A stretch of DNA of 57,852 nucleotides from Alienimonas chondri (GTDB taxonomy: Bacteria > Planctomycetota > Planctomycetia > Planctomycetales > Planctomycetaceae): positions 1 through 57,852 of the forward strand of contig NZ_WTPX01000011.1 in the NCBI RefSeq assembly GCF_013036045.1, written 5' to 3'. Each line of letters begins with the position of its first letter. Within the stretch, counting starts at the first letter, position 1. The notes below the pieces were generated by a model that worked only from the letters and a program-made list of their open reading frames with translations, did not search any database and was not told where the DNA came from. The position numbers were made by a program, and so were the translations under genes. This document shows positions 1 through 57,852 of the stretch, in pieces.

Positions 1-4
1 CGCC

Positions 5-1771
5 ATGCACGCCCCGAGTCCCTCCCCCGCTCCCGCCGCCTACGAACCGTCCCGGGCCGCGTACGCCGATCCCCGCGATCAACCGCAGGCGCTGCGACTC
101 GCCGCGGACGTCTGGCGAGCCGTGCGCGGCCACTGGCGAATCGCGGCTCTGTTCTTCGTGCTGGCGAACGCCGCGGTACTGGGAGGAATCATCCTTTGCC
201 CACGGACGTACGTCTCCGAGGCGAAAGTGAAGGTGAACGCCGGCCGCGAAAGCACCGTCAGCGAAACCGGTCGTTACGCCGAGGGGTCGGCGGTCGCGCT
301 GCAGAACAATCGCGAACAGGATCTGAACACTGCGGTCGACGTGCTCGAAAGTCGGGCCGTGCTGGCGTACGCCGTCAAGCAGATCGGCCCGGAACCGATT
401 CTCAAGGGGTACGTCCCTGCCGAGGGCGAACAGGGCGAGGCTACCGACGGGGCGCTCGATCCTGAGACCGCCCAGCAGGTGGACGGCGGGCCGCTCGCCG
501 CGATCGGCCTTTCCGACCCGGTCAGCCGATTCGAGAAGGCTGTGGAAACGCTCGGGCAGATCCTGGAGGTGAATTCGAACAAGAAATCGGACGTCATCAG
601 CATCTCCGTCGAAGCGGGGAAGCCGGCGTTGGCCCAGCGGATCTGTGCGGAAATTATCTCCGGCTTCCGCGTCAAATACTCCGACGCCAGCGAGATTGAG
701 GGCGGCAGCGAGTTCTTTGCCCAGAAGGCCGACGGAGCCAAGGCCGATTTGGACAAGGCCGCCGGTTTGCTGGCGACGGAGTTGAACGCGTTGGGGATTT
801 CGACGGTCGAAGGTCGCCGCCAACAGCTCCAGGAGGAACTGTCGCGGCTCAGCAGCGAAGAGATGGACCGCCGCAAGGTCCTAGAAGGGACGATCGCCGA
901 GATCGCCGGTTACGACCGGGTGTTGGCGAGCACGCCGGAGGAGATCGACGCCGGCCAGACCGAGAACCAAGCGACCGGCGCCCCGGACACGTTGCGGAAG
1001 GAAATCGCCTCGATGGAGGCCCGCCGCGAAAAGATCGTGCAGGAGACCAGCGCCAAAGCGCCGGGGGCCGTGCGGCTTGAACAGCAGATCGCCGCGAACG
1101 TCGCCCTGCTGAAAACGCTCTCCGACGACAGCAAGCAGACGACCACCAGCGCCAATCCGGTTTGGCAGGATCTGACCAAATCCAAACTGACGGCCCAAGC
1201 CAGGGCCGAGGGATTGCGGGCGGAGCTGTCCGCGATTCGCGACCAACGGCAGGAGGCCGGGCGGGCGATCGCGGAGCTGAACAAACGTGAGAGCCGCATC
1301 CTTGCCTTGCAGACCGAACGCGACGAACTGGCGAAGGGACTGGGGCGGTACGTCGAACTTCGCGAACAGGCGAAGGTCGCGGACGAGATGGGCGCCCAGA
1401 GCATCTCCAGCGTCAAGGTGTTCCAGGAGCCGAGCTTCAACGCCAAGCCGGTCGCACCGAAGAAGCGATTGATCGCGGCGGCGGGCTTGGTGTTCGCCGG
1501 ATTCGGCGCCTTGGGACTCTGTTTGGTGCTGGAATACAAGAGCATCTTCTTTCCGGAAGACCAAGCCGCGGCCCTCGACCGAGACGGCGTCAATGACGGC
1601 CGGACGAACGGCTGGGCCGAACCGGAGACGACCGGCTACCGCCCCGCCGAGACGCCCCTCGAGACCGCCGCGGTCCACCGCAGCGCCGGAAATGGGCACG
1701 CGACCGGCGCCTACGTCGACTCCGGGACGGACGCCGGGGCCGAGCCGACGATCGCCGACCGACCCCGCTGA
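5..1771 (+). CDS. Wzz/GNVR polysaccharide chain-length determinant protein
   Basis: This 588-residue inner-membrane protein is of the Wzz/GNVR (polysaccharide co-polymerase) type, which sets chain length and couples polymerisation to export. A first transmembrane helix lies at about residues 47-65, followed by the Wzz-like AKVKVNAGR segment. A long, probably coiled-coil periplasmic region runs from about 200 to 460. The family's proline-rich turn (KPVAPKKRL) precedes a second helix at about 488-509. The tail (about 520-588) is Pro/Gly/Thr-rich and probably disordered; there is no fused tyrosine-kinase domain. The ATG lies 5 bases from the window edge and no in-frame stop precedes it, so the true start could be upstream. 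It opens the polysaccharide locus. The family call is firm; the polymer is unknown. Confidence 0.85.
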   Translation: MHAPSPSPAPAAYEPSRAAYADPRDQPQALRLAADVWRAVRGHWRIAALFFVLANAAVLGGIILCPRTYVSEAKVKVNAGRESTVSETGRYAEGSAVALQNNREQDLNTAVDVLESRAVLAYAVKQIGPEPILKGYVPAEGEQGEATDGALDPETAQQVDGGPLAAIGLSDPVSRFEKAVETLGQILEVNSNKKSDVISISVEAGKPALAQRICAEIISGFRVKYSDASEIEGGSEFFAQKADGAKADLDKAAGLLATELNALGISTVEGRRQQLQEELSRLSSEEMDRRKVLEGTIAEIAGYDRVLASTPEEIDAGQTENQATGAPDTLRKEIASMEARREKIVQETSAKAPGAVRLEQQIAANVALLKTLSDDSKQTTTSANPVWQDLTKSKLTAQARAEGLRAELSAIRDQRQEAGRAIAELNKRESRILALQTERDELAKGLGRYVELREQAKVADEMGAQSISSVKVFQEPSFNAKPVAPKKRLIAAAGLVFAGFGALGLCLVLEYKSIFFPEDQAAALDRDGVNDGRTNGWAEPETTGYRPAETPLETAAVHRSAGNGHATGAYVDSGTDAGAEPTIADRPR

Positions 1772-1877
1772 GGCCCGGCGTCGCTGAGGTCCTGCGTCGT
1801 AGATCCGCTTCGTTTGCTCGGCAGGGACGCCGATCGTCTCCCCCCCACCTTCCCGCGCTCGCAGCGGATCCGTGCTC

Positions 1878-3095
1878 ATGAGTCTCTCGTCCCTGTTCCG
1901 CCGCTCCTCGGTCCCCGACCACGCGCTGCCCGGTCCCGAAGCGTTCGGCCAGAGCCTGCGGGTCGAACTGATGCGGGCCGACCGCGGTCGCAGTCGGTTC
2001 TGCCTCGCGGTGTTCGACCTCGTGGAGTGGACGTCCGCGAGCGACGAACGGGCGAACAGCTTCGCGGAGTACCTAACCGCTCGGCTGCGGGCGACGGACT
2101 ACGCCGGTTTGCTGGGGGCCGGGCGTTTGGGCGTGATCCTGTGGGACACGGACGAAGCAGGCGCCGCACGGTTCGTCAGCAAGGTGCGGCAGGGATGGGT
2201 CGCTGCCCGCAGCCCCGAAGCGGTCATCTACGCCTATCCCAGCGATCGGCCGATTGGGCAGCCGCCCACGCCGGCCCGCTCCAGCGCCGCTTTGCCGCAG
2301 GGATTCGCCGAAGCGATCACGCCCGGCTCCCCCGGCCCCGCCGCGGGGCAAACCGTGGACGGCCCGGGGAACGCAGTCACGACCGCCCTATCGAGCGCCG
2401 CGGAGCGGGATGCGACGGATGCCCCCTCCGACGACGAAGATCTCGACGAGCCGCCGCCGGTCCCGGTATTGCCGCTCGAGGAGGTGCTGCTTTGTCCGTT
2501 GCCCCGTTGGAAACGAGCGGTGGACGTGGCCGGGGCGGCCGCGGGGCTGGTCGTTCTATCCCCCCTGCTGCTGGCGACCGCGGCGGCGGTGAAGCTGACC
2601 AGTCCCGGACCGGCGCTGTTTCGTCAATGGCGGGACGGATTAGGCGGGCGGAAGTTCAAGATCAATAAGTTCCGCACGATGGTCGCGGACGCGGAGGCTT
2701 TGAAGGACGCGCTGCGGGCGAACAGCGAACAGGACGGCCCGGCGTTCAAGATGGAACACGACCCGCGCATCACGCCGCTCGGTCGGTGGATGCGGAAGAC
2801 CTGCGTGGACGAACTGCCCCAACTGTGGAACGTGCTGATGGGGGATATGTCGCTGGTCGGTCCGCGTCCGCTGGATAGCAAGGAGATGGCGTGCACCGGG
2901 TGGTGGGAACGTCGTCGTTTGCTGGTCACCCCCGGTCTGACCTGCATCTGGCAGGTGGACGGCAAGAGCAAAGTGACCTTCAAGGAGTGGATGCGAATGG
3001 ACATTCGCTACATGCACGACCGGACGTTCGTCGGAGATCTCGGGCTGATTCTGCGGACGGCCCGCAACATCGCCCTGCACCGCGGTTCGCATTGA
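1878..3095 (+). CDS. Initiating sugar-phosphate transferase with N-terminal degenerate GGDEF-like domain
   Basis: The C-terminal half (about residues 205-400 of 405) is a bacterial sugar transferase of the WbaP/PglC class, which moves a sugar phosphate from a nucleotide sugar to undecaprenyl phosphate. Visible signs are the membrane helix near 215-235, KFRTM, the DELPQLWNVL..DMSLVGPRP block and the C-terminal GLTCIWQV segment. Residues about 30-115 resemble a GGDEF domain (FDLVEW, LTARLRATDYAGLL, VILWDTD), but the GGDEF motif reads GAGRL, so cyclase activity is not expected. A Pro-rich linker (about 116-200) joins the parts. The multi-helix N-terminus of WbaP is absent. An ATG at 1878 was chosen over a GTG two codons earlier. 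It lies 106 bases after the Wzz gene and 13 bases before the deacetylase gene. Confidence 0.88.
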   Translation: MSLSSLFRRSSVPDHALPGPEAFGQSLRVELMRADRGRSRFCLAVFDLVEWTSASDERANSFAEYLTARLRATDYAGLLGAGRLGVILWDTDEAGAARFVSKVRQGWVAARSPEAVIYAYPSDRPIGQPPTPARSSAALPQGFAEAITPGSPGPAAGQTVDGPGNAVTTALSSAAERDATDAPSDDEDLDEPPPVPVLPLEEVLLCPLPRWKRAVDVAGAAAGLVVLSPLLLATAAAVKLTSPGPALFRQWRDGLGGRKFKINKFRTMVADAEALKDALRANSEQDGPAFKMEHDPRITPLGRWMRKTCVDELPQLWNVLMGDMSLVGPRPLDSKEMACTGWWERRRLLVTPGLTCIWQVDGKSKVTFKEWMRMDIRYMHDRTFVGDLGLILRTARNIALHRGSH

Positions 3096-3108
3096 CACAG
3101 GGTTTCGC

Positions 3109-4227
3109 GTGCCGCCCCTCGACTCGCCGCCGCAAATTGACGACATGCTCTCCGCCGCCCCCCTCGACAATCCGCCGTCGGCCCGAATCGCCGGCGCCGG
3201 CCCGGGCGACGGCGGACCGTCAAACGCCGCCTCGGAAGTTCTCCGAGCGGCCCGGTCCGCCCTGACGGCGCCGGATTCCACGACGCTCCGTTTCCCGACG
3301 GACAACCCTCCCCCGCCCAGAGCGGCGAAGCTGCGGAACTGGCTGACGCCGCGGCTGGCGCTGCCCGCCGGCCCGTTGGCGAATCGCACGCCGGGCACGG
3401 GGGCGTTGATGTACCATCGCTTCGCCGACCCGGTCTCCGGCCTGCCCGAGCCGACCTGGAACGTCCCGCCGGCCCTGCTTCGCACGCAACTGGCCGGGTT
3501 ATTGTCGCGCGGATACCGAGCGGTGCGTTTGGAAGAGGTGCTCGACCGGATCGCGGCGGGGGAACCGGCGGACCCGAAGTCGTTCGTCGTCACGATCGAT
3601 GACGGCTACCTGAACAACCTGACGCAGGGGCTGCCGATCTTCGAGGAACTCCGCGTGCCCGTGACGCTGTTCGTGGCGACCGGATACGTCGGTACGCCCT
3701 GCCCCTACCCCTTTGACGACTGGGCCGGTAAGGGCCATCCACACGCCCCGCGAGAAAGCTGGGCGGCGATGAACAGGGGGGAATTGCGGCGCTTCGCGGA
3801 AAGCGAGTTCGTCTCCCTCGGCGTTCACACGCACACCCATCAGGACTTCCGCGGACGCCCGGACCTATTCGCCGCCGATCTCGCCGAAAGCTGCCGCGTG
3901 TTACGCAGCGGGTTCGGCATCGAGCGCCCCGCGTTCGCCTTTCCGTACGGAACCCGGCAACGCGGGTTCAGCGGGGGCGAACTGAAGGCCGCCGTCGCCC
4001 GCACGCCGGTCAGCTGCGCCCTCACCACCGAGGACGAACGCATCCGGGCGGACTCTGATCGATTCGACCTCGGCCGGTTTACGGCGACGTCGGCGGACAC
4101 CGCCGCCACGCTGGCCGCCAAACTGGATGGGCGATTCGGCGCGCTCAAGCGCGCGCTGCACCGCAACCACCGCTCAACGCCGACAGCTTCGACCGCAGCA
4201 GCCAAGCCGTGCGGAGGGCGTTCGTGA
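3109..4227 (+). CDS. Polysaccharide deacetylase (NodB/CE4 family)
   Basis: This CE4 enzyme of up to 372 residues would remove N- or O-acetyl groups from a polysaccharide. The NodB fold begins near residue 100 (ALMYHRF). The catalytic Asp pair is TIDDGY (Asp164/Asp165), and the metal-binding histidines are in HTHTH (residues 240-244), followed by the AFPYGT block. The first 95 residues are Pro/Ala-rich and low in complexity. Starts are possible at GTG 3109 or ATG 3145; neither has a clear Shine-Dalgarno sequence. Its stop (TGA 4225-4227) overlaps a GTG start of the flippase gene, which suggests translational coupling. No classical signal peptide is visible, so whether it acts in the cytoplasm or outside is open. 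Confidence 0.88.
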   Translation: MPPLDSPPQIDDMLSAAPLDNPPSARIAGAGPGDGGPSNAASEVLRAARSALTAPDSTTLRFPTDNPPPPRAAKLRNWLTPRLALPAGPLANRTPGTGALMYHRFADPVSGLPEPTWNVPPALLRTQLAGLLSRGYRAVRLEEVLDRIAAGEPADPKSFVVTIDDGYLNNLTQGLPIFEELRVPVTLFVATGYVGTPCPYPFDDWAGKGHPHAPRESWAAMNRGELRRFAESEFVSLGVHTHTHQDFRGRPDLFAADLAESCRVLRSGFGIERPAFAFPYGTRQRGFSGGELKAAVARTPVSCALTTEDERIRADSDRFDLGRFTATSADTAATLAAKLDGRFGALKRALHRNHRSTPTASTAAAKPCGGRS

Positions 4228-5717
4228 GCGTTTCGGCCACCGCCACTCCTGCGTCTCCGACGCGACGTCATGAGGCTTCGGAGTCCTCGTCCGTCGAGTC
4301 TCGTCCGACGGCCTCCGCACGGCCGGCGTCGTCCGACCCGACCTGCGCGGGCGATCTGGCCGACGGAGGCGACTCGCCCAATGCCCCGGTCGACTGCGCC
4401 GCTGCGCCGCCGACGGCGGAGCGGGAGGACTGGCTGGTCGGCTTCTGCGCCCGGTTCGTCGGAAGGGAACGCAGCCGCGCGGCGTTGTCGATCGGCGATC
4501 AGGCGATCGTGAGCGCCACGAACTTCGTCACCTCGGTCCTCATCGGTCGTGCCGCGGGGAAAGAGGCGCTGGGCGTTTATCTGCTGGGCATCACGCTGAT
4601 CCTTTTCGTTCGCGGGGTGCAGGAGCAGATCGTCTACGGGCCGTACCTCGTCTTCTGTCATAAACGCAAAGGGACGCGGCTGGCTCGGTACGCCGGCAGC
4701 GTGTTGGCGCATGAAGGGCTCTGGCTGCTGGCGACGGCGCTGGGGCTGCTGGGGCTGGCGGTGTATCTCAATCTCGGCGGCGAACCGGCCGGATTGCGGG
4801 CTTCGAGCTGGGCCCTGATCCCCGCGGTGCCGTTGATCCTGTTTCGAGAGTTCGCCCGGCATATCGCGTTTGGTCATTTCCGCAGCGGGACCGCGGTACT
4901 GCTGGACGTGGCGGTCGCGGTCTTTCAGATCGCGGGCTTGGGTGCGCTGTTTCTCGCCGGCACGTTGGACGTGCCCAGCGCGTTCGGCGTGATGGGCGCC
5001 GCTTGCTTGCTGGTCTGCGGGCCGTGGTGCCTGCGGTTTATGAAGGGCGTGCGATTCCGGGCGAAGGCGATCGGCAGCGACTGGCGCCGCAACTGGAAGT
5101 TCGGCCGTTGGGCGCTGGCCACCCATCTGCTGCACGGCGCCAGTCACTATCTGATGCCGTGGGTCGTGGCGCTGGTCGACGGCGAAGCGGCGACGGGCAT
5201 CTTCGCGGCGGGGTCCACGATGGTCGGGATCGCCAACATGTTCGTGCTCGGGCTCGCCCACTACATCTGCCCGAAAGCCGCAGAGCGGTTTCATGCCGAC
5301 GGCGTGCCCGGCCTCACCCGGGTGTTACGGATGGCGACGCTGGTCTTCTCCGCCGTGCTGGCTCCCTTCGCGGCGGTCTGCTGGGTCTTCGGGGATGACC
5401 TGTCCACGCTCATCTTCACGGACGCCTTCTCCGGCGCCGGGATGGTGCTGACCGTGTTGGCGATCAACATGTGGGCGAACGCCCTCTCGATCACCTGCGG
5501 CAACGGTCTGTGGGCCGTCGAGCGGCCGGACGCCAACTTCTCCGCGGACGTATTGAGCCTGGTGGTCGTCGGCGTGTGCACCGCGGCATTGATCGGGGCG
5601 TACGGGGTGGTCGGCGCCGCGATCGCGATGGCGATCGGCGGCTGGGTCGACGTCATCGCCCGCTACGTCGCCCTGCGAGGCGTGCTGAAGAACATCGAGG
5701 CCGGGGCGAAGTCTTGA
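4224..5717 (+). CDS. Wzx-type lipid-linked oligosaccharide flippase
   Basis: This is a polytopic membrane protein of 497 residues with about 12-14 hydrophobic segments after a disordered N-terminus of about 75 residues. It is of the polysaccharide transport (MOP/MATE-like) type that flips undecaprenyl-linked repeat units across the inner membrane. Supporting signs are RAALSIGDQAIVSATNFVTS at the start of the membrane region, typical of Wzx-like proteins, and its place between an initiating transferase and ligase-type genes. The GTG at 4224 gives a 4-base GTGA overlap with the deacetylase stop and was preferred to the GTG at 4209. Substrate cannot be inferred. Confidence 0.78.
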   Translation: MSVSATATPASPTRRHEASESSSVESRPTASARPASSDPTCAGDLADGGDSPNAPVDCAAAPPTAEREDWLVGFCARFVGRERSRAALSIGDQAIVSATNFVTSVLIGRAAGKEALGVYLLGITLILFVRGVQEQIVYGPYLVFCHKRKGTRLARYAGSVLAHEGLWLLATALGLLGLAVYLNLGGEPAGLRASSWALIPAVPLILFREFARHIAFGHFRSGTAVLLDVAVAVFQIAGLGALFLAGTLDVPSAFGVMGAACLLVCGPWCLRFMKGVRFRAKAIGSDWRRNWKFGRWALATHLLHGASHYLMPWVVALVDGEAATGIFAAGSTMVGIANMFVLGLAHYICPKAAERFHADGVPGLTRVLRMATLVFSAVLAPFAAVCWVFGDDLSTLIFTDAFSGAGMVLTVLAINMWANALSITCGNGLWAVERPDANFSADVLSLVVVGVCTAALIGAYGVVGAAIAMAIGGWVDVIARYVALRGVLKNIEAGAKS

Positions 5718-7117
5718 CCAATCCCGTTGCGCCTCGCCCTGCCTCCCCGGGGCCGGCCAAGGATCCCGCGGTGGTCTGGGGGCGGCTGCTCATCCTGCTG
5801 GCGGCGGTCACGCTCGCTTTGGCCTTTGCGGGGGCGAATCACCTCTATGGAACCTCGCTACGGGACGACTACTCGCTCGACGAGGAGGAGCTCGCCCGGG
5901 GAACGGCGGGCGGCGACACGCTTCGCCGGGCGGGATTCTTGCTGCTGGCCGGGTGCGGAACGCTGGGGGCGCTGTTCGGCAAAGCCGGGCGCTGGCGAGC
6001 GCCGCTGCTCTCGCCGACCGGCGGCGGGCTGACGGGCGTGGCCTTGATCGCGATGTTCGCCTGGTGGGCCGCGAGCATCTCCTGGAGCGACGACCCGCCG
6101 CTGACGGCCCGACGAATCGTCGTCGTCGGCCTGTTTCTGCTGGGGGCCGGGGGATTGGCGAAGGCGCTGACCGGCCGTCAGTTGGTGATCGCCGCAGTGG
6201 GGGCGGTGTCCCTGCACCTGTTCGCCGGGATTGCGGTCGAAGCCGCGCTCGGCACGTTCGTACCCTGGCGGGCGGACTACCGATTTAGCGGCACGATTCA
6301 CCCGAATATTCAAGCATTGCAACTGGCGACGGGCCTCTGCGGCTGCGTAACGCTGTCGGGGATATTCCGCACGGAGCGGCGGCTCGACGCACGCGTGAAT
6401 GTGTGGTGGTTGCTGTGGGGCGCCGTCCTGCTGGGCTTCCTGGTGCTGACGAAGAGCCGCACCGCGACGGCGGGAGCGGCGCTGGCGGTGTCGGCGACGG
6501 GACTGACCGCGGCGAGTCCGGCGACGAAACTGCTGAGCCTCGCGGGGGGCGTGGCGGGGGCGACGGGCGTGCTGGTGGCGATTCTGTTGGCGGGCGTGGA
6601 CCCGACGGAAGACGTCCGCGACGCCGCCTTGATGGGCCGAACCGAGCAGCACAGCAGCCTCTCCGGGCGACTGCCGATTTGGGAGGCGATCATCCCGTAC
6701 ATCGCGGAGAAACCGTGGCTGGGGCATGGCTACGGCGCCTTCTGGAGCCGTCAACGGGTCGACGCCATCAGCGACGACGTCGGCTGGCCGTTGTCCGCCA
6801 GTCACTCCGGCTGGATCGAGTCCGCCGCGGAGATCGGTCTGATCGGCGCCAGCCTGATGGCGGCGTTGCTGCTTTGCGGCACGTTCCGAGCGGCGGCGGC
6901 GATCCGCGATCCCGTGCGACCAGGCGATCCGCTGCCGGCGTTCGCCTTGGCCCTCACGCTGTTGATGATCGCCAACGCCTTTACCGAAGCGCTCATTCAC
7001 GACGTGCGCCTCGTCCCCTGCCTGCTCTGGGCGAGCCTCGCGAAACTCACCGTTCTGTCTGACCTGCCGAGGGCGTCCCGGGCAGTCGCGGCCAGCCCCG
7101 ACAGGAGCCTGCGATGA
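5714..7117 (+). CDS. O-antigen ligase/polymerase family membrane protein, paralog 1 of 4
   Basis: This 467-residue protein has about 10-12 predicted membrane helices and is of the Wzy_C/WaaL type. Such enzymes polymerise lipid-linked repeat units or transfer a glycan to an acceptor on the periplasmic side. It carries the block shared with the next three genes: GTFVPWRADYRF..GTIHPN (about residues 179-198), LTKSRT, then MGRTEQ..SLSGR..IWE. His364 in SASHSGW is in the position of the family's conserved His. The start is taken as TTG 5714, overlapping the flippase stop as TTGA; GTG 5771 is an alternative. It ends in an ATGA overlap with paralog 2. Whether it polymerises or ligates cannot be told from sequence. 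Confidence 0.82.
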   Translation: MTNPVAPRPASPGPAKDPAVVWGRLLILLAAVTLALAFAGANHLYGTSLRDDYSLDEEELARGTAGGDTLRRAGFLLLAGCGTLGALFGKAGRWRAPLLSPTGGGLTGVALIAMFAWWAASISWSDDPPLTARRIVVVGLFLLGAGGLAKALTGRQLVIAAVGAVSLHLFAGIAVEAALGTFVPWRADYRFSGTIHPNIQALQLATGLCGCVTLSGIFRTERRLDARVNVWWLLWGAVLLGFLVLTKSRTATAGAALAVSATGLTAASPATKLLSLAGGVAGATGVLVAILLAGVDPTEDVRDAALMGRTEQHSSLSGRLPIWEAIIPYIAEKPWLGHGYGAFWSRQRVDAISDDVGWPLSASHSGWIESAAEIGLIGASLMAALLLCGTFRAAAAIRDPVRPGDPLPAFALALTLLMIANAFTEALIHDVRLVPCLLWASLAKLTVLSDLPRASRAVAASPDRSLR

Positions 7118-8451
7118 ATCTCTGGACGAGCGGCTGGAAGAGCGGACCCGGCACGACGATCGCGGTCGCGATCCTGATCGCGGCGATCTACTACGGCATC
7201 GAGCACCTGCCGGACGCCTCCACGCGCCCCGACTACGCCCCCGATGCGGAGACGATGGGGGCCGCGTTCGAACAGGTGGACGTGCGTCGGCGATTGGGGG
7301 TGCTTGCGCTGGCGGCGCTCGGCGCCGCCGGCCTCTGGTTCGGGCGGGCCGAGGCTCGCTGGAACGGCGGACTCGTCGGGACGGCTCTGGCGGCGTTCAC
7401 CGTGCTGCCGTTCTTCAGCGTACTCTGGAGCGACGCCCCCGGGGTGACGATCCGACGTTCGGTCGTGTTTGGACTGTCTCTGTGGGCCGCCGCGGGGCTG
7501 TGCCGATTGCTGTCCGGCAGGCAGCTTGTTTGGGCGGCGTTGGTCGCGGTTTGCGTGCAGTTCGGCGTCGGCCTGCTGACGGAGTTGTTCCTCGGCACGT
7601 TTCGTCCGTGGGAGAGCGATTATCGGTTTGCCGGGACGATTCACCCCAATATGCAAGCGTTGCAGCTGGGGGTGGGCGTGGTGGCCAGCGCCGTTCTGTT
7701 GCTCCGGCCGGGCCGACGCGGCGGGCGCTGGTCCGATTTCCGGGGGCCGTTGCTGTGCGCCGTCGCCGCGGCCCTGCTGCTGTTTTGTCTGCTCACCAAG
7801 AGTCGCACCAGCGTCGGCGGAGTGATCGCGGCGGTCGCGGCGGTCGCGGTGTTTCTCTCTTCGGGGCCGACGAAGAACCTGTTGGCGATCGGCGGCGTGG
7901 GTCTGGCCGGCGCCGTCATCGTCGTGCTGTTGCTGACCGGATTGGATCCGACCGACGACATCCGGGACGCGGCGATGATGGGCCGCAGCGAAGACGCGGG
8001 CTCGCTGTCCGGCCGGGTCCAGATCTGGGACGCCTTGGACCCCTACGTCGCGGATCGACCGCTGCTGGGGTACGGCTATCTGACGTTCTGGTCGGAGCGA
8101 CGACTGTACGCGCTGCACTCGGAGGTGGGTTTCAAGTTCGCCGGGGCGCACTCCGCCTGGTACGAAACGGCGCTGGGGCTGGGGATTCCGGGAGCGATCC
8201 TGCTGGCGACTATTTTGCTGGGGGGAATGTCGCGGGCGGCTTCGGCGGAATTGGCCGAACAACGTGTCGGGGGAACCGGGGGCTCGCCGCTGCCGGCGTT
8301 TCTGTTTGGCGTCCTGGCGCTGGCGGCGCTGAACTCGCTGTTGGAAGCGATCATCGCCGACGTGCGGCTCACCACCCTCGTGATGTATTGCGGACTCGGA
8401 AAAGCGACGTTCTTCCCGGATGCTCGATCGGAGGGGCGACGTGCAGACTGA
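7114..8451 (+). CDS. O-antigen ligase/polymerase family membrane protein, paralog 2 of 4
   Basis: This 445-residue polytopic membrane protein starts at ATG 7114, within an ATGA overlap, with AGGAG a few bases upstream. It shares with its neighbours GTFRPWESDYRF..GTIHPN, LTKSRTS, MGRSED..SLSGR..IWD and the candidate catalytic His346 in GAHSAWYE. Around the GTIHPNMQALQL segment the DNA is almost the same as in paralog 3, so these two are probably the most recent duplicates. The N-terminal HLPDASTRPDYAPDAETM segment also recurs in paralog 3. Role as in the family: periplasmic glycan polymerisation or ligation. Confidence 0.82.
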   Translation: MNLWTSGWKSGPGTTIAVAILIAAIYYGIEHLPDASTRPDYAPDAETMGAAFEQVDVRRRLGVLALAALGAAGLWFGRAEARWNGGLVGTALAAFTVLPFFSVLWSDAPGVTIRRSVVFGLSLWAAAGLCRLLSGRQLVWAALVAVCVQFGVGLLTELFLGTFRPWESDYRFAGTIHPNMQALQLGVGVVASAVLLLRPGRRGGRWSDFRGPLLCAVAAALLLFCLLTKSRTSVGGVIAAVAAVAVFLSSGPTKNLLAIGGVGLAGAVIVVLLLTGLDPTDDIRDAAMMGRSEDAGSLSGRVQIWDALDPYVADRPLLGYGYLTFWSERRLYALHSEVGFKFAGAHSAWYETALGLGIPGAILLATILLGGMSRAASAELAEQRVGGTGGSPLPAFLFGVLALAALNSLLEAIIADVRLTTLVMYCGLGKATFFPDARSEGRRAD

Positions 8452-9877
8452 TCCCCCTGCCCCGGCGCCATCGTCGTCCCCCGTCGTCTCGTCGTCCTCC
8501 GCCGTGCGGACGCCGTGGCAGCGACTGTCGAACGTCTCGCCGCTGTGGGTCGCGGCGTTGCTGACGGCGGCGGCGTTCTTCGGCATGGAACACTTCCCCG
8601 CCGCCAGCACCACCGACGACTACGCCCCCTCGCAAGAAAGTATGGAGGGAGCGAATACCACCGCCGACCCGGGGCGGCGGGTCGCTCTGTTGGCGATGCT
8701 CGCGCTGACCGTCTACGGCCTTTGCTGGGGCCGGGCCGCGTCGTTCGGGCCCGGGGGACTGGCCGGGTGGACGCCGGTGGTCTGGATGGCCTGGCTGTCG
8801 CTGAGCATGTTCTGGAGTTCCGACCCGCGCACGACCGTTCGCCGACTCATCGTGCTCGCCCTGTTTCACGGGGCCGCGTTGGCGGTTTGCCGGTTGCTGA
8901 AGGCTCGACAGGTGGTGACGTTCGCGGCTTTGTGCGTTGCCTTGCAGCTGGCCGTCGGGATTCTCGCCGAACTTCTCTACGGGACGTTCCGTCCCTGGGC
9001 GGGCGACTATCGGTTTGCCGGCACGATTCACCCCAATATGCAGGCGTTGCAGCTCTCCGCGGCGTGCGTGGCGTCGGCGTCCCTCGCAACGTACGGAGCC
9101 ACCTGGGGTCGGCGAACGCGATGGGCGGCTCTCGCGGCGATCCTGACCGCCTTCCTGCTGCTGACGAAGAGCCGCACCGCGACCGGCGGCGCCGCCTTGG
9201 CGGTCGCCGGCGTGCTGTTGCTGTCCGTTCCGCCGCGGTGGAAACGCAACCTGCTGATCCCCGTCGTGCTGGTCTCAAGCCTGGCGGCGATGGCGCTGCT
9301 GTTCGGCGGGTTCGATCCCAGCGACGAACTCCACGACGCCGCGATGATGGGACGCAACGAGCAGGCGACGAGCCTGTCGGGCCGCGTGCCGATCTGGGAA
9401 GCGCTCGACCCCTACGTCCGCGAGCGATGGTGGACCGGTTGGGGCTACAACGCCTTTTGGTCGAAGCAGCACATCGACGCCCTGACGGACGCCGTGGACT
9501 TCAAGTTCAGCGGCGCCCATTCCTCCTGGTACGAAGCGGCGCTGGACGGCGGGATCGTGGGCGCCACGTTGTTTGCGATGACGCTGGCCTTCGGCCTGCT
9601 CCGCAGCGGTCGAGAGTTCCTCGCCCAACGCCGCGCCCTGCCCGCGTTCGTGTTCGGCATTCTCATCTGCGGCTGCGTGAACAGCGTCTTGGAGCACCTC
9701 GTCTGCGATACGCGGCTGTTCCCGTTCCTGATGTATTGCGGACTTTGGAAGCTGACGTTCCTTCGAGATGCGCCGGGCGTCGACGACGTGCCGACCGCCG
9801 AGCCGGTGAATCCGGCTCCGGTGAATCCGGCTCCGGTGAATCCGGCTTCGGCGGACCCCGGCGGGGCGCGGCTGTAG
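8420..9877 (+). CDS. O-antigen ligase/polymerase family membrane protein, paralog 3 of 4
   Basis: This protein has 485 residues from ATG 8420, which overlaps the previous gene by 32 bases. GTG 8441, also in frame, would reduce the overlap to 11 bases. It has about 10-12 membrane helices and the shared blocks GTFRPWAGDYRF..GTIHPN, LTKSRTA, MGRNEQ..SLSGR..IWE and GAHSSWYE (His367). The C-terminus after the last helix is an odd low-complexity tail with PVNPA repeated three times, encoded by three exact copies of a 15-base unit. The 131 bases to paralog 4 show no clear promoter or terminator. Confidence 0.82.
   Translation: MLDRRGDVQTDPPAPAPSSSPVVSSSSAVRTPWQRLSNVSPLWVAALLTAAAFFGMEHFPAASTTDDYAPSQESMEGANTTADPGRRVALLAMLALTVYGLCWGRAASFGPGGLAGWTPVVWMAWLSLSMFWSSDPRTTVRRLIVLALFHGAALAVCRLLKARQVVTFAALCVALQLAVGILAELLYGTFRPWAGDYRFAGTIHPNMQALQLSAACVASASLATYGATWGRRTRWAALAAILTAFLLLTKSRTATGGAALAVAGVLLLSVPPRWKRNLLIPVVLVSSLAAMALLFGGFDPSDELHDAAMMGRNEQATSLSGRVPIWEALDPYVRERWWTGWGYNAFWSKQHIDALTDAVDFKFSGAHSSWYEAALDGGIVGATLFAMTLAFGLLRSGREFLAQRRALPAFVFGILICGCVNSVLEHLVCDTRLFPFLMYCGLWKLTFLRDAPGVDDVPTAEPVNPAPVNPAPVNPASADPGGARL
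9803..9847 (+). repeat. Three exact tandem copies of a 15-base unit
   Basis: The unit ccggtgaatccggct occurs at 9803-9817, 9818-9832 and 9833-9847 with no mismatch. It is in frame inside the 3' end of the third ligase paralog and encodes a PVNPA-type tail beyond the membrane domain. It is a short slippage-prone tract. Confidence 0.95.
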
Positions 9878-10008
9878 CGAACGGCAGAGGAAAGACCGTC
9901 GCAATCGGTTCGCCTCGGGAGATTCCCGCGTCCCGCAGTTCCGGGGCGACGCACGGTTGACCGGCGACGCTCCGTCGCTGGTCCGTCGGTCCCCGAGTTC
10001 GTTCCCGC

Positions 10009-11676
10009 ATGAGCGCCGCCCCGTCCCGCTCCGCAGTCGGCTCCGCCGCAGCGTTCGACCGGGCGTCTGTCCATCGAAAAGCGACCGAGGCGTTGTGGCG
10101 CGGCCGCCTGCCCGGCGGAAAACGGCTGTTCCTCGCGGCGGCCTTCCTGGTGGGGATGCCGTTCTACCTCGCGGGGCAGTCTTGGAGCACCAGCGCCGCC
10201 GAGGCGTTCACGGAGTCCGCCGACGAGATGGAAGCCCGGGCCTCCGGCGGCAATGCGCTGCGACAGGTCGCGTTCCTGACCCTGGGCGGGTGCGGCGTGT
10301 GGTGTCTGGCGCAGGACCGCCGACGGCAGGCTCGCCCGCTGCCGACGTGGTGGTCGCCCTATTGGCCCGGCGGGAAAACGGCGAGTTTGTTGTGCGAGTG
10401 GGCCGGCGTCGCCCGTCGTTCGCATCCCGTCGCGTGGGTCTTGGCGATGTACCTCGCCTGGTGCTTCGCGAGCGTGCTGTGGAGTCACGAACCGGGGCAA
10501 ACGATCCGCAAGCTGATCGTTCTGGGGTGCTGGACCGCGGGGAGTCTCGGCGTCGCCCGCGTGCTTTCGCCCCGACGGATCGTGTGGCTGGGCGTGCTGT
10601 TGCCCGCGATTTATCTCTCGATCGGCGTCATGGCGGAAATTTCGCTCGGCACGTTTCGACCGTGGGGCGGCGACTACCGCTTCGCCGGAACGATGCACCC
10701 GAACACGCAGGGCCTCACGCTGGCCAGCATGATCGCCGGGGCGTTCGTCCTCTGGCGCTCCGAACGTCGGTTTGCACGAGTGAGCGAATCCACTGACGAA
10801 CCGCAGTCGGCGTCCTTCGGCCTCTGGCTGCCGGCGCTGATCGCCGCCGGCGTACTGTTCACCCTGCTCACCAAGAGTCGGACCAGCGCCGCGGGGCTGG
10901 CGCTCTGTCTGGGACTGCTGGCCGCGATCACGGTCCCGCCGCGATGGCGGCTGGCGGCGACGGTGGCCGGCGGAACGGTCGGGGGGGCGGCGTTGATGAC
11001 GGCGCTCTCGCTCGGCTCGGATCCATTGGGCGGAGCGATGGACGCGGCGACGCTGGGCCGGTCGGAGCAGCTCTCCTCTCTCACCGGACGCCACGAAATC
11101 TGGGCGGAGATCGGTCGGTTTATGGAGCGGCGACCGCTCGCCGGCTACGGCTACGACAGTTTTTGGACCCCGGAACACGTCGCGATCGTCAGCGAGAACT
11201 GCGGCTGGGGGCTGCGCGAAGCGCATAGTTCCTATCGCGACATCCTGCTGAGCGTGGGGAAGGTCGGTTTGGCCCTGCTCGTGCCGGCGCTGCTGTGGGC
11301 CTGGTTCGCCGCGATCCAGCGGTATGCCGCGGGCGAGCGGGCCGCGGAGGGACGTCCCGGCGTTCCGCCTTCGGGGGTCGGCGAACCGCTGGCCGGTTAC
11401 ATCGCGGGCCTGCTGGCCGTGGGGTTGCTCAACGCCTTCACCGAGTCTGCCATGAGCATGGTGCTGTTCACCCCGTTCCTGATCAGCTGCGGCTTGGCCA
11501 AGCTGTTCGTCTATCCGCAGGAAACCGTCTCGCCGTTTGGCGCCGATTGGCTCGACGCTCCCGCCCCGCACGTCACAGGGTCCGAAATCCAGTCATACGG
11601 GCCGTCCGACGGGCCGGAATCGAATGTCCGGTCGCAACAGAGCGCTGGGCGGACAGAGTCGAACATTGCCCGCTGA
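10009..11676 (+). CDS. O-antigen ligase/polymerase family membrane protein, paralog 4 of 4
   Basis: This is the longest (555 residues) and most divergent of the four paralogs. It starts at ATG 10009 without a visible Shine-Dalgarno sequence. Shared blocks are GTFRPWGGDYRF..GTMHPN, LTKSRTS and LGRSEQ..SLTGR..IWA; the candidate His406 lies in REAHSSYRD, lacking the Trp found in the other three. It has extra residues in the first third and a hydrophilic C-terminal extension of about 45 residues (from about 510). About 12 membrane helices are expected. The different His context and length suggest a separate substrate or acceptor from paralogs 1-3; this is inference. Confidence 0.8.
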   Translation: MSAAPSRSAVGSAAAFDRASVHRKATEALWRGRLPGGKRLFLAAAFLVGMPFYLAGQSWSTSAAEAFTESADEMEARASGGNALRQVAFLTLGGCGVWCLAQDRRRQARPLPTWWSPYWPGGKTASLLCEWAGVARRSHPVAWVLAMYLAWCFASVLWSHEPGQTIRKLIVLGCWTAGSLGVARVLSPRRIVWLGVLLPAIYLSIGVMAEISLGTFRPWGGDYRFAGTMHPNTQGLTLASMIAGAFVLWRSERRFARVSESTDEPQSASFGLWLPALIAAGVLFTLLTKSRTSAAGLALCLGLLAAITVPPRWRLAATVAGGTVGGAALMTALSLGSDPLGGAMDAATLGRSEQLSSLTGRHEIWAEIGRFMERRPLAGYGYDSFWTPEHVAIVSENCGWGLREAHSSYRDILLSVGKVGLALLVPALLWAWFAAIQRYAAGERAAEGRPGVPPSGVGEPLAGYIAGLLAVGLLNAFTESAMSMVLFTPFLISCGLAKLFVYPQETVSPFGADWLDAPAPHVTGSEIQSYGPSDGPESNVRSQQSAGRTESNIAR

Positions 11677-11755
11677 GATCTCCCCCTCGCCCCGGGCTTC
11701 GGTCTACGCTGAGAGAGACGGAGCATCGCGGATCTCTCCCCCTTCGCTTGATGTC

Positions 11756-12802
11756 ATGATTGCTGTGCGTTCGTCCGCAAGTCCCGCCGACCCCTCGCAG
11801 GCCTGCTGGCGGGTCGGGGACGAGGCGCGGGACGGCCGAAAGGAATCCTCGGAGCCGACGGATCTCCCGCCGACGCTGCCGTCGGTGACCGTCGTCGTCT
11901 GCACCCGCAATCGCGCCGACAGTTTGCGGCGGGCGCTGCAGAGCTTGACCAAGTTGGACCACGCCGGCCTGCGGGTCGATCTGCTCGTCGTGGACAACGG
12001 CAGCACGGACCACACGGCGGCGGTGGTTGAAGAGGTCGCCGCGTCGTCTCCGATTCCCGTCGCACGGGTGTACGAACCCACCCCGGGCGTGGCGACGGCT
12101 CGGCAGCGCGGCGTGCTCGAAAGCCGCGGCGACTGGATCGCCAGCTTCGACGACGATCAACTCGCCGAACCGGACTGGCTATGCAAGCTGTTCGCATTGG
12201 CGCAGCAGAAGGATGTGAAGTTCGTCGGCGGCCGAGTTCGGTTGCATCTCCCGCCGGCATTCGAGAATCGCGACCTCGCCCCGTTCACCCGCATGTTGCT
12301 CGGCGCCAGCGTCGGGATGCCCGCCGTTCGCCGCTACGATCTCAAGACGACGCCCGGCGCCGGCAACATGATGGCTCATCGGGAGGTGTTTGAACGGGTC
12401 GGCCCGTTCGACCCGACGCTGGACCGCGGCGAAGACACGGACTTCTACGTGCGGGCCGCCGATGCCGGATTTCAGGTCTGGTACACGCCGGAGGCTGTCG
12501 TCCATCACTGCATTCCGGCGGATCGGATGAACGACGCCTATCTCTACCGACTGTGCGACATCATCGGAAACGGCACCGCGGAACGAGACTTCGAGCGACT
12601 CGGCCGCGTCAAGCTGGCGGCGATGTGGCTGGCGCGATTGGGCCAGTCGTTCCTGACGCTGACGCCGCCCTGGCTGTGGGCCAAGGTGCGTGGAGACGTG
12701 GAGCTTGAGCGCGGGCGTCGCTGCCGATTGCGGGTCGCTCGCCGCTATCTGGCCGATTGCGGTCGGTACGTCGTCGGCTTGCCGGTCACCGTGCCTCGCT
12801 GA
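11756..12802 (+). CDS. GT2-family glycosyltransferase
   Basis: This 348-residue GT-A fold enzyme has VTVVVCTRNRADSL near residue 45, VVDNGSTD, the metal-binding FDDDQ (DxD type), GAGNMMAHR and the acceptor/base region DRGEDTDF. The C-terminal part has one or two amphipathic or weak membrane segments near FLTLTPPWLW. It would add a sugar to the lipid-linked repeat unit on the cytoplasmic side. The reading frame is open upstream to 11537, but that part overlaps the ligase gene and looks non-coding; ATG 11756 puts the GT fold at the normal distance from the N-terminus. Sugar specificity is not readable. Confidence 0.85.
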   Translation: MIAVRSSASPADPSQACWRVGDEARDGRKESSEPTDLPPTLPSVTVVVCTRNRADSLRRALQSLTKLDHAGLRVDLLVVDNGSTDHTAAVVEEVAASSPIPVARVYEPTPGVATARQRGVLESRGDWIASFDDDQLAEPDWLCKLFALAQQKDVKFVGGRVRLHLPPAFENRDLAPFTRMLLGASVGMPAVRRYDLKTTPGAGNMMAHREVFERVGPFDPTLDRGEDTDFYVRAADAGFQVWYTPEAVVHHCIPADRMNDAYLYRLCDIIGNGTAERDFERLGRVKLAAMWLARLGQSFLTLTPPWLWAKVRGDVELERGRRCRLRVARRYLADCGRYVVGLPVTVPR

Positions 12803-12948
12803 CTCGCCGTAGGTTCGAATCGCCGAAGCGGATCCGCGCGATCAGGACGTCGTGGCGAAAAGGAACGGTTGAGGTGGTGAAAAGGCCACACGGAGCGTCT
12901 GCGTGACCTAGATTCGAGCGTCCCGCTTCCCGAATCGCTCCCGCGCCC

Positions 12949-14118
12949 GTGATCGACGTCGCCCACGCCAAAGGCTCCGCCCCGAGCAGCGTCGCGTCAT
13001 CAGGCGTTTCTTCGTCGATGATGGGTCCGATCGTGATCCGCCGGCCGAGCGAATTGTCGGCCGCCGAGCGAACCGCTTGGGAGCGCTTCATGGATGCGAT
13101 GCCCACGCCCACGCCGTATCTGTCGCCGGAGTTCGCCGACCTCGTCGAACGGCATCGGGGCGGCGTGTTCGTCGCCCTGCTCCACGGGGACGGCGCTGTG
13201 CCGGGGACGGACCCGCCTCTCGGCTTCTTCCCCTACCAGACAGACGGCGGCGGGGTCGGCCGGCCGGTGGGCGGCGGGCTGAACGATTTCCACGGACTGC
13301 TCGCCCCGGCGGAGTTGCCGATCGACCTGCGGACGCTGCTGGCCGCGTGCGAACTGCGGGTGTGGAAGTTCGATCACCTCCTCCCGCACCCCGCCTTCGC
13401 TCCGTTCGTGGAGCGTCGCGACCCCAGCGCCTACCTCGATCTCTCAGAAGGCTACGAGGCGTATTATCAGGGCCGCCGGGCCGCGGGTTCGCGGAAGGTC
13501 AAACAGGTCGCCCGCATGGATCGCAAGTTCGACCGAGAGGACGGTCCCCTCACCTTCGAGCCGCACGTTCCGAACGTGGACCTCCTCGATCAATTGATCG
13601 AATGGAAACGGGCGCAGTACGCCGCGGCGGGGCTCTTCGACATGTTCACGCTCGGATGGCCGCGGGAACTGCTGGTCGACCTGCTGACCATGCGTTCGCC
13701 GCGACTGACCGGGCGGTTCTCCGTCCTGTTCCGCAACGGAGAGATGGTCGCCGGAGATCTCGGCATGCGCTGCGGAGCCGTGCTGCACAGTTGGTATTGC
13801 GCCTACGACACGGCTTACTCCTCGCATGGTCCGGGGCACATCTGCACGTTGCGAGCCGCGGAGGCGGCTGCGGCGGACGGCATTACGCGCGTCGAACTCG
13901 GCAAGGGGCCGGAGGATTACAAACGCAGTTTCGCCAGCGACGCCCGTGAGGTGGCCGAAGGCTCCGTGGACTTCCGAGCCGTCGCCCCGCTGGCTCGCAC
14001 ATGTCGACAGGCCTTCCGCGGAGCGAAAGCGACCGCCGCAAACAGCCCCGCCGCGGAGCCGCTCCGCCGCCTCGTGCGTCGCGTCAAAGTCCTCACCGCG
14101 GGCGCCCGACCCTTCTGA
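12949..14118 (+). CDS. CelD/FemAB-like GNAT acyltransferase, paralog 1 of 2
   Basis: This protein has 389 residues from GTG 12949, or 366 from ATG 13018, which may be the true start because the preceding 23 residues are low complexity. It resembles the CelD/BcsL and FemAB-like acyltransferases (GNAT fold, Acetyltransf_6 type), which acylate or add amino-acid groups to polysaccharide or lipid-linked sugars. Markers are PYLSPEFADLV, DFHGLL, a basic GSRKVKQVARMDRKF segment, WKRAQYAAAG, AGDLGMRCGAVLHSWYCAYD and VELGKGPEDYKRSF near the end. It is followed 45 bases later by a clear paralog. The 146 bases upstream hold nothing I can name. Confidence 0.75.
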   Translation: MIDVAHAKGSAPSSVASSGVSSSMMGPIVIRRPSELSAAERTAWERFMDAMPTPTPYLSPEFADLVERHRGGVFVALLHGDGAVPGTDPPLGFFPYQTDGGGVGRPVGGGLNDFHGLLAPAELPIDLRTLLAACELRVWKFDHLLPHPAFAPFVERRDPSAYLDLSEGYEAYYQGRRAAGSRKVKQVARMDRKFDREDGPLTFEPHVPNVDLLDQLIEWKRAQYAAAGLFDMFTLGWPRELLVDLLTMRSPRLTGRFSVLFRNGEMVAGDLGMRCGAVLHSWYCAYDTAYSSHGPGHICTLRAAEAAAADGITRVELGKGPEDYKRSFASDAREVAEGSVDFRAVAPLARTCRQAFRGAKATAANSPAAEPLRRLVRRVKVLTAGARPF

Positions 14119-14163
14119 ACGTCGGATTGCTCTCCTCCTCGATCGCCCGCCACGCGCCACGTC

Positions 14164-15369
14164 ATGCCCTTCCCCTCCCGTCCGCCGCAAATCGACCCGG
14201 CCGGCGCCGCCCCGGCGCGGGTCGTGCGGCCGTCGGCGTTGTCGGACGAGGAGATCGCGGCTTGGGAGACGCTGCACCGGTCCCGGCCGGAGTTGGCGAG
14301 CCCCTACTTCCACCCGACGTTTACGCGACTCGTCGCGGAGGCTCGGGCCGCACATGCTCGCGACGACGTTCGCGTCGCCCTGTTGCCCTCCCATGAAAGC
14401 GCTTCGGGCGGTACGGGCACGGCCTTCTTCCCCTTTCAACGCGGTCGGTGGGGGCGTGCGACGCCCCCGGGCGGGCGGCTGTGCGACTTTCACGGCGTCG
14501 TCGCTCCGGATTCGTTCCGTCGGAACGCGATCGACGTCCTGCGTGGCAGCGGCTTGCGATCGTATGCGTTTCACATGCTGCCCCCCGGCCAGCGGACGTT
14601 CGCTCAGGCGACCAGGACTCGCGGCGATGCGAGCCCTGGGACCGGCGTCCGTGTGAACCTGGAAGGCGGATTCGACGCGTTCCTGCGTCGCCGTGAAGCC
14701 CTTGGGTCGAAGCGCCACAAGAAGGTATTTCAGTTCCACCGCCGGATGCGGCGCGAACGCAGCGAAGTGACCTTCACCTGGCACGACCCTGATCCGCAGG
14801 CGTGGGAACGGCTGCTCGCCTGGAAGCGGGCGCAATATGCCGCGACCGGATTCTGCGACGTGCTGGCGGCCCCGTGGGTCAGCGACCTGCTGGCTCGCTG
14901 CCGCGACGCTCGGCCGGCGGACGAATCGACCGCCAAGAAAAGCCGCGAGCGGGGCGCCGAAGGATTCCGCGGGGTGTTCTGCACGCTGCGGGCGGGCGGC
15001 GAGGTGGTCGCCGCGCACCTGGCGCTTCGCAGCGGCCCGCGACTGCACGCCTGGTTCCCCGCCTACGACCCGTCCGCTCGGTCCCTGAGCCCGGGAAACG
15101 TTCTGATGATGGAACTGCTGCGTCACGCCGCGGATCGCGGGGTGACGGCGGTGGACCTCGGCCGGGACGACGAGGCGTACAAGGCGGACTACGCCACCGA
15201 TCATTTTCCGCTTCTCAGCGGTCTCGCCGAGACGCCGGGGCGGGCGACGCAGGTCGCCGCCGCGGCCCGTCGGGTTCGCGACCTGCTCAAGTCCCATCCC
15301 GCCGGCGCCCCGGCCCGCGCCGCCGCGGCGTGGGTCCGGCCGCTGCGCGAACGCTTGTCTCTGCGGTGA
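14164..15369 (+). CDS. CelD/FemAB-like GNAT acyltransferase, paralog 2 of 2
   Basis: This 401-residue paralog starts at ATG 14164 and is collinear with the upstream gene. It shares PYFHPTFTRLV, LCDFHGVV, KRHKKVFQFHRRMRRE, WKRAQYAATG, AAHLALRSGPRLHAWFPAYD and VDLGRDDEAYKADY. It is longer in the centre, where a charged insert (STAKKSRERGAEG) replaces a short loop. As in its neighbour, the last Tyr/Lys-containing block is the usual end of this fold. Two such enzymes suggest two different acyl decorations, or modification of two positions on the polymer; that is inference. Confidence 0.75.
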   Translation: MPFPSRPPQIDPAGAAPARVVRPSALSDEEIAAWETLHRSRPELASPYFHPTFTRLVAEARAAHARDDVRVALLPSHESASGGTGTAFFPFQRGRWGRATPPGGRLCDFHGVVAPDSFRRNAIDVLRGSGLRSYAFHMLPPGQRTFAQATRTRGDASPGTGVRVNLEGGFDAFLRRREALGSKRHKKVFQFHRRMRRERSEVTFTWHDPDPQAWERLLAWKRAQYAATGFCDVLAAPWVSDLLARCRDARPADESTAKKSRERGAEGFRGVFCTLRAGGEVVAAHLALRSGPRLHAWFPAYDPSARSLSPGNVLMMELLRHAADRGVTAVDLGRDDEAYKADYATDHFPLLSGLAETPGRATQVAAAARRVRDLLKSHPAGAPARAAAAWVRPLRERLSLR

Positions 15370-15429
15370 ACGCCGGCCTATCGCCCGTCGCCGCTCCCCC
15401 GATCACTTCGTCCCTCATCGACCGCCGCC

Positions 15430-16722
15430 ATGTTCGATTTGCCGCTTCGTATCCTGGCGCTGGGAGTCCTGTTGCTTTGGCTTGCGCCGGCGGCGGTGTT
15501 CGCGGTTCAGGTGTTCGCCTCGCTCCTCCCGGCCCGCAAACTGCCGGCGGTCTCCGGCGACGATCGGCCGGGCGGCGTGGCGCTCATGCCGGCCCACAAT
15601 GAAGGCGCTCCGCTGGCGGAGATCGTCGCCGCCCTGCTGCCGGAACTGAGCGAGCAAGATCGGCTGGTGGTGATCGCGGACAACTGCACGGACGACACCG
15701 CCGCCGCCGCGGTCCGTGGGGCCACGAAACAAGGCGGAATCGTCGACTCGCGGTTCGCCCTCCTCGAGCGAACCGACCCGGACCGCCGCGGCAAAGGCTA
15801 TGCACTGGACTACGCCCTCGATTGGCTCGCCGAGCAGAGCGAGGACGGTCGAATGCCGGAGTCCGTCTTCGTACTCGACGCGGACTGTCGCGTTTCGTTC
15901 GGCGGCGTGGACCGATTGATGGCGACCTGCGCCGCGACCGGTCGCCCGGTTCAGGCCCGCACGCTGAGCGTCGTGGACGATCGCACCGACGCCGACGCCG
16001 CCGGGCTGATGGCGGTTTCGGAGTTAGGGATGCTATTCAAAAACTACATCCGCCCCCGCGGCTCGGCGCGGCTCGGCATCCCGTGTCAATTAATGGGCAC
16101 GGGCATGGCGCTGCCCGGATCGTTTCTGGATCGGAAACGGTCCGAAGCGAAGTCCCGCGGCGGCGGGGTGTTCGGCGGTGAACTCGCGGAGGACATGCAG
16201 ATGGGCGTGGACGCCGCGATTTCCGGCCGGCCGGCCCGGTTCCTAGCCGAGGTGCGGGTCACCAGTCCCCTGCCCACAAGCTTGCGGGGCTTCGACGGTC
16301 AGCGGACGCGTTGGGAACAGGGGCATTTGCAGACGCTGATGCGCGGGGTGCCCCTCCTGCTCCGTCAGGGCGTCATCAAGGACGACCTGCGTGCCATCGG
16401 GTTGGCGGCGGACTTGGCCGTGCCGCCGTTCAGCATGCTGGTCGCCGGCTGGTTCGCAGTCGCCGCCGTCTTGGCGTTCGTGGCCTGGTGGACCGGCTTC
16501 ATCGCCGCCCTCGTCGTGCACGGGGTCGCGGGAGCGATGGTCGCGGCGGCGGTCGTCATCGGATGGGCGACGTTCGGGCGGGACCGGGTGTCGGCCGCGG
16601 CGCTGCTGTCCGTACCGAAGTTCGTCTTTCGCAAACTGCCGATCTACAGCCGTTTCCTCACGAATCGGGTCGAGACCGAATGGGTCCGCACCGAACGCGC
16701 CGCCGAAAGCGCCCCGCGATGA
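15430..16722 (+). CDS. Membrane-bound GT2 glycosyltransferase (cellulose/hyaluronan-synthase-like)
   Basis: This 430-residue protein has an N-terminal helix (about 5-28), a cytoplasmic GT2 domain and two or three helices after residue 330. The GT2 motifs are MPAHNEG near 55, VIADNCTDDT, VLDADCRV (DxD type), GELAEDMQM (the acid that acts as base) and QRTRWEQGHLQ (Q-x-x-R-W signature). The number of helices is lower than in a true synthase with a full translocation channel, so a repeat-unit glycosyltransferase is more likely than a processive synthase. It ends in an ATGA overlap with the WecG-like gene. Confidence 0.83.
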   Translation: MFDLPLRILALGVLLLWLAPAAVFAVQVFASLLPARKLPAVSGDDRPGGVALMPAHNEGAPLAEIVAALLPELSEQDRLVVIADNCTDDTAAAAVRGATKQGGIVDSRFALLERTDPDRRGKGYALDYALDWLAEQSEDGRMPESVFVLDADCRVSFGGVDRLMATCAATGRPVQARTLSVVDDRTDADAAGLMAVSELGMLFKNYIRPRGSARLGIPCQLMGTGMALPGSFLDRKRSEAKSRGGGVFGGELAEDMQMGVDAAISGRPARFLAEVRVTSPLPTSLRGFDGQRTRWEQGHLQTLMRGVPLLLRQGVIKDDLRAIGLAADLAVPPFSMLVAGWFAVAAVLAFVAWWTGFIAALVVHGVAGAMVAAAVVIGWATFGRDRVSAAALLSVPKFVFRKLPIYSRFLTNRVETEWVRTERAAESAPR

Positions 16723-17624
16723 GCACGCTCGCTTCCCCCCCCGCCCCCGCCGGCTCCGTCGCCGTCGATCGCCCGGTGACCGTGGCCCCGGCAACGAGCG
16801 TCCCGCCGGTTCCCCTGTTCGGCCTGAGGCTCGACCCGGTGACGCTGGGCGAGGCGATCGCCCGGATTCACCGCTGGGTCGACGACTGGCGCGACGCCGA
16901 CCGGCCCAGCGGCGGGACGAAGGTGGTGGTCACGCCGAACGTCGATCACCTCGTCAAATTGCATCGCACGGCCGACCCGTTGATGGTCGAGGCGTATCGA
17001 GCGGCGGACCTCACGTTGGCGGACGGCACGCCGGTCGTCGCCGCCTCCAGATGGTTCGGCAAGCCGGTCCCGGAACGCGTGCCCGGTTCCGACCTCGTCC
17101 CGTCCCTGCTGGCGTCCGCCAATGCGAAGCGACCGTTGCGGGTCTTCCTGCTGGGCGCCGGCCCCGGCGTCGCGGAGATCGCCGCCGCCAACATCGCCCG
17201 CGACACGCCCCACGCGGAGGTCGTCGGCACGCATTGTCCGCCGCTGGGGTTTGAACGTAACCCGCAAGAGAACGAGCTGATTCTCGCCCTCCTCGAAGAG
17301 GCCAAGCCGGATGTGCTGATCGTCGGACTCGGCTTTCCGAAGCAGGAGAAGTGGGTGCATGCCCACCGCGAGGCGCTGACCTGCGGCGTCGCGCTGTGCG
17401 TCGGGGCGACGATCGATTTCCTCGCCGGCAACGTGACCCGCGCCCCGCGCTGGCTGGGGCGGGTGGGGTTGGAATGGGTGTTTCGGCTCGGCCTCGAACC
17501 GAAGCGGCTGGCGGGTCGATATGCGAACGACCTGGTGCACTTCCCCCGGGTGCTTTGGCGGGAATGGCGTCGGACGCGGGCCGAGGGTGATCGCTCCGGC
17601 GACGACGCTACCATCCGGCCGTGA
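16719..17624 (+). CDS. WecG/TagA/CpsF-family glycosyltransferase (GT26)
   Basis: This 301-residue GT26 enzyme transfers a sugar such as ManNAc or ManNAcA to an undecaprenyl-pyrophosphate-linked sugar in known members. Motifs are VVTPNVDHL (about residues 70-78), DLTLADGTPVV, GSDLVP, VFLLGAGPGV, VGLGFPKQEKW and GATIDFLAGN, ending in a WVFRLGLEPKRL block, so the domain is complete. The frame is open far upstream, but ATG 16719 in the ATGA overlap gives the usual family length. Its own stop overlaps the next GTG. In this locus it probably adds the second sugar of the repeat unit. Confidence 0.9.
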   Translation: MSTLASPPAPAGSVAVDRPVTVAPATSVPPVPLFGLRLDPVTLGEAIARIHRWVDDWRDADRPSGGTKVVVTPNVDHLVKLHRTADPLMVEAYRAADLTLADGTPVVAASRWFGKPVPERVPGSDLVPSLLASANAKRPLRVFLLGAGPGVAEIAAANIARDTPHAEVVGTHCPPLGFERNPQENELILALLEEAKPDVLIVGLGFPKQEKWVHAHREALTCGVALCVGATIDFLAGNVTRAPRWLGRVGLEWVFRLGLEPKRLAGRYANDLVHFPRVLWREWRRTRAEGDRSGDDATIRP

Positions 17625-18688
17625 ACGACATTCCCCCTCTGCCGCCGGATACCCTCGTGCTGCTGACCGGCGGGACGGGATTGGTCGGCAGTCACGTCGC
17701 GGAGCGTCTGCGGGCCGACGGCGTCGCCGTGCGGGCGATCTGCCGATCGCCGCAGGACGCCGGGTTCCTCACGGATCTCGGCTGCGAAGTCGTCTCGGGC
17801 GATTTATCGGATGCCGAATCGCTCGCCTCCGCGGCAGCGGGCGTGACGCACGCGGTGCACTGCGCCGCGAAGGTGGGCGACTGGGGGCCGGTCGAGCAGT
17901 ACCGCAGCGTAAACGTCGGCGGAACCGAAGCGCTGCTGAGGGCACTCGCCGAGCAATGGGGAGAGAATCCTGATCCGGTGCTGCGGCGGTTGGTCCACGT
18001 CTCTTCGCTGGGGGTCTACGAAGCCCGCGATCATCACGGCACGGACGAGTCCGAACCGCCGAACGTGAAGGGCATCGACGGGTATACCCTCACCAAAGCG
18101 GAGAGCGAGCTGCTCGTGCTCGACGGCCCGAACGGCATCCCGCTCGTGCCGGCGACGGCCGTTCGGCCGGGGTTCGTGTACGGCGTGCGGGATCGGACCG
18201 TCCTGCCGAAGCTGCTGGCGAAGCTGAAGAGCGGCGGGTTCGCGTTCCTCGGCGATGGCGAGCAACTGCTGAATAACGTCGCCGCCGCGAACGTCGCGGA
18301 CGCGGTCGTCGCGGCGCTCACCGCTCCCGGAGCGGTCGGCAAGGCGTACAACCTGACCGACGGTCGCCTCGTCACCCGCCGCGAGTTCATCCGCGTGATC
18401 TGCGAGGCCGCCGATCTGCCCGTGCCGACCCGCAGCGTTCCCCTGCCGGTCGCCAAGGCGTTCGCGGCGACGCTGGAAGCGAGCTACCGCCTGATGGGCA
18501 AGGACCACGCACCGCTGCTGTCGTCGGCTCGAGTGAAGTTCCTCGGGCTGAACCTCGACTTTTGCATCGACCGGGCGAAGGAGGAACTCGGCTACACCGC
18601 TGAGGCGTTGTTCCACGAGGTGATGCCCGCCGCGGTCGAGTGGGCGCAGCGGAACGAGCCGAACGGCGCGCCGGCTGACGGAGCTTGA
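17621..18688 (+). CDS. Extended SDR, NAD-dependent epimerase/dehydratase or 3-beta-HSD-like
   Basis: This 355-residue extended short-chain dehydrogenase has the nucleotide-binding TGGTGLVGSHV near residue 16, a Ser in HVSSLGVYE and the catalytic Tyr-Lys in YTLTKAE. The substrate half is of the 3-beta-hydroxysteroid dehydrogenase/isomerase-like group (RPGFVYG, NNVAAANVADA). The GTG start makes a GTGA overlap with the WecG-like gene. In a polysaccharide locus, epimerisation or reduction of a nucleotide sugar is plausible, but this subgroup also acts on lipids and isoprenoids, so the substrate is open. Confidence 0.8.
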   Translation: MNDIPPLPPDTLVLLTGGTGLVGSHVAERLRADGVAVRAICRSPQDAGFLTDLGCEVVSGDLSDAESLASAAAGVTHAVHCAAKVGDWGPVEQYRSVNVGGTEALLRALAEQWGENPDPVLRRLVHVSSLGVYEARDHHGTDESEPPNVKGIDGYTLTKAESELLVLDGPNGIPLVPATAVRPGFVYGVRDRTVLPKLLAKLKSGGFAFLGDGEQLLNNVAAANVADAVVAALTAPGAVGKAYNLTDGRLVTRREFIRVICEAADLPVPTRSVPLPVAKAFAATLEASYRLMGKDHAPLLSSARVKFLGLNLDFCIDRAKEELGYTAEALFHEVMPAAVEWAQRNEPNGAPADGA

Positions 18689-18692
18689 TCGC

Positions 18693-19838
18693 GTGCCGCG
18701 ACTCGCCCGGCTGACGTTTTTCCATGTCCGCGTCCCGCTGAGACGGAAGGTCTCGCACGCCTCCCATACGCGGACAGAAAACGAAACGCTGTTCGTCCGG
18801 GCGGACACCGACGACGGCCGCGTGGGTTGGGGCGAGGGGCTGCCGCGGGAGTACGTGACTGGCGAGACGATCGAAGGCTGTTTCGACCAGCTTGCCCGCA
18901 TCGAACCGCCCCCGCCGCTGCCGGATGACGCCGCGGTGGTCGCCTGGCTGCACGGCCCATTCCTCCCGGCGCCGAGCGACCGACCCGGCGACGGGAACAC
19001 GGTGCGATGTGCCGTCGAGACGGCCGTGCTGGGAGCGTTCGGCGTCGACCCGTTCCCGTTTCTCCGCTCGCCCCAGCCGAAGGCGTGTCTCCAACAGCGG
19101 CCTCAAGCCGCTTGGAAGGTCCGGTACGGCGTCGTCCTCACCACCGGCAAGGCGTGGAAGCGCCGGGCCGCGGCGCTTGCCTATCGGATGTGGGGGTTCC
19201 GCGACGCTAAATTGAAGCTCGGCGTCGGTGACGACGAAGCCGCCGCGCGGCAGGCCCGGCGTTGGTTCGGACCGCACGTCGCCCTCCGGGCCGATGCGAA
19301 CGAGGCGTGGGAACCGGCCGAGGTCGCGGCGAAATGCGCGATGCTCACTGCACTCGGGTTCGAGAGCGTCGAACAGCCCGTCCCCCGCGGCCGGGAAGCG
19401 GAACTGCCGCGGGATCTCGCGTTGCCGGTGGTGTGGGACGAATCCGTGCTGTGCCCCGCGGACGCCAAGCGGCTGGTCGCCCTCGACTCGACCTGCCGAT
19501 TCAATCTGCGGCTCAGCAAAAACGGTGGACTGCTGCGGCTGTGGGACGTCTATCGCTTCGCCGTGGACCGCGGCGTTCGTTGCCAACTGGGGTGCATGGT
19601 GGGGGAGGCCGGGCCATTAAGCGCCGCGGGGCGTTGGCTCGGGGGGCGGGCGGAATGGACGCGGCTGGAAGGCGGATTCGGCCGCCATCTCGTCGCCGAC
19701 CCGCTCACGGAGGAAGACTGGACCTTCGGCCGCGGCGGCGTCGCCGGGGTTCCCGCCGGCGGGCGCTACCCGCCGATGTCCGTTCGGCCGGCTGCCGTCG
19801 AAGCGGCGGCGGTGCGGCGGGAGAGCCGGACGTTCTGA
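18693..19838 (+). CDS. Enolase-superfamily protein (muconate-cycloisomerase/dipeptide-epimerase-like)
   Basis: This 381-residue protein has the capping domain and barrel of the muconate-lactonising subgroup of the enolase superfamily. Visible features are KLK at Lys173/Lys175 (first base), metal ligands Asp201 in RADANEAW, Glu227 in VEQP and Asp249 in WDES, then FNLRLSKNGG. There the usual second base Lys of NIK is Arg273, with Lys276 three residues later. GCMVGEAGPLSAAGR near the end recalls an uncharacterised group I associate with planctomycetes. The reaction would be proton abstraction next to a carboxylate; the substrate is unknown. GTG 18693 follows GGAG and lies 4 bases after the SDR stop. 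Confidence 0.78.
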   Translation: MPRLARLTFFHVRVPLRRKVSHASHTRTENETLFVRADTDDGRVGWGEGLPREYVTGETIEGCFDQLARIEPPPPLPDDAAVVAWLHGPFLPAPSDRPGDGNTVRCAVETAVLGAFGVDPFPFLRSPQPKACLQQRPQAAWKVRYGVVLTTGKAWKRRAAALAYRMWGFRDAKLKLGVGDDEAAARQARRWFGPHVALRADANEAWEPAEVAAKCAMLTALGFESVEQPVPRGREAELPRDLALPVVWDESVLCPADAKRLVALDSTCRFNLRLSKNGGLLRLWDVYRFAVDRGVRCQLGCMVGEAGPLSAAGRWLGGRAEWTRLEGGFGRHLVADPLTEEDWTFGRGGVAGVPAGGRYPPMSVRPAAVEAAAVRRESRTF

Positions 19839-19918
19839 TGCCCGGCCGGTTCCGTGCCCGATTGTGCCCGGCGCGGCGCTGGGAGAGAATCGTGCCCCCG
19901 CTCGCACGAGAAACATCT

Positions 19919-21793
19919 ATGTCGAAGTTTTCCGCTCCGCTCTTTGCCGCCGCCCTCCTGCTGGGGCCGGCGTTGGCCGCGTCCGCTGCGGACGAACCGC
20001 GGAAGGCAGCCGAACCCTCGGAGGCGACGGCGATCTTCAACGGCGAGAACTTCGACGGGTGGTTTTTCGCGCCGCACACCGATCCTCGCAAGATCGCGGC
20101 GATGACCCCCAAGGAACGCGCCGCGTTCTTGGAGACCCACGCCGCCGCCGGCCGCGAACATTGGACCATCGAGCAGGGCGACGGCGGCCCGGAAATCGTC
20201 AACGACGGCAAAGGCCCGTATCTCTGGACGGCCCGTGACTACGCGGACTTCGAACTCTCCCTCGACTGGAAGATCACGGCGGGCACCGATAGCGGCGTTT
20301 ATATCCGCGGCTGTCCGCAGGTGCAGATCTGGGATCCGGACGGCGACGACCCCCGCGGCTACGGCAACGCCAAGGGGTCCGGCGGCCTGTGGAACAATCC
20401 CAAGAGCGGTCCGAACAACCGCGGCAAAGACCCCTCGCAGCGGGCCGACAACCCGATGGAAGAGTGGAACACCTTCGTGATTCGCGTCGTCGGCTCGTCC
20501 GTGACGGTGGACCTCAACGGCAAGCGGATCGTCAACGAGGCGACGCTGGAGAACTACTGGGACCGCTCCCTGCCGCTGTTCCCCGCCGGGCCGATCATCC
20601 TGCAAACGCACGGCGGCGAGACCCGCTGGCGGAACGTGAAGGTGCGCGAGATCCCCCGCCGTATGCCCGAAAGCGGCTTCCTGCTGCCGGACGGCTCCGC
20701 AGCGGGCGAAGGCTGGAACGAAGCGTCCGGGAATACGGCGACCGTCGGGGCGGATGCTCATGCAGTCTTCGGTCCGCTGAGCGGCGATCAACAGGCCACG
20801 TTCACCGTCGGCACGCAGGTCGGCACGCCCGGCCCCAGCATGAGTTTTTCGTTCAACGCAGAGGGCGTCACGAACGTGGCGAATCCGCTCGCAGCCGTCG
20901 CGGACCTCGGCCCGACGGGAGCGGCGGGCGCCACGTCGGCGCTGCCCTGCGTAATGCTGGACCGAGAGGCCGCCGCCGCGGCCTTCGACGCTTCGGCCGT
21001 CAATCGGGTCTACGTCCGCACGGCGGACGGATGCGTGACCTGTTACCTCAACGGCACGCCCGTGCTCATCGCCGTCGATTCGCCGGGGCCGAACGCCGAC
21101 CCCGTGCCGTTCGCCGTGACCGGGACCGGCGCCGCGCTGACGTTCATTCGTCAGACGGATGAACGCATGGAAATGGGGAATGAAGCCGGTTTCACCGCCT
21201 TGCCGCTCAAACCCGGCCTGGAGGGTTGGGAAGGTGATACGGACGGCTACTCGGTTGAAGACGGCGTGCTGACCTGTCAGGGCGGCAACCTTTATCTGAA
21301 GGACGAGTTTGCGGACTTCGCCGTGCGGTTCGAGTTCCGCCTCCCGCCGGGCGGAAACAACGGCGTGGGCCTGCGGTTCGCGAAAGGACAGAACGCGGCT
21401 TACAGCGGCATGGAATCTCAGCTGCTGGATAACGCCGCTCCGATGTACCGCACGATTCAACCGTGGCAGGCCCACGGCTCGATCTACGGCGTCGCCCCGG
21501 CGTTACGCGGCTATCTTGCCCCGGCCGGGCATTGGAACCGTGAGGAGATCGTCGTCCGCGGCGACCAAGTGACGGTGACGCTCAACGGCAAGACGCTGGT
21601 CGACGTGGACATCCGCGAAGCGTCCGCCGACGGCACGATCGACGGCAAGGAGCACCCGGGACTGCTACGGGAGTCCGGCGCGTTCGGGTTCCTGGGACAC
21701 GGCGCCCCCGTCGCTTGGCGGAACCTGCGGATGCAGGTTTTGACGGAAGGCGATGAATCGGATGCGGCGGCTGAGGGGACGACGTCTCGGTGA
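19919..21793 (+). CDS. Secreted protein with two DUF1080 (3-keto-disaccharide hydrolase) domains
   Basis: This 624-residue protein has a signal peptide of about 22 residues (cleavage near ASAAD). DUF1080 domain 1 covers about 35-255 (IFNGENFDGW, DFELSLDWKI, DSGVYIRG, HGGETRWRNV). A linker of about 160 residues follows, then domain 2 at about 425-610 (GLEGWEGD, YLKDEFADFAVRFEF, GGNNGVGLRF, GHGAPVAWRNLRM). Related proteins cleave 3-keto-glycosides or bind glycans. The ATG at 19919 was chosen because the signal peptide begins there; the frame is open upstream without looking coding. The stop overlaps the kinase GTG, so production of this periplasmic protein may be coupled to the sensor. Confidence 0.85.
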   Translation: MSKFSAPLFAAALLLGPALAASAADEPRKAAEPSEATAIFNGENFDGWFFAPHTDPRKIAAMTPKERAAFLETHAAAGREHWTIEQGDGGPEIVNDGKGPYLWTARDYADFELSLDWKITAGTDSGVYIRGCPQVQIWDPDGDDPRGYGNAKGSGGLWNNPKSGPNNRGKDPSQRADNPMEEWNTFVIRVVGSSVTVDLNGKRIVNEATLENYWDRSLPLFPAGPIILQTHGGETRWRNVKVREIPRRMPESGFLLPDGSAAGEGWNEASGNTATVGADAHAVFGPLSGDQQATFTVGTQVGTPGPSMSFSFNAEGVTNVANPLAAVADLGPTGAAGATSALPCVMLDREAAAAAFDASAVNRVYVRTADGCVTCYLNGTPVLIAVDSPGPNADPVPFAVTGTGAALTFIRQTDERMEMGNEAGFTALPLKPGLEGWEGDTDGYSVEDGVLTCQGGNLYLKDEFADFAVRFEFRLPPGGNNGVGLRFAKGQNAAYSGMESQLLDNAAPMYRTIQPWQAHGSIYGVAPALRGYLAPAGHWNREEIVVRGDQVTVTLNGKTLVDVDIREASADGTIDGKEHPGLLRESGAFGFLGHGAPVAWRNLRMQVLTEGDESDAAAEGTTSR

Positions 21794-24700
21794 CGGACGC
21801 CGCTATTTCGCCTCGCGTTTTCGACCCGGCGGATCCGGGGACGGCAATTCGACTGCGCCGCTTGTTCGATACGGACCTGCTGGGAATCTTATTTTTCGGC
21901 TTTGACGGTTCGATCTCGGCGGCGAACGACACCTTCCTGCAAGCCGTGGGATACAGCAGGGCGGATCTCGAGGCCGGCCGCCTGGACTGGGCGGCGATGA
22001 CCCCGCCGGAATACGCCGCGCTCGATCAGGCGAAGGTTCGGGAATTAAAGGACGTCGGTCGCGTCCAGGCGTACGAGAAGGAATACATCCGTCGAGACGG
22101 CTCCCGCATGCCGATCCTGCTGGGGGCCGCGAAAGTGGATGACGCCGGCGGGGTCTGCTTCGTGCTGGACCTGACCGAGCAGCAGCGTGCCGAACTGGAG
22201 AGCCGCAATTCGGAGGAACTGCGACAGATCGCTTTGGATGTGGCCAAGCTGGGCGTCTGCCGATTCGACCTCACGACGGGGACGGTCACTCGTGACGCGC
22301 AGGCAGCTTGGATTGCCGGACGCGGTCCGGACGAATTGGGGCCGTACCCGCTGCAGGATCTGTTCGCCGGAGTTCAGGCGGAAGATCTGCCGCTGGTGCA
22401 ACAGGCCTACGAGTCAGGCGCCCGCGGCGAGCGGAGCGAACCGACGTTTCGATGGGTCCGGCCGGACGGAACGATCCGCACCGTTCGGGCGGCTGTCTAT
22501 CCGGAGTGGCGAGCCGCGGGGCGAGCCGGACCGGTGACCGCGCTCACCGTCACACTGCTGGACGTCACGGAGGTGCAGCAAGCGCTCCGCCGACAAGAAC
22601 TCTGGACTGAGGTATTGGAAAACGCCCCGGACTTCGTCGGCGTATGCGACGCCGAGGGCCGGGCGGAATTCGTGAACGCCGCGGGGCGAGAAATCGTCGG
22701 CCTGACCGAAGAAGAGGCGAAGGGACGTTCCGCCCGGGAGTTTCACCCCGCCGAGGGCGAAGGCCGAACGACCGCCATTGCGATGCAGACCGCCCGGCGG
22801 GAGGGACGCTGGAGCGGAGACTCGGTCCTGCTGAAGGCGGACGGCACGCATTTGCCGGTCTCCCAGACGGTGCTCGCCCATCGGAACGAAGTCGGTGCGA
22901 TCACGCACTTTTCGACGATCTGCCGCGATATTTCAGAGCGGGTGCGGGCCGAAGAGGTGTCGAACGCCCGGCGGGAGTGCTTGGGAAGGCTCGCCGTCGG
23001 CGACCCGCTGCCCGAGGTGCTCAGCGTCTTGGCTGAGGCCGCGGAACGGCACCTGCCGACGCCGAATCTCGTGTGCATTCTCCTGCGAGACGGGGCCGCG
23101 GAGGGCGCCTTGCCCCCGGCGGGCCCGGGCAGGGGGACCGTCCCGGGGGAGAAGCTGCGGCTCGCGTCCGCGCCCAGCTTGCCGGACAGCTTCCGGGAAG
23201 GCATCGACGGTCTCGCCGCAGACGAGACGGGCGGAGCCTGCGGGGCTGCGGCGATTCGAGCAAAGCGGGTGATCGTGGAAGATCTCTCCGCGGACCCGCT
23301 TTGCGAGCAGTTCCGCGACTTCATGGCATCCCATGACCTCAAAGCGGTTTGGTCCAACCCGATCTTCGCCGCCGACGGCGCCGTGCTCGGCACGTTCGCG
23401 ATCTATCACGATCACGCACGGGTGCCGAACGATCGCGACTTCAAGGTCGTCGATCCGTTGGTGCACACGGCCGCCGTGGTGGTCGAGCGGGCCGCCACGG
23501 ACGCGAGAACCTTGCGTCTCGCGGACGAGTTGAAGCAGAGCGAGCGCCGTTTCCGCGGCACGTTCGACAACGTCGGCGTCGGCGTGGCCCACGTCGGGCT
23601 TGACGGCTCCTGGCTGGAGGTCAACCGCCGGCTGTGTGAGATCGTCGGATATCCGGAAGACGAGCTTCGCGCTCTCACCTTTCAGGACATCACGCACCCG
23701 GACGATCTGTCGAACGATTTGGAATTGTTCGGCCGCCTGCTCAGCGGCGAGATCCCTTCGTACACCATGCGGAAGCGGTACTTCCACAAATCGGGCGAGG
23801 TGATCTGGATTCAGCTCACGGTGGCGATGCAACTCACCGCGGAGAAGGAACCGGAGTACGCGATCTCCGTCGTGGAGAACATCACCGAGAAGGTTCGCGC
23901 GGAGCAGGAACTGCACGAACTGAACGCGACGCTGGAGCTCCAGGTCGCCTCACGGACGACTCGGGTTCGGCGTCAGAAGGCGAGGCTGGAGCGACTCGCC
24001 AAAGGGTTGTCGGAAGCCGAAGCCCGTGAGCGCCGGCGCTTGGCCCATGTGGTCCACGATGACATTCAGCAGGTGCTCGCGGCGGCGAAGATCTCCGCCT
24101 CCGGGTTGCTCGTGCGGGAACGGAAGGAGATGGAGGGGAAACGCGGGCCAGCTGGCGCAACGGTCCAACTGCTTGATGAAGCGATGGCACGGGCCCGATC
24201 CCTCACGCAGGAGTTGGTCCCGACCGTGTTGTACGACCGCGGACTCGTGCCGGCTCTCGTCGCATTGTGCCGACGAAGCGAGGAACGATTCCAACACGCG
24301 GTTCGTTTCACCGGCTTAGCGGACGATCAACCACCCCCGTCCGGATTTGTCGATCGATCCGAGCCAGCGGGGCCGCTGATGTTCCATGCGGCACGCGAAT
24401 TGCTGTTCAACGCTACGAAGCACGCACCCCGCTCGCCGGTCCGGGTTGCTTTGGGGCGCACCGACGACTACCGACTCCAGTTGGTCGTCTCGAACCCACT
24501 GGAGCAGGACGGAGCGAACGGCGGACGACCGAAACGGGCGGCCGGCGACACATCCGAGGACGCCGCCGAGGGATTTGGCTTGTTCAGCCTTCGGGAACAA
24601 GCCGCCTTGGCTGGCGGTGCCTTAAAGATTCGCCAGACCTCGAATTTATTCGTCGCGACGCTTACTCTTCCGCCCCATCCGCACGTTAGTCAACCGCAGT

Positions 24701-25104
24701 CGATGCCCGTTACCGCCCCTGCTCTTCCTACTGTGAGGGTGATGATCGTCGACGACCATCTCATCGTGCGGACCGCCTTGGCGGGGTTGCTGGCCGGCAC
24801 GGAGGGGGTTGAGGTGGTCGGCGAGGCGGCTGACGGCCGAGAAGCCGTCGAACGCGTCCAAGAGGTGCGCCCGGATACCGTCGTGATGGATGTCACCATG
24901 CCCCGGATGGACGGTATCGAGGCGACTCGCGAGGTCCGAAAGCTGATGCCGAACGTCCGCGTGATCGGCCTCTCGATGCATGACCGCGACGACATGGCCG
25001 AAGCCATGTGCGAAGCCGGCGCCGCCGCTTATGTCCCCAAAGGCGGGCCGCCGGAAGAACTGATCCGCGTGCTCCGCGGAGAAGAAACGCCCAATAATTG
25101 CTGA
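21790..25104 (+). CDS. PAS/GAF hybrid sensor histidine kinase with C-terminal receiver
   Basis: This 1104-residue protein shows no membrane helix and is probably cytoplasmic. Domains in order are PAS (about 20-135), PAS-like (145-265), PAS (270-390), GAF (395-565), PAS with PAC (575-700), a short coiled coil, HisKA_3 with the phosphoacceptor His756 in HVVHDD, HATPase_c with Asn874 in FNATKHA, and a NarL-type receiver (about 983-1100) with Asp1034 in MDVTMPRMDG. The kinase is of the NarX/DesK class, whose partners are usually separate LuxR-type regulators; here the receiver is fused and no HTH output follows. GTG 21790 overlaps the DUF1080 stop. A hairpin lies at the 3' end. Confidence 0.9.
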   Translation: MTDAAISPRVFDPADPGTAIRLRRLFDTDLLGILFFGFDGSISAANDTFLQAVGYSRADLEAGRLDWAAMTPPEYAALDQAKVRELKDVGRVQAYEKEYIRRDGSRMPILLGAAKVDDAGGVCFVLDLTEQQRAELESRNSEELRQIALDVAKLGVCRFDLTTGTVTRDAQAAWIAGRGPDELGPYPLQDLFAGVQAEDLPLVQQAYESGARGERSEPTFRWVRPDGTIRTVRAAVYPEWRAAGRAGPVTALTVTLLDVTEVQQALRRQELWTEVLENAPDFVGVCDAEGRAEFVNAAGREIVGLTEEEAKGRSAREFHPAEGEGRTTAIAMQTARREGRWSGDSVLLKADGTHLPVSQTVLAHRNEVGAITHFSTICRDISERVRAEEVSNARRECLGRLAVGDPLPEVLSVLAEAAERHLPTPNLVCILLRDGAAEGALPPAGPGRGTVPGEKLRLASAPSLPDSFREGIDGLAADETGGACGAAAIRAKRVIVEDLSADPLCEQFRDFMASHDLKAVWSNPIFAADGAVLGTFAIYHDHARVPNDRDFKVVDPLVHTAAVVVERAATDARTLRLADELKQSERRFRGTFDNVGVGVAHVGLDGSWLEVNRRLCEIVGYPEDELRALTFQDITHPDDLSNDLELFGRLLSGEIPSYTMRKRYFHKSGEVIWIQLTVAMQLTAEKEPEYAISVVENITEKVRAEQELHELNATLELQVASRTTRVRRQKARLERLAKGLSEAEARERRRLAHVVHDDIQQVLAAAKISASGLLVRERKEMEGKRGPAGATVQLLDEAMARARSLTQELVPTVLYDRGLVPALVALCRRSEERFQHAVRFTGLADDQPPPSGFVDRSEPAGPLMFHAARELLFNATKHAPRSPVRVALGRTDDYRLQLVVSNPLEQDGANGGRPKRAAGDTSEDAAEGFGLFSLREQAALAGGALKIRQTSNLFVATLTLPPHPHVSQPQSMPVTAPALPTVRVMIVDDHLIVRTALAGLLAGTEGVEVVGEAADGREAVERVQEVRPDTVVMDVTMPRMDGIEATREVRKLMPNVRVIGLSMHDRDDMAEAMCEAGAAAYVPKGGPPEELIRVLRGEETPNNC

Positions 25105-25136
25105 ACGCCGCCGTGGATCGCTCCGCGGAGGCGTTC
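25103..25136. terminator. Putative bidirectional terminator between convergent genes
   Basis: An inverted repeat pairs 25103-25115 with 25124-25136 (13 positions, one G-A mismatch and one G-T wobble) around an 8-base loop. It begins inside the TGA of the histidine kinase gene and lies between convergent genes. A weak T-rich stretch (tctttt) follows on the plus strand about 9 bases after the stem. Confidence 0.5.
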
Positions 25137-25177
25137 ATCTGCGTCTTTTGCGGGGCCGGGGGCCGGGAACCGACTCG

Positions 25178-26428
25178 TCAGTGGCTTGCGGCAAGCGCCG
25201 GGTATCCGTCGCGGGCGCGGAAGCCGCGCTCTTTGGAAGGCGACGTAAACCGATGGTCCGGCGAGGAGGAGTTCGTCGCGTCGCGGCTCTCGACGCTCGG
25301 CTCCGGGATGAATGCGTACTCGCCGCGTGATCCCGCGGGGCTGACCAGCGGTTCGTACACGGACATGTGACGCTCCATGACGCGGCTCCACCCGCCGGTC
25401 TCACGGATGTAGCGTCGACCGCTTTGCCGAATGTCGTTCACCAACTCCGGCTCGGTGAGCACCCGGGTAATCGCGGAGCCGTATTCTTCCGGGTGATCGC
25501 AAATCAGCCCGCCGCCGGTTCGCTCCAGCACGTCGCGGAAGGCGTTGAGGCCGCTGGCCACGACCGGGGCGCCGAAGGCGAGGCACTGACTGAGCATGCC
25601 GCTCTGGGCGCCGGTTCGATACGGCAGCACCACGCAATCCGCGGCGCTCAGCAGGGCGTCCAGAGTGTACTGCGGGAACTGGCCGCGGAAGTACTTCACG
25701 CGGTCGGCGAACGGCATTTCATCGAGGGCGGCATACAGCTCCGCTTGCACGTCCTTCGCTTCCGTCCCGCGGATTTTGCCGGCCATCACGAGGACCGCGT
25801 CGTCGCAGTTCTCGGCGACCTCCGGGAAGAACCGCAGGGCCTCGTCAAAGCCCTTCGTCTTGCGGAAGTAGCCGCACATCAGCACGACCTTCTTCCCCGC
25901 CAACCCCAACCGCTGCTTGGCGTTCGGGACGGGGCGAACCTCGCGGATGCCGTGTTCGATCACGTGCACCTTCTCCGGCCGACCGAACTCCCGATCAAGC
26001 GTGGCCTTTTGATAGTCCTCATGCACGACGATCGCGGAGGCGTCCTCGACGATGTGTCGCAGAACCATCCGCTGAGCGTCGGTGATCGTCTCGTAGACCG
26101 TGTGCAGCGTGACGACCGTCGGCACCTCCGCCAGCCGCAGGCGGAGCAGCAAATCGACGATCTCCGCGCCGTGCTGGGAACCGAACAGGCCGTACTCGTG
26201 CTGGATGTGCATCACATCCGGCGTCATTCGCGTCGCGGTGCCGAACACATGCTCGCTGAACCGCTCGCCCGGGTGCCACAGCGGGAAGACGCCCTCTCCG
26301 GCCCCCCCCGACTGACAAATGACGAACGATTCGTGAGCCGCGGGGTCGAGCGACTCCCGCAGGTATTGGGTGTAGGTCGCAATCCCGCACTCCGCCGGCG
26401 GGTAGGTCGAGAGATAGCCGATACGCAT
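25178..26428 (-). CDS. GT4-family glycosyltransferase
   Basis: This 416-residue GT-B glycosyltransferase has an N-terminal domain with YPPAECGIATYT and HIQHEYGLFG, and a C-terminal donor domain with LMCGYFRKTKGFDEAL, VLPYRTGAQSGMLSQCLAFG and VVASGLNAF. The expected Glu-x7-Glu position of many GT4 enzymes is replaced here by the SGMLSQ..AFGAPVV region, as in several trehalose-phosphate and mannosyl GT4 relatives. The last 45 residues look disordered. It is monocistronic or last in a minus-strand pair with the sulfatase 204 bases upstream; that gap holds no feature I can name. It may serve the polysaccharide locus next door; this is inference. Confidence 0.85.
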   Translation of the reverse strand: MRIGYLSTYPPAECGIATYTQYLRESLDPAAHESFVICQSGGAGEGVFPLWHPGERFSEHVFGTATRMTPDVMHIQHEYGLFGSQHGAEIVDLLLRLRLAEVPTVVTLHTVYETITDAQRMVLRHIVEDASAIVVHEDYQKATLDREFGRPEKVHVIEHGIREVRPVPNAKQRLGLAGKKVVLMCGYFRKTKGFDEALRFFPEVAENCDDAVLVMAGKIRGTEAKDVQAELYAALDEMPFADRVKYFRGQFPQYTLDALLSAADCVVLPYRTGAQSGMLSQCLAFGAPVVASGLNAFRDVLERTGGGLICDHPEEYGSAITRVLTEPELVNDIRQSGRRYIRETGGWSRVMERHMSVYEPLVSPAGSRGEYAFIPEPSVESRDATNSSSPDHRFTSPSKERGFRARDGYPALAASH

Positions 26429-26632
26429 GAGGAACGAAGCTTCCGAACCCGCCGTGTTTTGTGGGGCCGGGGGCGAGAGATTCAGCCCTGGCGGTCTCGG
26501 CCGACCCCGGCAGCGGGTCGCGTGTTCGGCCGTTCAGACAGTCTATCCGGCGCCCCGCCACGGAGGACCGGGGCGATTCCCTGTCGCCTGATCGGGGCGG
26601 GGGGACGCCTCTGATGGCCTGACTCAAATGCC

Positions 26633-28483
26633 CTAATGCGGACTCCCGACCGACACGGGCCGCAGCCGCACGGCTTTCACTTCCGGCATCGTCTCCCCAG
26701 GCTTCTTGATCGCCTTCAAACGCAGGGTTTCGGTTCCCTCGCGGAGGAGGACCGTCCCAAGGTTCAGCGTCGCCCACGGCTTCTCGTACGCCTCCGGTCG
26801 CGTGAAGCGATCCGGGGACGGATAGAGCGGCGGATCGAAAGCACGCTCCACGGTTCCGCGGACCTCGCCCATCGAGCCGACTTCAACCGCGAAGGTCGAA
26901 CCGACCTGCTCCGACGTCGCCGCGAAGAGGATCTCGACGTCGTAACGGTGGTCTCCGCCTTCAATCTCGATCGGCCATTCCGCGAAGGCGTCGGCGTCCT
27001 CCCAGCCGAGGATCCAGTCGTTCGCCCAACCGTTCGGGCCGACGTACCGGATCCCCTCTCCGATAGCCGGCCGCAGTTCCGCTTCGTGAGCCGGCAGCGT
27101 GGCGCCGATTTCGGATGTCAGCAGCGTCGGGACCGGATCGAAGCCGTCAGCGGTCACCTCCGCCCACTTCGCCGCGAACGCTTCGGCCAAGTCGTCTCGA
27201 ACTTTGGGAAACTGGTCGCTGACGTCCGTCGTCTGGCCGGGGTCGGCGTGCATGTCGAACAGCTCCCAGCGCTTCCCTTCCCGCACGCAACGCCAGCGGT
27301 CGGTACGGACGGCGCCGCGCTCGCCGTTCGGCGTGCCTCGCCAGTCCTTGAAGGTGAACAGTTGCCGATCTTCCCACGGCGGATCGCCGGGCACGTCGCC
27401 GTTGAGGATGGGCAGCAAACTCCGCCCGTCGAGTACGCGGTCCTGCGGCGGTTCCACCCCGCACAACTCGCACAGCGTCGGGAGCAGATCGATGTGAGCG
27501 GCGTTCTGCCGAACCACGACTTCCGGCGCCACGATCCGGGGATAGCGGACGAACAGAGGCACCCGCACGCCGCCTTCGTGGGCGGAGCCTTTCCGGCCGA
27601 GCATGTGCCCGTTGTAGCGTTTGCCGTTGGGGCCGTTGTCCGTGAGGAACAGCACGATCGTGTCCTCCGCCATCCCCCACTGCTCCAGGGCGGCGGTTAA
27701 TCGACCGACGTTGCGGTCGATGTTCTCCACCATCGCGTAGGCCGCGGCGGTTTCGGTGTCGAAGCCGCGGTCGACGTACTTCGCGAACAGCTCCTCGGAG
27801 ACCTGCGGCGGCCAGTGCGGCGTGTTGTACGGGACGTAGCAGAACCACGGCGCCGCTTCGCTCGCGTCGGTGGAACGATCCCCGATGAAGCGGAGCGCCG
27901 CGTCGGTGAAGATATCGGCGATATAGCCTTCGGACCGCTGCGGCCCGTCCGGGGCGGCGGGTTCGACTCGGGTCGCGGCGTGCTTCGGCGGGTACGGCAG
28001 GAGCGGGTCGAAGTAGTTATTCCAGTGACCGGCGGTGAAGCCGGCGAACTCGTCAAACCCCTGTCCGTACGGGTTGGTGCGAGCGTGGGCGCCGTTGTGC
28101 CATTTGCCGAAGCAACCGGTGCGGTAGCCCGCGTCCTGCAACAGCTCCGCGATCGTGACCTCGCCCGGCCGCATCGCTTCGTGGCCGCGGGTCACGCCGT
28201 GGACGCCGCACCGCAGGCTGTAGCGGCCGGTGAGCATCGCCGCGCGCGTCGGGGCGCAGACGGGGCTAACGAAGAACCGCTCGAACCGGGCGCCCTCGTC
28301 GGCGAGCCGGTCGAGGTTCGGCGTGTCGAGCTTTTCGTTGCCGTGCGAGTGGATATCGCCCCAACCCTGATCGTCCGTGAGGATCAGCAGGACGTTCGGA
28401 CGGCGGGCTGCGTCGTCGTCGGTCGGGGTTGCGAACGCCGGACCGGCGAGGAGCAGCAGAGCGAGGGCAAGCGGGCGGGGCAT
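26633..28483 (-). CDS. Secreted type I sulfatase (arylsulfatase-like)
   Basis: This 616-residue protein has a signal peptide of about 18 residues and a sulfatase domain to about residue 470. The maturation signature is C-A-P-T-R at Cys76-Arg80, so Cys76 would become formylglycine. Metal-binding LTDDQGWGD (Asp37/Asp38), GKWHNG (Lys127, His129) and FLTDNGPNG complete the active site. A beta-rich extension of about 130 residues (DWILGWEDADAFAEWPIEIEGG onward) resembles a carbohydrate-recognition or sandwich add-on. It would hydrolyse sulfate esters, plausibly of algal polysaccharides given the abundance of such enzymes in planctomycetes. A modifying enzyme (FGE) is not in the window. It is divergent from the phosphoglucomutase gene. 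Confidence 0.92.
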   Translation of the reverse strand: MPRPLALALLLLAGPAFATPTDDDAARRPNVLLILTDDQGWGDIHSHGNEKLDTPNLDRLADEGARFERFFVSPVCAPTRAAMLTGRYSLRCGVHGVTRGHEAMRPGEVTIAELLQDAGYRTGCFGKWHNGAHARTNPYGQGFDEFAGFTAGHWNNYFDPLLPYPPKHAATRVEPAAPDGPQRSEGYIADIFTDAALRFIGDRSTDASEAAPWFCYVPYNTPHWPPQVSEELFAKYVDRGFDTETAAAYAMVENIDRNVGRLTAALEQWGMAEDTIVLFLTDNGPNGKRYNGHMLGRKGSAHEGGVRVPLFVRYPRIVAPEVVVRQNAAHIDLLPTLCELCGVEPPQDRVLDGRSLLPILNGDVPGDPPWEDRQLFTFKDWRGTPNGERGAVRTDRWRCVREGKRWELFDMHADPGQTTDVSDQFPKVRDDLAEAFAAKWAEVTADGFDPVPTLLTSEIGATLPAHEAELRPAIGEGIRYVGPNGWANDWILGWEDADAFAEWPIEIEGGDHRYDVEILFAATSEQVGSTFAVEVGSMGEVRGTVERAFDPPLYPSPDRFTRPEAYEKPWATLNLGTVLLREGTETLRLKAIKKPGETMPEVKAVRLRPVSVGSPH

Positions 28484-28569
28484 GAGCGGGTTCCTGCGAG
28501 GCGAGCGACGGCAGATTAGCCGCCTGCGTTGGGAGCGTCACGGACGGCCGGCACGCGAGGCGCGTGCGG

Positions 28570-28599
28570 CTGACGGGATTGCCTGTCCTGCGGTACACT
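28570..28599 (+). promoter_or_regulatory. Putative sigma-70-like promoter for the phosphoglucomutase gene
   Basis: CTGACG at 28570-28575 and TACACT at 28594-28599 are separated by 18 bases, each matching 4 of 6 consensus positions. They lie in the 148-base divergent gap 33 bases before the GTG start. This is a pattern match only. Confidence 0.4.
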
Positions 28600-28631
28600 C
28601 CCGCCGCGCCGCCTCATTACAGGTTCGAATC

Positions 28632-30488
28632 GTGTCCGACGCCGCTCCGCCCCCCGCCCCGTCCCCCGAGCTTTCCGCCGCCGTCGACCACGGCGAGTTG
28701 TCCGCCGGGGCTGCGCAAAACGTCGCCAAAGCGTTGGCCGACCCGCATCGGTCCGGCAGTCACGCGGCGATTCAGTCATTGATCGACGCCGGCGACTGGC
28801 AGGAGTTGGACGCGCTCTACTTCGAGGTGATCCCCTTTGGCACCGGCGGTCGGCGGGGGCGGATGAGCGACCACGGCACCGCGACGATGAACCCCCGCAC
28901 CGTCGCGGAGAGCGCCGACGGGCTGGCTCGCTACATGGCCCAGCAGTTTCCGGAGAAAGCGGCGAAGCGCGGCGGGTTGAAAGCCGCCGTCGCCCACGAC
29001 ACCCGCCATCGCAGCGAGGAATTTGCCCGGCTGACGGCGACGACGTTGGCGGCCCGCGGCGTGCGGACCTTCATGTTCCGCGGCTTTCGCAGCACGCCGG
29101 AGTTGTCCTTCGCCGTCCGCGAACTGAACTGCGACGCCGGCGTGGTCGTCTCGGCCAGTCACAATCCGCCCTCGGACAACGGCTTCAAAGCGTATTGGGA
29201 CGACGGTGCTCAGGTGCTCCCCCCGCACGACCGCGGGATCATCGACGCCGTGTACGCCAGTACGGAGATCCCGACGCTCGATTTCGACCGGGCCGTCGAC
29301 GACGGGCTGATCGAGGTGATCGGCGAAGAGATTGATTCCGCCTACGTCGATGCCGTCGCGGACCTCAGCCTCTCCAGCAACCGGGACGTCACCGCGGTCT
29401 ACACCTCCCTGCACGGCGTGGGCGAGACGAACGTCTTCGCCGTGCTGGATCAGGCGGGCTTCCGCGGCGTCGAACTGCTGGATTCGCAGCGGAACCCCGA
29501 CGGCGGCTTCCCCACCGTCGACGCCAACTTCCCGAACCCCGAACGCCTCGAGGTCTACGGCCCCGCGATCGAACGGGCGAAGGAGATCGACGCCGATCTC
29601 GTTCTCGCCACCGACCCGGACAGCGACCGCCTCGGCGTCTGCGCGAAGAACGCCTTCGGCGAGTACCTCCACATCAGCGGAAACCGCGTCGGGGCGTTGA
29701 TCTGCGACCACATCCTGCGGAAGCGGCACCAGCAGGGCACGCTGCCGGCGAACGGCTACGTGGTCGAGACGCTGGTGACCACGCGGTTGATCGGCGCGAT
29801 CGCCAAGGCCGCCGACGTGCAGGTGATCGACGACCTGCTGGTCGGCTTCAAATATATCGGCCAGAAGATGGATCAGGAGGGCCCGGACTCCTTCCTGTTC
29901 GGGGCGGAGGAATCGCTGGGGTACCTCGCCGGGCAGTACGCTCGCGATAAAGACGCCGCGGTCGCCGCGCTCTACATCATGGAACTCGCCGCGAGCCTGA
30001 AGTCCGGCGGCAAGACGCTGCACGATCGACTGGACGAGCTGTTCATCGAGCACGGCTATCACGCCGAGGGACAGTTCAGCGAGAAGCTGCCCGGCAGCGG
30101 CGGACGGGAAACGACCGCGAAGCTGATGGCCGCCTTCCGCAGCGATCCGCCGACCTCCCTGGGCGGGATCGAACTGGCGAAGGTCTTCGATTACGAGGAC
30201 CACGAAGTACGGTCGCTGCCCGGCAACGAGCGGACCGAAGCGCTGCCCGAACCGGACGGCAACCTGATGATCTTCCAAAGCGACCCCGGCGGATCGGCCG
30301 CGGTGCGGGTCGCCGTGCGGCCCAGCGGGACCGAGCCGAAGATCAAGTTTTACACCTTCGCCAACGCGGCCGTGTCGGACGCCGATCGGTTGCCGGCCGT
30401 CAAAGAATCGACGGACGCGACGCTCGCCAAGGTGCAGGGCGACCTGTCGGCCTGGGTTGCGGCGAAGCTGGGAGAACTGTCCTCGTGA
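28632..30488 (+). CDS. Phosphoglucomutase/phosphomannomutase
   Basis: This alpha-D-phosphohexomutase has 618 residues and four domains. It interconverts hexose 1- and 6-phosphates and so supplies nucleotide-sugar precursors. The phosphoserine loop is SASHNPP (Ser176), the metal loop is DPDSDR (about 328-333), the sugar loop is GAEESLGY (about 424-431) and the phosphate loop is RPSGTEP (about 563-569). All are intact. The length and N-terminal extension match the PgcA/Pgm2 type rather than the shorter ManB type. The GTG at 28632 was chosen because the frame upstream runs into the divergent gap. The stop overlaps the UbiA GTG, so the two are probably co-translated. Confidence 0.92.
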   Translation: MSDAAPPPAPSPELSAAVDHGELSAGAAQNVAKALADPHRSGSHAAIQSLIDAGDWQELDALYFEVIPFGTGGRRGRMSDHGTATMNPRTVAESADGLARYMAQQFPEKAAKRGGLKAAVAHDTRHRSEEFARLTATTLAARGVRTFMFRGFRSTPELSFAVRELNCDAGVVVSASHNPPSDNGFKAYWDDGAQVLPPHDRGIIDAVYASTEIPTLDFDRAVDDGLIEVIGEEIDSAYVDAVADLSLSSNRDVTAVYTSLHGVGETNVFAVLDQAGFRGVELLDSQRNPDGGFPTVDANFPNPERLEVYGPAIERAKEIDADLVLATDPDSDRLGVCAKNAFGEYLHISGNRVGALICDHILRKRHQQGTLPANGYVVETLVTTRLIGAIAKAADVQVIDDLLVGFKYIGQKMDQEGPDSFLFGAEESLGYLAGQYARDKDAAVAALYIMELAASLKSGGKTLHDRLDELFIEHGYHAEGQFSEKLPGSGGRETTAKLMAAFRSDPPTSLGGIELAKVFDYEDHEVRSLPGNERTEALPEPDGNLMIFQSDPGGSAAVRVAVRPSGTEPKIKFYTFANAAVSDADRLPAVKESTDATLAKVQGDLSAWVAAKLGELSS

Positions 30489-31450
30489 CGAAAGCCGCGA
30501 CCAGTCCGTCCGCCAAACCGGCGGCGAAGTCGAACGCCGGTTCGCCGTCGAGGGTGCGCCCCTGGCTGCGGCTCGTGCGGCTGCCCGCCCTGTTCACGGC
30601 CCCGGCGGACGTGCTGGCCGGGTTCTCGATCGTGCATAGCGACTGGACGCCCTGGCAACCGCTGGCGGCGCTGGTCGGGTCCGGGGTCTGCCTGTACGCC
30701 GGCGGGATGGTGTTGAACGACTGGTTCGACCGCACCCGCGACGCCGCCGAGCGGTCCGATCGCCCGATCCCCGCGGGGGAGATCAATCCGAAGCACGCCG
30801 CGATGCTCGGCTTTGGACTGCTGATCGCGGGCGTCGCGCTGGGGTTCCTCGGCGGCGCGCTGGCGGGGAACGCCTTGCGGAGCGGCCTGGTCGCTTCCGC
30901 CGTCGCCCTCTTCGTGCTCCTCTATGACGGACCGCTCAAGCGGACGTTGCTGGCCTGCCCGACGATGGGCGCCTGCCGGGCGACGAACCTGATCCTCGGC
31001 GCCAGCGCCCTGCCCTTCCTCGATCACTCCGGCGTGTGGACCGTCGCGCTGGCGATGGGTTGTTACGTCGGCGGCGTGACGCTGTACGCCCGCAGCGAGG
31101 CGACGACCAGCGACAAGCACCTGCTTACGGCGGGCTTCGTCGCGGTGAACCTGGGCTTCGCCACGTTGGCCTACGCCTTCTTTACGCAGGACTGGGTTCA
31201 GACGGATGCCCTGTTGCCGGTGGGCGCGCTCGCGGCGATTGCGTTTTCAGTCGATCAACGCTTGGCCGCGGGCCTGCGAAACCCGGCCCCGAACGTGGTC
31301 GGTCCGGCCGTGGGGATCGCGATTCTGAGCATCATCACGCTCGATGCGTTCGTCGTGATGGCCGCGACCCAGAGCGCCGCATTGACGCTGGCCACGGCCG
31401 CCCTGCTTGCCCCCGCGGCGCTGCTGAAGCGCGTCGCGTCGATCACCTGA
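30485..31450 (+). CDS. UbiA-family prenyltransferase
   Basis: This 321-residue integral membrane protein has about 8-9 helices and a disordered start of about 25 residues. The first Asp-rich motif is NDWFDRTRD with RSDRPIPAG (about residues 78-98). The second is the shortened LYDGPLKRT, and MGACR follows. It would prenylate an acceptor with a polyprenyl diphosphate. The form of the motifs recalls EboC-like and other non-ubiquinone UbiA proteins rather than UbiA or MenA, but no eboABDEF neighbours are present. GTG 30485 overlaps the mutase stop. Acceptor unknown. Confidence 0.85.
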   Translation: MTKAATSPSAKPAAKSNAGSPSRVRPWLRLVRLPALFTAPADVLAGFSIVHSDWTPWQPLAALVGSGVCLYAGGMVLNDWFDRTRDAAERSDRPIPAGEINPKHAAMLGFGLLIAGVALGFLGGALAGNALRSGLVASAVALFVLLYDGPLKRTLLACPTMGACRATNLILGASALPFLDHSGVWTVALAMGCYVGGVTLYARSEATTSDKHLLTAGFVAVNLGFATLAYAFFTQDWVQTDALLPVGALAAIAFSVDQRLAAGLRNPAPNVVGPAVGIAILSIITLDAFVVMAATQSAALTLATAALLAPAALLKRVASIT

Positions 31451-31487
31451 TCCCGTCACCTCGCTTCGCCGTCGCAGCGAACCGGTC

Positions 31488-32543
31488 TCAGGCGCCGAGC
31501 TTCGAGGGGGTCTCCGCTTCCTCGCCGAAGGGGCTTTCGACGCCGGGGCTGGGGAAGTGCTCGCACATCCAGATGCCCACGAAGTACAGGCCGACCAGCG
31601 GGATCATCATCGCCAGCATCGAACCCGGATCCGATGGCGTCATCAACACGCTCAGCCCGCTGATGACGAGGATCGCCATGCGGATGTTCTGGCGGTAGAA
31701 GTCGGTCTCCACGATGCCCAATCGGTTCAGGGCGAGCATCACCAGCGGCAGTTGGAAGCTCAGTCCGAACATCGCCGGCAGCATCAGGGCGAAGCTGAAC
31801 CACTTGCTGGCGTCGATCAGCGGGACCGTCTCGACCAGATCGTTGAAGCTCAGCAGGAACGGCAGCACGAACTGGAACACGACCGTGAAGCAGAACGCCG
31901 CCCCGGCGAAGAACAGCCCGAGGCTGATCGGCAGATAGAGGTACACGTACTTGCGCTCGTGGGAGTACAGCCCCGCCCCGACGAACATCCACATCTCCCA
32001 GAAGATCAGCGGGCTGGCGAAGGTGAACGCCGTGACCAGGATCGCCTTGATATAGATCATGAACGGCCCGATCAGCTCGTTCGTGACGAGACCGTTCGAG
32101 AGGTTCGAGCGCCCGTCCAACGCCCGGAACTGCTCCGAGGTGAGCGTGAGCCGAACCGGTTCGTCGTCCGGTCCCTCGAGAGCCGCCTGCAGATCGGCCC
32201 GCTGGATCGTCACATAGACCACATTGGAGGGCCGCTTGTCCGGCTCCTCGGCCTCGGATTCTTCAAGCAGCGGGTCGCCGGCGAACATCAGCTTGATGTT
32301 TTCCCAGAACCCGCCGCCGACGATCTCCTCGCCGGTGGCGAGCTTTTCGTCCCCGGGGACGTACTGCTTCAGCGCGTTGTTGATCGGCCGCGTGGCGAGG
32401 TCCAGCACGTCCTCGGCGAGGTACGCCGCCGGAATGCAGGCGACCAGCAGATAGATGACGCACCGGGCCAGGTGCCCCCGCAGCGCTTCGAGGTGCTCCC
32501 CGAAGGACATCGTGCTGTCGGCGAACAGATCCTTGACGGCCAT
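31488..32543 (-). CDS. tatC: Twin-arginine translocase subunit TatC with enlarged periplasmic loop
   Basis: This 351-residue TatC is the receptor core of the Tat pathway, which exports folded proteins. The family's start (MSFGEHLEALRGHL) is present. So are six helices, the IFWEMWMFVGAGLYSHERKY block and the C-terminal MTPSDPGSMLAMMIPLVGLY motif. TatC is usually about 250 residues; here about 95 extra residues, mostly charged, lie between helices 1 and 2 (about 58-155), which is periplasmic loop 1. No tatA/B gene is nearby. It lies 45 bases after the start side of the operon-like neighbour at 32589 and is convergent with the UbiA gene, 37 bases away. Confidence 0.92.
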   Translation of the reverse strand: MAVKDLFADSTMSFGEHLEALRGHLARCVIYLLVACIPAAYLAEDVLDLATRPINNALKQYVPGDEKLATGEEIVGGGFWENIKLMFAGDPLLEESEAEEPDKRPSNVVYVTIQRADLQAALEGPDDEPVRLTLTSEQFRALDGRSNLSNGLVTNELIGPFMIYIKAILVTAFTFASPLIFWEMWMFVGAGLYSHERKYVYLYLPISLGLFFAGAAFCFTVVFQFVLPFLLSFNDLVETVPLIDASKWFSFALMLPAMFGLSFQLPLVMLALNRLGIVETDFYRQNIRMAILVISGLSVLMTPSDPGSMLAMMIPLVGLYFVGIWMCEHFPSPGVESPFGEEAETPSKLGA

Positions 32544-32588
32544 GGGGGAGCGACGTGCGAGTCGAGTATAGGGTGCGGATGCGGTGCG

Positions 32589-34343
32589 CTATTCCGCGAA
32601 GATGAACGGCATATCGCCGCCCGTCGCGATCGCGAGGACTAACCCGCCGATTGCGATGACCACGGAGCCGACGTTCATGACAAATGCATGCTTCGTTTGT
32701 TCCCAGTGCATCACGATGAAAATCAGTCCGGCGACTGGGACGAAGATGTAGGCCAATCCCCAGACGATGCTCTCTTTGAACGCGGCGGAGAGAAGGATCA
32801 GGCCCGCGATCAACCCCAGCAGCCACCCTCCCCAGAAGATCCCCTTGCCGATGCCCGACGCGATCCCGACGTTCTCGCCGAGCATCGAATAGGCAAATCC
32901 GCCGACGGCCCCGACGACCAATGCTAAGACCAGCGCCAGCCCGACGCCGCCCCACGTCATGCCCTCGCCCTCCGGCTCGTCGAGGTCGTCCAGCTCGCTC
33001 CGCCGTTTCGTCTTCGGAACGTATTTCTTCTCCTTGGCCAGCGTGATCAGGCCGAGGCTCGGGCGGAACATCTTCGCCAGCAGTCCCGCCGGGCGGGAGG
33101 CGTAGACGGCCGCGAAACCGAACAGAAAGGCCAGCGGGATCAGGGCGACGCCCGGGATCATGAACGCCGTCCAATCAATCGTCGCCAGCGATCCCTCGTC
33201 GACTCTGACCTCATCCTTTTTGGCCTCCGCGGCCTCCGCGGCGGCGGCTCGATAGACAGCGGCGTTCGCCTGCATGGCGTTGACGGCGCCGGAGACGCGA
33301 TTCCCGGACAGCGCGGCGGTTCCACCGGCCACCGCCAAGAAGGGCAGGAACGCCGCGAAGGTCAGCGCCGCCCAGAAGAGCACCGGGCCGAGGTTCTTCG
33401 CCGTCCCGGAGGCCACCTTCAAGAAGTTCCAGCCCGGCCCGGACACGGGCATCGCCATATGTCCCAGCCCCGCCGGCCAAAACAGAAACGCGACGACCGC
33501 GTGCAGCGCCAGCGAGGCCGCGAGGATCGCCGGGGACAGGCCCATCGCCAGCCAGGCGGCGAACGCGATCAGGTCCAGCACCGTCATCGGCCAGACGGCG
33601 ACCGCCGCCCACACGACCATCCGCGGCGCCTTGGAGACGCAGTCGAGGGCGTCGAATCGAAACCGTTTGAATTTCTGTTTGCCGTCGAAGGTCAGCCCGG
33701 TGACCGCTTCCTGCAACACCCACAGGCAACCGGGGATGAACAGCGTCCCCACCACCGCCGGCAGGCCCCAGAACATCTTCGGCGGGGTATTCGCGCAGTA
33801 GATGACGAGAATCCAGCACACGCACGCGATCGCCGAGGCGAACAGGGTGAGCAGACTCAGCCGGACGCCGACGTCGACGTTCTTCTTCAGAAACGTCAGG
33901 GCGTCGCCGGGCGCTTTTGAATAGTAAACCTTCGGATCTTCGCCGCGGTCCTTGAAGCGGTCCTTGCGTCTCGCCGTCGCCCCCTTCCCGCCGGTCAGCA
34001 GGTCGGCGCCGCATTTCGGGCACTCCTGCGGCGGGGCGACGCCCTCTTCTTCCTCGATCATCGTCCCGCAGCGCGGGCAGACCTCCGTTTCGTGGTCTTC
34101 GGCCCGGGAAAGATCCAGACCGACGAGGAACTCGCCGGTTCCGCCGCCCGCCGCGGCGACCGGTTCGCGCCGCTGCGACTTCTTCCGTCGCGGCTTCGAG
34201 GTCTGCCCGGCGCCGGCCGCGGAATCGCCCGCGGGCACCGGCACGCGACCGCCGCAGCTCGGGCACTTCAACGCCTTGCCGCGGGCCTTGTCCGGGGCCT
34301 TCAGCTTCTTGGCGCACTCCGGGCAAACGACCGGGACCGGCAT
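32589..34343 (-). CDS. Zinc-ribbon multi-pass membrane protein, unrecognised
   Basis: This 584-residue protein begins with two likely zinc ribbons: CPEC..CPSC at about residues 6-30 and CPRC..CPKC at about 85-112, each with paired Cys-x2-Cys. A hydrophobic region of about 10 helices follows from about 165 to 460, then a charged linker and a C-terminal group of 4-5 glycine-rich helices with VMHWEQTKHAF. The ATG at 34343 was preferred to the open frame to 34418 because it puts the ribbon at the N-terminus. It is the middle of a minus-strand series: rsmD, this gene, tatC. Such ribbon-plus-membrane proteins are common in planctomycetes, but the function is unknown. Confidence 0.75.
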   Translation of the reverse strand: MPVPVVCPECAKKLKAPDKARGKALKCPSCGGRVPVPAGDSAAGAGQTSKPRRKKSQRREPVAAAGGGTGEFLVGLDLSRAEDHETEVCPRCGTMIEEEEGVAPPQECPKCGADLLTGGKGATARRKDRFKDRGEDPKVYYSKAPGDALTFLKKNVDVGVRLSLLTLFASAIACVCWILVIYCANTPPKMFWGLPAVVGTLFIPGCLWVLQEAVTGLTFDGKQKFKRFRFDALDCVSKAPRMVVWAAVAVWPMTVLDLIAFAAWLAMGLSPAILAASLALHAVVAFLFWPAGLGHMAMPVSGPGWNFLKVASGTAKNLGPVLFWAALTFAAFLPFLAVAGGTAALSGNRVSGAVNAMQANAAVYRAAAAEAAEAKKDEVRVDEGSLATIDWTAFMIPGVALIPLAFLFGFAAVYASRPAGLLAKMFRPSLGLITLAKEKKYVPKTKRRSELDDLDEPEGEGMTWGGVGLALVLALVVGAVGGFAYSMLGENVGIASGIGKGIFWGGWLLGLIAGLILLSAAFKESIVWGLAYIFVPVAGLIFIVMHWEQTKHAFVMNVGSVVIAIGGLVLAIATGGDMPFIFAE

Positions 34344-34499
34344 GACGGCGGCGAGATCAACGGGGGGAGAACGGGGAAACCGCCCCGAAACGTCGGGGCA
34401 GACGCGGCAGCGTACCATTGTCCGGCGCCACCCGCCCGCGTCGACCCGCCCGCGGCCTCACGTCCGCTGGGCGCGGTCCTTACGACCCGCCCATCGCCT

Positions 34500-35138
34500 T
34501 CATTCCTCTTCGCCCTGGGACGATTCGGCATCGGTCCCTTCCTGCGCCGCATCCGCATCGAACGGGGCGCGATCGCACATCAAAAACTTCATCCCGCCGA
34601 CCCGGAGTTCGCGATACATCGTCCACTCCGGCGGGGGAGTGACGTCGTCGTGTACGGGCACCCGCAGAATCAGTTCCGCGTCCGCGGCGCACAACTCCGG
34701 CCGGGCGACCCGTTGCAGGCTCTTGTAGAGCGGACGACCCGGCGTGATGCCGGTCGCCATCTTGTAAGGCGGATCGAAGAACAGCAGGTCGTAGGGGAGG
34801 AACCCCTCGGAGTCCCGCGGACGAAAACTGGTGCGGAGGATGTCCACCCGCCAGACGATGCTGAGATCCTTGGCCCCGAGCTTCGCGACGTTCTCGCCGA
34901 GCAAGCCGTGCGTGCGTTTGTCCATCTCCAGGAACACGCACCGGGCGGCGCCGCGGGAGAGCGCCTCCAGGCCGATCGTGCCGGTGCCGGCGAAGGCGTC
35001 CAATGCCCGCCGGCCGTCCAGTTCGCCGCCGAGATTCTCGAAGAGTTGCTCCTTCGCCCGGTCGGTGATGGGACGGGTTTGCTCGCCCGCGGGGGGCAAC
35101 AGACTCCGCCGCTTGTACTTCCCGGCAACGATTCGCAT
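34500..35138 (-). CDS. rsmD: 16S rRNA (guanine-N2)-methyltransferase RsmD-like
   Basis: This 212-residue class I methyltransferase starts MRIVAGKYKRR, as RsmD usually does. RPITDRAKEQLFENL is followed by the SAM-binding LDAFAGTGTIGLEALSRGA and the N6/N2-type catalytic DPPY. RsmD methylates G966 of 16S rRNA in small-subunit assembly. The last 20 residues are acidic and dispensable-looking. It is divergent from the next gene with 79 bases between; downstream 156 bases separate it from the zinc-ribbon gene, with nothing recognisable there. Confidence 0.9.
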   Translation of the reverse strand: MRIVAGKYKRRSLLPPAGEQTRPITDRAKEQLFENLGGELDGRRALDAFAGTGTIGLEALSRGAARCVFLEMDKRTHGLLGENVAKLGAKDLSIVWRVDILRTSFRPRDSEGFLPYDLLFFDPPYKMATGITPGRPLYKSLQRVARPELCAADAELILRVPVHDDVTPPPEWTMYRELRVGGMKFLMCDRAPFDADAAQEGTDAESSQGEEE

Positions 35139-35217
35139 GAGTGGTCGGGGGGGCGAACGCGACGAGGAGGACGAGCCGGCATTCTAACGCCGGACGCCGA
35201 CGGTACGATCCCGCAGG

Positions 35218-36435
35218 ATGGGAGCCGCCACGATTCGACCCGCCGCCGCATTCGACTGGGATCAGGACGTCGCCCCGGACGGCACGCCGCTCGCCGCCCG
35301 TTTGGCCGATGCGCCGCAATGGGCGCCGGGACTCGCTGAGGAAGTCGACGGCGAGGATCTCGTCCCGCTGGTCAGGCGACTGGCGGCGCTCTGCGACCGC
35401 CGCGGCGTGCCGGCGTTCGCTCCCTCCGCGAAGGAGAACCGCATCACGGAGCCGCTGCGGCAGCTTGTGGACGCCGCCCCGCTCGGTCCGGTCGCCAAGC
35501 TCCTCGCCGCCCTCCCCCCGGACCGAACTCGGCGTTTGCGCTTTCCCCCGTGGAAGGCGAGCGAGGCGCCGGGGTTCCTCTCCGATCCCGCCGCGGTCGG
35601 TTTGCTGCGAACGAGTTGGAAGCGGACCGCCGATGCGATCGCGTTGGCGTGGCCGGACGGGCGGATGTCGGTCGAGCTGCGGGCGAAGGGCCGCCGCATG
35701 TTCAGCGGCGATTGGGGCGTGAGCGTGTCGATCGCGGGCGAGGCGTTGGACCTTTCGGCCGGGTGGTCCTGCCTCTGCCATCATGCGGACGACGAGGGCG
35801 AATTCCTCGAACTGCAATGGTCCGGCGAGTCCTCCGCCGGGCCCGCGACCGTCGAACGGCAAGCCTTCCTGCCGCGCGGCGGCGGGTTCGCGGCGCTCTC
35901 GGACGCGGTCCGTCTGTCCGGCGCGCATCGAGACGAAACGGTTCCGATCGAACACACGATGACGCTGCCCATCGCCGCGGGAATCTCCGGCGGAGTCGCC
36001 CCCGAGACCCGCGAAGCCCGCCTATTCGGCGGCAAGAAGAACTGGCAGCGAGCGAGAGTCTTCCCGCTGGCGCTGCCTCAACACCCCGGCGGGACGGACG
36101 TCGGATCGATCACGGTCGACGACGACATCCTGACGGTTCGCCACGCTTCCCGCGGCGGGCTGGTCTCCCCGATCGCGTTCGACTGGGACCGCTGGCGGGA
36201 AGAGGACGCGGCCGAATGGCGCCCGCTGACCGTCACCGAAAACCGTCGGCGACTGACCGCGGCCCACGCCGGCGCCCACCGACTGCGGATCGGGGGCGGA
36301 CATCACCTGCTGATCTACCGTCGCACGGACGCCTCCCCCGCCCCCCGGGCGGTGTTGGGGCATCATCTGGATCGGGAAACGCTCATCGCAACGTTCTCCC
36401 GCAAAGGCGAGGTGGCGCCGTTGCTGAAGGTCTGA
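35218..36435 (+). CDS. Unrecognised protein
   Basis: I do not recognise this 405-residue protein. It has no signal peptide or membrane helix. The N-terminal 120 residues look helical and the rest is beta-rich, with repeated short strands (SVSIAGEALDLSAGW, GSITVDDDILTVRHA, HRLRIGGGHHLLIYRRT), suggesting a beta-sandwich or supersandwich fold such as carbohydrate-active enzymes carry. The codon use matches its neighbours and the ATG 35218 is preceded by AGG. A TACGAT hexamer at 35204-35209 would allow a very short leader. It is 61 bases upstream of another unrecognised gene on the same strand. Confidence 0.7.
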   Translation: MGAATIRPAAAFDWDQDVAPDGTPLAARLADAPQWAPGLAEEVDGEDLVPLVRRLAALCDRRGVPAFAPSAKENRITEPLRQLVDAAPLGPVAKLLAALPPDRTRRLRFPPWKASEAPGFLSDPAAVGLLRTSWKRTADAIALAWPDGRMSVELRAKGRRMFSGDWGVSVSIAGEALDLSAGWSCLCHHADDEGEFLELQWSGESSAGPATVERQAFLPRGGGFAALSDAVRLSGAHRDETVPIEHTMTLPIAAGISGGVAPETREARLFGGKKNWQRARVFPLALPQHPGGTDVGSITVDDDILTVRHASRGGLVSPIAFDWDRWREEDAAEWRPLTVTENRRRLTAAHAGAHRLRIGGGHHLLIYRRTDASPAPRAVLGHHLDRETLIATFSRKGEVAPLLKV

Positions 36436-36496
36436 CCCGGCCGGTCGAGTCTGAACCGGGAGCCTGACCCGGCGAAGCGAACCGTCTGCGGATAGA

Positions 36497-37702
36497 ATGA
36501 CGGACATGTCCGACCATGCCGCCCTCTTCGACGCTCTCGCCGACGCTCCGCCGGACCGCGTTCTCGATGAACTCGTGACGCGCCTCCGCGATGCGGACGA
36601 GCCGGATCTGCTGTTCGACGCGCTGCTGTTACAGGCAAAACGCGACCTCGGGGCGCCGTCCGTGCGGGCCTCGACGTTCGACGGCGTGCCGGAAGAACGG
36701 TCCGAGGAGTTCGAAAAGGCGTATCTCGCCGCGGCCCGCGAGGTGGTCGGCCGGCACGCGGACGTCGGACGCCTCGATCGGGCCTACGACTACGCCCGCA
36801 CCATCGGCGAGCCGGAGTTGCTGCGTCCCTATCTGGACGAGGTCGATACGAACGACTTCGTCGGCCCGGACGCCGACGAGGAACGGCTCGAACTGCTGAC
36901 CGCGATCGCGCTTCAGGAGGGCGTGCACCCGGAATTGGGCGTGAAGCTGATGCTCGCCGGCCGCGGGACGTGCAACACGGTGACGTCGGTCGACACGCTT
37001 TGGAACCGGTTCAAGTCGGACGAACGGGCCGACGTGGCCGCGGTGCTCGCGGAGCACCTGCACGCCGAATTACGGGCGAACGTCGCCGCGGAGATCACCG
37101 CTCACCCCTCCGGCGGCGAGATTCCCGAGGGGAACGAATCGCTGCGTCCGCTGCTCGCCGGGCGCCCGTGGCTGATGGCGGACATGTCCTACCACACGGA
37201 TGTGTCGCACCTGCAGGCGGTCGTCCGTAACGGCCGCGAACTGGAACCCAAGCATCCCTCCTTCGAGAACGTCGTTGAACTGGCCGAGTACGGGGCGAAG
37301 CTCGACCCGACGCTGCAATACCCCGGCCGGGCGCCGTTCACGGACTTCTATCCCTCGCACCTTCGCTACCTTGCCGCGTTGGCCGGGCGCGGCCGCGACG
37401 AGGCGTTCCGCTACTTCGAAAAGCAGTTGGAGGCCGCGGACGCGAACGATCGTCCGCTCGCCGCGATGGAGTTGGTCGCCCTGCTCCGCCGCTGCGGCGA
37501 GACGGACCGGGCGGTCGAACTCGCCCGCAAGGAACTACGGGATATGGAGGACTCCGGGTTCTCCTTCGCTTCGCTCTGCCGGGACTGCGATCGGCTGGAC
37601 GCCCTCGCCGACGCTGCGAAAGAGGCCGACGACCCGGTGCGATACGCCGCGGCCCTGGCCCTGTCGTCCAAACCGTCCGACAAGTCTTCGTCGGAGGGGT
37701 GA
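36497..37702 (+). CDS. Unrecognised all-helical protein
   Basis: This 401-residue, acidic, soluble protein is predicted to be helical throughout, with repeat-like helix pairs (for example RDEAFRYFEKQLEAADAND, DRPLAAMELVALLRRCGE, DRAVELARKELRDME) resembling TPR/SEL1-type solenoids in the C-terminal third. No catalytic motif is visible. ATG 36506 is an alternative start; TAGAAT at 36493-36498 would then be a -10 element with almost no leader, but no good -35 accompanies it. The stop overlaps the methyltransferase GTG, so the two are probably co-translated. Confidence 0.72.
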   Translation: MTDMSDHAALFDALADAPPDRVLDELVTRLRDADEPDLLFDALLLQAKRDLGAPSVRASTFDGVPEERSEEFEKAYLAAAREVVGRHADVGRLDRAYDYARTIGEPELLRPYLDEVDTNDFVGPDADEERLELLTAIALQEGVHPELGVKLMLAGRGTCNTVTSVDTLWNRFKSDERADVAAVLAEHLHAELRANVAAEITAHPSGGEIPEGNESLRPLLAGRPWLMADMSYHTDVSHLQAVVRNGRELEPKHPSFENVVELAEYGAKLDPTLQYPGRAPFTDFYPSHLRYLAALAGRGRDEAFRYFEKQLEAADANDRPLAAMELVALLRRCGETDRAVELARKELRDMEDSGFSFASLCRDCDRLDALADAAKEADDPVRYAAALALSSKPSDKSSSEG

Positions 37703-38520
37703 CGCACCTCCCCCGGAACGCCGCCGCCTGGGATCGATTGGCTCGTGAGGGCAGCGGGTTCGCCCGCGTCGCCACCGATGCGCAAATCGCGGACCCCCGA
37801 GCGACGCTCGACGCCCGCGGCTGGCTGCCGGCGGATCTGTCGGGGAAGCATGTGCTGTGCCTCGCCGCCGGCGGCGGTTGGCAGAGCGTGCTGTATGCGG
37901 CGCTCGGCTGCCGGGTGACGGTGGTGGACCTCTCCGAAGCGATGCTGGATCTCGACCGGCGGGAGGCGGCCCGTCGCGGGTTTGAATCGCTCATCACGCC
38001 GATGCGCGTGGACATGGCCGCCCTGCCCGACCTGCCGGGGGCGCCGTTCGACCTCGTCCATCAACCCGTCAGCGCCTGCTATGTGCCGGACCTCTCCGCG
38101 GTCTACGCCGGCGTCGCCCGCGTATTGAAGCCTGGGGGACTATACATCGTGCAGCACAAACAGCCGGCGAGCCTGCAATGCTTCGGCCCATTGCCCGACG
38201 GCGGCTACCGGCTCGGCGCGGAGTACTATCGAACCGACGGCACGGAGAACCGACGCCTGCCCGACCCGGACGCCCACACCCGCGCCGCCGGCCTGCGGGA
38301 AGCCGGCTGTGCGGAGTATCTGCACACCTGGCGACACCTGGTCGGCGACCTGTGCGCCGCCGGCTTCGTGATCGAAGACCTGACCGAACCGAATCACGCC
38401 GACCCGCAAGCCCCCGTCGGCAGCGCCGGCCACCGCGGCCGGTTCCTGCCGCCGTATGTGCGAATCAAGGCACGGCGGGTGGAGGTCCAGGCGCCGCGTT
38501 CAAATCTCGTTCTGCCTTAG
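37699..38520 (+). CDS. SAM-dependent class I methyltransferase
   Basis: This 273-residue methyltransferase shows motif I as VLCLAAGGGWQS, the acidic end of strand 2 in VVDLSEAML, FDLVHQPVSACYV at motif IV and VLKPGGLYIVQH after it. The GGGWQ form is typical of a Methyltransf_11-type group found alongside small hypothetical genes. Its substrate may be a small molecule. GTG 37699 makes a GTGA overlap with the helical protein gene, suggesting the two work together. Confidence 0.82.
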   Translation: MTHLPRNAAAWDRLAREGSGFARVATDAQIADPRATLDARGWLPADLSGKHVLCLAAGGGWQSVLYAALGCRVTVVDLSEAMLDLDRREAARRGFESLITPMRVDMAALPDLPGAPFDLVHQPVSACYVPDLSAVYAGVARVLKPGGLYIVQHKQPASLQCFGPLPDGGYRLGAEYYRTDGTENRRLPDPDAHTRAAGLREAGCAEYLHTWRHLVGDLCAAGFVIEDLTEPNHADPQAPVGSAGHRGRFLPPYVRIKARRVEVQAPRSNLVLP

Positions 38521-38572
38521 CTGAGTCCGCGTCGTTGCGGTTCATCCGGGATTCAATGGGCTCCTCGCGGAG

Positions 38573-38929
38573 ATGACGCCTTCCGAATCCGATCCGCCAC
38601 GCAATCGATCGGCACTTTGGGGCGGACTGATCGGCAGCGTGGCAGCGACCCCGTTCGCCGCCACGCTGGCCTGCCTCACCGCTTCGGTCTACGCACCGCC
38701 CGGTCCACCTGGTGTCGGCCTCTTCCTAGATTGGCAGGGGTGGTTCTGCCTGTGCCTGAGCAATCTGCTCACTCTTGGCCCCTTCGGCTTGCTACCGGGA
38801 TGGATCGCCGGCCGGCGGCAGGCCGGGGAACGCATCGCCTTCCGGGTTTCGGGGGCGGCCGGGTTCGTCTGCACCGGCGTCGCCGCCTTTCTGCTCTGGC
38901 GATTCTTTCTGTTCGCCGCCAGCCAGTGA
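38573..38929 (+). CDS. Small three-helix membrane protein, unrecognised
   Basis: This 118-residue protein starts at ATG 38573 preceded by GGAG. Hydrophobic helices lie at about 15-38, 50-75 and 92-115, joined by short loops including a PPGPPGVG turn. It resembles no family I can name. It lies 52 bases after the methyltransferase and convergent with uma2. Confidence 0.55.
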   Translation: MTPSESDPPRNRSALWGGLIGSVAATPFAATLACLTASVYAPPGPPGVGLFLDWQGWFCLCLSNLLTLGPFGLLPGWIAGRRQAGERIAFRVSGAAGFVCTGVAAFLLWRFFLFAASQ

Positions 38930-38945
38930 CAGCGGTGCCTCCCAC

Positions 38946-39530
38946 CTACGCCGGGTTCCGCCCGCCGCGCGTCCACCACACCGGCTCGGCGAACAGTTCT
39001 TCCACCGTCGGGGCGAACGCCGGCAGCACTTCGGTCGTCAGGCGATCAGAACCGCCCAGCGTCGTCGGCGATTCATGCGGGGCGACGACGTTGACCGTCT
39101 CCTCCGCGAGGTCGGCGATCCAGATCGTGCCGACGCCGGTAGCGTGATACTCCTCGATTCGCCGGCCCACCTCACGGCGGCGGTCGGGCGTGCCGGGGAT
39201 TTCGACCACGACCGACGGCACGTCGTCCACGATCTCCAGGTCCATCTGATCGAACACGCCGCGGGCGAACAGGCAGGCGGCCGGGAAGCGGACGGTGTCC
39301 GGGTCCTCGGCGGTTTGCAGACCGGTCTCGAACACGGCGCCGGCGCCCTGCCGACCCGCCCGGGCACCCTTCGCGGTCGCTTCCGCGAGCGCCTTGGAGA
39401 GGTTCAGCACGAACGTTCCGTGCAGCGGTTCCGGGGGGGAGAACATCACGGGATCCCCGGCGATCAGTTCCGTCCAGCGACCGCCTTCGGGGAGGTCGGC
39501 CCGGTTCGCGGCGAAGGTGGCGGCGTCCAT
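38946..39530 (-). CDS. Uma2-family (DUF820) PD-(D/E)xK-fold protein
   Basis: This 194-residue protein of the Uma2 family has a restriction-endonuclease-like fold. The family's pattern is present as PDTVRFPAACLF, then VPSVVVEIPG, a basic RRREVGRRIEEYHATGVGTIWIAD helix-strand, and VNVV. The usual Lys after the Glu strand is less clear. Uma2 proteins are common in cyanobacteria and planctomycetes and mostly uncharacterised. An ATG at 39530 gives the usual length; the open frame above it lies in the divergent gap. It stands alone, divergent from the MoxR cluster. Confidence 0.78.
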   Translation of the reverse strand: MDAATFAANRADLPEGGRWTELIAGDPVMFSPPEPLHGTFVLNLSKALAEATAKGARAGRQGAGAVFETGLQTAEDPDTVRFPAACLFARGVFDQMDLEIVDDVPSVVVEIPGTPDRRREVGRRIEEYHATGVGTIWIADLAEETVNVVAPHESPTTLGGSDRLTTEVLPAFAPTVEELFAEPVWWTRGGRNPA

Positions 39531-39629
39531 GGGCGACCGGCGGCGAAACAAACGGACGGGGGAACGCCGACATGGTCCGCCCGCGCTCCGCCCGTGGCAA
39601 CGGCAATCCTCACCGCCTACCGTGAACCC

Positions 39630-41114
39630 GTGCCCACTTCCTCCCCGACTGCCGACGCCCCGACTGCCGACGAAGCGCCCCGCGCCGCCGGGATCTCGGC
39701 CGCGGAGCTGGACCGTCGGCTCGCCGCGCATCGGCGGGGCACGACGTTCGCGCGGTTCTTCGCACGCCTGCCCGGACCGCTGGCGCTCGCGTTGTTGATT
39801 GCGGGCGCGGCTGCCCTGGCGCTTCGATTGAGGAACGGCGACCCGGAGCCGGCCGTCTGGATCGCCGCGGCGGGCGCCGCGATTGCCGGTCTATATGCGG
39901 GATGGCGGGCCAAACGCGACCGCGTCGCCCCGCGGGACGCCGCCGCGACGCTGGATACGGCGCTGCGTTCGGGCGGATTGTTGATGACGCTCGCGGATCT
40001 GCCCGCGGACGCTCGGCCGTCGGACTGGCTTGCTCGCATCGAACCGCGACGCGACCGCTGGAGGGACGCCCGTCCGCCGCTGCCGCTCGGCCGTGCGTTC
40101 AGGACGCTTGTCGTGCCGACCGCATTCGCCGCCTTGGCCTGGGCGGCCCCGATCGAATCGGGGCGAGAATCCCATCGCGGCGTGGATCGCACGGTGGCGG
40201 GGGATCGTTTGACGGGGGAACTTGCGGAGACCCTGGCGGCGCTGGCCGCCGGCGGGAACGCCGACCCGGCGGCGCTGGCGAGCGCATGGGAAGATCTGCA
40301 TCGGTTGGAGGCCGCGATCGGCGAGGGCGGGCCGAGCGGCTCTCAATTGGAGGCGGCCGATGCGCTCCGCGAGCGGATGTTGGGCGCCGTCGCCACCTCC
40401 GGCTTCATGGAGGGAGAGAATGCCGGCCGGCTCGCGGATTCGCTGGTCGCCGGCGCCGACCTGCTCGCCGGTTCCGGGCTGTTGGAGTCCGATGCGGTCC
40501 GTGACGCCGCGGCTGCGGCGGGCGTTCCGGACCCCGCCATGCTGAACGAACTGCTGGCGACCGCGGGCGCGAACCGGGAGGCGATCGAACGACTCGCCGC
40601 CGGCATGACCGACGAGCAGCGCGCCGCCCTCGTCTCCGCCGGGGCCCGTCTGGCCGCGGGGGAGACGCCGACGGACCTCCTCGAGGCGCTCCCGCCGGGC
40701 CTCGCGAAAACGATGGCCCGCGCGGTGAGCGATGCCGGCGTCGGATCGCCCGACACGCCGTCGTTCTCCCCGCTCGCGGCGGCGCCGCCGCTCGATCTCC
40801 CCCTACCGGACGGGGCCAGCGAGGCGGGAACGCTGGCGGGGCGGGCGTTCGTCCCGGGCTTCGCCGCGGCTTCGGACTTGGCGAATGCTCTTTGGGGAGG
40901 GAATGTGCCCGCGACCGCAGACTCTCCGCCGGTCACGCCCGCGGCGGTTGGCTCGCTGGTCACTGCTCCGGCGATGGATGCTCCTGCGACCGTCGAGCGT
41001 CCCGCGTCGCCCTCGCAACGCATCGCGGCGGGGCGACCGGTGCCGCCGCGGTTGCGGGGAGTGGTGCAACGCTACTTTTCCGACCAGACTCCTCCACCGC
41101 CGGCCGACGACTGA
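39630..41114 (+). CDS. Membrane-anchored helical protein, first gene of the MoxR cluster
   Basis: This protein has about 494 residues from GTG 39630; GTG 39594 is an alternative. Two helices at about 53-95 and one at about 155-175 sit near the N-terminus. The remaining 320 residues are Ala-rich and helical with no catalytic motif, ending in a Pro-rich QTPPPPADD tail. It recalls the helical membrane proteins that often begin planctomycete MoxR/vWA clusters, but I cannot assign a family. The next gene starts 53 bases on. A role as a structural or adaptor subunit is inference. Confidence 0.65.
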   Translation: MPTSSPTADAPTADEAPRAAGISAAELDRRLAAHRRGTTFARFFARLPGPLALALLIAGAAALALRLRNGDPEPAVWIAAAGAAIAGLYAGWRAKRDRVAPRDAAATLDTALRSGGLLMTLADLPADARPSDWLARIEPRRDRWRDARPPLPLGRAFRTLVVPTAFAALAWAAPIESGRESHRGVDRTVAGDRLTGELAETLAALAAGGNADPAALASAWEDLHRLEAAIGEGGPSGSQLEAADALRERMLGAVATSGFMEGENAGRLADSLVAGADLLAGSGLLESDAVRDAAAAAGVPDPAMLNELLATAGANREAIERLAAGMTDEQRAALVSAGARLAAGETPTDLLEALPPGLAKTMARAVSDAGVGSPDTPSFSPLAAAPPLDLPLPDGASEAGTLAGRAFVPGFAAASDLANALWGGNVPATADSPPVTPAAVGSLVTAPAMDAPATVERPASPSQRIAAGRPVPPRLRGVVQRYFSDQTPPPPADD

Positions 41115-41167
41115 TCGCCCGTCGTTCGCTCGACCGCCCGTCCTTTCGCTGCGAGAACCCCGCCCCC

Positions 41168-42232
41168 GTGTCTGTCGCCGCACCCGTCCCCGCATCGGCC
41201 GAGTCTGGGGCGACTGTGGACCGATCGGTCCTGCTGACGCCCGCGGAGGTGGAAACCGCTCAAGCGCGGATGCGGGCGCTGCGTGACGGACTGGCCGGGG
41301 TGATCTTCGGGCAGGAGGCGTTACTCGATTTGGTCACGGTGGGACTGGTCGCCCGCGGCCATCTGTTGCTGGAAGGCCTGCCGGGACTGGGCAAGACGGA
41401 ATTGGTCAAGGCGCTCGCGGCGCTGCTGGGGTTGGACCATCGACGGGTGCAGTTCACGCCGGACCTCCTGCCGGGGGACATCGTCGGTTCCGCGATCCTG
41501 CAAGAAGACGCGGACGGCCGCGGGCGGCGCCTGGAGTTCCGCCCCGGACCGGTGTTCACGAACCTGCTGCTGGCCGACGAGATCAATCGGGCGACGCCGA
41601 AGACGCAGTCCGCGTTGCTCGAAGCGATGCAGGAACGCCGCGTCACCGCCGCCGGCGAGACCCGTCCGCTGCCGGATCCTTTCTTCGTGCTGGCGACGCA
41701 GAATCCCATCGAACTGGAGGGCACCTACCCGCTTCCCGAAGCACAACTTGATCGGTTCCTGTTCAAAATCGACGTGGGCGGCGTCGGGCCGGAGGTGCTG
41801 GAGCGCATCGTGTCCGCTCGCTCCGCGGGGCGCTCGCCGGAGCCGGATCGAGCGCTGGATGCCGAGGAGCTGAACGCCCTGTTCGCCGCCGCCGATCGGG
41901 TGCATCTCCCGGCTGCGGTGCTGGCGTATCTCAGCCGGGTGGTGGCCGCCACGCACCCGAGCGACCCCCGGGCGCCGGAGCCGGTGCGAACGCACGTTCG
42001 GTTCGGGGCGAGTCCCCGGGCCGCGTTGGGGATCGCGTCTTCCGCTCGCGCCGCGGCCCTGCTGGCGGGCAAGCCCAACGTCGGCTTTGATGAAGTCCGT
42101 CAGGTCGCACCCGCGGTGTTGGGACATCGCATCCTTCCCGATTACGCCGCCCGGCTCGACGGGTGGGACGGCCCCCGGTTAGCGGCGGCGGCGCTCGATC
42201 ACGTTCCCGAGGTGGACGGAGGCCGGTCCTGA
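41168..42232 (+). CDS. MoxR-family AAA+ ATPase
   Basis: This 354-residue AAA+ chaperone-type ATPase (MoxR/RavA-like) has Walker A GLPGLGKTEL (about residues 70-79), Walker B LLLADEINRA, sensor 1 in LATQNPIELEGTYPLPEAQLDRF, and the C-terminal helical lid with VRFGASPRAAL. MoxR ATPases work with von Willebrand A proteins to mature or activate partner complexes. GTG 41168 was chosen; GTG 41216 is also in frame. The stop and the ATG of the next gene share one base (TGATG). Confidence 0.93.
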   Translation: MSVAAPVPASAESGATVDRSVLLTPAEVETAQARMRALRDGLAGVIFGQEALLDLVTVGLVARGHLLLEGLPGLGKTELVKALAALLGLDHRRVQFTPDLLPGDIVGSAILQEDADGRGRRLEFRPGPVFTNLLLADEINRATPKTQSALLEAMQERRVTAAGETRPLPDPFFVLATQNPIELEGTYPLPEAQLDRFLFKIDVGGVGPEVLERIVSARSAGRSPEPDRALDAEELNALFAAADRVHLPAAVLAYLSRVVAATHPSDPRAPEPVRTHVRFGASPRAALGIASSARAAALLAGKPNVGFDEVRQVAPAVLGHRILPDYAARLDGWDGPRLAAAALDHVPEVDGGRS

Positions 42233-44511
42233 TGAGCAGACGACACCTTGACCTTGCGCTGCTGCTTACTTGCGCGACCTTTGGCGGGGTCTGTGCGGGG
42301 GCGCCGGCGTTCGCCCAGTCCGGCAGCGAGTCCCGAGCGGAGTCGGACGACCTCGAATGCGTGATCGACGACCGTTGGGTCGGCGGGCAGCGGGGCGGGT
42401 ACTGGCCGGTGCGGATTGCGCTGACGAATCGCGGGGCGGCGTGCGCGGTGACCGCGGCGTACCTCCCCTATCAACCGCGGCGGGGCGGCGGCGTGATGCC
42501 GACGGTGACCCGCACCGTCGCCCTGCCGGCCGGAGCGGACACGCGATTCACCCTGCCGGTGCCCCTGACCGCTCGCCGGGGCGACGGCGAGATCGTGATC
42601 GTCGCGGACCCGCTCCCGGAGGACGGCGTCGTCGCCGCCGACCCCCGCAGCGACGACGACCTGCTGGACGCGGCGATCCGAGAGCTCTCTCATGAAGTGC
42701 ACCCCCCGGGGGCGGACAACAATGCCATCCGTACCCCGGCGGTGCTGATCCTGGAGGCGACCCCCTTCGATCAAGACGCCTTCGCCCATGCGGCGGCGGT
42801 GACGGTCTCGGAGGTGGAGGCTGATTCTAGTCGAGACGCGAATCGACGGACCTCCGCGGGCAACCGCGGCGACGTACTCGTCCTGTCGCCCGAGGCGTTG
42901 CCCGAGACTTGGTTGGGCTTCACGACCGTGGACCTCATCGTGGTCGACGGTTCTCGACTGTCGGAGCTTTCCGAAGGGATTGTGCAGAGCCTCAGAACCT
43001 GGACCGCCGCGGGCGGGACGCTGGTCGTCGCCGACGCGATGCGGAGCGACGCCGACCCCGTTCCCGACGGGATCGAGTCCTTGCTGGGGGCCAAGGCTGG
43101 GAGCGAGAACTGGGCTGCGATTGCAAAGGACGGCGGCGGGAATCGCACCGGCCAGTACGACCCGGAAGAGACGCGTCGGATCGTGCGGGGGTTGATGGAT
43201 CGATTCGGCGGTCGAAGAAGCCCCGGATTCGACGCGGAAGGGGCCGATTCGAGGATGTTGCTGCGACCGTCTCCCCCGGCTGGATTGGCTCCGAGGCGTC
43301 AGGCCGTGGGCGGCGGTCGGGTCTATCTCCTCGCAGCGGACGGGGGCGGCGCGGACGACTGGTATGCGGTGCTTCAGGATCTGGGGCCGGATCGGCTGCT
43401 CGTCGCGGATCGCTTCGGCGTCGGAGCCCGCGGACCGAACGAAGAATTTCTGGAGTTCCTGATCCCCGGGGTCCGCGGCGTGCCGGTCGGGACGCTCGTG
43501 GCGCTCATCACGCTGTTCGTGGTCGCCATCGGGCCGGTGAACTATCTGATTCTGCGGCGACGACATCAGGTGGGGCGGTTGGCGCTGACCGTCCCGCTCA
43601 TCGCTGCGGCGACCGCGGGGACGCTGCTGGCCTATTCGACCGTCATGCACGGTTTCGGGACGAAGGTTCGGCAGTTCGCGGTCACATCGCACGACGACGC
43701 TGCGAATCAGGCCGTGGAATGGACGCGGACGGCGGTGTTCGCCCCCCACACTCCCGGCGCCGGGCTGACGTTCTCCCCGGAGACCGCCGTATTTCCTCTC
43801 GCTCCGCCGGGGCCGAACATCGGCGGCGGCCGCATCGACTGGACGAGCGGTCAAACCTGGTCGGGAGACGCCTTCCGCGGACGCACGCGGACCCAATTCG
43901 TGACCGTCTCCCCCCGTCCCGAACGCGGGCGGCTGACGGTCGAGTGGGCAAACGGCCGGCCCACGGTCGTCAACGGATACGACTCCGACTTCGCGATGCT
44001 CGTGCTGTCGGACGACGCAGGCCGCGTGTACCACGGCGTCGACCTTCCCGCCGGCGGATCGGGCACGCTTCGGTTGATCGACGGAGACGATCAATTCGCC
44101 TGGCGGGAACGCCTGGATCTCCTCCTGCCGCAGCCCCTGCCGGGGATGGAGGAAGGGCAAGACGATCTGCTGAACGAGTTCCCCATGCTGCATTCCGACC
44201 CCGAGACGAACGCCAGCTTCAAAGCGTCGCTGGCATACCGAACCGCATCGAGCATTCGCGGATTGAACGAACACACCGAGGCGATCGACGGCTTCGAGGA
44301 AGCTCCGCTGATCTCGGAGCCCCGCGGGGCGTTCGTCGCCCTGCTGGAGGAACCCGCGCTGACGGAGTTCGGCGGCGAACCGGTCGACGCCCGCGGCGGC
44401 GCCCACCTGCTGATCGGCCGCACGCAATCCGCGTCTGAGACACGCTCAGCCGAGACGCGTTCGGAGGAACCGCGTGGTTCGATCTCGGTCCGGCGGCCGG
44501 GGGCGGAGTGA
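42232..44511 (+). CDS. Large secreted/membrane-anchored protein of the MoxR cluster
   Basis: This 759-residue protein has a signal peptide of about 28 residues, then a beta-rich periplasmic region of about 390 residues. That region includes a Rossmann-like half (VLILEATPFD, VDLIVVDGSRL, GGTLVVADAM) resembling the class I glutamine amidotransferase-like domains in such clusters. Two helices flank the GPVNYLILRRRHQVG turn (about 421-470); another beta-rich domain of about 280 residues follows. No catalytic Cys-His pair is clear. Its place between MoxR and the ABC genes suggests an envelope partner of the transporter. Function is not known. Confidence 0.75.
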   Translation: MSRRHLDLALLLTCATFGGVCAGAPAFAQSGSESRAESDDLECVIDDRWVGGQRGGYWPVRIALTNRGAACAVTAAYLPYQPRRGGGVMPTVTRTVALPAGADTRFTLPVPLTARRGDGEIVIVADPLPEDGVVAADPRSDDDLLDAAIRELSHEVHPPGADNNAIRTPAVLILEATPFDQDAFAHAAAVTVSEVEADSSRDANRRTSAGNRGDVLVLSPEALPETWLGFTTVDLIVVDGSRLSELSEGIVQSLRTWTAAGGTLVVADAMRSDADPVPDGIESLLGAKAGSENWAAIAKDGGGNRTGQYDPEETRRIVRGLMDRFGGRRSPGFDAEGADSRMLLRPSPPAGLAPRRQAVGGGRVYLLAADGGGADDWYAVLQDLGPDRLLVADRFGVGARGPNEEFLEFLIPGVRGVPVGTLVALITLFVVAIGPVNYLILRRRHQVGRLALTVPLIAAATAGTLLAYSTVMHGFGTKVRQFAVTSHDDAANQAVEWTRTAVFAPHTPGAGLTFSPETAVFPLAPPGPNIGGGRIDWTSGQTWSGDAFRGRTRTQFVTVSPRPERGRLTVEWANGRPTVVNGYDSDFAMLVLSDDAGRVYHGVDLPAGGSGTLRLIDGDDQFAWRERLDLLLPQPLPGMEEGQDDLLNEFPMLHSDPETNASFKASLAYRTASSIRGLNEHTEAIDGFEEAPLISEPRGAFVALLEEPALTEFGGEPVDARGGAHLLIGRTQSASETRSAETRSEEPRGSISVRRPGAE

Positions 44512-45542
44512 TGACCTCGATCGAGACCGTTTCGTCCGCGACCGCTGGCGGGCTGTTGATGAACGGCGCCCCGCCCTCGCTGGAAGTGCGATCTCTGACA
44601 CGGCGGTTCGGAAAGCTCAAGGCGGTGGACGACGTGAGCTTCGTCGCCTGGCCCGGTCAGGTAATCGGCTTCATCGGCCCGAACGGGGCCGGCAAGACCA
44701 CGACGATGCGGATTCTCGCCACGCTGGACACCCCCACCGAGGGCGATGCCTTCGTCTGCGGCAAGAGCGTGATCGACGACGCCGACGCCGTCCGGGCCAA
44801 GCTGGGCTTCATGCCGGACGGGTTCGGCAAATATCCGAACATGTCCGTCGTCGAATATCTCGACTTCTTCGCTCGCGCCTATGGCCTGACCGGCGCCGCT
44901 CGACGAGACGCAGTCGAACGCGTGCTGGTCTTCACGGAACTCCGCCGCATCGCTCACAAGAGCGTCACGGAACTCAGCAAAGGCATGGGGCAGCGGTTGG
45001 GGCTGGGCCGCACGCTGGTGCACGATCCGGAGGTGCTGATTCTGGACGAACCGGCCGCCGGACTCGATCCGCGCGCCCGGGTTGAACTGCGGGAACTGAT
45101 CGCCCTGTTGGCCCGCGATCTGAACAAGACGGTGCTGATTTCCTCCCACATCCTCACGGAACTGGGCGAGATCTGCGACGCGGCGGCGATCATCGAGGCG
45201 GGCCGCATTCTGGTCTCCGGCACGGTCGAGGAGATTCGCGCCGCCCGCCGCACGAAGGCCGCCGCGAAGGTCGAGGGCGGCGTCTCCGGCGGGGCGGCGA
45301 TGGCGGTCCGCACGCTGGGCGAGCCGGCGGAGGCCGTCCGATGGCTGCTGCAACAACCCGGCGTGACCGCCGCCGCGGAGGCCGGTCGGGCCGCCGGGTT
45401 CACCTTTGACGGTGAAGATGCCGAACGGGCGGCGCTGCTGCGGAACATGCTCACGGCGGGCTTCGACGTGACCGAGTTCGCCGCCGAGACGGAGAGCCTC
45501 GAGGACGCCTTCATGGCTCTGACCGAAGGGATTACCCAGTGA
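44511..45542 (+). CDS. ABC-2-type transporter ATP-binding protein
   Basis: This 343-residue ABC ATPase has Walker A GPNGAGKTT, the signature LSKGMGQRLGLGR, Walker B VLILDEPAAGLDP and a switch His in ISSHILTELGE. The signature reads LSKGM instead of LSGGQ, as often in ABC-2 exporters. The C-terminal 90 residues form the accessory domain of this class. The ATG at 44511 shares its A with the upstream TGA; GTG 44508 is also possible. It would power the permease that follows in a GTGA overlap. Confidence 0.93.
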   Translation: MTSIETVSSATAGGLLMNGAPPSLEVRSLTRRFGKLKAVDDVSFVAWPGQVIGFIGPNGAGKTTTMRILATLDTPTEGDAFVCGKSVIDDADAVRAKLGFMPDGFGKYPNMSVVEYLDFFARAYGLTGAARRDAVERVLVFTELRRIAHKSVTELSKGMGQRLGLGRTLVHDPEVLILDEPAAGLDPRARVELRELIALLARDLNKTVLISSHILTELGEICDAAAIIEAGRILVSGTVEEIRAARRTKAAAKVEGGVSGGAAMAVRTLGEPAEAVRWLLQQPGVTAAAEAGRAAGFTFDGEDAERAALLRNMLTAGFDVTEFAAETESLEDAFMALTEGITQ

Positions 45543-47206
45543 GCGTCGCCACGGCCTCGCCGCAAACGAGCGCTCCCGCCGGGAGCGTCCCCGCCGACGA
45601 CGGCGAGCCGGGGCGGCTGAACGCCGGCCTGGACCGCGGCGGCGATCTGCTCAATCCGATCCTCATGAAGGAGGTCCGGCAGAGCTTCAAGTCGAAGCAG
45701 TTTCTCGGCTCGTTCTGGGCGCTGCTGGGAATCTGTTGGCTGATCGGCAGTTGCGGACTGCTGTTCGCCGGCGAGGCGGTCGAGTTCGGCGCGGTCGGCG
45801 GGGCGTTCTTTACCCTGTTTTACAGCGTCTTGGCCTTCGCGGTGCTGTTGCTGGTGCCCTACGGGGCCTATCGCAGCGTATTGAACGAACGACTGGAGAA
45901 GACTTGGGAGGTGTTGAGCATCACCGCCCTCTCCCCGCGTCAGATCGTGTTGGGCAAGATCGCCTGTGCGGCGATGCAGATGCTCGTGTACTACAGCGCG
46001 GTCGCCCCGTTCATCGCGTTCTGTGCGCTGTTGCAGGGGTTTGATCCGCGGACGGCGGCGTTCTTCCTCGTCGCGACCGCGTGGGGAGCGATCGTCGCCA
46101 GCAGCTTCGCCGTCATGCTGGCCGCGGTGGTGCGGCAGAAGGTCTGGCAGGGATTGCTGGCGGGGGCGTTGGGGTCGGCGCTGTTCGGCGGCGTCTGGGT
46201 CTACATCGGCAGCGCATTCAGCGGGGCGCTCCTGCAGCCGTTGCCCTTCTCGGAACCGGCGTTCCAGTGGTCGGTCGTCGCGTTGGCGGTCGTCAGCGGC
46301 AGCTACGTCGTCCTCTTCGTCAATGCGGCGTCGGCGGGGTTGACGTTCGAGGCCGACAACCGCTCGACGGCGGTGCGGGTCACCGTCACGGTGCAATTCT
46401 GGCTGATGGTCGCCGGGGCGATTGCGGTCTATTTCACCCGCCCGGACCTGCTGCAAGCGGTCCCGCTGGGGACGGCCGTCGCGCTGGCTCTAACGCATTG
46501 GCTGTTCTGGGGCGTGGTGTTCGCCGCGGAGCCGGACCGTCTCAGCCGTCGCGTCCGTCGCCAAACGCCGCGTGTGCGGGCGCTCCGGCTACTCGCGACG
46601 CCGTGGCTGCCGGGCGGATCGCGGGGCGTGCTGCTGGTCTGGCTCCACCTCGCCGTCCTGGCGGGCTTGGCGGGTTGGATTCGCGTGGCCCGGGCGCCGG
46701 CCTTGGCGGCACGCATCGGCCGGCCGGGCGCGGAGGTGAATGCTCTCTCCGACCTGCCGAGCGCCTTGCTGGCCCGCGATCCGTGGACGCAGATCGTTTT
46801 TTGCGGGCTGTGTTACGTGCTGATCTACGTCGGCCTGTGCGGAGCGGTCATGCGGCTCGGGTCGGCGCTCCTGCGAGACTTCCCGCCGACCGCCGCGCGA
46901 CTGATCGTGCTGATCCTCGGGCCGATGGGGCTGATTCCCCCGGTCGCCGCCCGCATGATGAAATTCGTGGGGAACGACGAGGCCACCGCGCTGGATGCCC
47001 TGACGCCGATGTTGCTGATCCCGGAACTGCTCGGCCGCGGGGCCGGCCCGGGACATATCGCGTTGCTGGGGGGCCTCGCCGCGGCGGCGGTCGCGGTGAA
47101 TCTGCCGTTCGTGTTCCGGCAGCTCATGGATCTGCTCGGCCCCCGGACGCCGGCGACCGCGGAAGCGACCGCCGGGGCGTCCGCGATCGGCGGGCCGGTC
47201 GCATGA
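45539..47206 (+). CDS. ABC-2-type transporter permease
   Basis: This 555-residue membrane protein has about 12 hydrophobic segments. It is the partner of the preceding ATPase. It begins with the ABC-2 type NPILMKEVRQSFKSKQFLGSFW motif at the first helix and has a TWEVLSITALSPRQIVLGKI coupling segment near residue 130. The length, about twice a single ABC-2 permease, suggests fused or extra helices. It overlaps its neighbours at both ends (GTGA and ATGA), so it is strongly tied to the module. The substrate is unknown. Confidence 0.87.
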   Translation: MSVATASPQTSAPAGSVPADDGEPGRLNAGLDRGGDLLNPILMKEVRQSFKSKQFLGSFWALLGICWLIGSCGLLFAGEAVEFGAVGGAFFTLFYSVLAFAVLLLVPYGAYRSVLNERLEKTWEVLSITALSPRQIVLGKIACAAMQMLVYYSAVAPFIAFCALLQGFDPRTAAFFLVATAWGAIVASSFAVMLAAVVRQKVWQGLLAGALGSALFGGVWVYIGSAFSGALLQPLPFSEPAFQWSVVALAVVSGSYVVLFVNAASAGLTFEADNRSTAVRVTVTVQFWLMVAGAIAVYFTRPDLLQAVPLGTAVALALTHWLFWGVVFAAEPDRLSRRVRRQTPRVRALRLLATPWLPGGSRGVLLVWLHLAVLAGLAGWIRVARAPALAARIGRPGAEVNALSDLPSALLARDPWTQIVFCGLCYVLIYVGLCGAVMRLGSALLRDFPPTAARLIVLILGPMGLIPPVAARMMKFVGNDEATALDALTPMLLIPELLGRGAGPGHIALLGGLAAAAVAVNLPFVFRQLMDLLGPRTPATAEATAGASAIGGPVA

Positions 47207-48093
47207 CCGCAGCCCCCGCCCTTCCCGCAGCCGATCCGGTGACGACGGACCCGGACGTGCTCGCGGTCGCGGCCCGGTACACGCTTTCCGGCCCCCCGCC
47301 CCGGGCCGGCGGGGCCGTCGGGGAGCGGGTCGGTCGCACCGCCGGCAGCGGCTTGGAGTTCCGCGAACACCGCCGCTATCTGCCCGGGGACGACGTCCGT
47401 CATCTCGACTGGGCGGCCTTCGCGCGGACCGACGTGCCCATCGTGCAGGTGTTTCGCGAAGAAGTGGCCCGTGACACCGCCGTCTGGCTGGACGGCTCCG
47501 CGTCGATGGGCTGCGACCCGGAGAAGAGCCGACTCGCCCGCTCCCTCGCGGCGGCCTGCTGGCGAATGGCCGCGGCGTCCGGCGATCGGCCGACGTTGCA
47601 CCTTCTGAGCGAAACGAACCGTCCCGACCCCCGCGGACGCTCCCTCGATTCGCTGGACGGCCCCGTGTTCAGCGGCCGCGGCTCCCTCGTCGAACTCGCG
47701 GCGCAACACGGATTGCCGGCGACTGGGCGGGGCGTGCGGGTGATCGTCAGCGATTTTCTTTTCCCGCATGACCCGGACGCGTTGGTCCGTCGACTCGCCC
47801 GGGGAACGGACGCGGCGACGCTGATCCAGATCCTCAGCTCATTCGAGGCGGATCCGCCGGAATTGGGCGGCCGCCGATTGACCGACCCGGAGGCGGACGA
47901 AGCCGCGGAGGTGACGCTCGACCGTCCCGCCGTCGCCGCCTATCGAGCGCGGCTGAGAGCGTTGATCGACGGCCTCGCGAGGGCCTGCCGTTCGCACGGG
48001 GCCACGTTCGCCACGCTCGTCGCCGGGCCGAATCTGAACGAACTGTGCCGGTCGACGCTGGTGCCCGCCGGGGCGTTGGGGGTCCGCCGTTGA
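47203..48093 (+). CDS. DUF58 family protein with vWA-like MIDAS
   Basis: This 296-residue DUF58 protein shows the core DUF58 motif LEFREHRRYLPGDDVRHLDW (about residues 47-66). A von Willebrand A-like domain with MIDAS WLDGSASMG and IVSDFLFPHD follows. DUF58 proteins accompany MoxR ATPases and are thought to act as adaptors. The upstream open frame was ignored in favour of ATG 47203, which overlaps the permease stop as ATGA and gives the usual family length. The stop overlaps the TTG of the BatA-type gene. Confidence 0.9.
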   Translation: MTAAPALPAADPVTTDPDVLAVAARYTLSGPPPRAGGAVGERVGRTAGSGLEFREHRRYLPGDDVRHLDWAAFARTDVPIVQVFREEVARDTAVWLDGSASMGCDPEKSRLARSLAAACWRMAAASGDRPTLHLLSETNRPDPRGRSLDSLDGPVFSGRGSLVELAAQHGLPATGRGVRVIVSDFLFPHDPDALVRRLARGTDAATLIQILSSFEADPPELGGRRLTDPEADEAAEVTLDRPAVAAYRARLRALIDGLARACRSHGATFATLVAGPNLNELCRSTLVPAGALGVRR

Positions 48094-49958
48094 TCTCGTT
48101 TGCGAATCCTTGGGGACTGCTGGGGCTGTTGGCGGTCCCGGCCGTGCTCTGGCTCCATCTGTATCGCGTTCGGTTCCCGCCGATGGCCGTCGGCGGGCTC
48201 TTCCTGTGGGACGATGCGATCCGGCGTCCTGCCGGCGGACGGACGCGGGATCGACTGCGATCGACGGCGAGCCTCTGGCTCGAATTATTTGCCGCGCTGG
48301 CCCTCGGGCTGCTGCTCGGCGGGCCGCGGGTGAGTTGGGAAACGACGGCGCCGCACCTCGTCGTGGCGTTGGACGGCTCCGCCTCGATGGGAGCCACGGC
48401 CGCACCGCCGGCGGGCGACGAAGCGGCGCCGACCTTCCGGGACGCCGCTCTCGCGGAGCTTCGAGAGCGCGCCTCCGCGAAGGGCGGCCGCACGCTGCTG
48501 ACCGTGATCGAGACCGGCGACCGTCCCCGCGTGGTCGGCGGGCCCCGTCGGCCCTGGAGAGCGGTGCTGGAGGAACTCGCCGCTCGCCCCGCTCCGACGC
48601 GGCCGCGGCATGAGTTCGCCCCCTCGCTGGATCTCGCCGCCCGTCTCGTTGCGGACGGCGGCGAGATTTTGCTGCTGACCGACCGCGATCCTCGGTCGCT
48701 CGAGTTCTCGGAGGACACGACGGCGGTCTCGGTCGGCGCTCCGAGACCGAACGTCGTTCTCCTCGCCGCCGACCGCCGCCCGAGCGACGGGGCCGCCGGG
48801 GAGGAGTTGTTTTTGCGATGGACGGCGTTCGGCCGCGTCGGCCCGGTGACCGTCACGGTCCGGGACGACGCCGGCGAATCGCTCTTCCGGCGGACGATCC
48901 CCTCGGCGTCGGGCGAGTCCGTCACCAACGCCGTCCCGCTGCCGCCGCTCGTCGCGAACCAGCCGGTGACGGTGCGACTGACCGCGGCGGAGGATGCTCT
49001 TGAGGCCGATTCGATGGCCGTGCTGCTCCCCTCGCCGGCTCGCCCCGTGCGCGTCGCGGTCTCGCTTCCCCCCGGACGGACGCGGACCGCAATCGAGCGC
49101 GCCGTCGCTGCCCTGCCGAACGTGATCCGCACAGACTTAGACGCCGCCGACCTGCGATTCGTCTCGCCCGACCCGCTCGCCAGCGACGGCGGCTCGTCCT
49201 GGCTCGTCGTCGTCGGTTCGCTGCCTGGAGAGGGCGAAGCGATCGACACGGCCGGTCCGTTCCTCATCGACCGGGCGGACCCGCTGGCCGCGGGGGTGTC
49301 GCTCGCCGGCGCCGTGTGGGGCGGCGCCGGACAGGGGACGGCTTTGACGCGGGAGGACGGCACTTTCCGGCCCATTTCGCCCGTGATCGCTGCGGGAGAT
49401 CGAGTGTTGGCGGGCCGGGTCGTCGGCGCCGACGGCGTGTTCGTGCTGAACGTCGATGCTGCTCGGGGAACGCTGGCGAACACGCCGGACTGGCCGATTC
49501 TCCTTTCCAATCTCGTCGAGGCCCGCCGCGCCGCGTTGCCGGGACCGGATCGGGCGAACCTGCGCGTGGGCGAGTCAGCCCGACTGACGCTGACGGAGCG
49601 GCAACACACTGCGGATGGTCCATTGGTCCTGCGGTCCCTCGAAGGGAGCGAGCGAATCGAACTCCCCCGCGAGCGGACGATGATCATCGCTCCGCCGGGC
49701 GTCGGACTGTGGAGCGTGTGGAACGGCGGCGCGAACGGCGAGGACGGCGGCAGACCGGAACTGGCGCGGTTTGCGGTGCGGCTCGCGGACCCGCGGGAGG
49801 GGGATCTCACCTCGCTCGCCTCCGGCGTCGTGGAGCCGGACGCTGAGGACGCCGCGGGCACGACGGTCGACGACCCCGCCCCGTGGCTCGTCGCCCTGCT
49901 GGCGGTCGCGGCCCTGGCGGCGTTCGTCGGCGACTGGTGGGCCACGCGGCCGGCTTGA
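48090..49958 (+). CDS. BatA-type von Willebrand A membrane protein
   Basis: This 622-residue protein opens with the BatA N-terminal domain (FANPWGLLGLLAVPAVLWLHLYRVRFP). A second helix at about 70-90, a vWA MIDAS in VALDGSASMG (about 105), a further alpha/beta part to about 210 and beta-sandwich regions follow, closed by a C-terminal helix (about 600-618). The start is taken as TTG 48090 in a TTGA overlap because the BatA domain begins there; a frame open to 48045 exists. Predicted in the inner membrane with its domains on the periplasmic side. Confidence 0.85.
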   Translation: MISFANPWGLLGLLAVPAVLWLHLYRVRFPPMAVGGLFLWDDAIRRPAGGRTRDRLRSTASLWLELFAALALGLLLGGPRVSWETTAPHLVVALDGSASMGATAAPPAGDEAAPTFRDAALAELRERASAKGGRTLLTVIETGDRPRVVGGPRRPWRAVLEELAARPAPTRPRHEFAPSLDLAARLVADGGEILLLTDRDPRSLEFSEDTTAVSVGAPRPNVVLLAADRRPSDGAAGEELFLRWTAFGRVGPVTVTVRDDAGESLFRRTIPSASGESVTNAVPLPPLVANQPVTVRLTAAEDALEADSMAVLLPSPARPVRVAVSLPPGRTRTAIERAVAALPNVIRTDLDAADLRFVSPDPLASDGGSSWLVVVGSLPGEGEAIDTAGPFLIDRADPLAAGVSLAGAVWGGAGQGTALTREDGTFRPISPVIAAGDRVLAGRVVGADGVFVLNVDAARGTLANTPDWPILLSNLVEARRAALPGPDRANLRVGESARLTLTERQHTADGPLVLRSLEGSERIELPRERTMIIAPPGVGLWSVWNGGANGEDGGRPELARFAVRLADPREGDLTSLASGVVEPDAEDAAGTTVDDPAPWLVALLAVAALAAFVGDWWATRPA

Positions 49959-49985
49959 ATCGCTCCGGCCCGCTACATTTGCCGC

Positions 49986-52775
49986 GTGCTTCCCTTCGTC
50001 CGACCCGCCGTTCTGCTGCTGGCCCTCCCCGCGGCGTGGGCCTGGTGGCGATTCGGGCGAACGGGCGATCGCCGGACAGACGCGCTGCGGGCGGCGCTCG
50101 CCCTGTTGCTGATCGCCGCGGCGGCCGGACCGGTGGCGGACCTTTCCGGCGAGGGGACCGACGTTCTGCTCGTGCTCGATCGCAGCCGCTCGATGCCGGC
50201 GACGGATGCGGATCTCCTCGAACTGGTGCGGAACGTCGAAACCGCCCGCGGTCCAGGCGATCGGCTGGGCGTGGTGACGTTCGGCGGTCGCCCGGCGGCG
50301 GAACGGCCGTTGTCCGGCGTCGGGGCGACGGGCGAGTTTCTGTACCCGATCGACGCGGACGGCTCCGACCTCGACGCCGCCCTGCACCTCGCCCTGGACC
50401 TCACCGACCCCCGCCGACCGGCCCGGGCGTTGGTCCTCTCCGACGGGGAATCGAACGGCCCGGACCCGCGCGACGCGGCTCGACGGGCGCGGGCGGCGGG
50501 CGTGCCGATCGACGTTCGGCCGTTCCCCGTCACCCGGGTCGGCGACGCCGCGGTGACGGCGATCACGCTGCCCTCCTCCGCGGCGCCGGGGGAACCGCTC
50601 GCGATCGGCGTGGAGTTTTTCTCGCCCGGGCCGGCCCGAGGCCGCATATCGCTCGCCAGACGCGAGCCGGGCGGCGCTGCGGTCGCGATCGATGCCCGCA
50701 CCGTGGATCTGCCCGCGGGCCGCGGACGCGTGCGGTTTCGGGAAGTGGCGCCGGCCGAGGGGTTTCACCTCTACACCGCGACGCTGGACGTGCCGGGCGA
50801 TCCGCGTTCGGAGAACGATCGCGGCGAGGCGGGGCTGCGGATCGATGCGGCACGGCGCGTGCTCCTGTTGCGAACGGAACCCGCCGGCGGGCGGATCGAG
50901 ACCGCGCTGGCCGCCGCCGGTCTGCCGGTGGACGTCGCGGATCCGACGTCCCATCCGCTGACGCAGGATGCGCTGGACCCCTATGGAGCGGTGATCCTGG
51001 AGAACGTGCCCGCCTCGGCGCTGGGGCGAAGGAAGATGGCTCAGCTGGCACGGTTCGTCGAGGACCTCGGCGGCGGTCTACTGACGACCGGCGGGCGGAA
51101 CAGCTACGCGACCGGCGGGTATTTCGAGAGTCCGCTCGACCCGTTGCTGCCGGTGACGATGGATCTGCGGGAGGACGCCCAGAAGGAGCGTTCCGCGATC
51201 GTCGTCGCCTTGGATCGCAGCGGCAGCATGGCGGTCCCCGTGGGAGAGGCCGGCGGCGGGGGGCGGACGAAGATGGACCTGGCGAACGAGGGCGCCGCCG
51301 CGGCGGTCGACGTCCTCTCCCGCGGGGACCGGGCGGCGGTGTTGGCGGTCGACACGCAGGCGGAAGCGATCGTGCCGCTGACGGAACTCGGCGACGGCGC
51401 CGGCCGCATCGCGGCGGCGGCCCGGGGGATCGTGTCGACTGGCGGCGGCATCTATGTCGATGCGGCGTTGTCTGCGGCGGCGGACGAACTCGACGGGGCG
51501 CCGGCCTCCGCGACTAAACATGTGATCGTCTTCGCCGACGCCGCGGATGCGGAGAGTCCCACGGACTTCAGCGTGCCGCTCGTTCGCTTAAGAGCAATGG
51601 GGGCGACCGTCAGCGTGATCGGGCTGGGATCCCGCCTGGACAACGACGCACCGCTCCTGGAAGCGGTCGCCGCGGCCGGCGGGGGCAACGTGCTCTTCAC
51701 GGACGATCCGCGGGAACTGCCTCGATTGTTCGCACAGGATGCGTTGGCGGTCGTGGCGGATACGTTTGTCACCGCGGAGACCGCGGCCGGCATCCCGGGC
51801 GAATTCGCCGGCGGCTCGGCCCTCGTCGGGGAGTTGGGCGGCGGGGCGTTCCCGGCGGTGGGCGGGTACAACCTCACGGAGCTGCGGGAGGGCGGTTCGC
51901 TGACGGCGCGGACGCGCGATCAGTACGACGCCCCGCTCGCTGCGGCGTGGTATCGCGGGTTGGGACGGGTTGCGGCGCTGACGTTCCCCCTCGACGGGGA
52001 GAACGGGGGGCCGGTCTCGCGGTGGACCGGGCTGAACGACTTTCTCTCCACGCACGGCCGTTGGCTGTTGGGCGGCGGGGACGGCGGCGGAGCGTTCCTC
52101 ACCGTGGCCCGGGAGGGACGCACGGCGACCGTCACCGTCGAACTCGACCCGGAGCGCCTCCAGTCCGGCGAGGAAGACGGCCTCGAACTCTTGATCGTTC
52201 CTCCGACGGATGACCCGGAAGCCGGAGCGTTGAGCGAACCCTTCACGGCGGATCTTCGCTGGGACGGGCCGGCGATATTGTCGGGGCGTTTCGATCTGGA
52301 CGTGGTCGGTACCTATCGCACGTTGCTCCGCCGGCCGGGCGGGACGGCGACGCGGGGTCCGGCGGTCAGCTTGCCCTACTCGCCGGAGTTCATGCCCCGC
52401 GGCGATCGGCCGCCGGGCGCCGCGGCGCTGGAGGAACTCGCCGCCCTTTCCGGCGGGGTCCGCCGGTTGGACGTAGCGACCATCTTCGACGACCCCCCGC
52501 CCCGTCCGGCGCCGACACCGCTGTGGTCCTGGTTTGCCGCGGCGGGCGTGGTCCTGTTGCTCGCGGAGATCGCCGGGCGCCGTTGGCAGTGGGCGTTGCC
52601 GTGGCGAACGAGTGAGGAGATCGTCGCTGCGCCCCGCACGCGGGAACGTCGGGTTCGATCTACCGCTCCGGCGTCCGCCCCCATCGCTCCCAAGCCAGCC
52701 GTCCGGTCTCCGCCCAAGGCGACGGCGGACGACGTGTTCGGAGCGGCCAAAAGAAAAGCCGGACGGCGATTATAA
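49986..52775 (+). CDS. Membrane protein with two vWA domains and an amidotransferase-like domain
   Basis: This 929-residue protein has two N-terminal helices (about 5-50), a first vWA domain with MIDAS LDRSRSM (Asp65), then a Rossmann-like segment (RVLLLRTEPAGG, AVILENVPAS, GGGLLTTGGRNSY). A second vWA domain carries LDRSGSM (Asp410) and SFADAAD-type loops, followed by beta-rich domains and a C-terminal helix near 845-865. The order vWA, GATase-like, vWA is found in large planctomycete and related membrane proteins of MoxR clusters. GTG 49986 lies 27 bases after the BatA-type gene. A palindrome overlaps its stop. Confidence 0.87.
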   Translation: MLPFVRPAVLLLALPAAWAWWRFGRTGDRRTDALRAALALLLIAAAAGPVADLSGEGTDVLLVLDRSRSMPATDADLLELVRNVETARGPGDRLGVVTFGGRPAAERPLSGVGATGEFLYPIDADGSDLDAALHLALDLTDPRRPARALVLSDGESNGPDPRDAARRARAAGVPIDVRPFPVTRVGDAAVTAITLPSSAAPGEPLAIGVEFFSPGPARGRISLARREPGGAAVAIDARTVDLPAGRGRVRFREVAPAEGFHLYTATLDVPGDPRSENDRGEAGLRIDAARRVLLLRTEPAGGRIETALAAAGLPVDVADPTSHPLTQDALDPYGAVILENVPASALGRRKMAQLARFVEDLGGGLLTTGGRNSYATGGYFESPLDPLLPVTMDLREDAQKERSAIVVALDRSGSMAVPVGEAGGGGRTKMDLANEGAAAAVDVLSRGDRAAVLAVDTQAEAIVPLTELGDGAGRIAAAARGIVSTGGGIYVDAALSAAADELDGAPASATKHVIVFADAADAESPTDFSVPLVRLRAMGATVSVIGLGSRLDNDAPLLEAVAAAGGGNVLFTDDPRELPRLFAQDALAVVADTFVTAETAAGIPGEFAGGSALVGELGGGAFPAVGGYNLTELREGGSLTARTRDQYDAPLAAAWYRGLGRVAALTFPLDGENGGPVSRWTGLNDFLSTHGRWLLGGGDGGGAFLTVAREGRTATVTVELDPERLQSGEEDGLELLIVPPTDDPEAGALSEPFTADLRWDGPAILSGRFDLDVVGTYRTLLRRPGGTATRGPAVSLPYSPEFMPRGDRPPGAAALEELAALSGGVRRLDVATIFDDPPPRPAPTPLWSWFAAAGVVLLLAEIAGRRWQWALPWRTSEEIVAAPRTRERRVRSTAPASAPIAPKPAVRSPPKATADDVFGAAKRKAGRRL

Positions 52776-52789
52776 TCGCCGTCCGGCTT
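52756..52789. terminator. Perfect 34-base palindrome, terminator at the end of the MoxR module
   Basis: AAGCCGGACGGCGATT at 52756-52771 is exactly repeated in inverse at 52774-52789 around AT, a 16-bp stem with almost no loop. It covers the last codons and TAA of the double-vWA gene. On the minus strand it is followed by TTTTCTTTT, so it is a good intrinsic terminator for the small minus-strand gene; on the plus strand there is no T tract. Confidence 0.85.
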
Positions 52790-52811
52790 AATGCCGCCTC
52801 GCAGATCGCGG

Positions 52812-53030
52812 CTATTCGCGGTCCACGTCGACGTCGACGTCCACGCGTTCCGCCTCTGACTTCACCTTCTCAGCCCCGTCTTTCACCGCGCCGGCGGCGT
52901 TGCCGACGTCTTCGGAGATCACGTCGCGGTTGATGTTGATTCCCGCTTGGTCGTTGTCGGCGGAGAGCGTGAACCACCCGAGCAAGGCGAGCACGAGCAG
53001 AACGACGACGGCGACGGCAAAAGCTTTCAT
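52812..53030 (-). CDS. Small single-helix envelope protein, unrecognised
   Basis: This 72-residue protein has an N-terminal helix (residues 3-22) followed by a charged tail with heptad-like DGAEKVKSEAERV and an acidic DVDVDVDRE end, encoded by a short repeated gac/gtc pattern. It could be a signal-anchored or lipoprotein-like envelope protein; no lipobox Cys is present. It lies 49 bases downstream of the DUF1328 gene on the same strand, consistent with an envelope-stress pair. Confidence 0.7.
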   Translation of the reverse strand: MKAFAVAVVVLLVLALLGWFTLSADNDQAGININRDVISEDVGNAAGAVKDGAEKVKSEAERVDVDVDVDRE

Positions 53031-53079
53031 GGGCGGGGCGTTTGGAGGGCGGCGGAGTCAGACGGCGTGACGAGCGGCG

Positions 53080-53247
53080 CTAAACCGTCGGCGTCTTGCC
53101 GCCCAGCAGGGAGATCAGCATCAAAACCAAGGCGATGATGAACACGACGCCGGCGGCCCAATAGGCCCAGCTGGCGACGCCCCCCAAGCCGGGGAGCAGG
53201 GCGGCGATGATGGCGATGACCAGCAGGATCAGGGCGAGACGGAGCAT
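53080..53247 (-). CDS. DUF1328-family small membrane protein
   Basis: This 55-residue protein has two helices: LRLALILLVIAIIAALLPG and WAYWAAGVVFIIALVLMLISLL. The start, the LPGLGG turn and the LISLLGG end match the DUF1328 (YtjA-like) family closely. Such proteins are small inner-membrane proteins of unknown role, often induced by stress. ATG 53247 was chosen by family length; the frame is open to 53364. The 174 bases upstream hold hairpins but no clear promoter. Confidence 0.85.
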   Translation of the reverse strand: MLRLALILLVIAIIAALLPGLGGVASWAYWAAGVVFIIALVLMLISLLGGKTPTV

Positions 53248-53274
53248 GATGTACGTTTCAGATGGGATGGTGGG

Positions 53275-53294
53275 AACGAGCAAACTGGCTCGTT
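53275..53294 (-). other. 7-bp hairpin in the leader of the DUF1328 gene
   Basis: AACGAGC at 53275-53281 and GCTCGTT at 53288-53294 form a perfect stem with a 6-base loop, 28 bases upstream of the DUF1328 ATG. It may be a leader structure; no function is known. Confidence 0.35.
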
Positions 53295-53406
53295 GATTGA
53301 TGCATCCGCAATTGCGGCGCCAATCTCGGCTCCCATCGAGGGGTGATCGCATTCCGAGCGGCAAGAACGCTCCGATCGCTGCAAGTCGTCACTGTTTCTG
53401 GGGGGG

Positions 53407-53425
53407 CTGACCGCGCGGCGGTCAG
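53407..53425. terminator. Hairpin overlapping the cinA stop codon
   Basis: CTGACCGC (53407-53414) and GCGGTCAG (53418-53425) form a perfect 8-bp stem with a 3-base loop that contains the cinA stop. No T tract follows on the minus strand, so it is a terminator-like structure at best. Confidence 0.4.
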
Positions 53426-54618
53426 GTTGCTCGCCCGAGCAGATGCCGGCGGAGCAGATCCAACGCCGCCTTGGCCAGCCGACTGCGGGCAATGGCCGAG
53501 TCGATCGCATGCCGGTAGGTCGCCCGTACCTCTCTGTCCGGCGTGGCGAGCACGATGGCTCGTTCCGCCCCGCTCTCATCCAGCGCGGGGGTGAACAGCC
53601 CGTACGTCGCTCCCCAGCGGGAGCGGACCTCGCTCGCCGCCTCGCCGGGCGCGACGGCGGCTCCCAGACAGATCGTCTCGGTCGGCTCCACGAGACCGCC
53701 CAGAAATGCTCTCGCGTCCGGGACGTCCTCTTGGGTGAGCCAATCCGCCAAGCGTCCGCCGGTCCCGACTTCGGCGATGGCCAATGTCTCCCCGCGTTCC
53801 CGCAGGAGGTTCAGGACGCAGCCGGCGAGCGTCTCGTCTTCCTCGCCGAAGATAAGTTCCTCGGCCCGTTCGACGGCGATCCGTTTCGTTTCCTCGAACT
53901 GGCGTTGGACGCCGGCTTCGTCCGGCGCGCGGGCGACGATCCGCAGGGTGATCGTCGCCTCATGGGCGGTGATGCCGACCTCCGGCGTGCGGCCCCGGGC
54001 GGTGAGATCGCCGAGCCGCTCCTCCACGGCGCTCTCCCCCGCCCCGAACAGGTTCATGCGGGCCACCCGGATCAGGTTCGCTCCGCGGGGCAATCGCGGG
54101 AGGACGGACTCCCGGAACATCGGTCTCATCTCCGCCGGCACGCCGGGCAAGGCGATCAGCGTGCACCCGCCGTCGCCCCCGATCTCTCCGGGGGGAACGG
54201 TCATCCACAGCCCCGGGGCGGTGCCGTGACGGTTCGGGATGACCTCCGCCCCCGCGGGGATCAACGCCTGCACCCGATTCGCCGCGGGCATGGTGCGGCC
54301 GAACCGGCGGTAACACTCTTGGACGTGGGCGAGGCTGGCGGCGTCTTCCACCAGCGGCACGCCCGCAAGCTGCGCGAGAGATTCCCGAGTCAGATCGTCC
54401 GCGGTCGGGCCGAGTCCGCCGGTGAGCAGAACCAGTTCGCTTCGGCGTGAGGCCGCCCGCAGTTCGCTCAGCATCGCCGGCAGGTCGTCGGCGACCGTGT
54501 GATGAAAGCGGGTTTCGATGCCCGCCCCGGCCAACTCCACGCTCAGCCATTGGCTATTGGTGTCGAGCTTGGCGCCGGTCGTCAGCTCCGAACCGAGGGC
54601 GAAAATCTCCGCGTGCAT
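53422..54618 (-). CDS. cinA: CinA-family protein with degenerate NMN-deamidase domain
   Basis: This 398-residue protein has the CinA layout. The N-terminal molybdopterin-binding-like domain has AEIFALGSELTTG and LLTGGLGPTADDLTRE (about 1-170), with ADP-ribose or FAD pyrophosphatase activity in some members. A linker domain follows, and the C-terminal PncC-type nicotinamide-mononucleotide deamidase domain starts at about 265. The deamidase motif ESCTGG reads EVGTGG (residues 283-288), so the catalytic Ser is Val284, and the Tyr/Lys block that normally follows is also lost (GGLVEPTETICLG). ATG 54618 gives the usual start MHAEIFALGSE. It ends an operon-like series after a GT4 gene, 38 bases upstream. 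Confidence 0.88.
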   Translation of the reverse strand: MHAEIFALGSELTTGAKLDTNSQWLSVELAGAGIETRFHHTVADDLPAMLSELRAASRRSELVLLTGGLGPTADDLTRESLAQLAGVPLVEDAASLAHVQECYRRFGRTMPAANRVQALIPAGAEVIPNRHGTAPGLWMTVPPGEIGGDGGCTLIALPGVPAEMRPMFRESVLPRLPRGANLIRVARMNLFGAGESAVEERLGDLTARGRTPEVGITAHEATITLRIVARAPDEAGVQRQFEETKRIAVERAEELIFGEEDETLAGCVLNLLRERGETLAIAEVGTGGRLADWLTQEDVPDARAFLGGLVEPTETICLGAAVAPGEAASEVRSRWGATYGLFTPALDESGAERAIVLATPDREVRATYRHAIDSAIARSRLAKAALDLLRRHLLGRAT

Positions 54619-54656
54619 GAGGGCGGCGTGGGACGAAAACGTGGGCGGCGGGACGG

Positions 54657-55754
54657 CTAGTCGTCGGCGTCGCCGATCCACTCGGCGAGCGCTTCACCGT
54701 AGAGGGCCGCGGTTTCCTTGACCATCCGCGCCACGCCGAATCGCTCTTGGACGACCGCCCGGCCAGCGGCGCCGATCCGTCGGGCGGCTTCGGGATCGGC
54801 CAGCAACTCGCAGATCTTCTCGGCCAACGGCGCCCCGCGGGCCGGTGGAACGATCAAGCCGGTGACGCCGTCCTCGATGACGCTGTCGACCCCCCCCACC
54901 CCGCTGGCCACCACCGGACGCCCCCGCGACATCGCTTCCAGCATGGTCGCTCCCAAACCCTGCGACAGGCTGGGCAGGCAGAAGATGTCCGTCGCCGCGA
55001 TCCCGGCGGAGAAGTCCAGCAAATTCGGGGCGAACGTCACCGCGTTCTCGAGGTTCAGCTCGCGAGCCACCCGTCGCAGGTTGCTCTCCTCCGGCCCGGC
55101 CCCGGAGAGCAGGAACCGACACTCGGGAAACCGCCGCTTCACCCGTGCTGCGGCGCCGAGGAAGTACGGCAGTCCTTTGGGCGACTCCAACGGCCCCGCC
55201 GACCCCACGACCGGCACGCGGCCCGGGGGAAGAACGTGCAGCGGCTGATCGTCCGCATCGACGCCGCTGTGAATCACCCGCAGCCGATCCGCGGGAAAGC
55301 GGCTGACGCCGAGCAGGTCCGCGGCCACGCTCTTGGAGATCGCGATCGCCCGGCGGACGACCGGATCCGGCCGGGTGAACCGATCAATACCGTAAGGAGC
55401 CGAGGGAAACGTGACGATCGCGGGGACGCCGAGCCTTTTGGCGAGGTAGGTCCCGCAGCCGAGCATCGCCGGATCCTGCACGTGGACGAGGTCCGGCGGT
55501 TCCTCCTGCAAATCGCGGAGCAGCCCCGCCCGCACGACGAGTCCCCACGCGGGGCGGTCGAGTTCCTTATAGATGCGAATGCCCAGCGGCTCGCGGACGG
55601 AATACGACAACCGCGACGCATCCGCGCAGACCACCGTCGGTTCGTAGCCCTCCTCGGGGAGTCCTTGCGCCAACCGCAGCGTGTACGCGCTGCGGGCGCG
55701 GACCTCCAATCGACCGGCCAACAGCAGGACGCGCGGGAGCGGTTCGTCCTGCAC
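54657..55754 (-). CDS. GT4-family glycosyltransferase
   Basis: This 365-residue GT-B enzyme has an N-terminal domain (LLAGRLEVRARSAYTLRLAQGL, DLVHVQDPAMLG) and a complete donor domain with VVGSAGPLESPKGLPYFL, FLLSGAGPEES and the ESLG-like SLSQGLGATMLEAMSRGRPVVAS, holding the conserved Glu. It would transfer a sugar from a nucleotide donor. It starts 3 bases after the stop of the proline-rich gene, so the two are probably one operon with floA. Confidence 0.87.
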   Translation of the reverse strand: MQDEPLPRVLLLAGRLEVRARSAYTLRLAQGLPEEGYEPTVVCADASRLSYSVREPLGIRIYKELDRPAWGLVVRAGLLRDLQEEPPDLVHVQDPAMLGCGTYLAKRLGVPAIVTFPSAPYGIDRFTRPDPVVRRAIAISKSVAADLLGVSRFPADRLRVIHSGVDADDQPLHVLPPGRVPVVGSAGPLESPKGLPYFLGAAARVKRRFPECRFLLSGAGPEESNLRRVARELNLENAVTFAPNLLDFSAGIAATDIFCLPSLSQGLGATMLEAMSRGRPVVASGVGGVDSVIEDGVTGLIVPPARGAPLAEKICELLADPEAARRIGAAGRAVVQERFGVARMVKETAALYGEALAEWIGDADD

Positions 55755-55757
55755 TGC

Positions 55758-56705
55758 TTAGCCGAGACTCGTCGACGCATCCGGCGACCCCGCGCCGACG
55801 TTCGCCGGATCGACGTGCCGACGACCGGCGCCGAGGAGGGTATCCCGCTGATACCGAGTCGCCAGCGGCTTGCTCAGCAATTCGTTCACCACGATCGCCT
55901 CCTGCACGCCGGCGGGGTCCGACAGCAGCGCCCGCAACCGGGCCGGGTCCATCGCGCCGGGCGAACTTCCCGCGAGGCGGGTGGAATCGTTCGGATCGGC
56001 GAGGCGGCTCTTCAGGGAGGAGAGTTCTCGTTCCGCTTTGGTGAGGCGGTCCTTCACCTGCACATGCTGGCGAGCCAGGTCGCTCTGCTCGACGGCCATG
56101 TACCTCTCGACGTGCTCCCGCAGTTCGCCGCCGAGATTCTTCTTGGACAGCCGGCTCAGCTTGCGGTCGCGGAGGTCCGCTCGCTTCTTGGGCGGTTTCG
56201 GCGGCGGGGGAGCCGGGACCGGCTGACGTTCGGGGCGATCGGCGGGGCGACGATCCGATTGCTCGGTCCGGCGATTGGCGGGCCGTAGGAAATCGGGCAC
56301 CTCCGAGGAGCCGGGCCGCTGACCGCCGACGGGTTCGCGAACGGCGGGTTCGCGGGGAGGTCGGCGGCGCTGCGGCGGTTCCTCGAACGGATCGATGGGA
56401 CCGCGACGTTTGGCGGCCGCTTCGGGCCGATTGGCGGGCCGGTTCTGATTCCGACGACCGGCGACCTCCTGCAGGAACGAATCGATCTCGTCCCGCAGCT
56501 TCTCGTCTCCGCCGCCGGCGGCTCGATTCCCGCCGCCGGCGTTCGGCCGCCGCGCCGCGTTGTTGGCCTTCCCCTGCTGGGCCATCTGCACGACCCAGCC
56601 GACCACGCCCATCAGCAACACGGCGATGGAGATCAGCGTCTCGGCGCCGACCGCGCCCAGCGGCGGGAGGCCGAACGCGACGGCGGCGGGGGGGACGGCG
56701 ATCAT
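55758..56705 (-). CDS. Membrane-anchored proline-rich/coiled-coil protein next to floA, unrecognised
   Basis: This 315-residue protein has one N-terminal helix (about 20-42), an Arg/Pro/Asn-rich disordered region of about 130 residues (RRPNAGGGNRAAGGG, PPPPKPPKKR) and a coiled coil at about 185-240 (LREHVERYMAVEQSDLARQHVQVKDRL). The end is short helices. I recognise no enzyme domain. It follows floA by 51 bases and precedes the GT4 gene by 3, so it may be a scaffold or partner of the FloA membrane domain; that is inference. Confidence 0.7.
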   Translation of the reverse strand: MIAVPPAAVAFGLPPLGAVGAETLISIAVLLMGVVGWVVQMAQQGKANNAARRPNAGGGNRAAGGGDEKLRDEIDSFLQEVAGRRNQNRPANRPEAAAKRRGPIDPFEEPPQRRRPPREPAVREPVGGQRPGSSEVPDFLRPANRRTEQSDRRPADRPERQPVPAPPPPKPPKKRADLRDRKLSRLSKKNLGGELREHVERYMAVEQSDLARQHVQVKDRLTKAERELSSLKSRLADPNDSTRLAGSSPGAMDPARLRALLSDPAGVQEAIVVNELLSKPLATRYQRDTLLGAGRRHVDPANVGAGSPDASTSLG

Positions 56706-56756
56706 CGGGCGAGCGTGGCGGAGGCGGGGGAACGGTCGGCGTTCACGGCGACGCGA

Positions 56757-57848
56757 TCACTGCTGCATCACCGCATTGGGCTTTGCGCCCTCGCCGGCGA
56801 TGGCCGATCGCATCTTCGTGTCGGCCTGGACGTTCTTCAGTTCATAATAGTCCATCAAGCCCAGTCGACCGGCGCGGAACGCCTCGCTGATCGCCTTCGG
56901 CACCTCGGCTTCGGCCAGCACCACCTTCGCCCGGTTCTCCTGCACGCTGGCGACGTGTTCCTGCTCGACGGCGCCGGCCTCGGCCCGTTTCTCTTCCGCC
57001 TTCGCCTGGGCGACCCGCATGTCAGCTTCGGCCTGGTCGGCGGCGAGACGCGCGCCGATGTTCTCGCCGACGTCGATGTCCGCGATATCAATCGAAACGA
57101 TCTCGTAGGCGGTATTCGCCTCCAGCCCCTGGTTCAGCACGATGCGGCTGATGGCGTCCGGGTTCTCCAGCACGTTCTCGTAGGAAGGGCTGGAACCGAT
57201 CGCCTGAACGATGCCCTGCCCGACCCGGGCGACGATCGTTTCCTCGGTCGCCCCGCCGATGAGTTGCGCGATGTTCGTGCGGACCGTCACCCGGGCCCGC
57301 GCCTTGAGTTGAATGCCGTCGGCTGCGACGGCGTCCAAGGTGCCGGCCTTCTTCTTGGGGTCCGGGCAGTCGATCACCTTCGGATAGACGCTGGTGCGGA
57401 CGGCGTCCAGCACGTCGCGGCCGGCGAGATCGATCGCGGCGGCGATGTTCCAGTCCATCGACAGGTTCGCCCGCTGGGCGGCGATCAGACTCTTGATGAC
57501 GTTCGGCACGTTGCCGTTCGCCAAATAGTGGGCTTCGAGCTGCTTGCGGGTCAGGCTGTAGTCCTTCAGCAGCCCGGCCTGCGTCGCCATGATTAGCGAG
57601 CGGGTGATGACCGTGGGGTTCACCTTCCGCACGCTCATCATCACCAGATCCCACAGCCCGATGCGGGTGCCGGTCAGCTTGCACTGCACCCACAGGCCGA
57701 TGTAGCGGGCGAACACGGCGAACAGCACCAGCCCCGCCAACAGCAGGACCAGCAAGCCGCCGATGATGAGGAGTTGCAACCCTTCGTCGTCCTGCGCCAG
57801 CGGGGGGAGGAGGGCGGCGAGCGGAACGGGCGACGCGGGTACGGTCAT
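56757..57848 (-). CDS. floA: Flotillin-like FloA (UPF0365) membrane-microdomain protein
   Basis: This 363-residue FloA (YqfA/UPF0365) forms oligomers that organise ordered membrane regions. An N-terminal hairpin-like helix lies at about 26-50, then the SPFH-like region ([48 protein letters not shown]) and a C-terminal coiled coil of Ala/Glu repeats ([32 protein letters not shown]) ending in [14 protein letters not shown]. All are family hallmarks. Start ATG 57848 is 4 bases from the window end; its upstream region is not visible. Confidence 0.93.
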
Positions 57849-57852
57849 CGGG

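Follow-up and report, generated by a model that had tools for sequence, protein, structure and literature searches.

A tandem array of four Wzy_C paralogs in an exopolysaccharide gene cluster of Alienimonas chondri

Results

Four adjacent Wzy_C genes in an exopolysaccharide cluster

We analysed a window of 57,852 nucleotides from Alienimonas chondri (contig NZ_WTPX01000011.1 of assembly GCF_013036045.1). The first 17.6 kb of the window constitute an exopolysaccharide gene cluster in which every gene lies on the + strand (Table 1). The phosphoglycosyl transferase that characterises a Wzx/Wzy locus is encoded here (PF02397), and the co-polymerase-like and flippase homologs are collinear in relatives, though both fall below the curated Pfam cut-offs in this cluster. 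The window begins at a contig end. The genome comprises 5.3 Mb in 355 contigs, with three further Wzy_C genes on other contigs, and its named relatives are mostly planctomycetes.

Table 1 Genes of the exopolysaccharide cluster at the start of the window, with profile scores in bits.
Feature	Coordinates	Strand	Remarks
Chain-length determinant / polysaccharide co-polymerase-like protein	5..1771	+	PF13807, 24 bits versus cut-off 27.7
Phosphoglycosyl transferase	1872..3095	+	Bac_transf PF02397, 194.7 bits versus cut-off 27
Polysaccharide deacetylase	3109..4227	+	
Wzx-like flippase	4209..5717	+	PF01943, 21.1 bits versus cut-off 28.2
P1	5714..7117	+	Wzy_C protein, 467 aa; TTG start at 5714, overlaps flippase stop
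P2	7114..8451	+	Wzy_C protein, 445 aa; 4 nt overlap with P1
P3	8420..9877	+	Wzy_C protein, 485 aa from first ATG; 32 nt overlap with P2
P4	10009..11676	+	Wzy_C protein, 555 aa; 131 nt gap after P3
Family 2 glycosyltransferase	11537..12802	+	Frame; true start probably downstream of 11676
Acetyltransf_6 (GNAT/FemAB-like) protein a	12949..14118	+	
Acetyltransf_6 (GNAT/FemAB-like) protein b	14164..15369	+	
Family 2 glycosyltransferase b	15430..16722	+	
WecG/TagA glycosyltransferase	16311..17624	+	Frame; true start probably near 16720

The original prediction, made from the sequence of this region, placed four consecutive O-antigen ligase/polymerase paralogs at 5714-11676, and four open, intact frames on the + strand (P1 to P4) are found there. 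All of them exceed the Pfam cut-off for Wzy_C (PF04932; 31.7 bits), with scores of 64.8 (P1), 66.8 (P2), 66.7 (P3) and 55 bits (P4). Their pairwise protein identities are 34–48%, the maximum being that between P2 and P3, and a crude hydropathy count gave 6–9 segments per protein. The proposed shared motifs GTF-PW-DYRF-GT-HPN, LTKSRT and [AS]HS occupy collinear positions in all four paralogs, while a further one, given as GR-E--SL-GR--IW, matches none of the four at that spacing and reads GR-E---SL-GR--IW in the alignment. Paralogy and membership of the Wzy/WaaL superfamily were borne out by the alignment, the PF04932 scores, the tree, the profile match to the WaaL structure 7tpg, and the models of P2 and P4 (below). 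The array is real and unusual, and it is built from known enzyme families.

A promoter scan of positions 5400-13200 found no sigma-70-like site. Terminator-like sites in the same interval numbered 12, versus 5.4 expected in shuffles, and all of them fall within reading frames of the cluster.

WaaL-like fold and catalytic residues

A profile of 28 relatives had a sole solved-structure match at E ≤ 1, i.e., WaaL (7tpg; E = 4.9e-14). The same structure was the top PDB match of the models of P2 (pLDDT 88.7; Z 22.1, rmsd 4.4, 380 aligned) and P4 (pLDDT 81.4; Z 21.2, rmsd 4.8, 378 aligned), and the runner-up folds were those of FtsW/RodA at Z ≤ 15.2. In the models of P2 and P4 the likeness to WaaL (GT121) extends over most of the protein, whereas sequence identity is 14–16%, and P1–P4 stand as four copies within an exopolysaccharide cluster. 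An unrelated transporter family, an assignment that would have refuted the original prediction, was ruled out, since both the profile and the fold matches are to WaaL and then to SEDS proteins.

The fold evidence comes from the models of P2 and P4, and the residue evidence from an alignment of all four proteins. WaaL residues R191, R265 and H313 (7tpg) align with Arg, Arg and His in P1–P4 in the profile alignment, so that two Arg and one His are in register, and the three are invariant across a 34-row alignment that includes the four window rows. In WaaL, Arg191 and Arg265 hold the pyrophosphate and His313 activates the acceptor, according to the available part of PMC10920833. That text also describes Asp/Glu at the WaaL His position in the inverting polymerases GT125–GT129 (clan GT-C1), except GT127, and an active-site His rather than Asp/Glu as the ligase pattern. 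His, not Asp/Glu, is found in P1–P4 and in 34 of the 34 aligned rows; given the pattern in the available part of that source, P1–P4 may thus have ligase activity.

Two motifs of type-B Wzy, as given in the accessible text of PMC12502699, were also compared. GN1, RX(11-24)GXG, is present in P1–P4 with the GXG correctly spaced after the second Arg; the bare pattern is loose, matching 45/45 rows and also elsewhere in the chains. GN2, HNX9GX(2-4)G, is absent, as P1–P4 carry HS, not HN; the strict pattern matches 18/45 rows, and 44/45 match when either HN or HS is allowed.

Two ligase families were rejected as assignments for the array. The PglL-type profile PglL_A (PF15864, as described in the available portion of PMC3643930) had no match in P1–P4 at E ≤ 0.1, and the exosortase-associated O-glycosylation ligase model TIGR03097 gave a best score of 31.1 bits (P3) versus a cut-off of 188.1, with no match to P2.

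Distribution and genomic context in relatives

To profile the distribution of the subfamily, we searched a family sample of 170 genomes with a four-row profile (E ≤ 1e-15; best 9 candidates per genome), and class and phylum samples, which share genomes, with a 28-row profile (E ≤ 1e-25; best 4 candidates per genome). The subfamily was present in 13 genomes of the family sample, 39/397 of the class sample and 6/392 of the phylum sample. Copy numbers in the class sample were at least four in the source genome (best 4 candidates scored), two in five genomes and one in 33 genomes. The two-copy genomes (G001, G258, G294, G378 and G096) carry tandem pairs in G001, G258 and G294, two copies on separate contigs in G378, and two overlapping fragments at contig ends in G096, with 131/138 residues identical. 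The search of other planctomycete genomes that the original prediction had suggested thus revealed the four-copy array as the largest copy number sampled (best 4 candidates per genome), with pairs at most elsewhere.

In 39 loci that were laid out, the Wzy_C gene is single in 37 and a tandem pair in 2, whereas the window has four. A flippase gene lies directly upstream in 31 of these loci, and a co-polymerase and a phosphoglycosyl transferase are encoded in 34 and 27, respectively. This count left out L022, L029, L031, L032, L036–L038 and L042 (a duplicate of L014); L008 and L043 were counted as having no upstream flippase, and in both a flippase-like frame overlaps an over-long Wzy frame. The 18 remaining class and phylum matches, on short stretches outside the 39-locus count, have one gene each.

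Ten loci from other genera (the sister locus L022 apart) were put through a crude hydropathy screen, which returned the Wzy_C protein, with or without the flippase, alone in 7 loci, together with glycosyltransferase b in 2, and together with a PMT_2 protein in 1. By this count the Wzy_C protein appears as the only polymerase candidate in these ten single-copy loci, so the array family is more likely to comprise polymerases than ligases.

No tandem wzy paralog array was found among the listed literature matches on tandem or multiple wzy genes, which included the Acinetobacter prophage cases, and none of the matches listed for planctomycete exopolysaccharide Wzy gene clusters dealt with such an array. 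No relative was found in a plasmid search with P2 or in a viral-contig search with P1–P4.

Phylogeny and age of the copies

A same-genus genome keeps the cluster order and has orthologs of P1 (76%) and P4 (79%) only, with a short gap between them; orthologs of P2 and P3 were not found in this genome. The main tree held 45 rows, leaving out L042 (the duplicate of L014) and partial genes from L018, L029, L030, L032 and L035. It paired P1 and P4 each with its ortholog (100/100 in both cases) and recovered P2 and P3 as sisters (100/98). P1, its ortholog, P2 and P3 form one clade (100/100), in which P2+P3 branch outside the P1 ortholog pair, and the P4 pair clusters, at moderate support (93/89), with genes that occur singly in three other genera. 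A quick-type tree of 63 rows with long branches, which included the class- and phylum-sample matches of full length, again united P2 with P3 (98) and recovered the clade of four (SH-aLRT 100); it contained no closer relative of P2 or P3 than these two and P1 themselves.

A duplication giving rise to P1–P3 after the species split was rejected, as a P1–P3 clade without the sister's P1 had a p-AU of 0.0004, and one common origin for all six copies in the genus was not rejected (p 0.39). The synonymous difference (pS) between P2 and P3 is 0.547, versus 0.341–0.544 for the orthologs of the two species (13 genes), values of this size being near saturation. The recent duplication of P2 and P3 that had been proposed was therefore not borne out: their pS is at or above the ortholog range, they branch outside the P1 pair, and a post-split origin is rejected. 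Most simply, the lineage of P2 and P3 would predate the split of the two species, with both genes lost from the sister. Independently, a different family also gained a tandem pair (G258 and G294).

That proposal, with gene conversion as its alternative, had drawn on near-identical DNA of P2 and P3 around the HPN segment. The best 17-codon window of this pair does lie in the HPN segment with 47/51 nt identical, a value that is only mildly above codon-usage expectation, being reached by 37 of 1000 codon-usage simulations for one of six pairs, uncorrected. In the other five pairs the observed best-window identity was reached in 170 to 880 of 1000 simulations. The longest exact P2/P3 run, 20 nt, was reached in 382 of 2000 simulations and is unremarkable, and the overall codon identity of 114/204, reached in 12 of 2000, may reflect common ancestry. 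Taken together, these values hint at most weakly at local homogenisation of the HPN stretch by gene conversion.

Changes beside the catalytic His

P4 had been predicted to differ around the catalytic His. It does differ from P1–P3 there, but it is P1–P3 that depart from the relatives, as P4 has the family-majority residues. P4 reads EAHS-Y there, as does the majority, while P1–P3 lack the majority Glu two residues before the His. At the third residue after the His (His+3), P1–P3 and the P1 ortholog have Trp, and the 59 other rows have Tyr (n = 47), Phe (n = 9), Val (n = 1, L068), and Trp (n = 1, L071), with one row not matching the pattern. Trp at His+3 appeared exclusive to the P1–P3 clade in 45 rows, which was overturned by L071 among 18 further rows. 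L071 is a far relative (102.9 bits), so the residue alone is no marker of the clade.

Consensus positions of the 34-row alignment were defined by at least 60% agreement among the 28 rows outside the genus. Eleven of these are altered in all four members of the P1–P3 clade, and P4 and its ortholog retain the consensus at 7 of the 11. Values of dN/dS were 0.23 for P1 and 0.19 for P4, versus 0.13–0.42 across 13 genes; purifying selection acts on both much as it does on their neighbours.

Discussion

We put at about an even chance the reading that one Wzx/Wzy polymerase gave rise to the array by an old expansion specific to this lineage, in which P4 has the ancestral role and P1–P3 have changed in linkage or acceptor. 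The phosphoglycosyl transferase would start the repeat unit, the transferases of the cluster would make undecaprenyl-pyrophosphate-linked units, and the Wzx-like protein would flip them. P1–P4, as polytopic WaaL-like enzymes of GT-C1 type, would then bind the undecaprenyl-pyrophosphate glycan outside the inner membrane via their two Arg, and the His, placed by alignment, would activate the acceptor. Judging from context and the tree, polymerisation of the repeat unit has most likely remained with P4, the conserved copy. P1–P3, with their presumably changed pocket, probably attach these units, as such or modified, at another position or to another acceptor, and the product may be a mixed-linkage or differently capped polymer. 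The coat may accordingly be linked or anchored by more than one route, given the altered branch to which P1–P3 belong.

A parallel may be drawn with Acinetobacter, in which, in the available text of PMC13228068 and PMC9241936, extra Wzy polymerases alter the inter-unit linkage and one strain makes two linkages. As those texts describe prophage-borne Wzy of Acinetobacter baumannii, a single cell uses several polymerases on the same repeat unit, and these enzymes determine the linkage; the extra genes there are carried by prophages and not by the capsule locus, whereas P1–P4 are tandem paralogs inside the cluster. The predicted Wzy_C polymerases of Myxococcus xanthus, in the accessible part of PMC7484181, resemble the array in combining PF04932 with a pathway of phosphoglycosyl transferase, flippase and co-polymerase.

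The original prediction offered, as one reading, a division of labour between a polymerase and several ligases serving different acceptors. In that case one copy, probably P4, would polymerise, and P1–P3 would be ligases that transfer the finished glycan to lipid A-core, proteins and the like. WaaL as the closest solved structure, a catalytic His in place of Asp/Glu, and the derived P1–P3 clade with altered residues by that His all point in this direction. We nevertheless consider it unlikely, given the results with PF15864 and TIGR03097, the three Wzy_C genes elsewhere in the genome that could be ligases, and the single-copy relatives, which by context resemble the polymerase of their cluster. 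It is similarly doubtful that the copies are redundant, serve dosage or are subunits of one hetero-oligomer, with no new specificity. The separate tandem pair in G258 and G294 suggests that duplication recurs in these genes, and P1–P4, which overlap or lie close together, may share a transcript, both of which would suit redundancy; however, 34–48% identity with catalytic residues kept and clade-wide changes beside the His exceed what it predicts, and the same-genus genome manages without P2 and P3.

That absence, with the short gap between P1 and P4 in the same-genus genome, could also indicate horizontal acquisition of P2 and P3 from a relative outside the sample, as opposed to duplication in the genus followed by loss in the sister. 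Such an origin is quite improbable: P2 and P3 share a clade with the P1 pair in both the 45-row and the 63-row tree, their GC3 is that of their neighbours (0.84–0.86), and the plasmid search with P2 and the viral-contig search with all four returned no relative.

Acceptor and linkage choice by Wzy enzymes is poorly known because these enzymes are so divergent. Under the expansion of one polymerase that we favour, a bolder form, which we regard as tentative and rather unlikely, is that four GT-C1 enzymes that descend from one polymerase and work at the same time provide several inter-unit linkages or attachment points and are chromosomal and vertically inherited; if so, the changes beside the catalytic His would mark switched specificity. 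Four collinear paralogs in one cluster, two in a close relative, and clade-wide changes by the His make the cluster a natural experiment in polymerase specificity, and the array also bears on whether polymerase and ligase activities interconvert.

Codon usage and copy number in the tandem Wzy_C genes

In the HPN segments, the stretch shared by the four tandem Wzy_C genes (P1–P4), the same four A/T-ending or TTG codons (TTT, ATT, AAT and TTG) were common to P1, P2 and P3, despite a GC content at third codon positions of ~0.85. None of the four occurred at the corresponding places in P4.

Features in the window
Feature	Position	Remark
HPN segment, P1	6269-6328	
HPN segment, P2	7612-7671	
HPN segment, P3	8999-9058	
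Acetyltransf_6 (GNAT/FemAB-like) genes	12949-15369	two copies
Reading frame containing two PF06439 (3-keto-disaccharide hydrolase) stretches, plus a partial match to DUF1583_N	19262-21793	downstream of exopolysaccharide cluster

The copy number of Acetyltransf_6 genes also differed between clusters of the same family as that of the window, with three apiece in loci L027, L045 and L048 as against two here; none was recognised in 22 of the 39 relatives' loci compared for gene order.

Wzy_C genes in relatives

No flippase was recognised in L025, a locus with a single Wzy_C copy, and by a crude hydropathy count the Wzy_C protein was the only strongly polytopic frame of at least 250 aa in that stretch. 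Wzy genes of the window's subfamily also occurred as tandem pairs in L039 and L040 (genomes G258 and G294), from another family of the class, and their place in the tree points to a duplication separate from that in the window. The Trp that P1–P3 carry at the third residue after the catalytic His was also found (as HSSW) in L071 (G565), a far relative from another family of the phylum, where it is either convergent or stems from a long-branch lineage.
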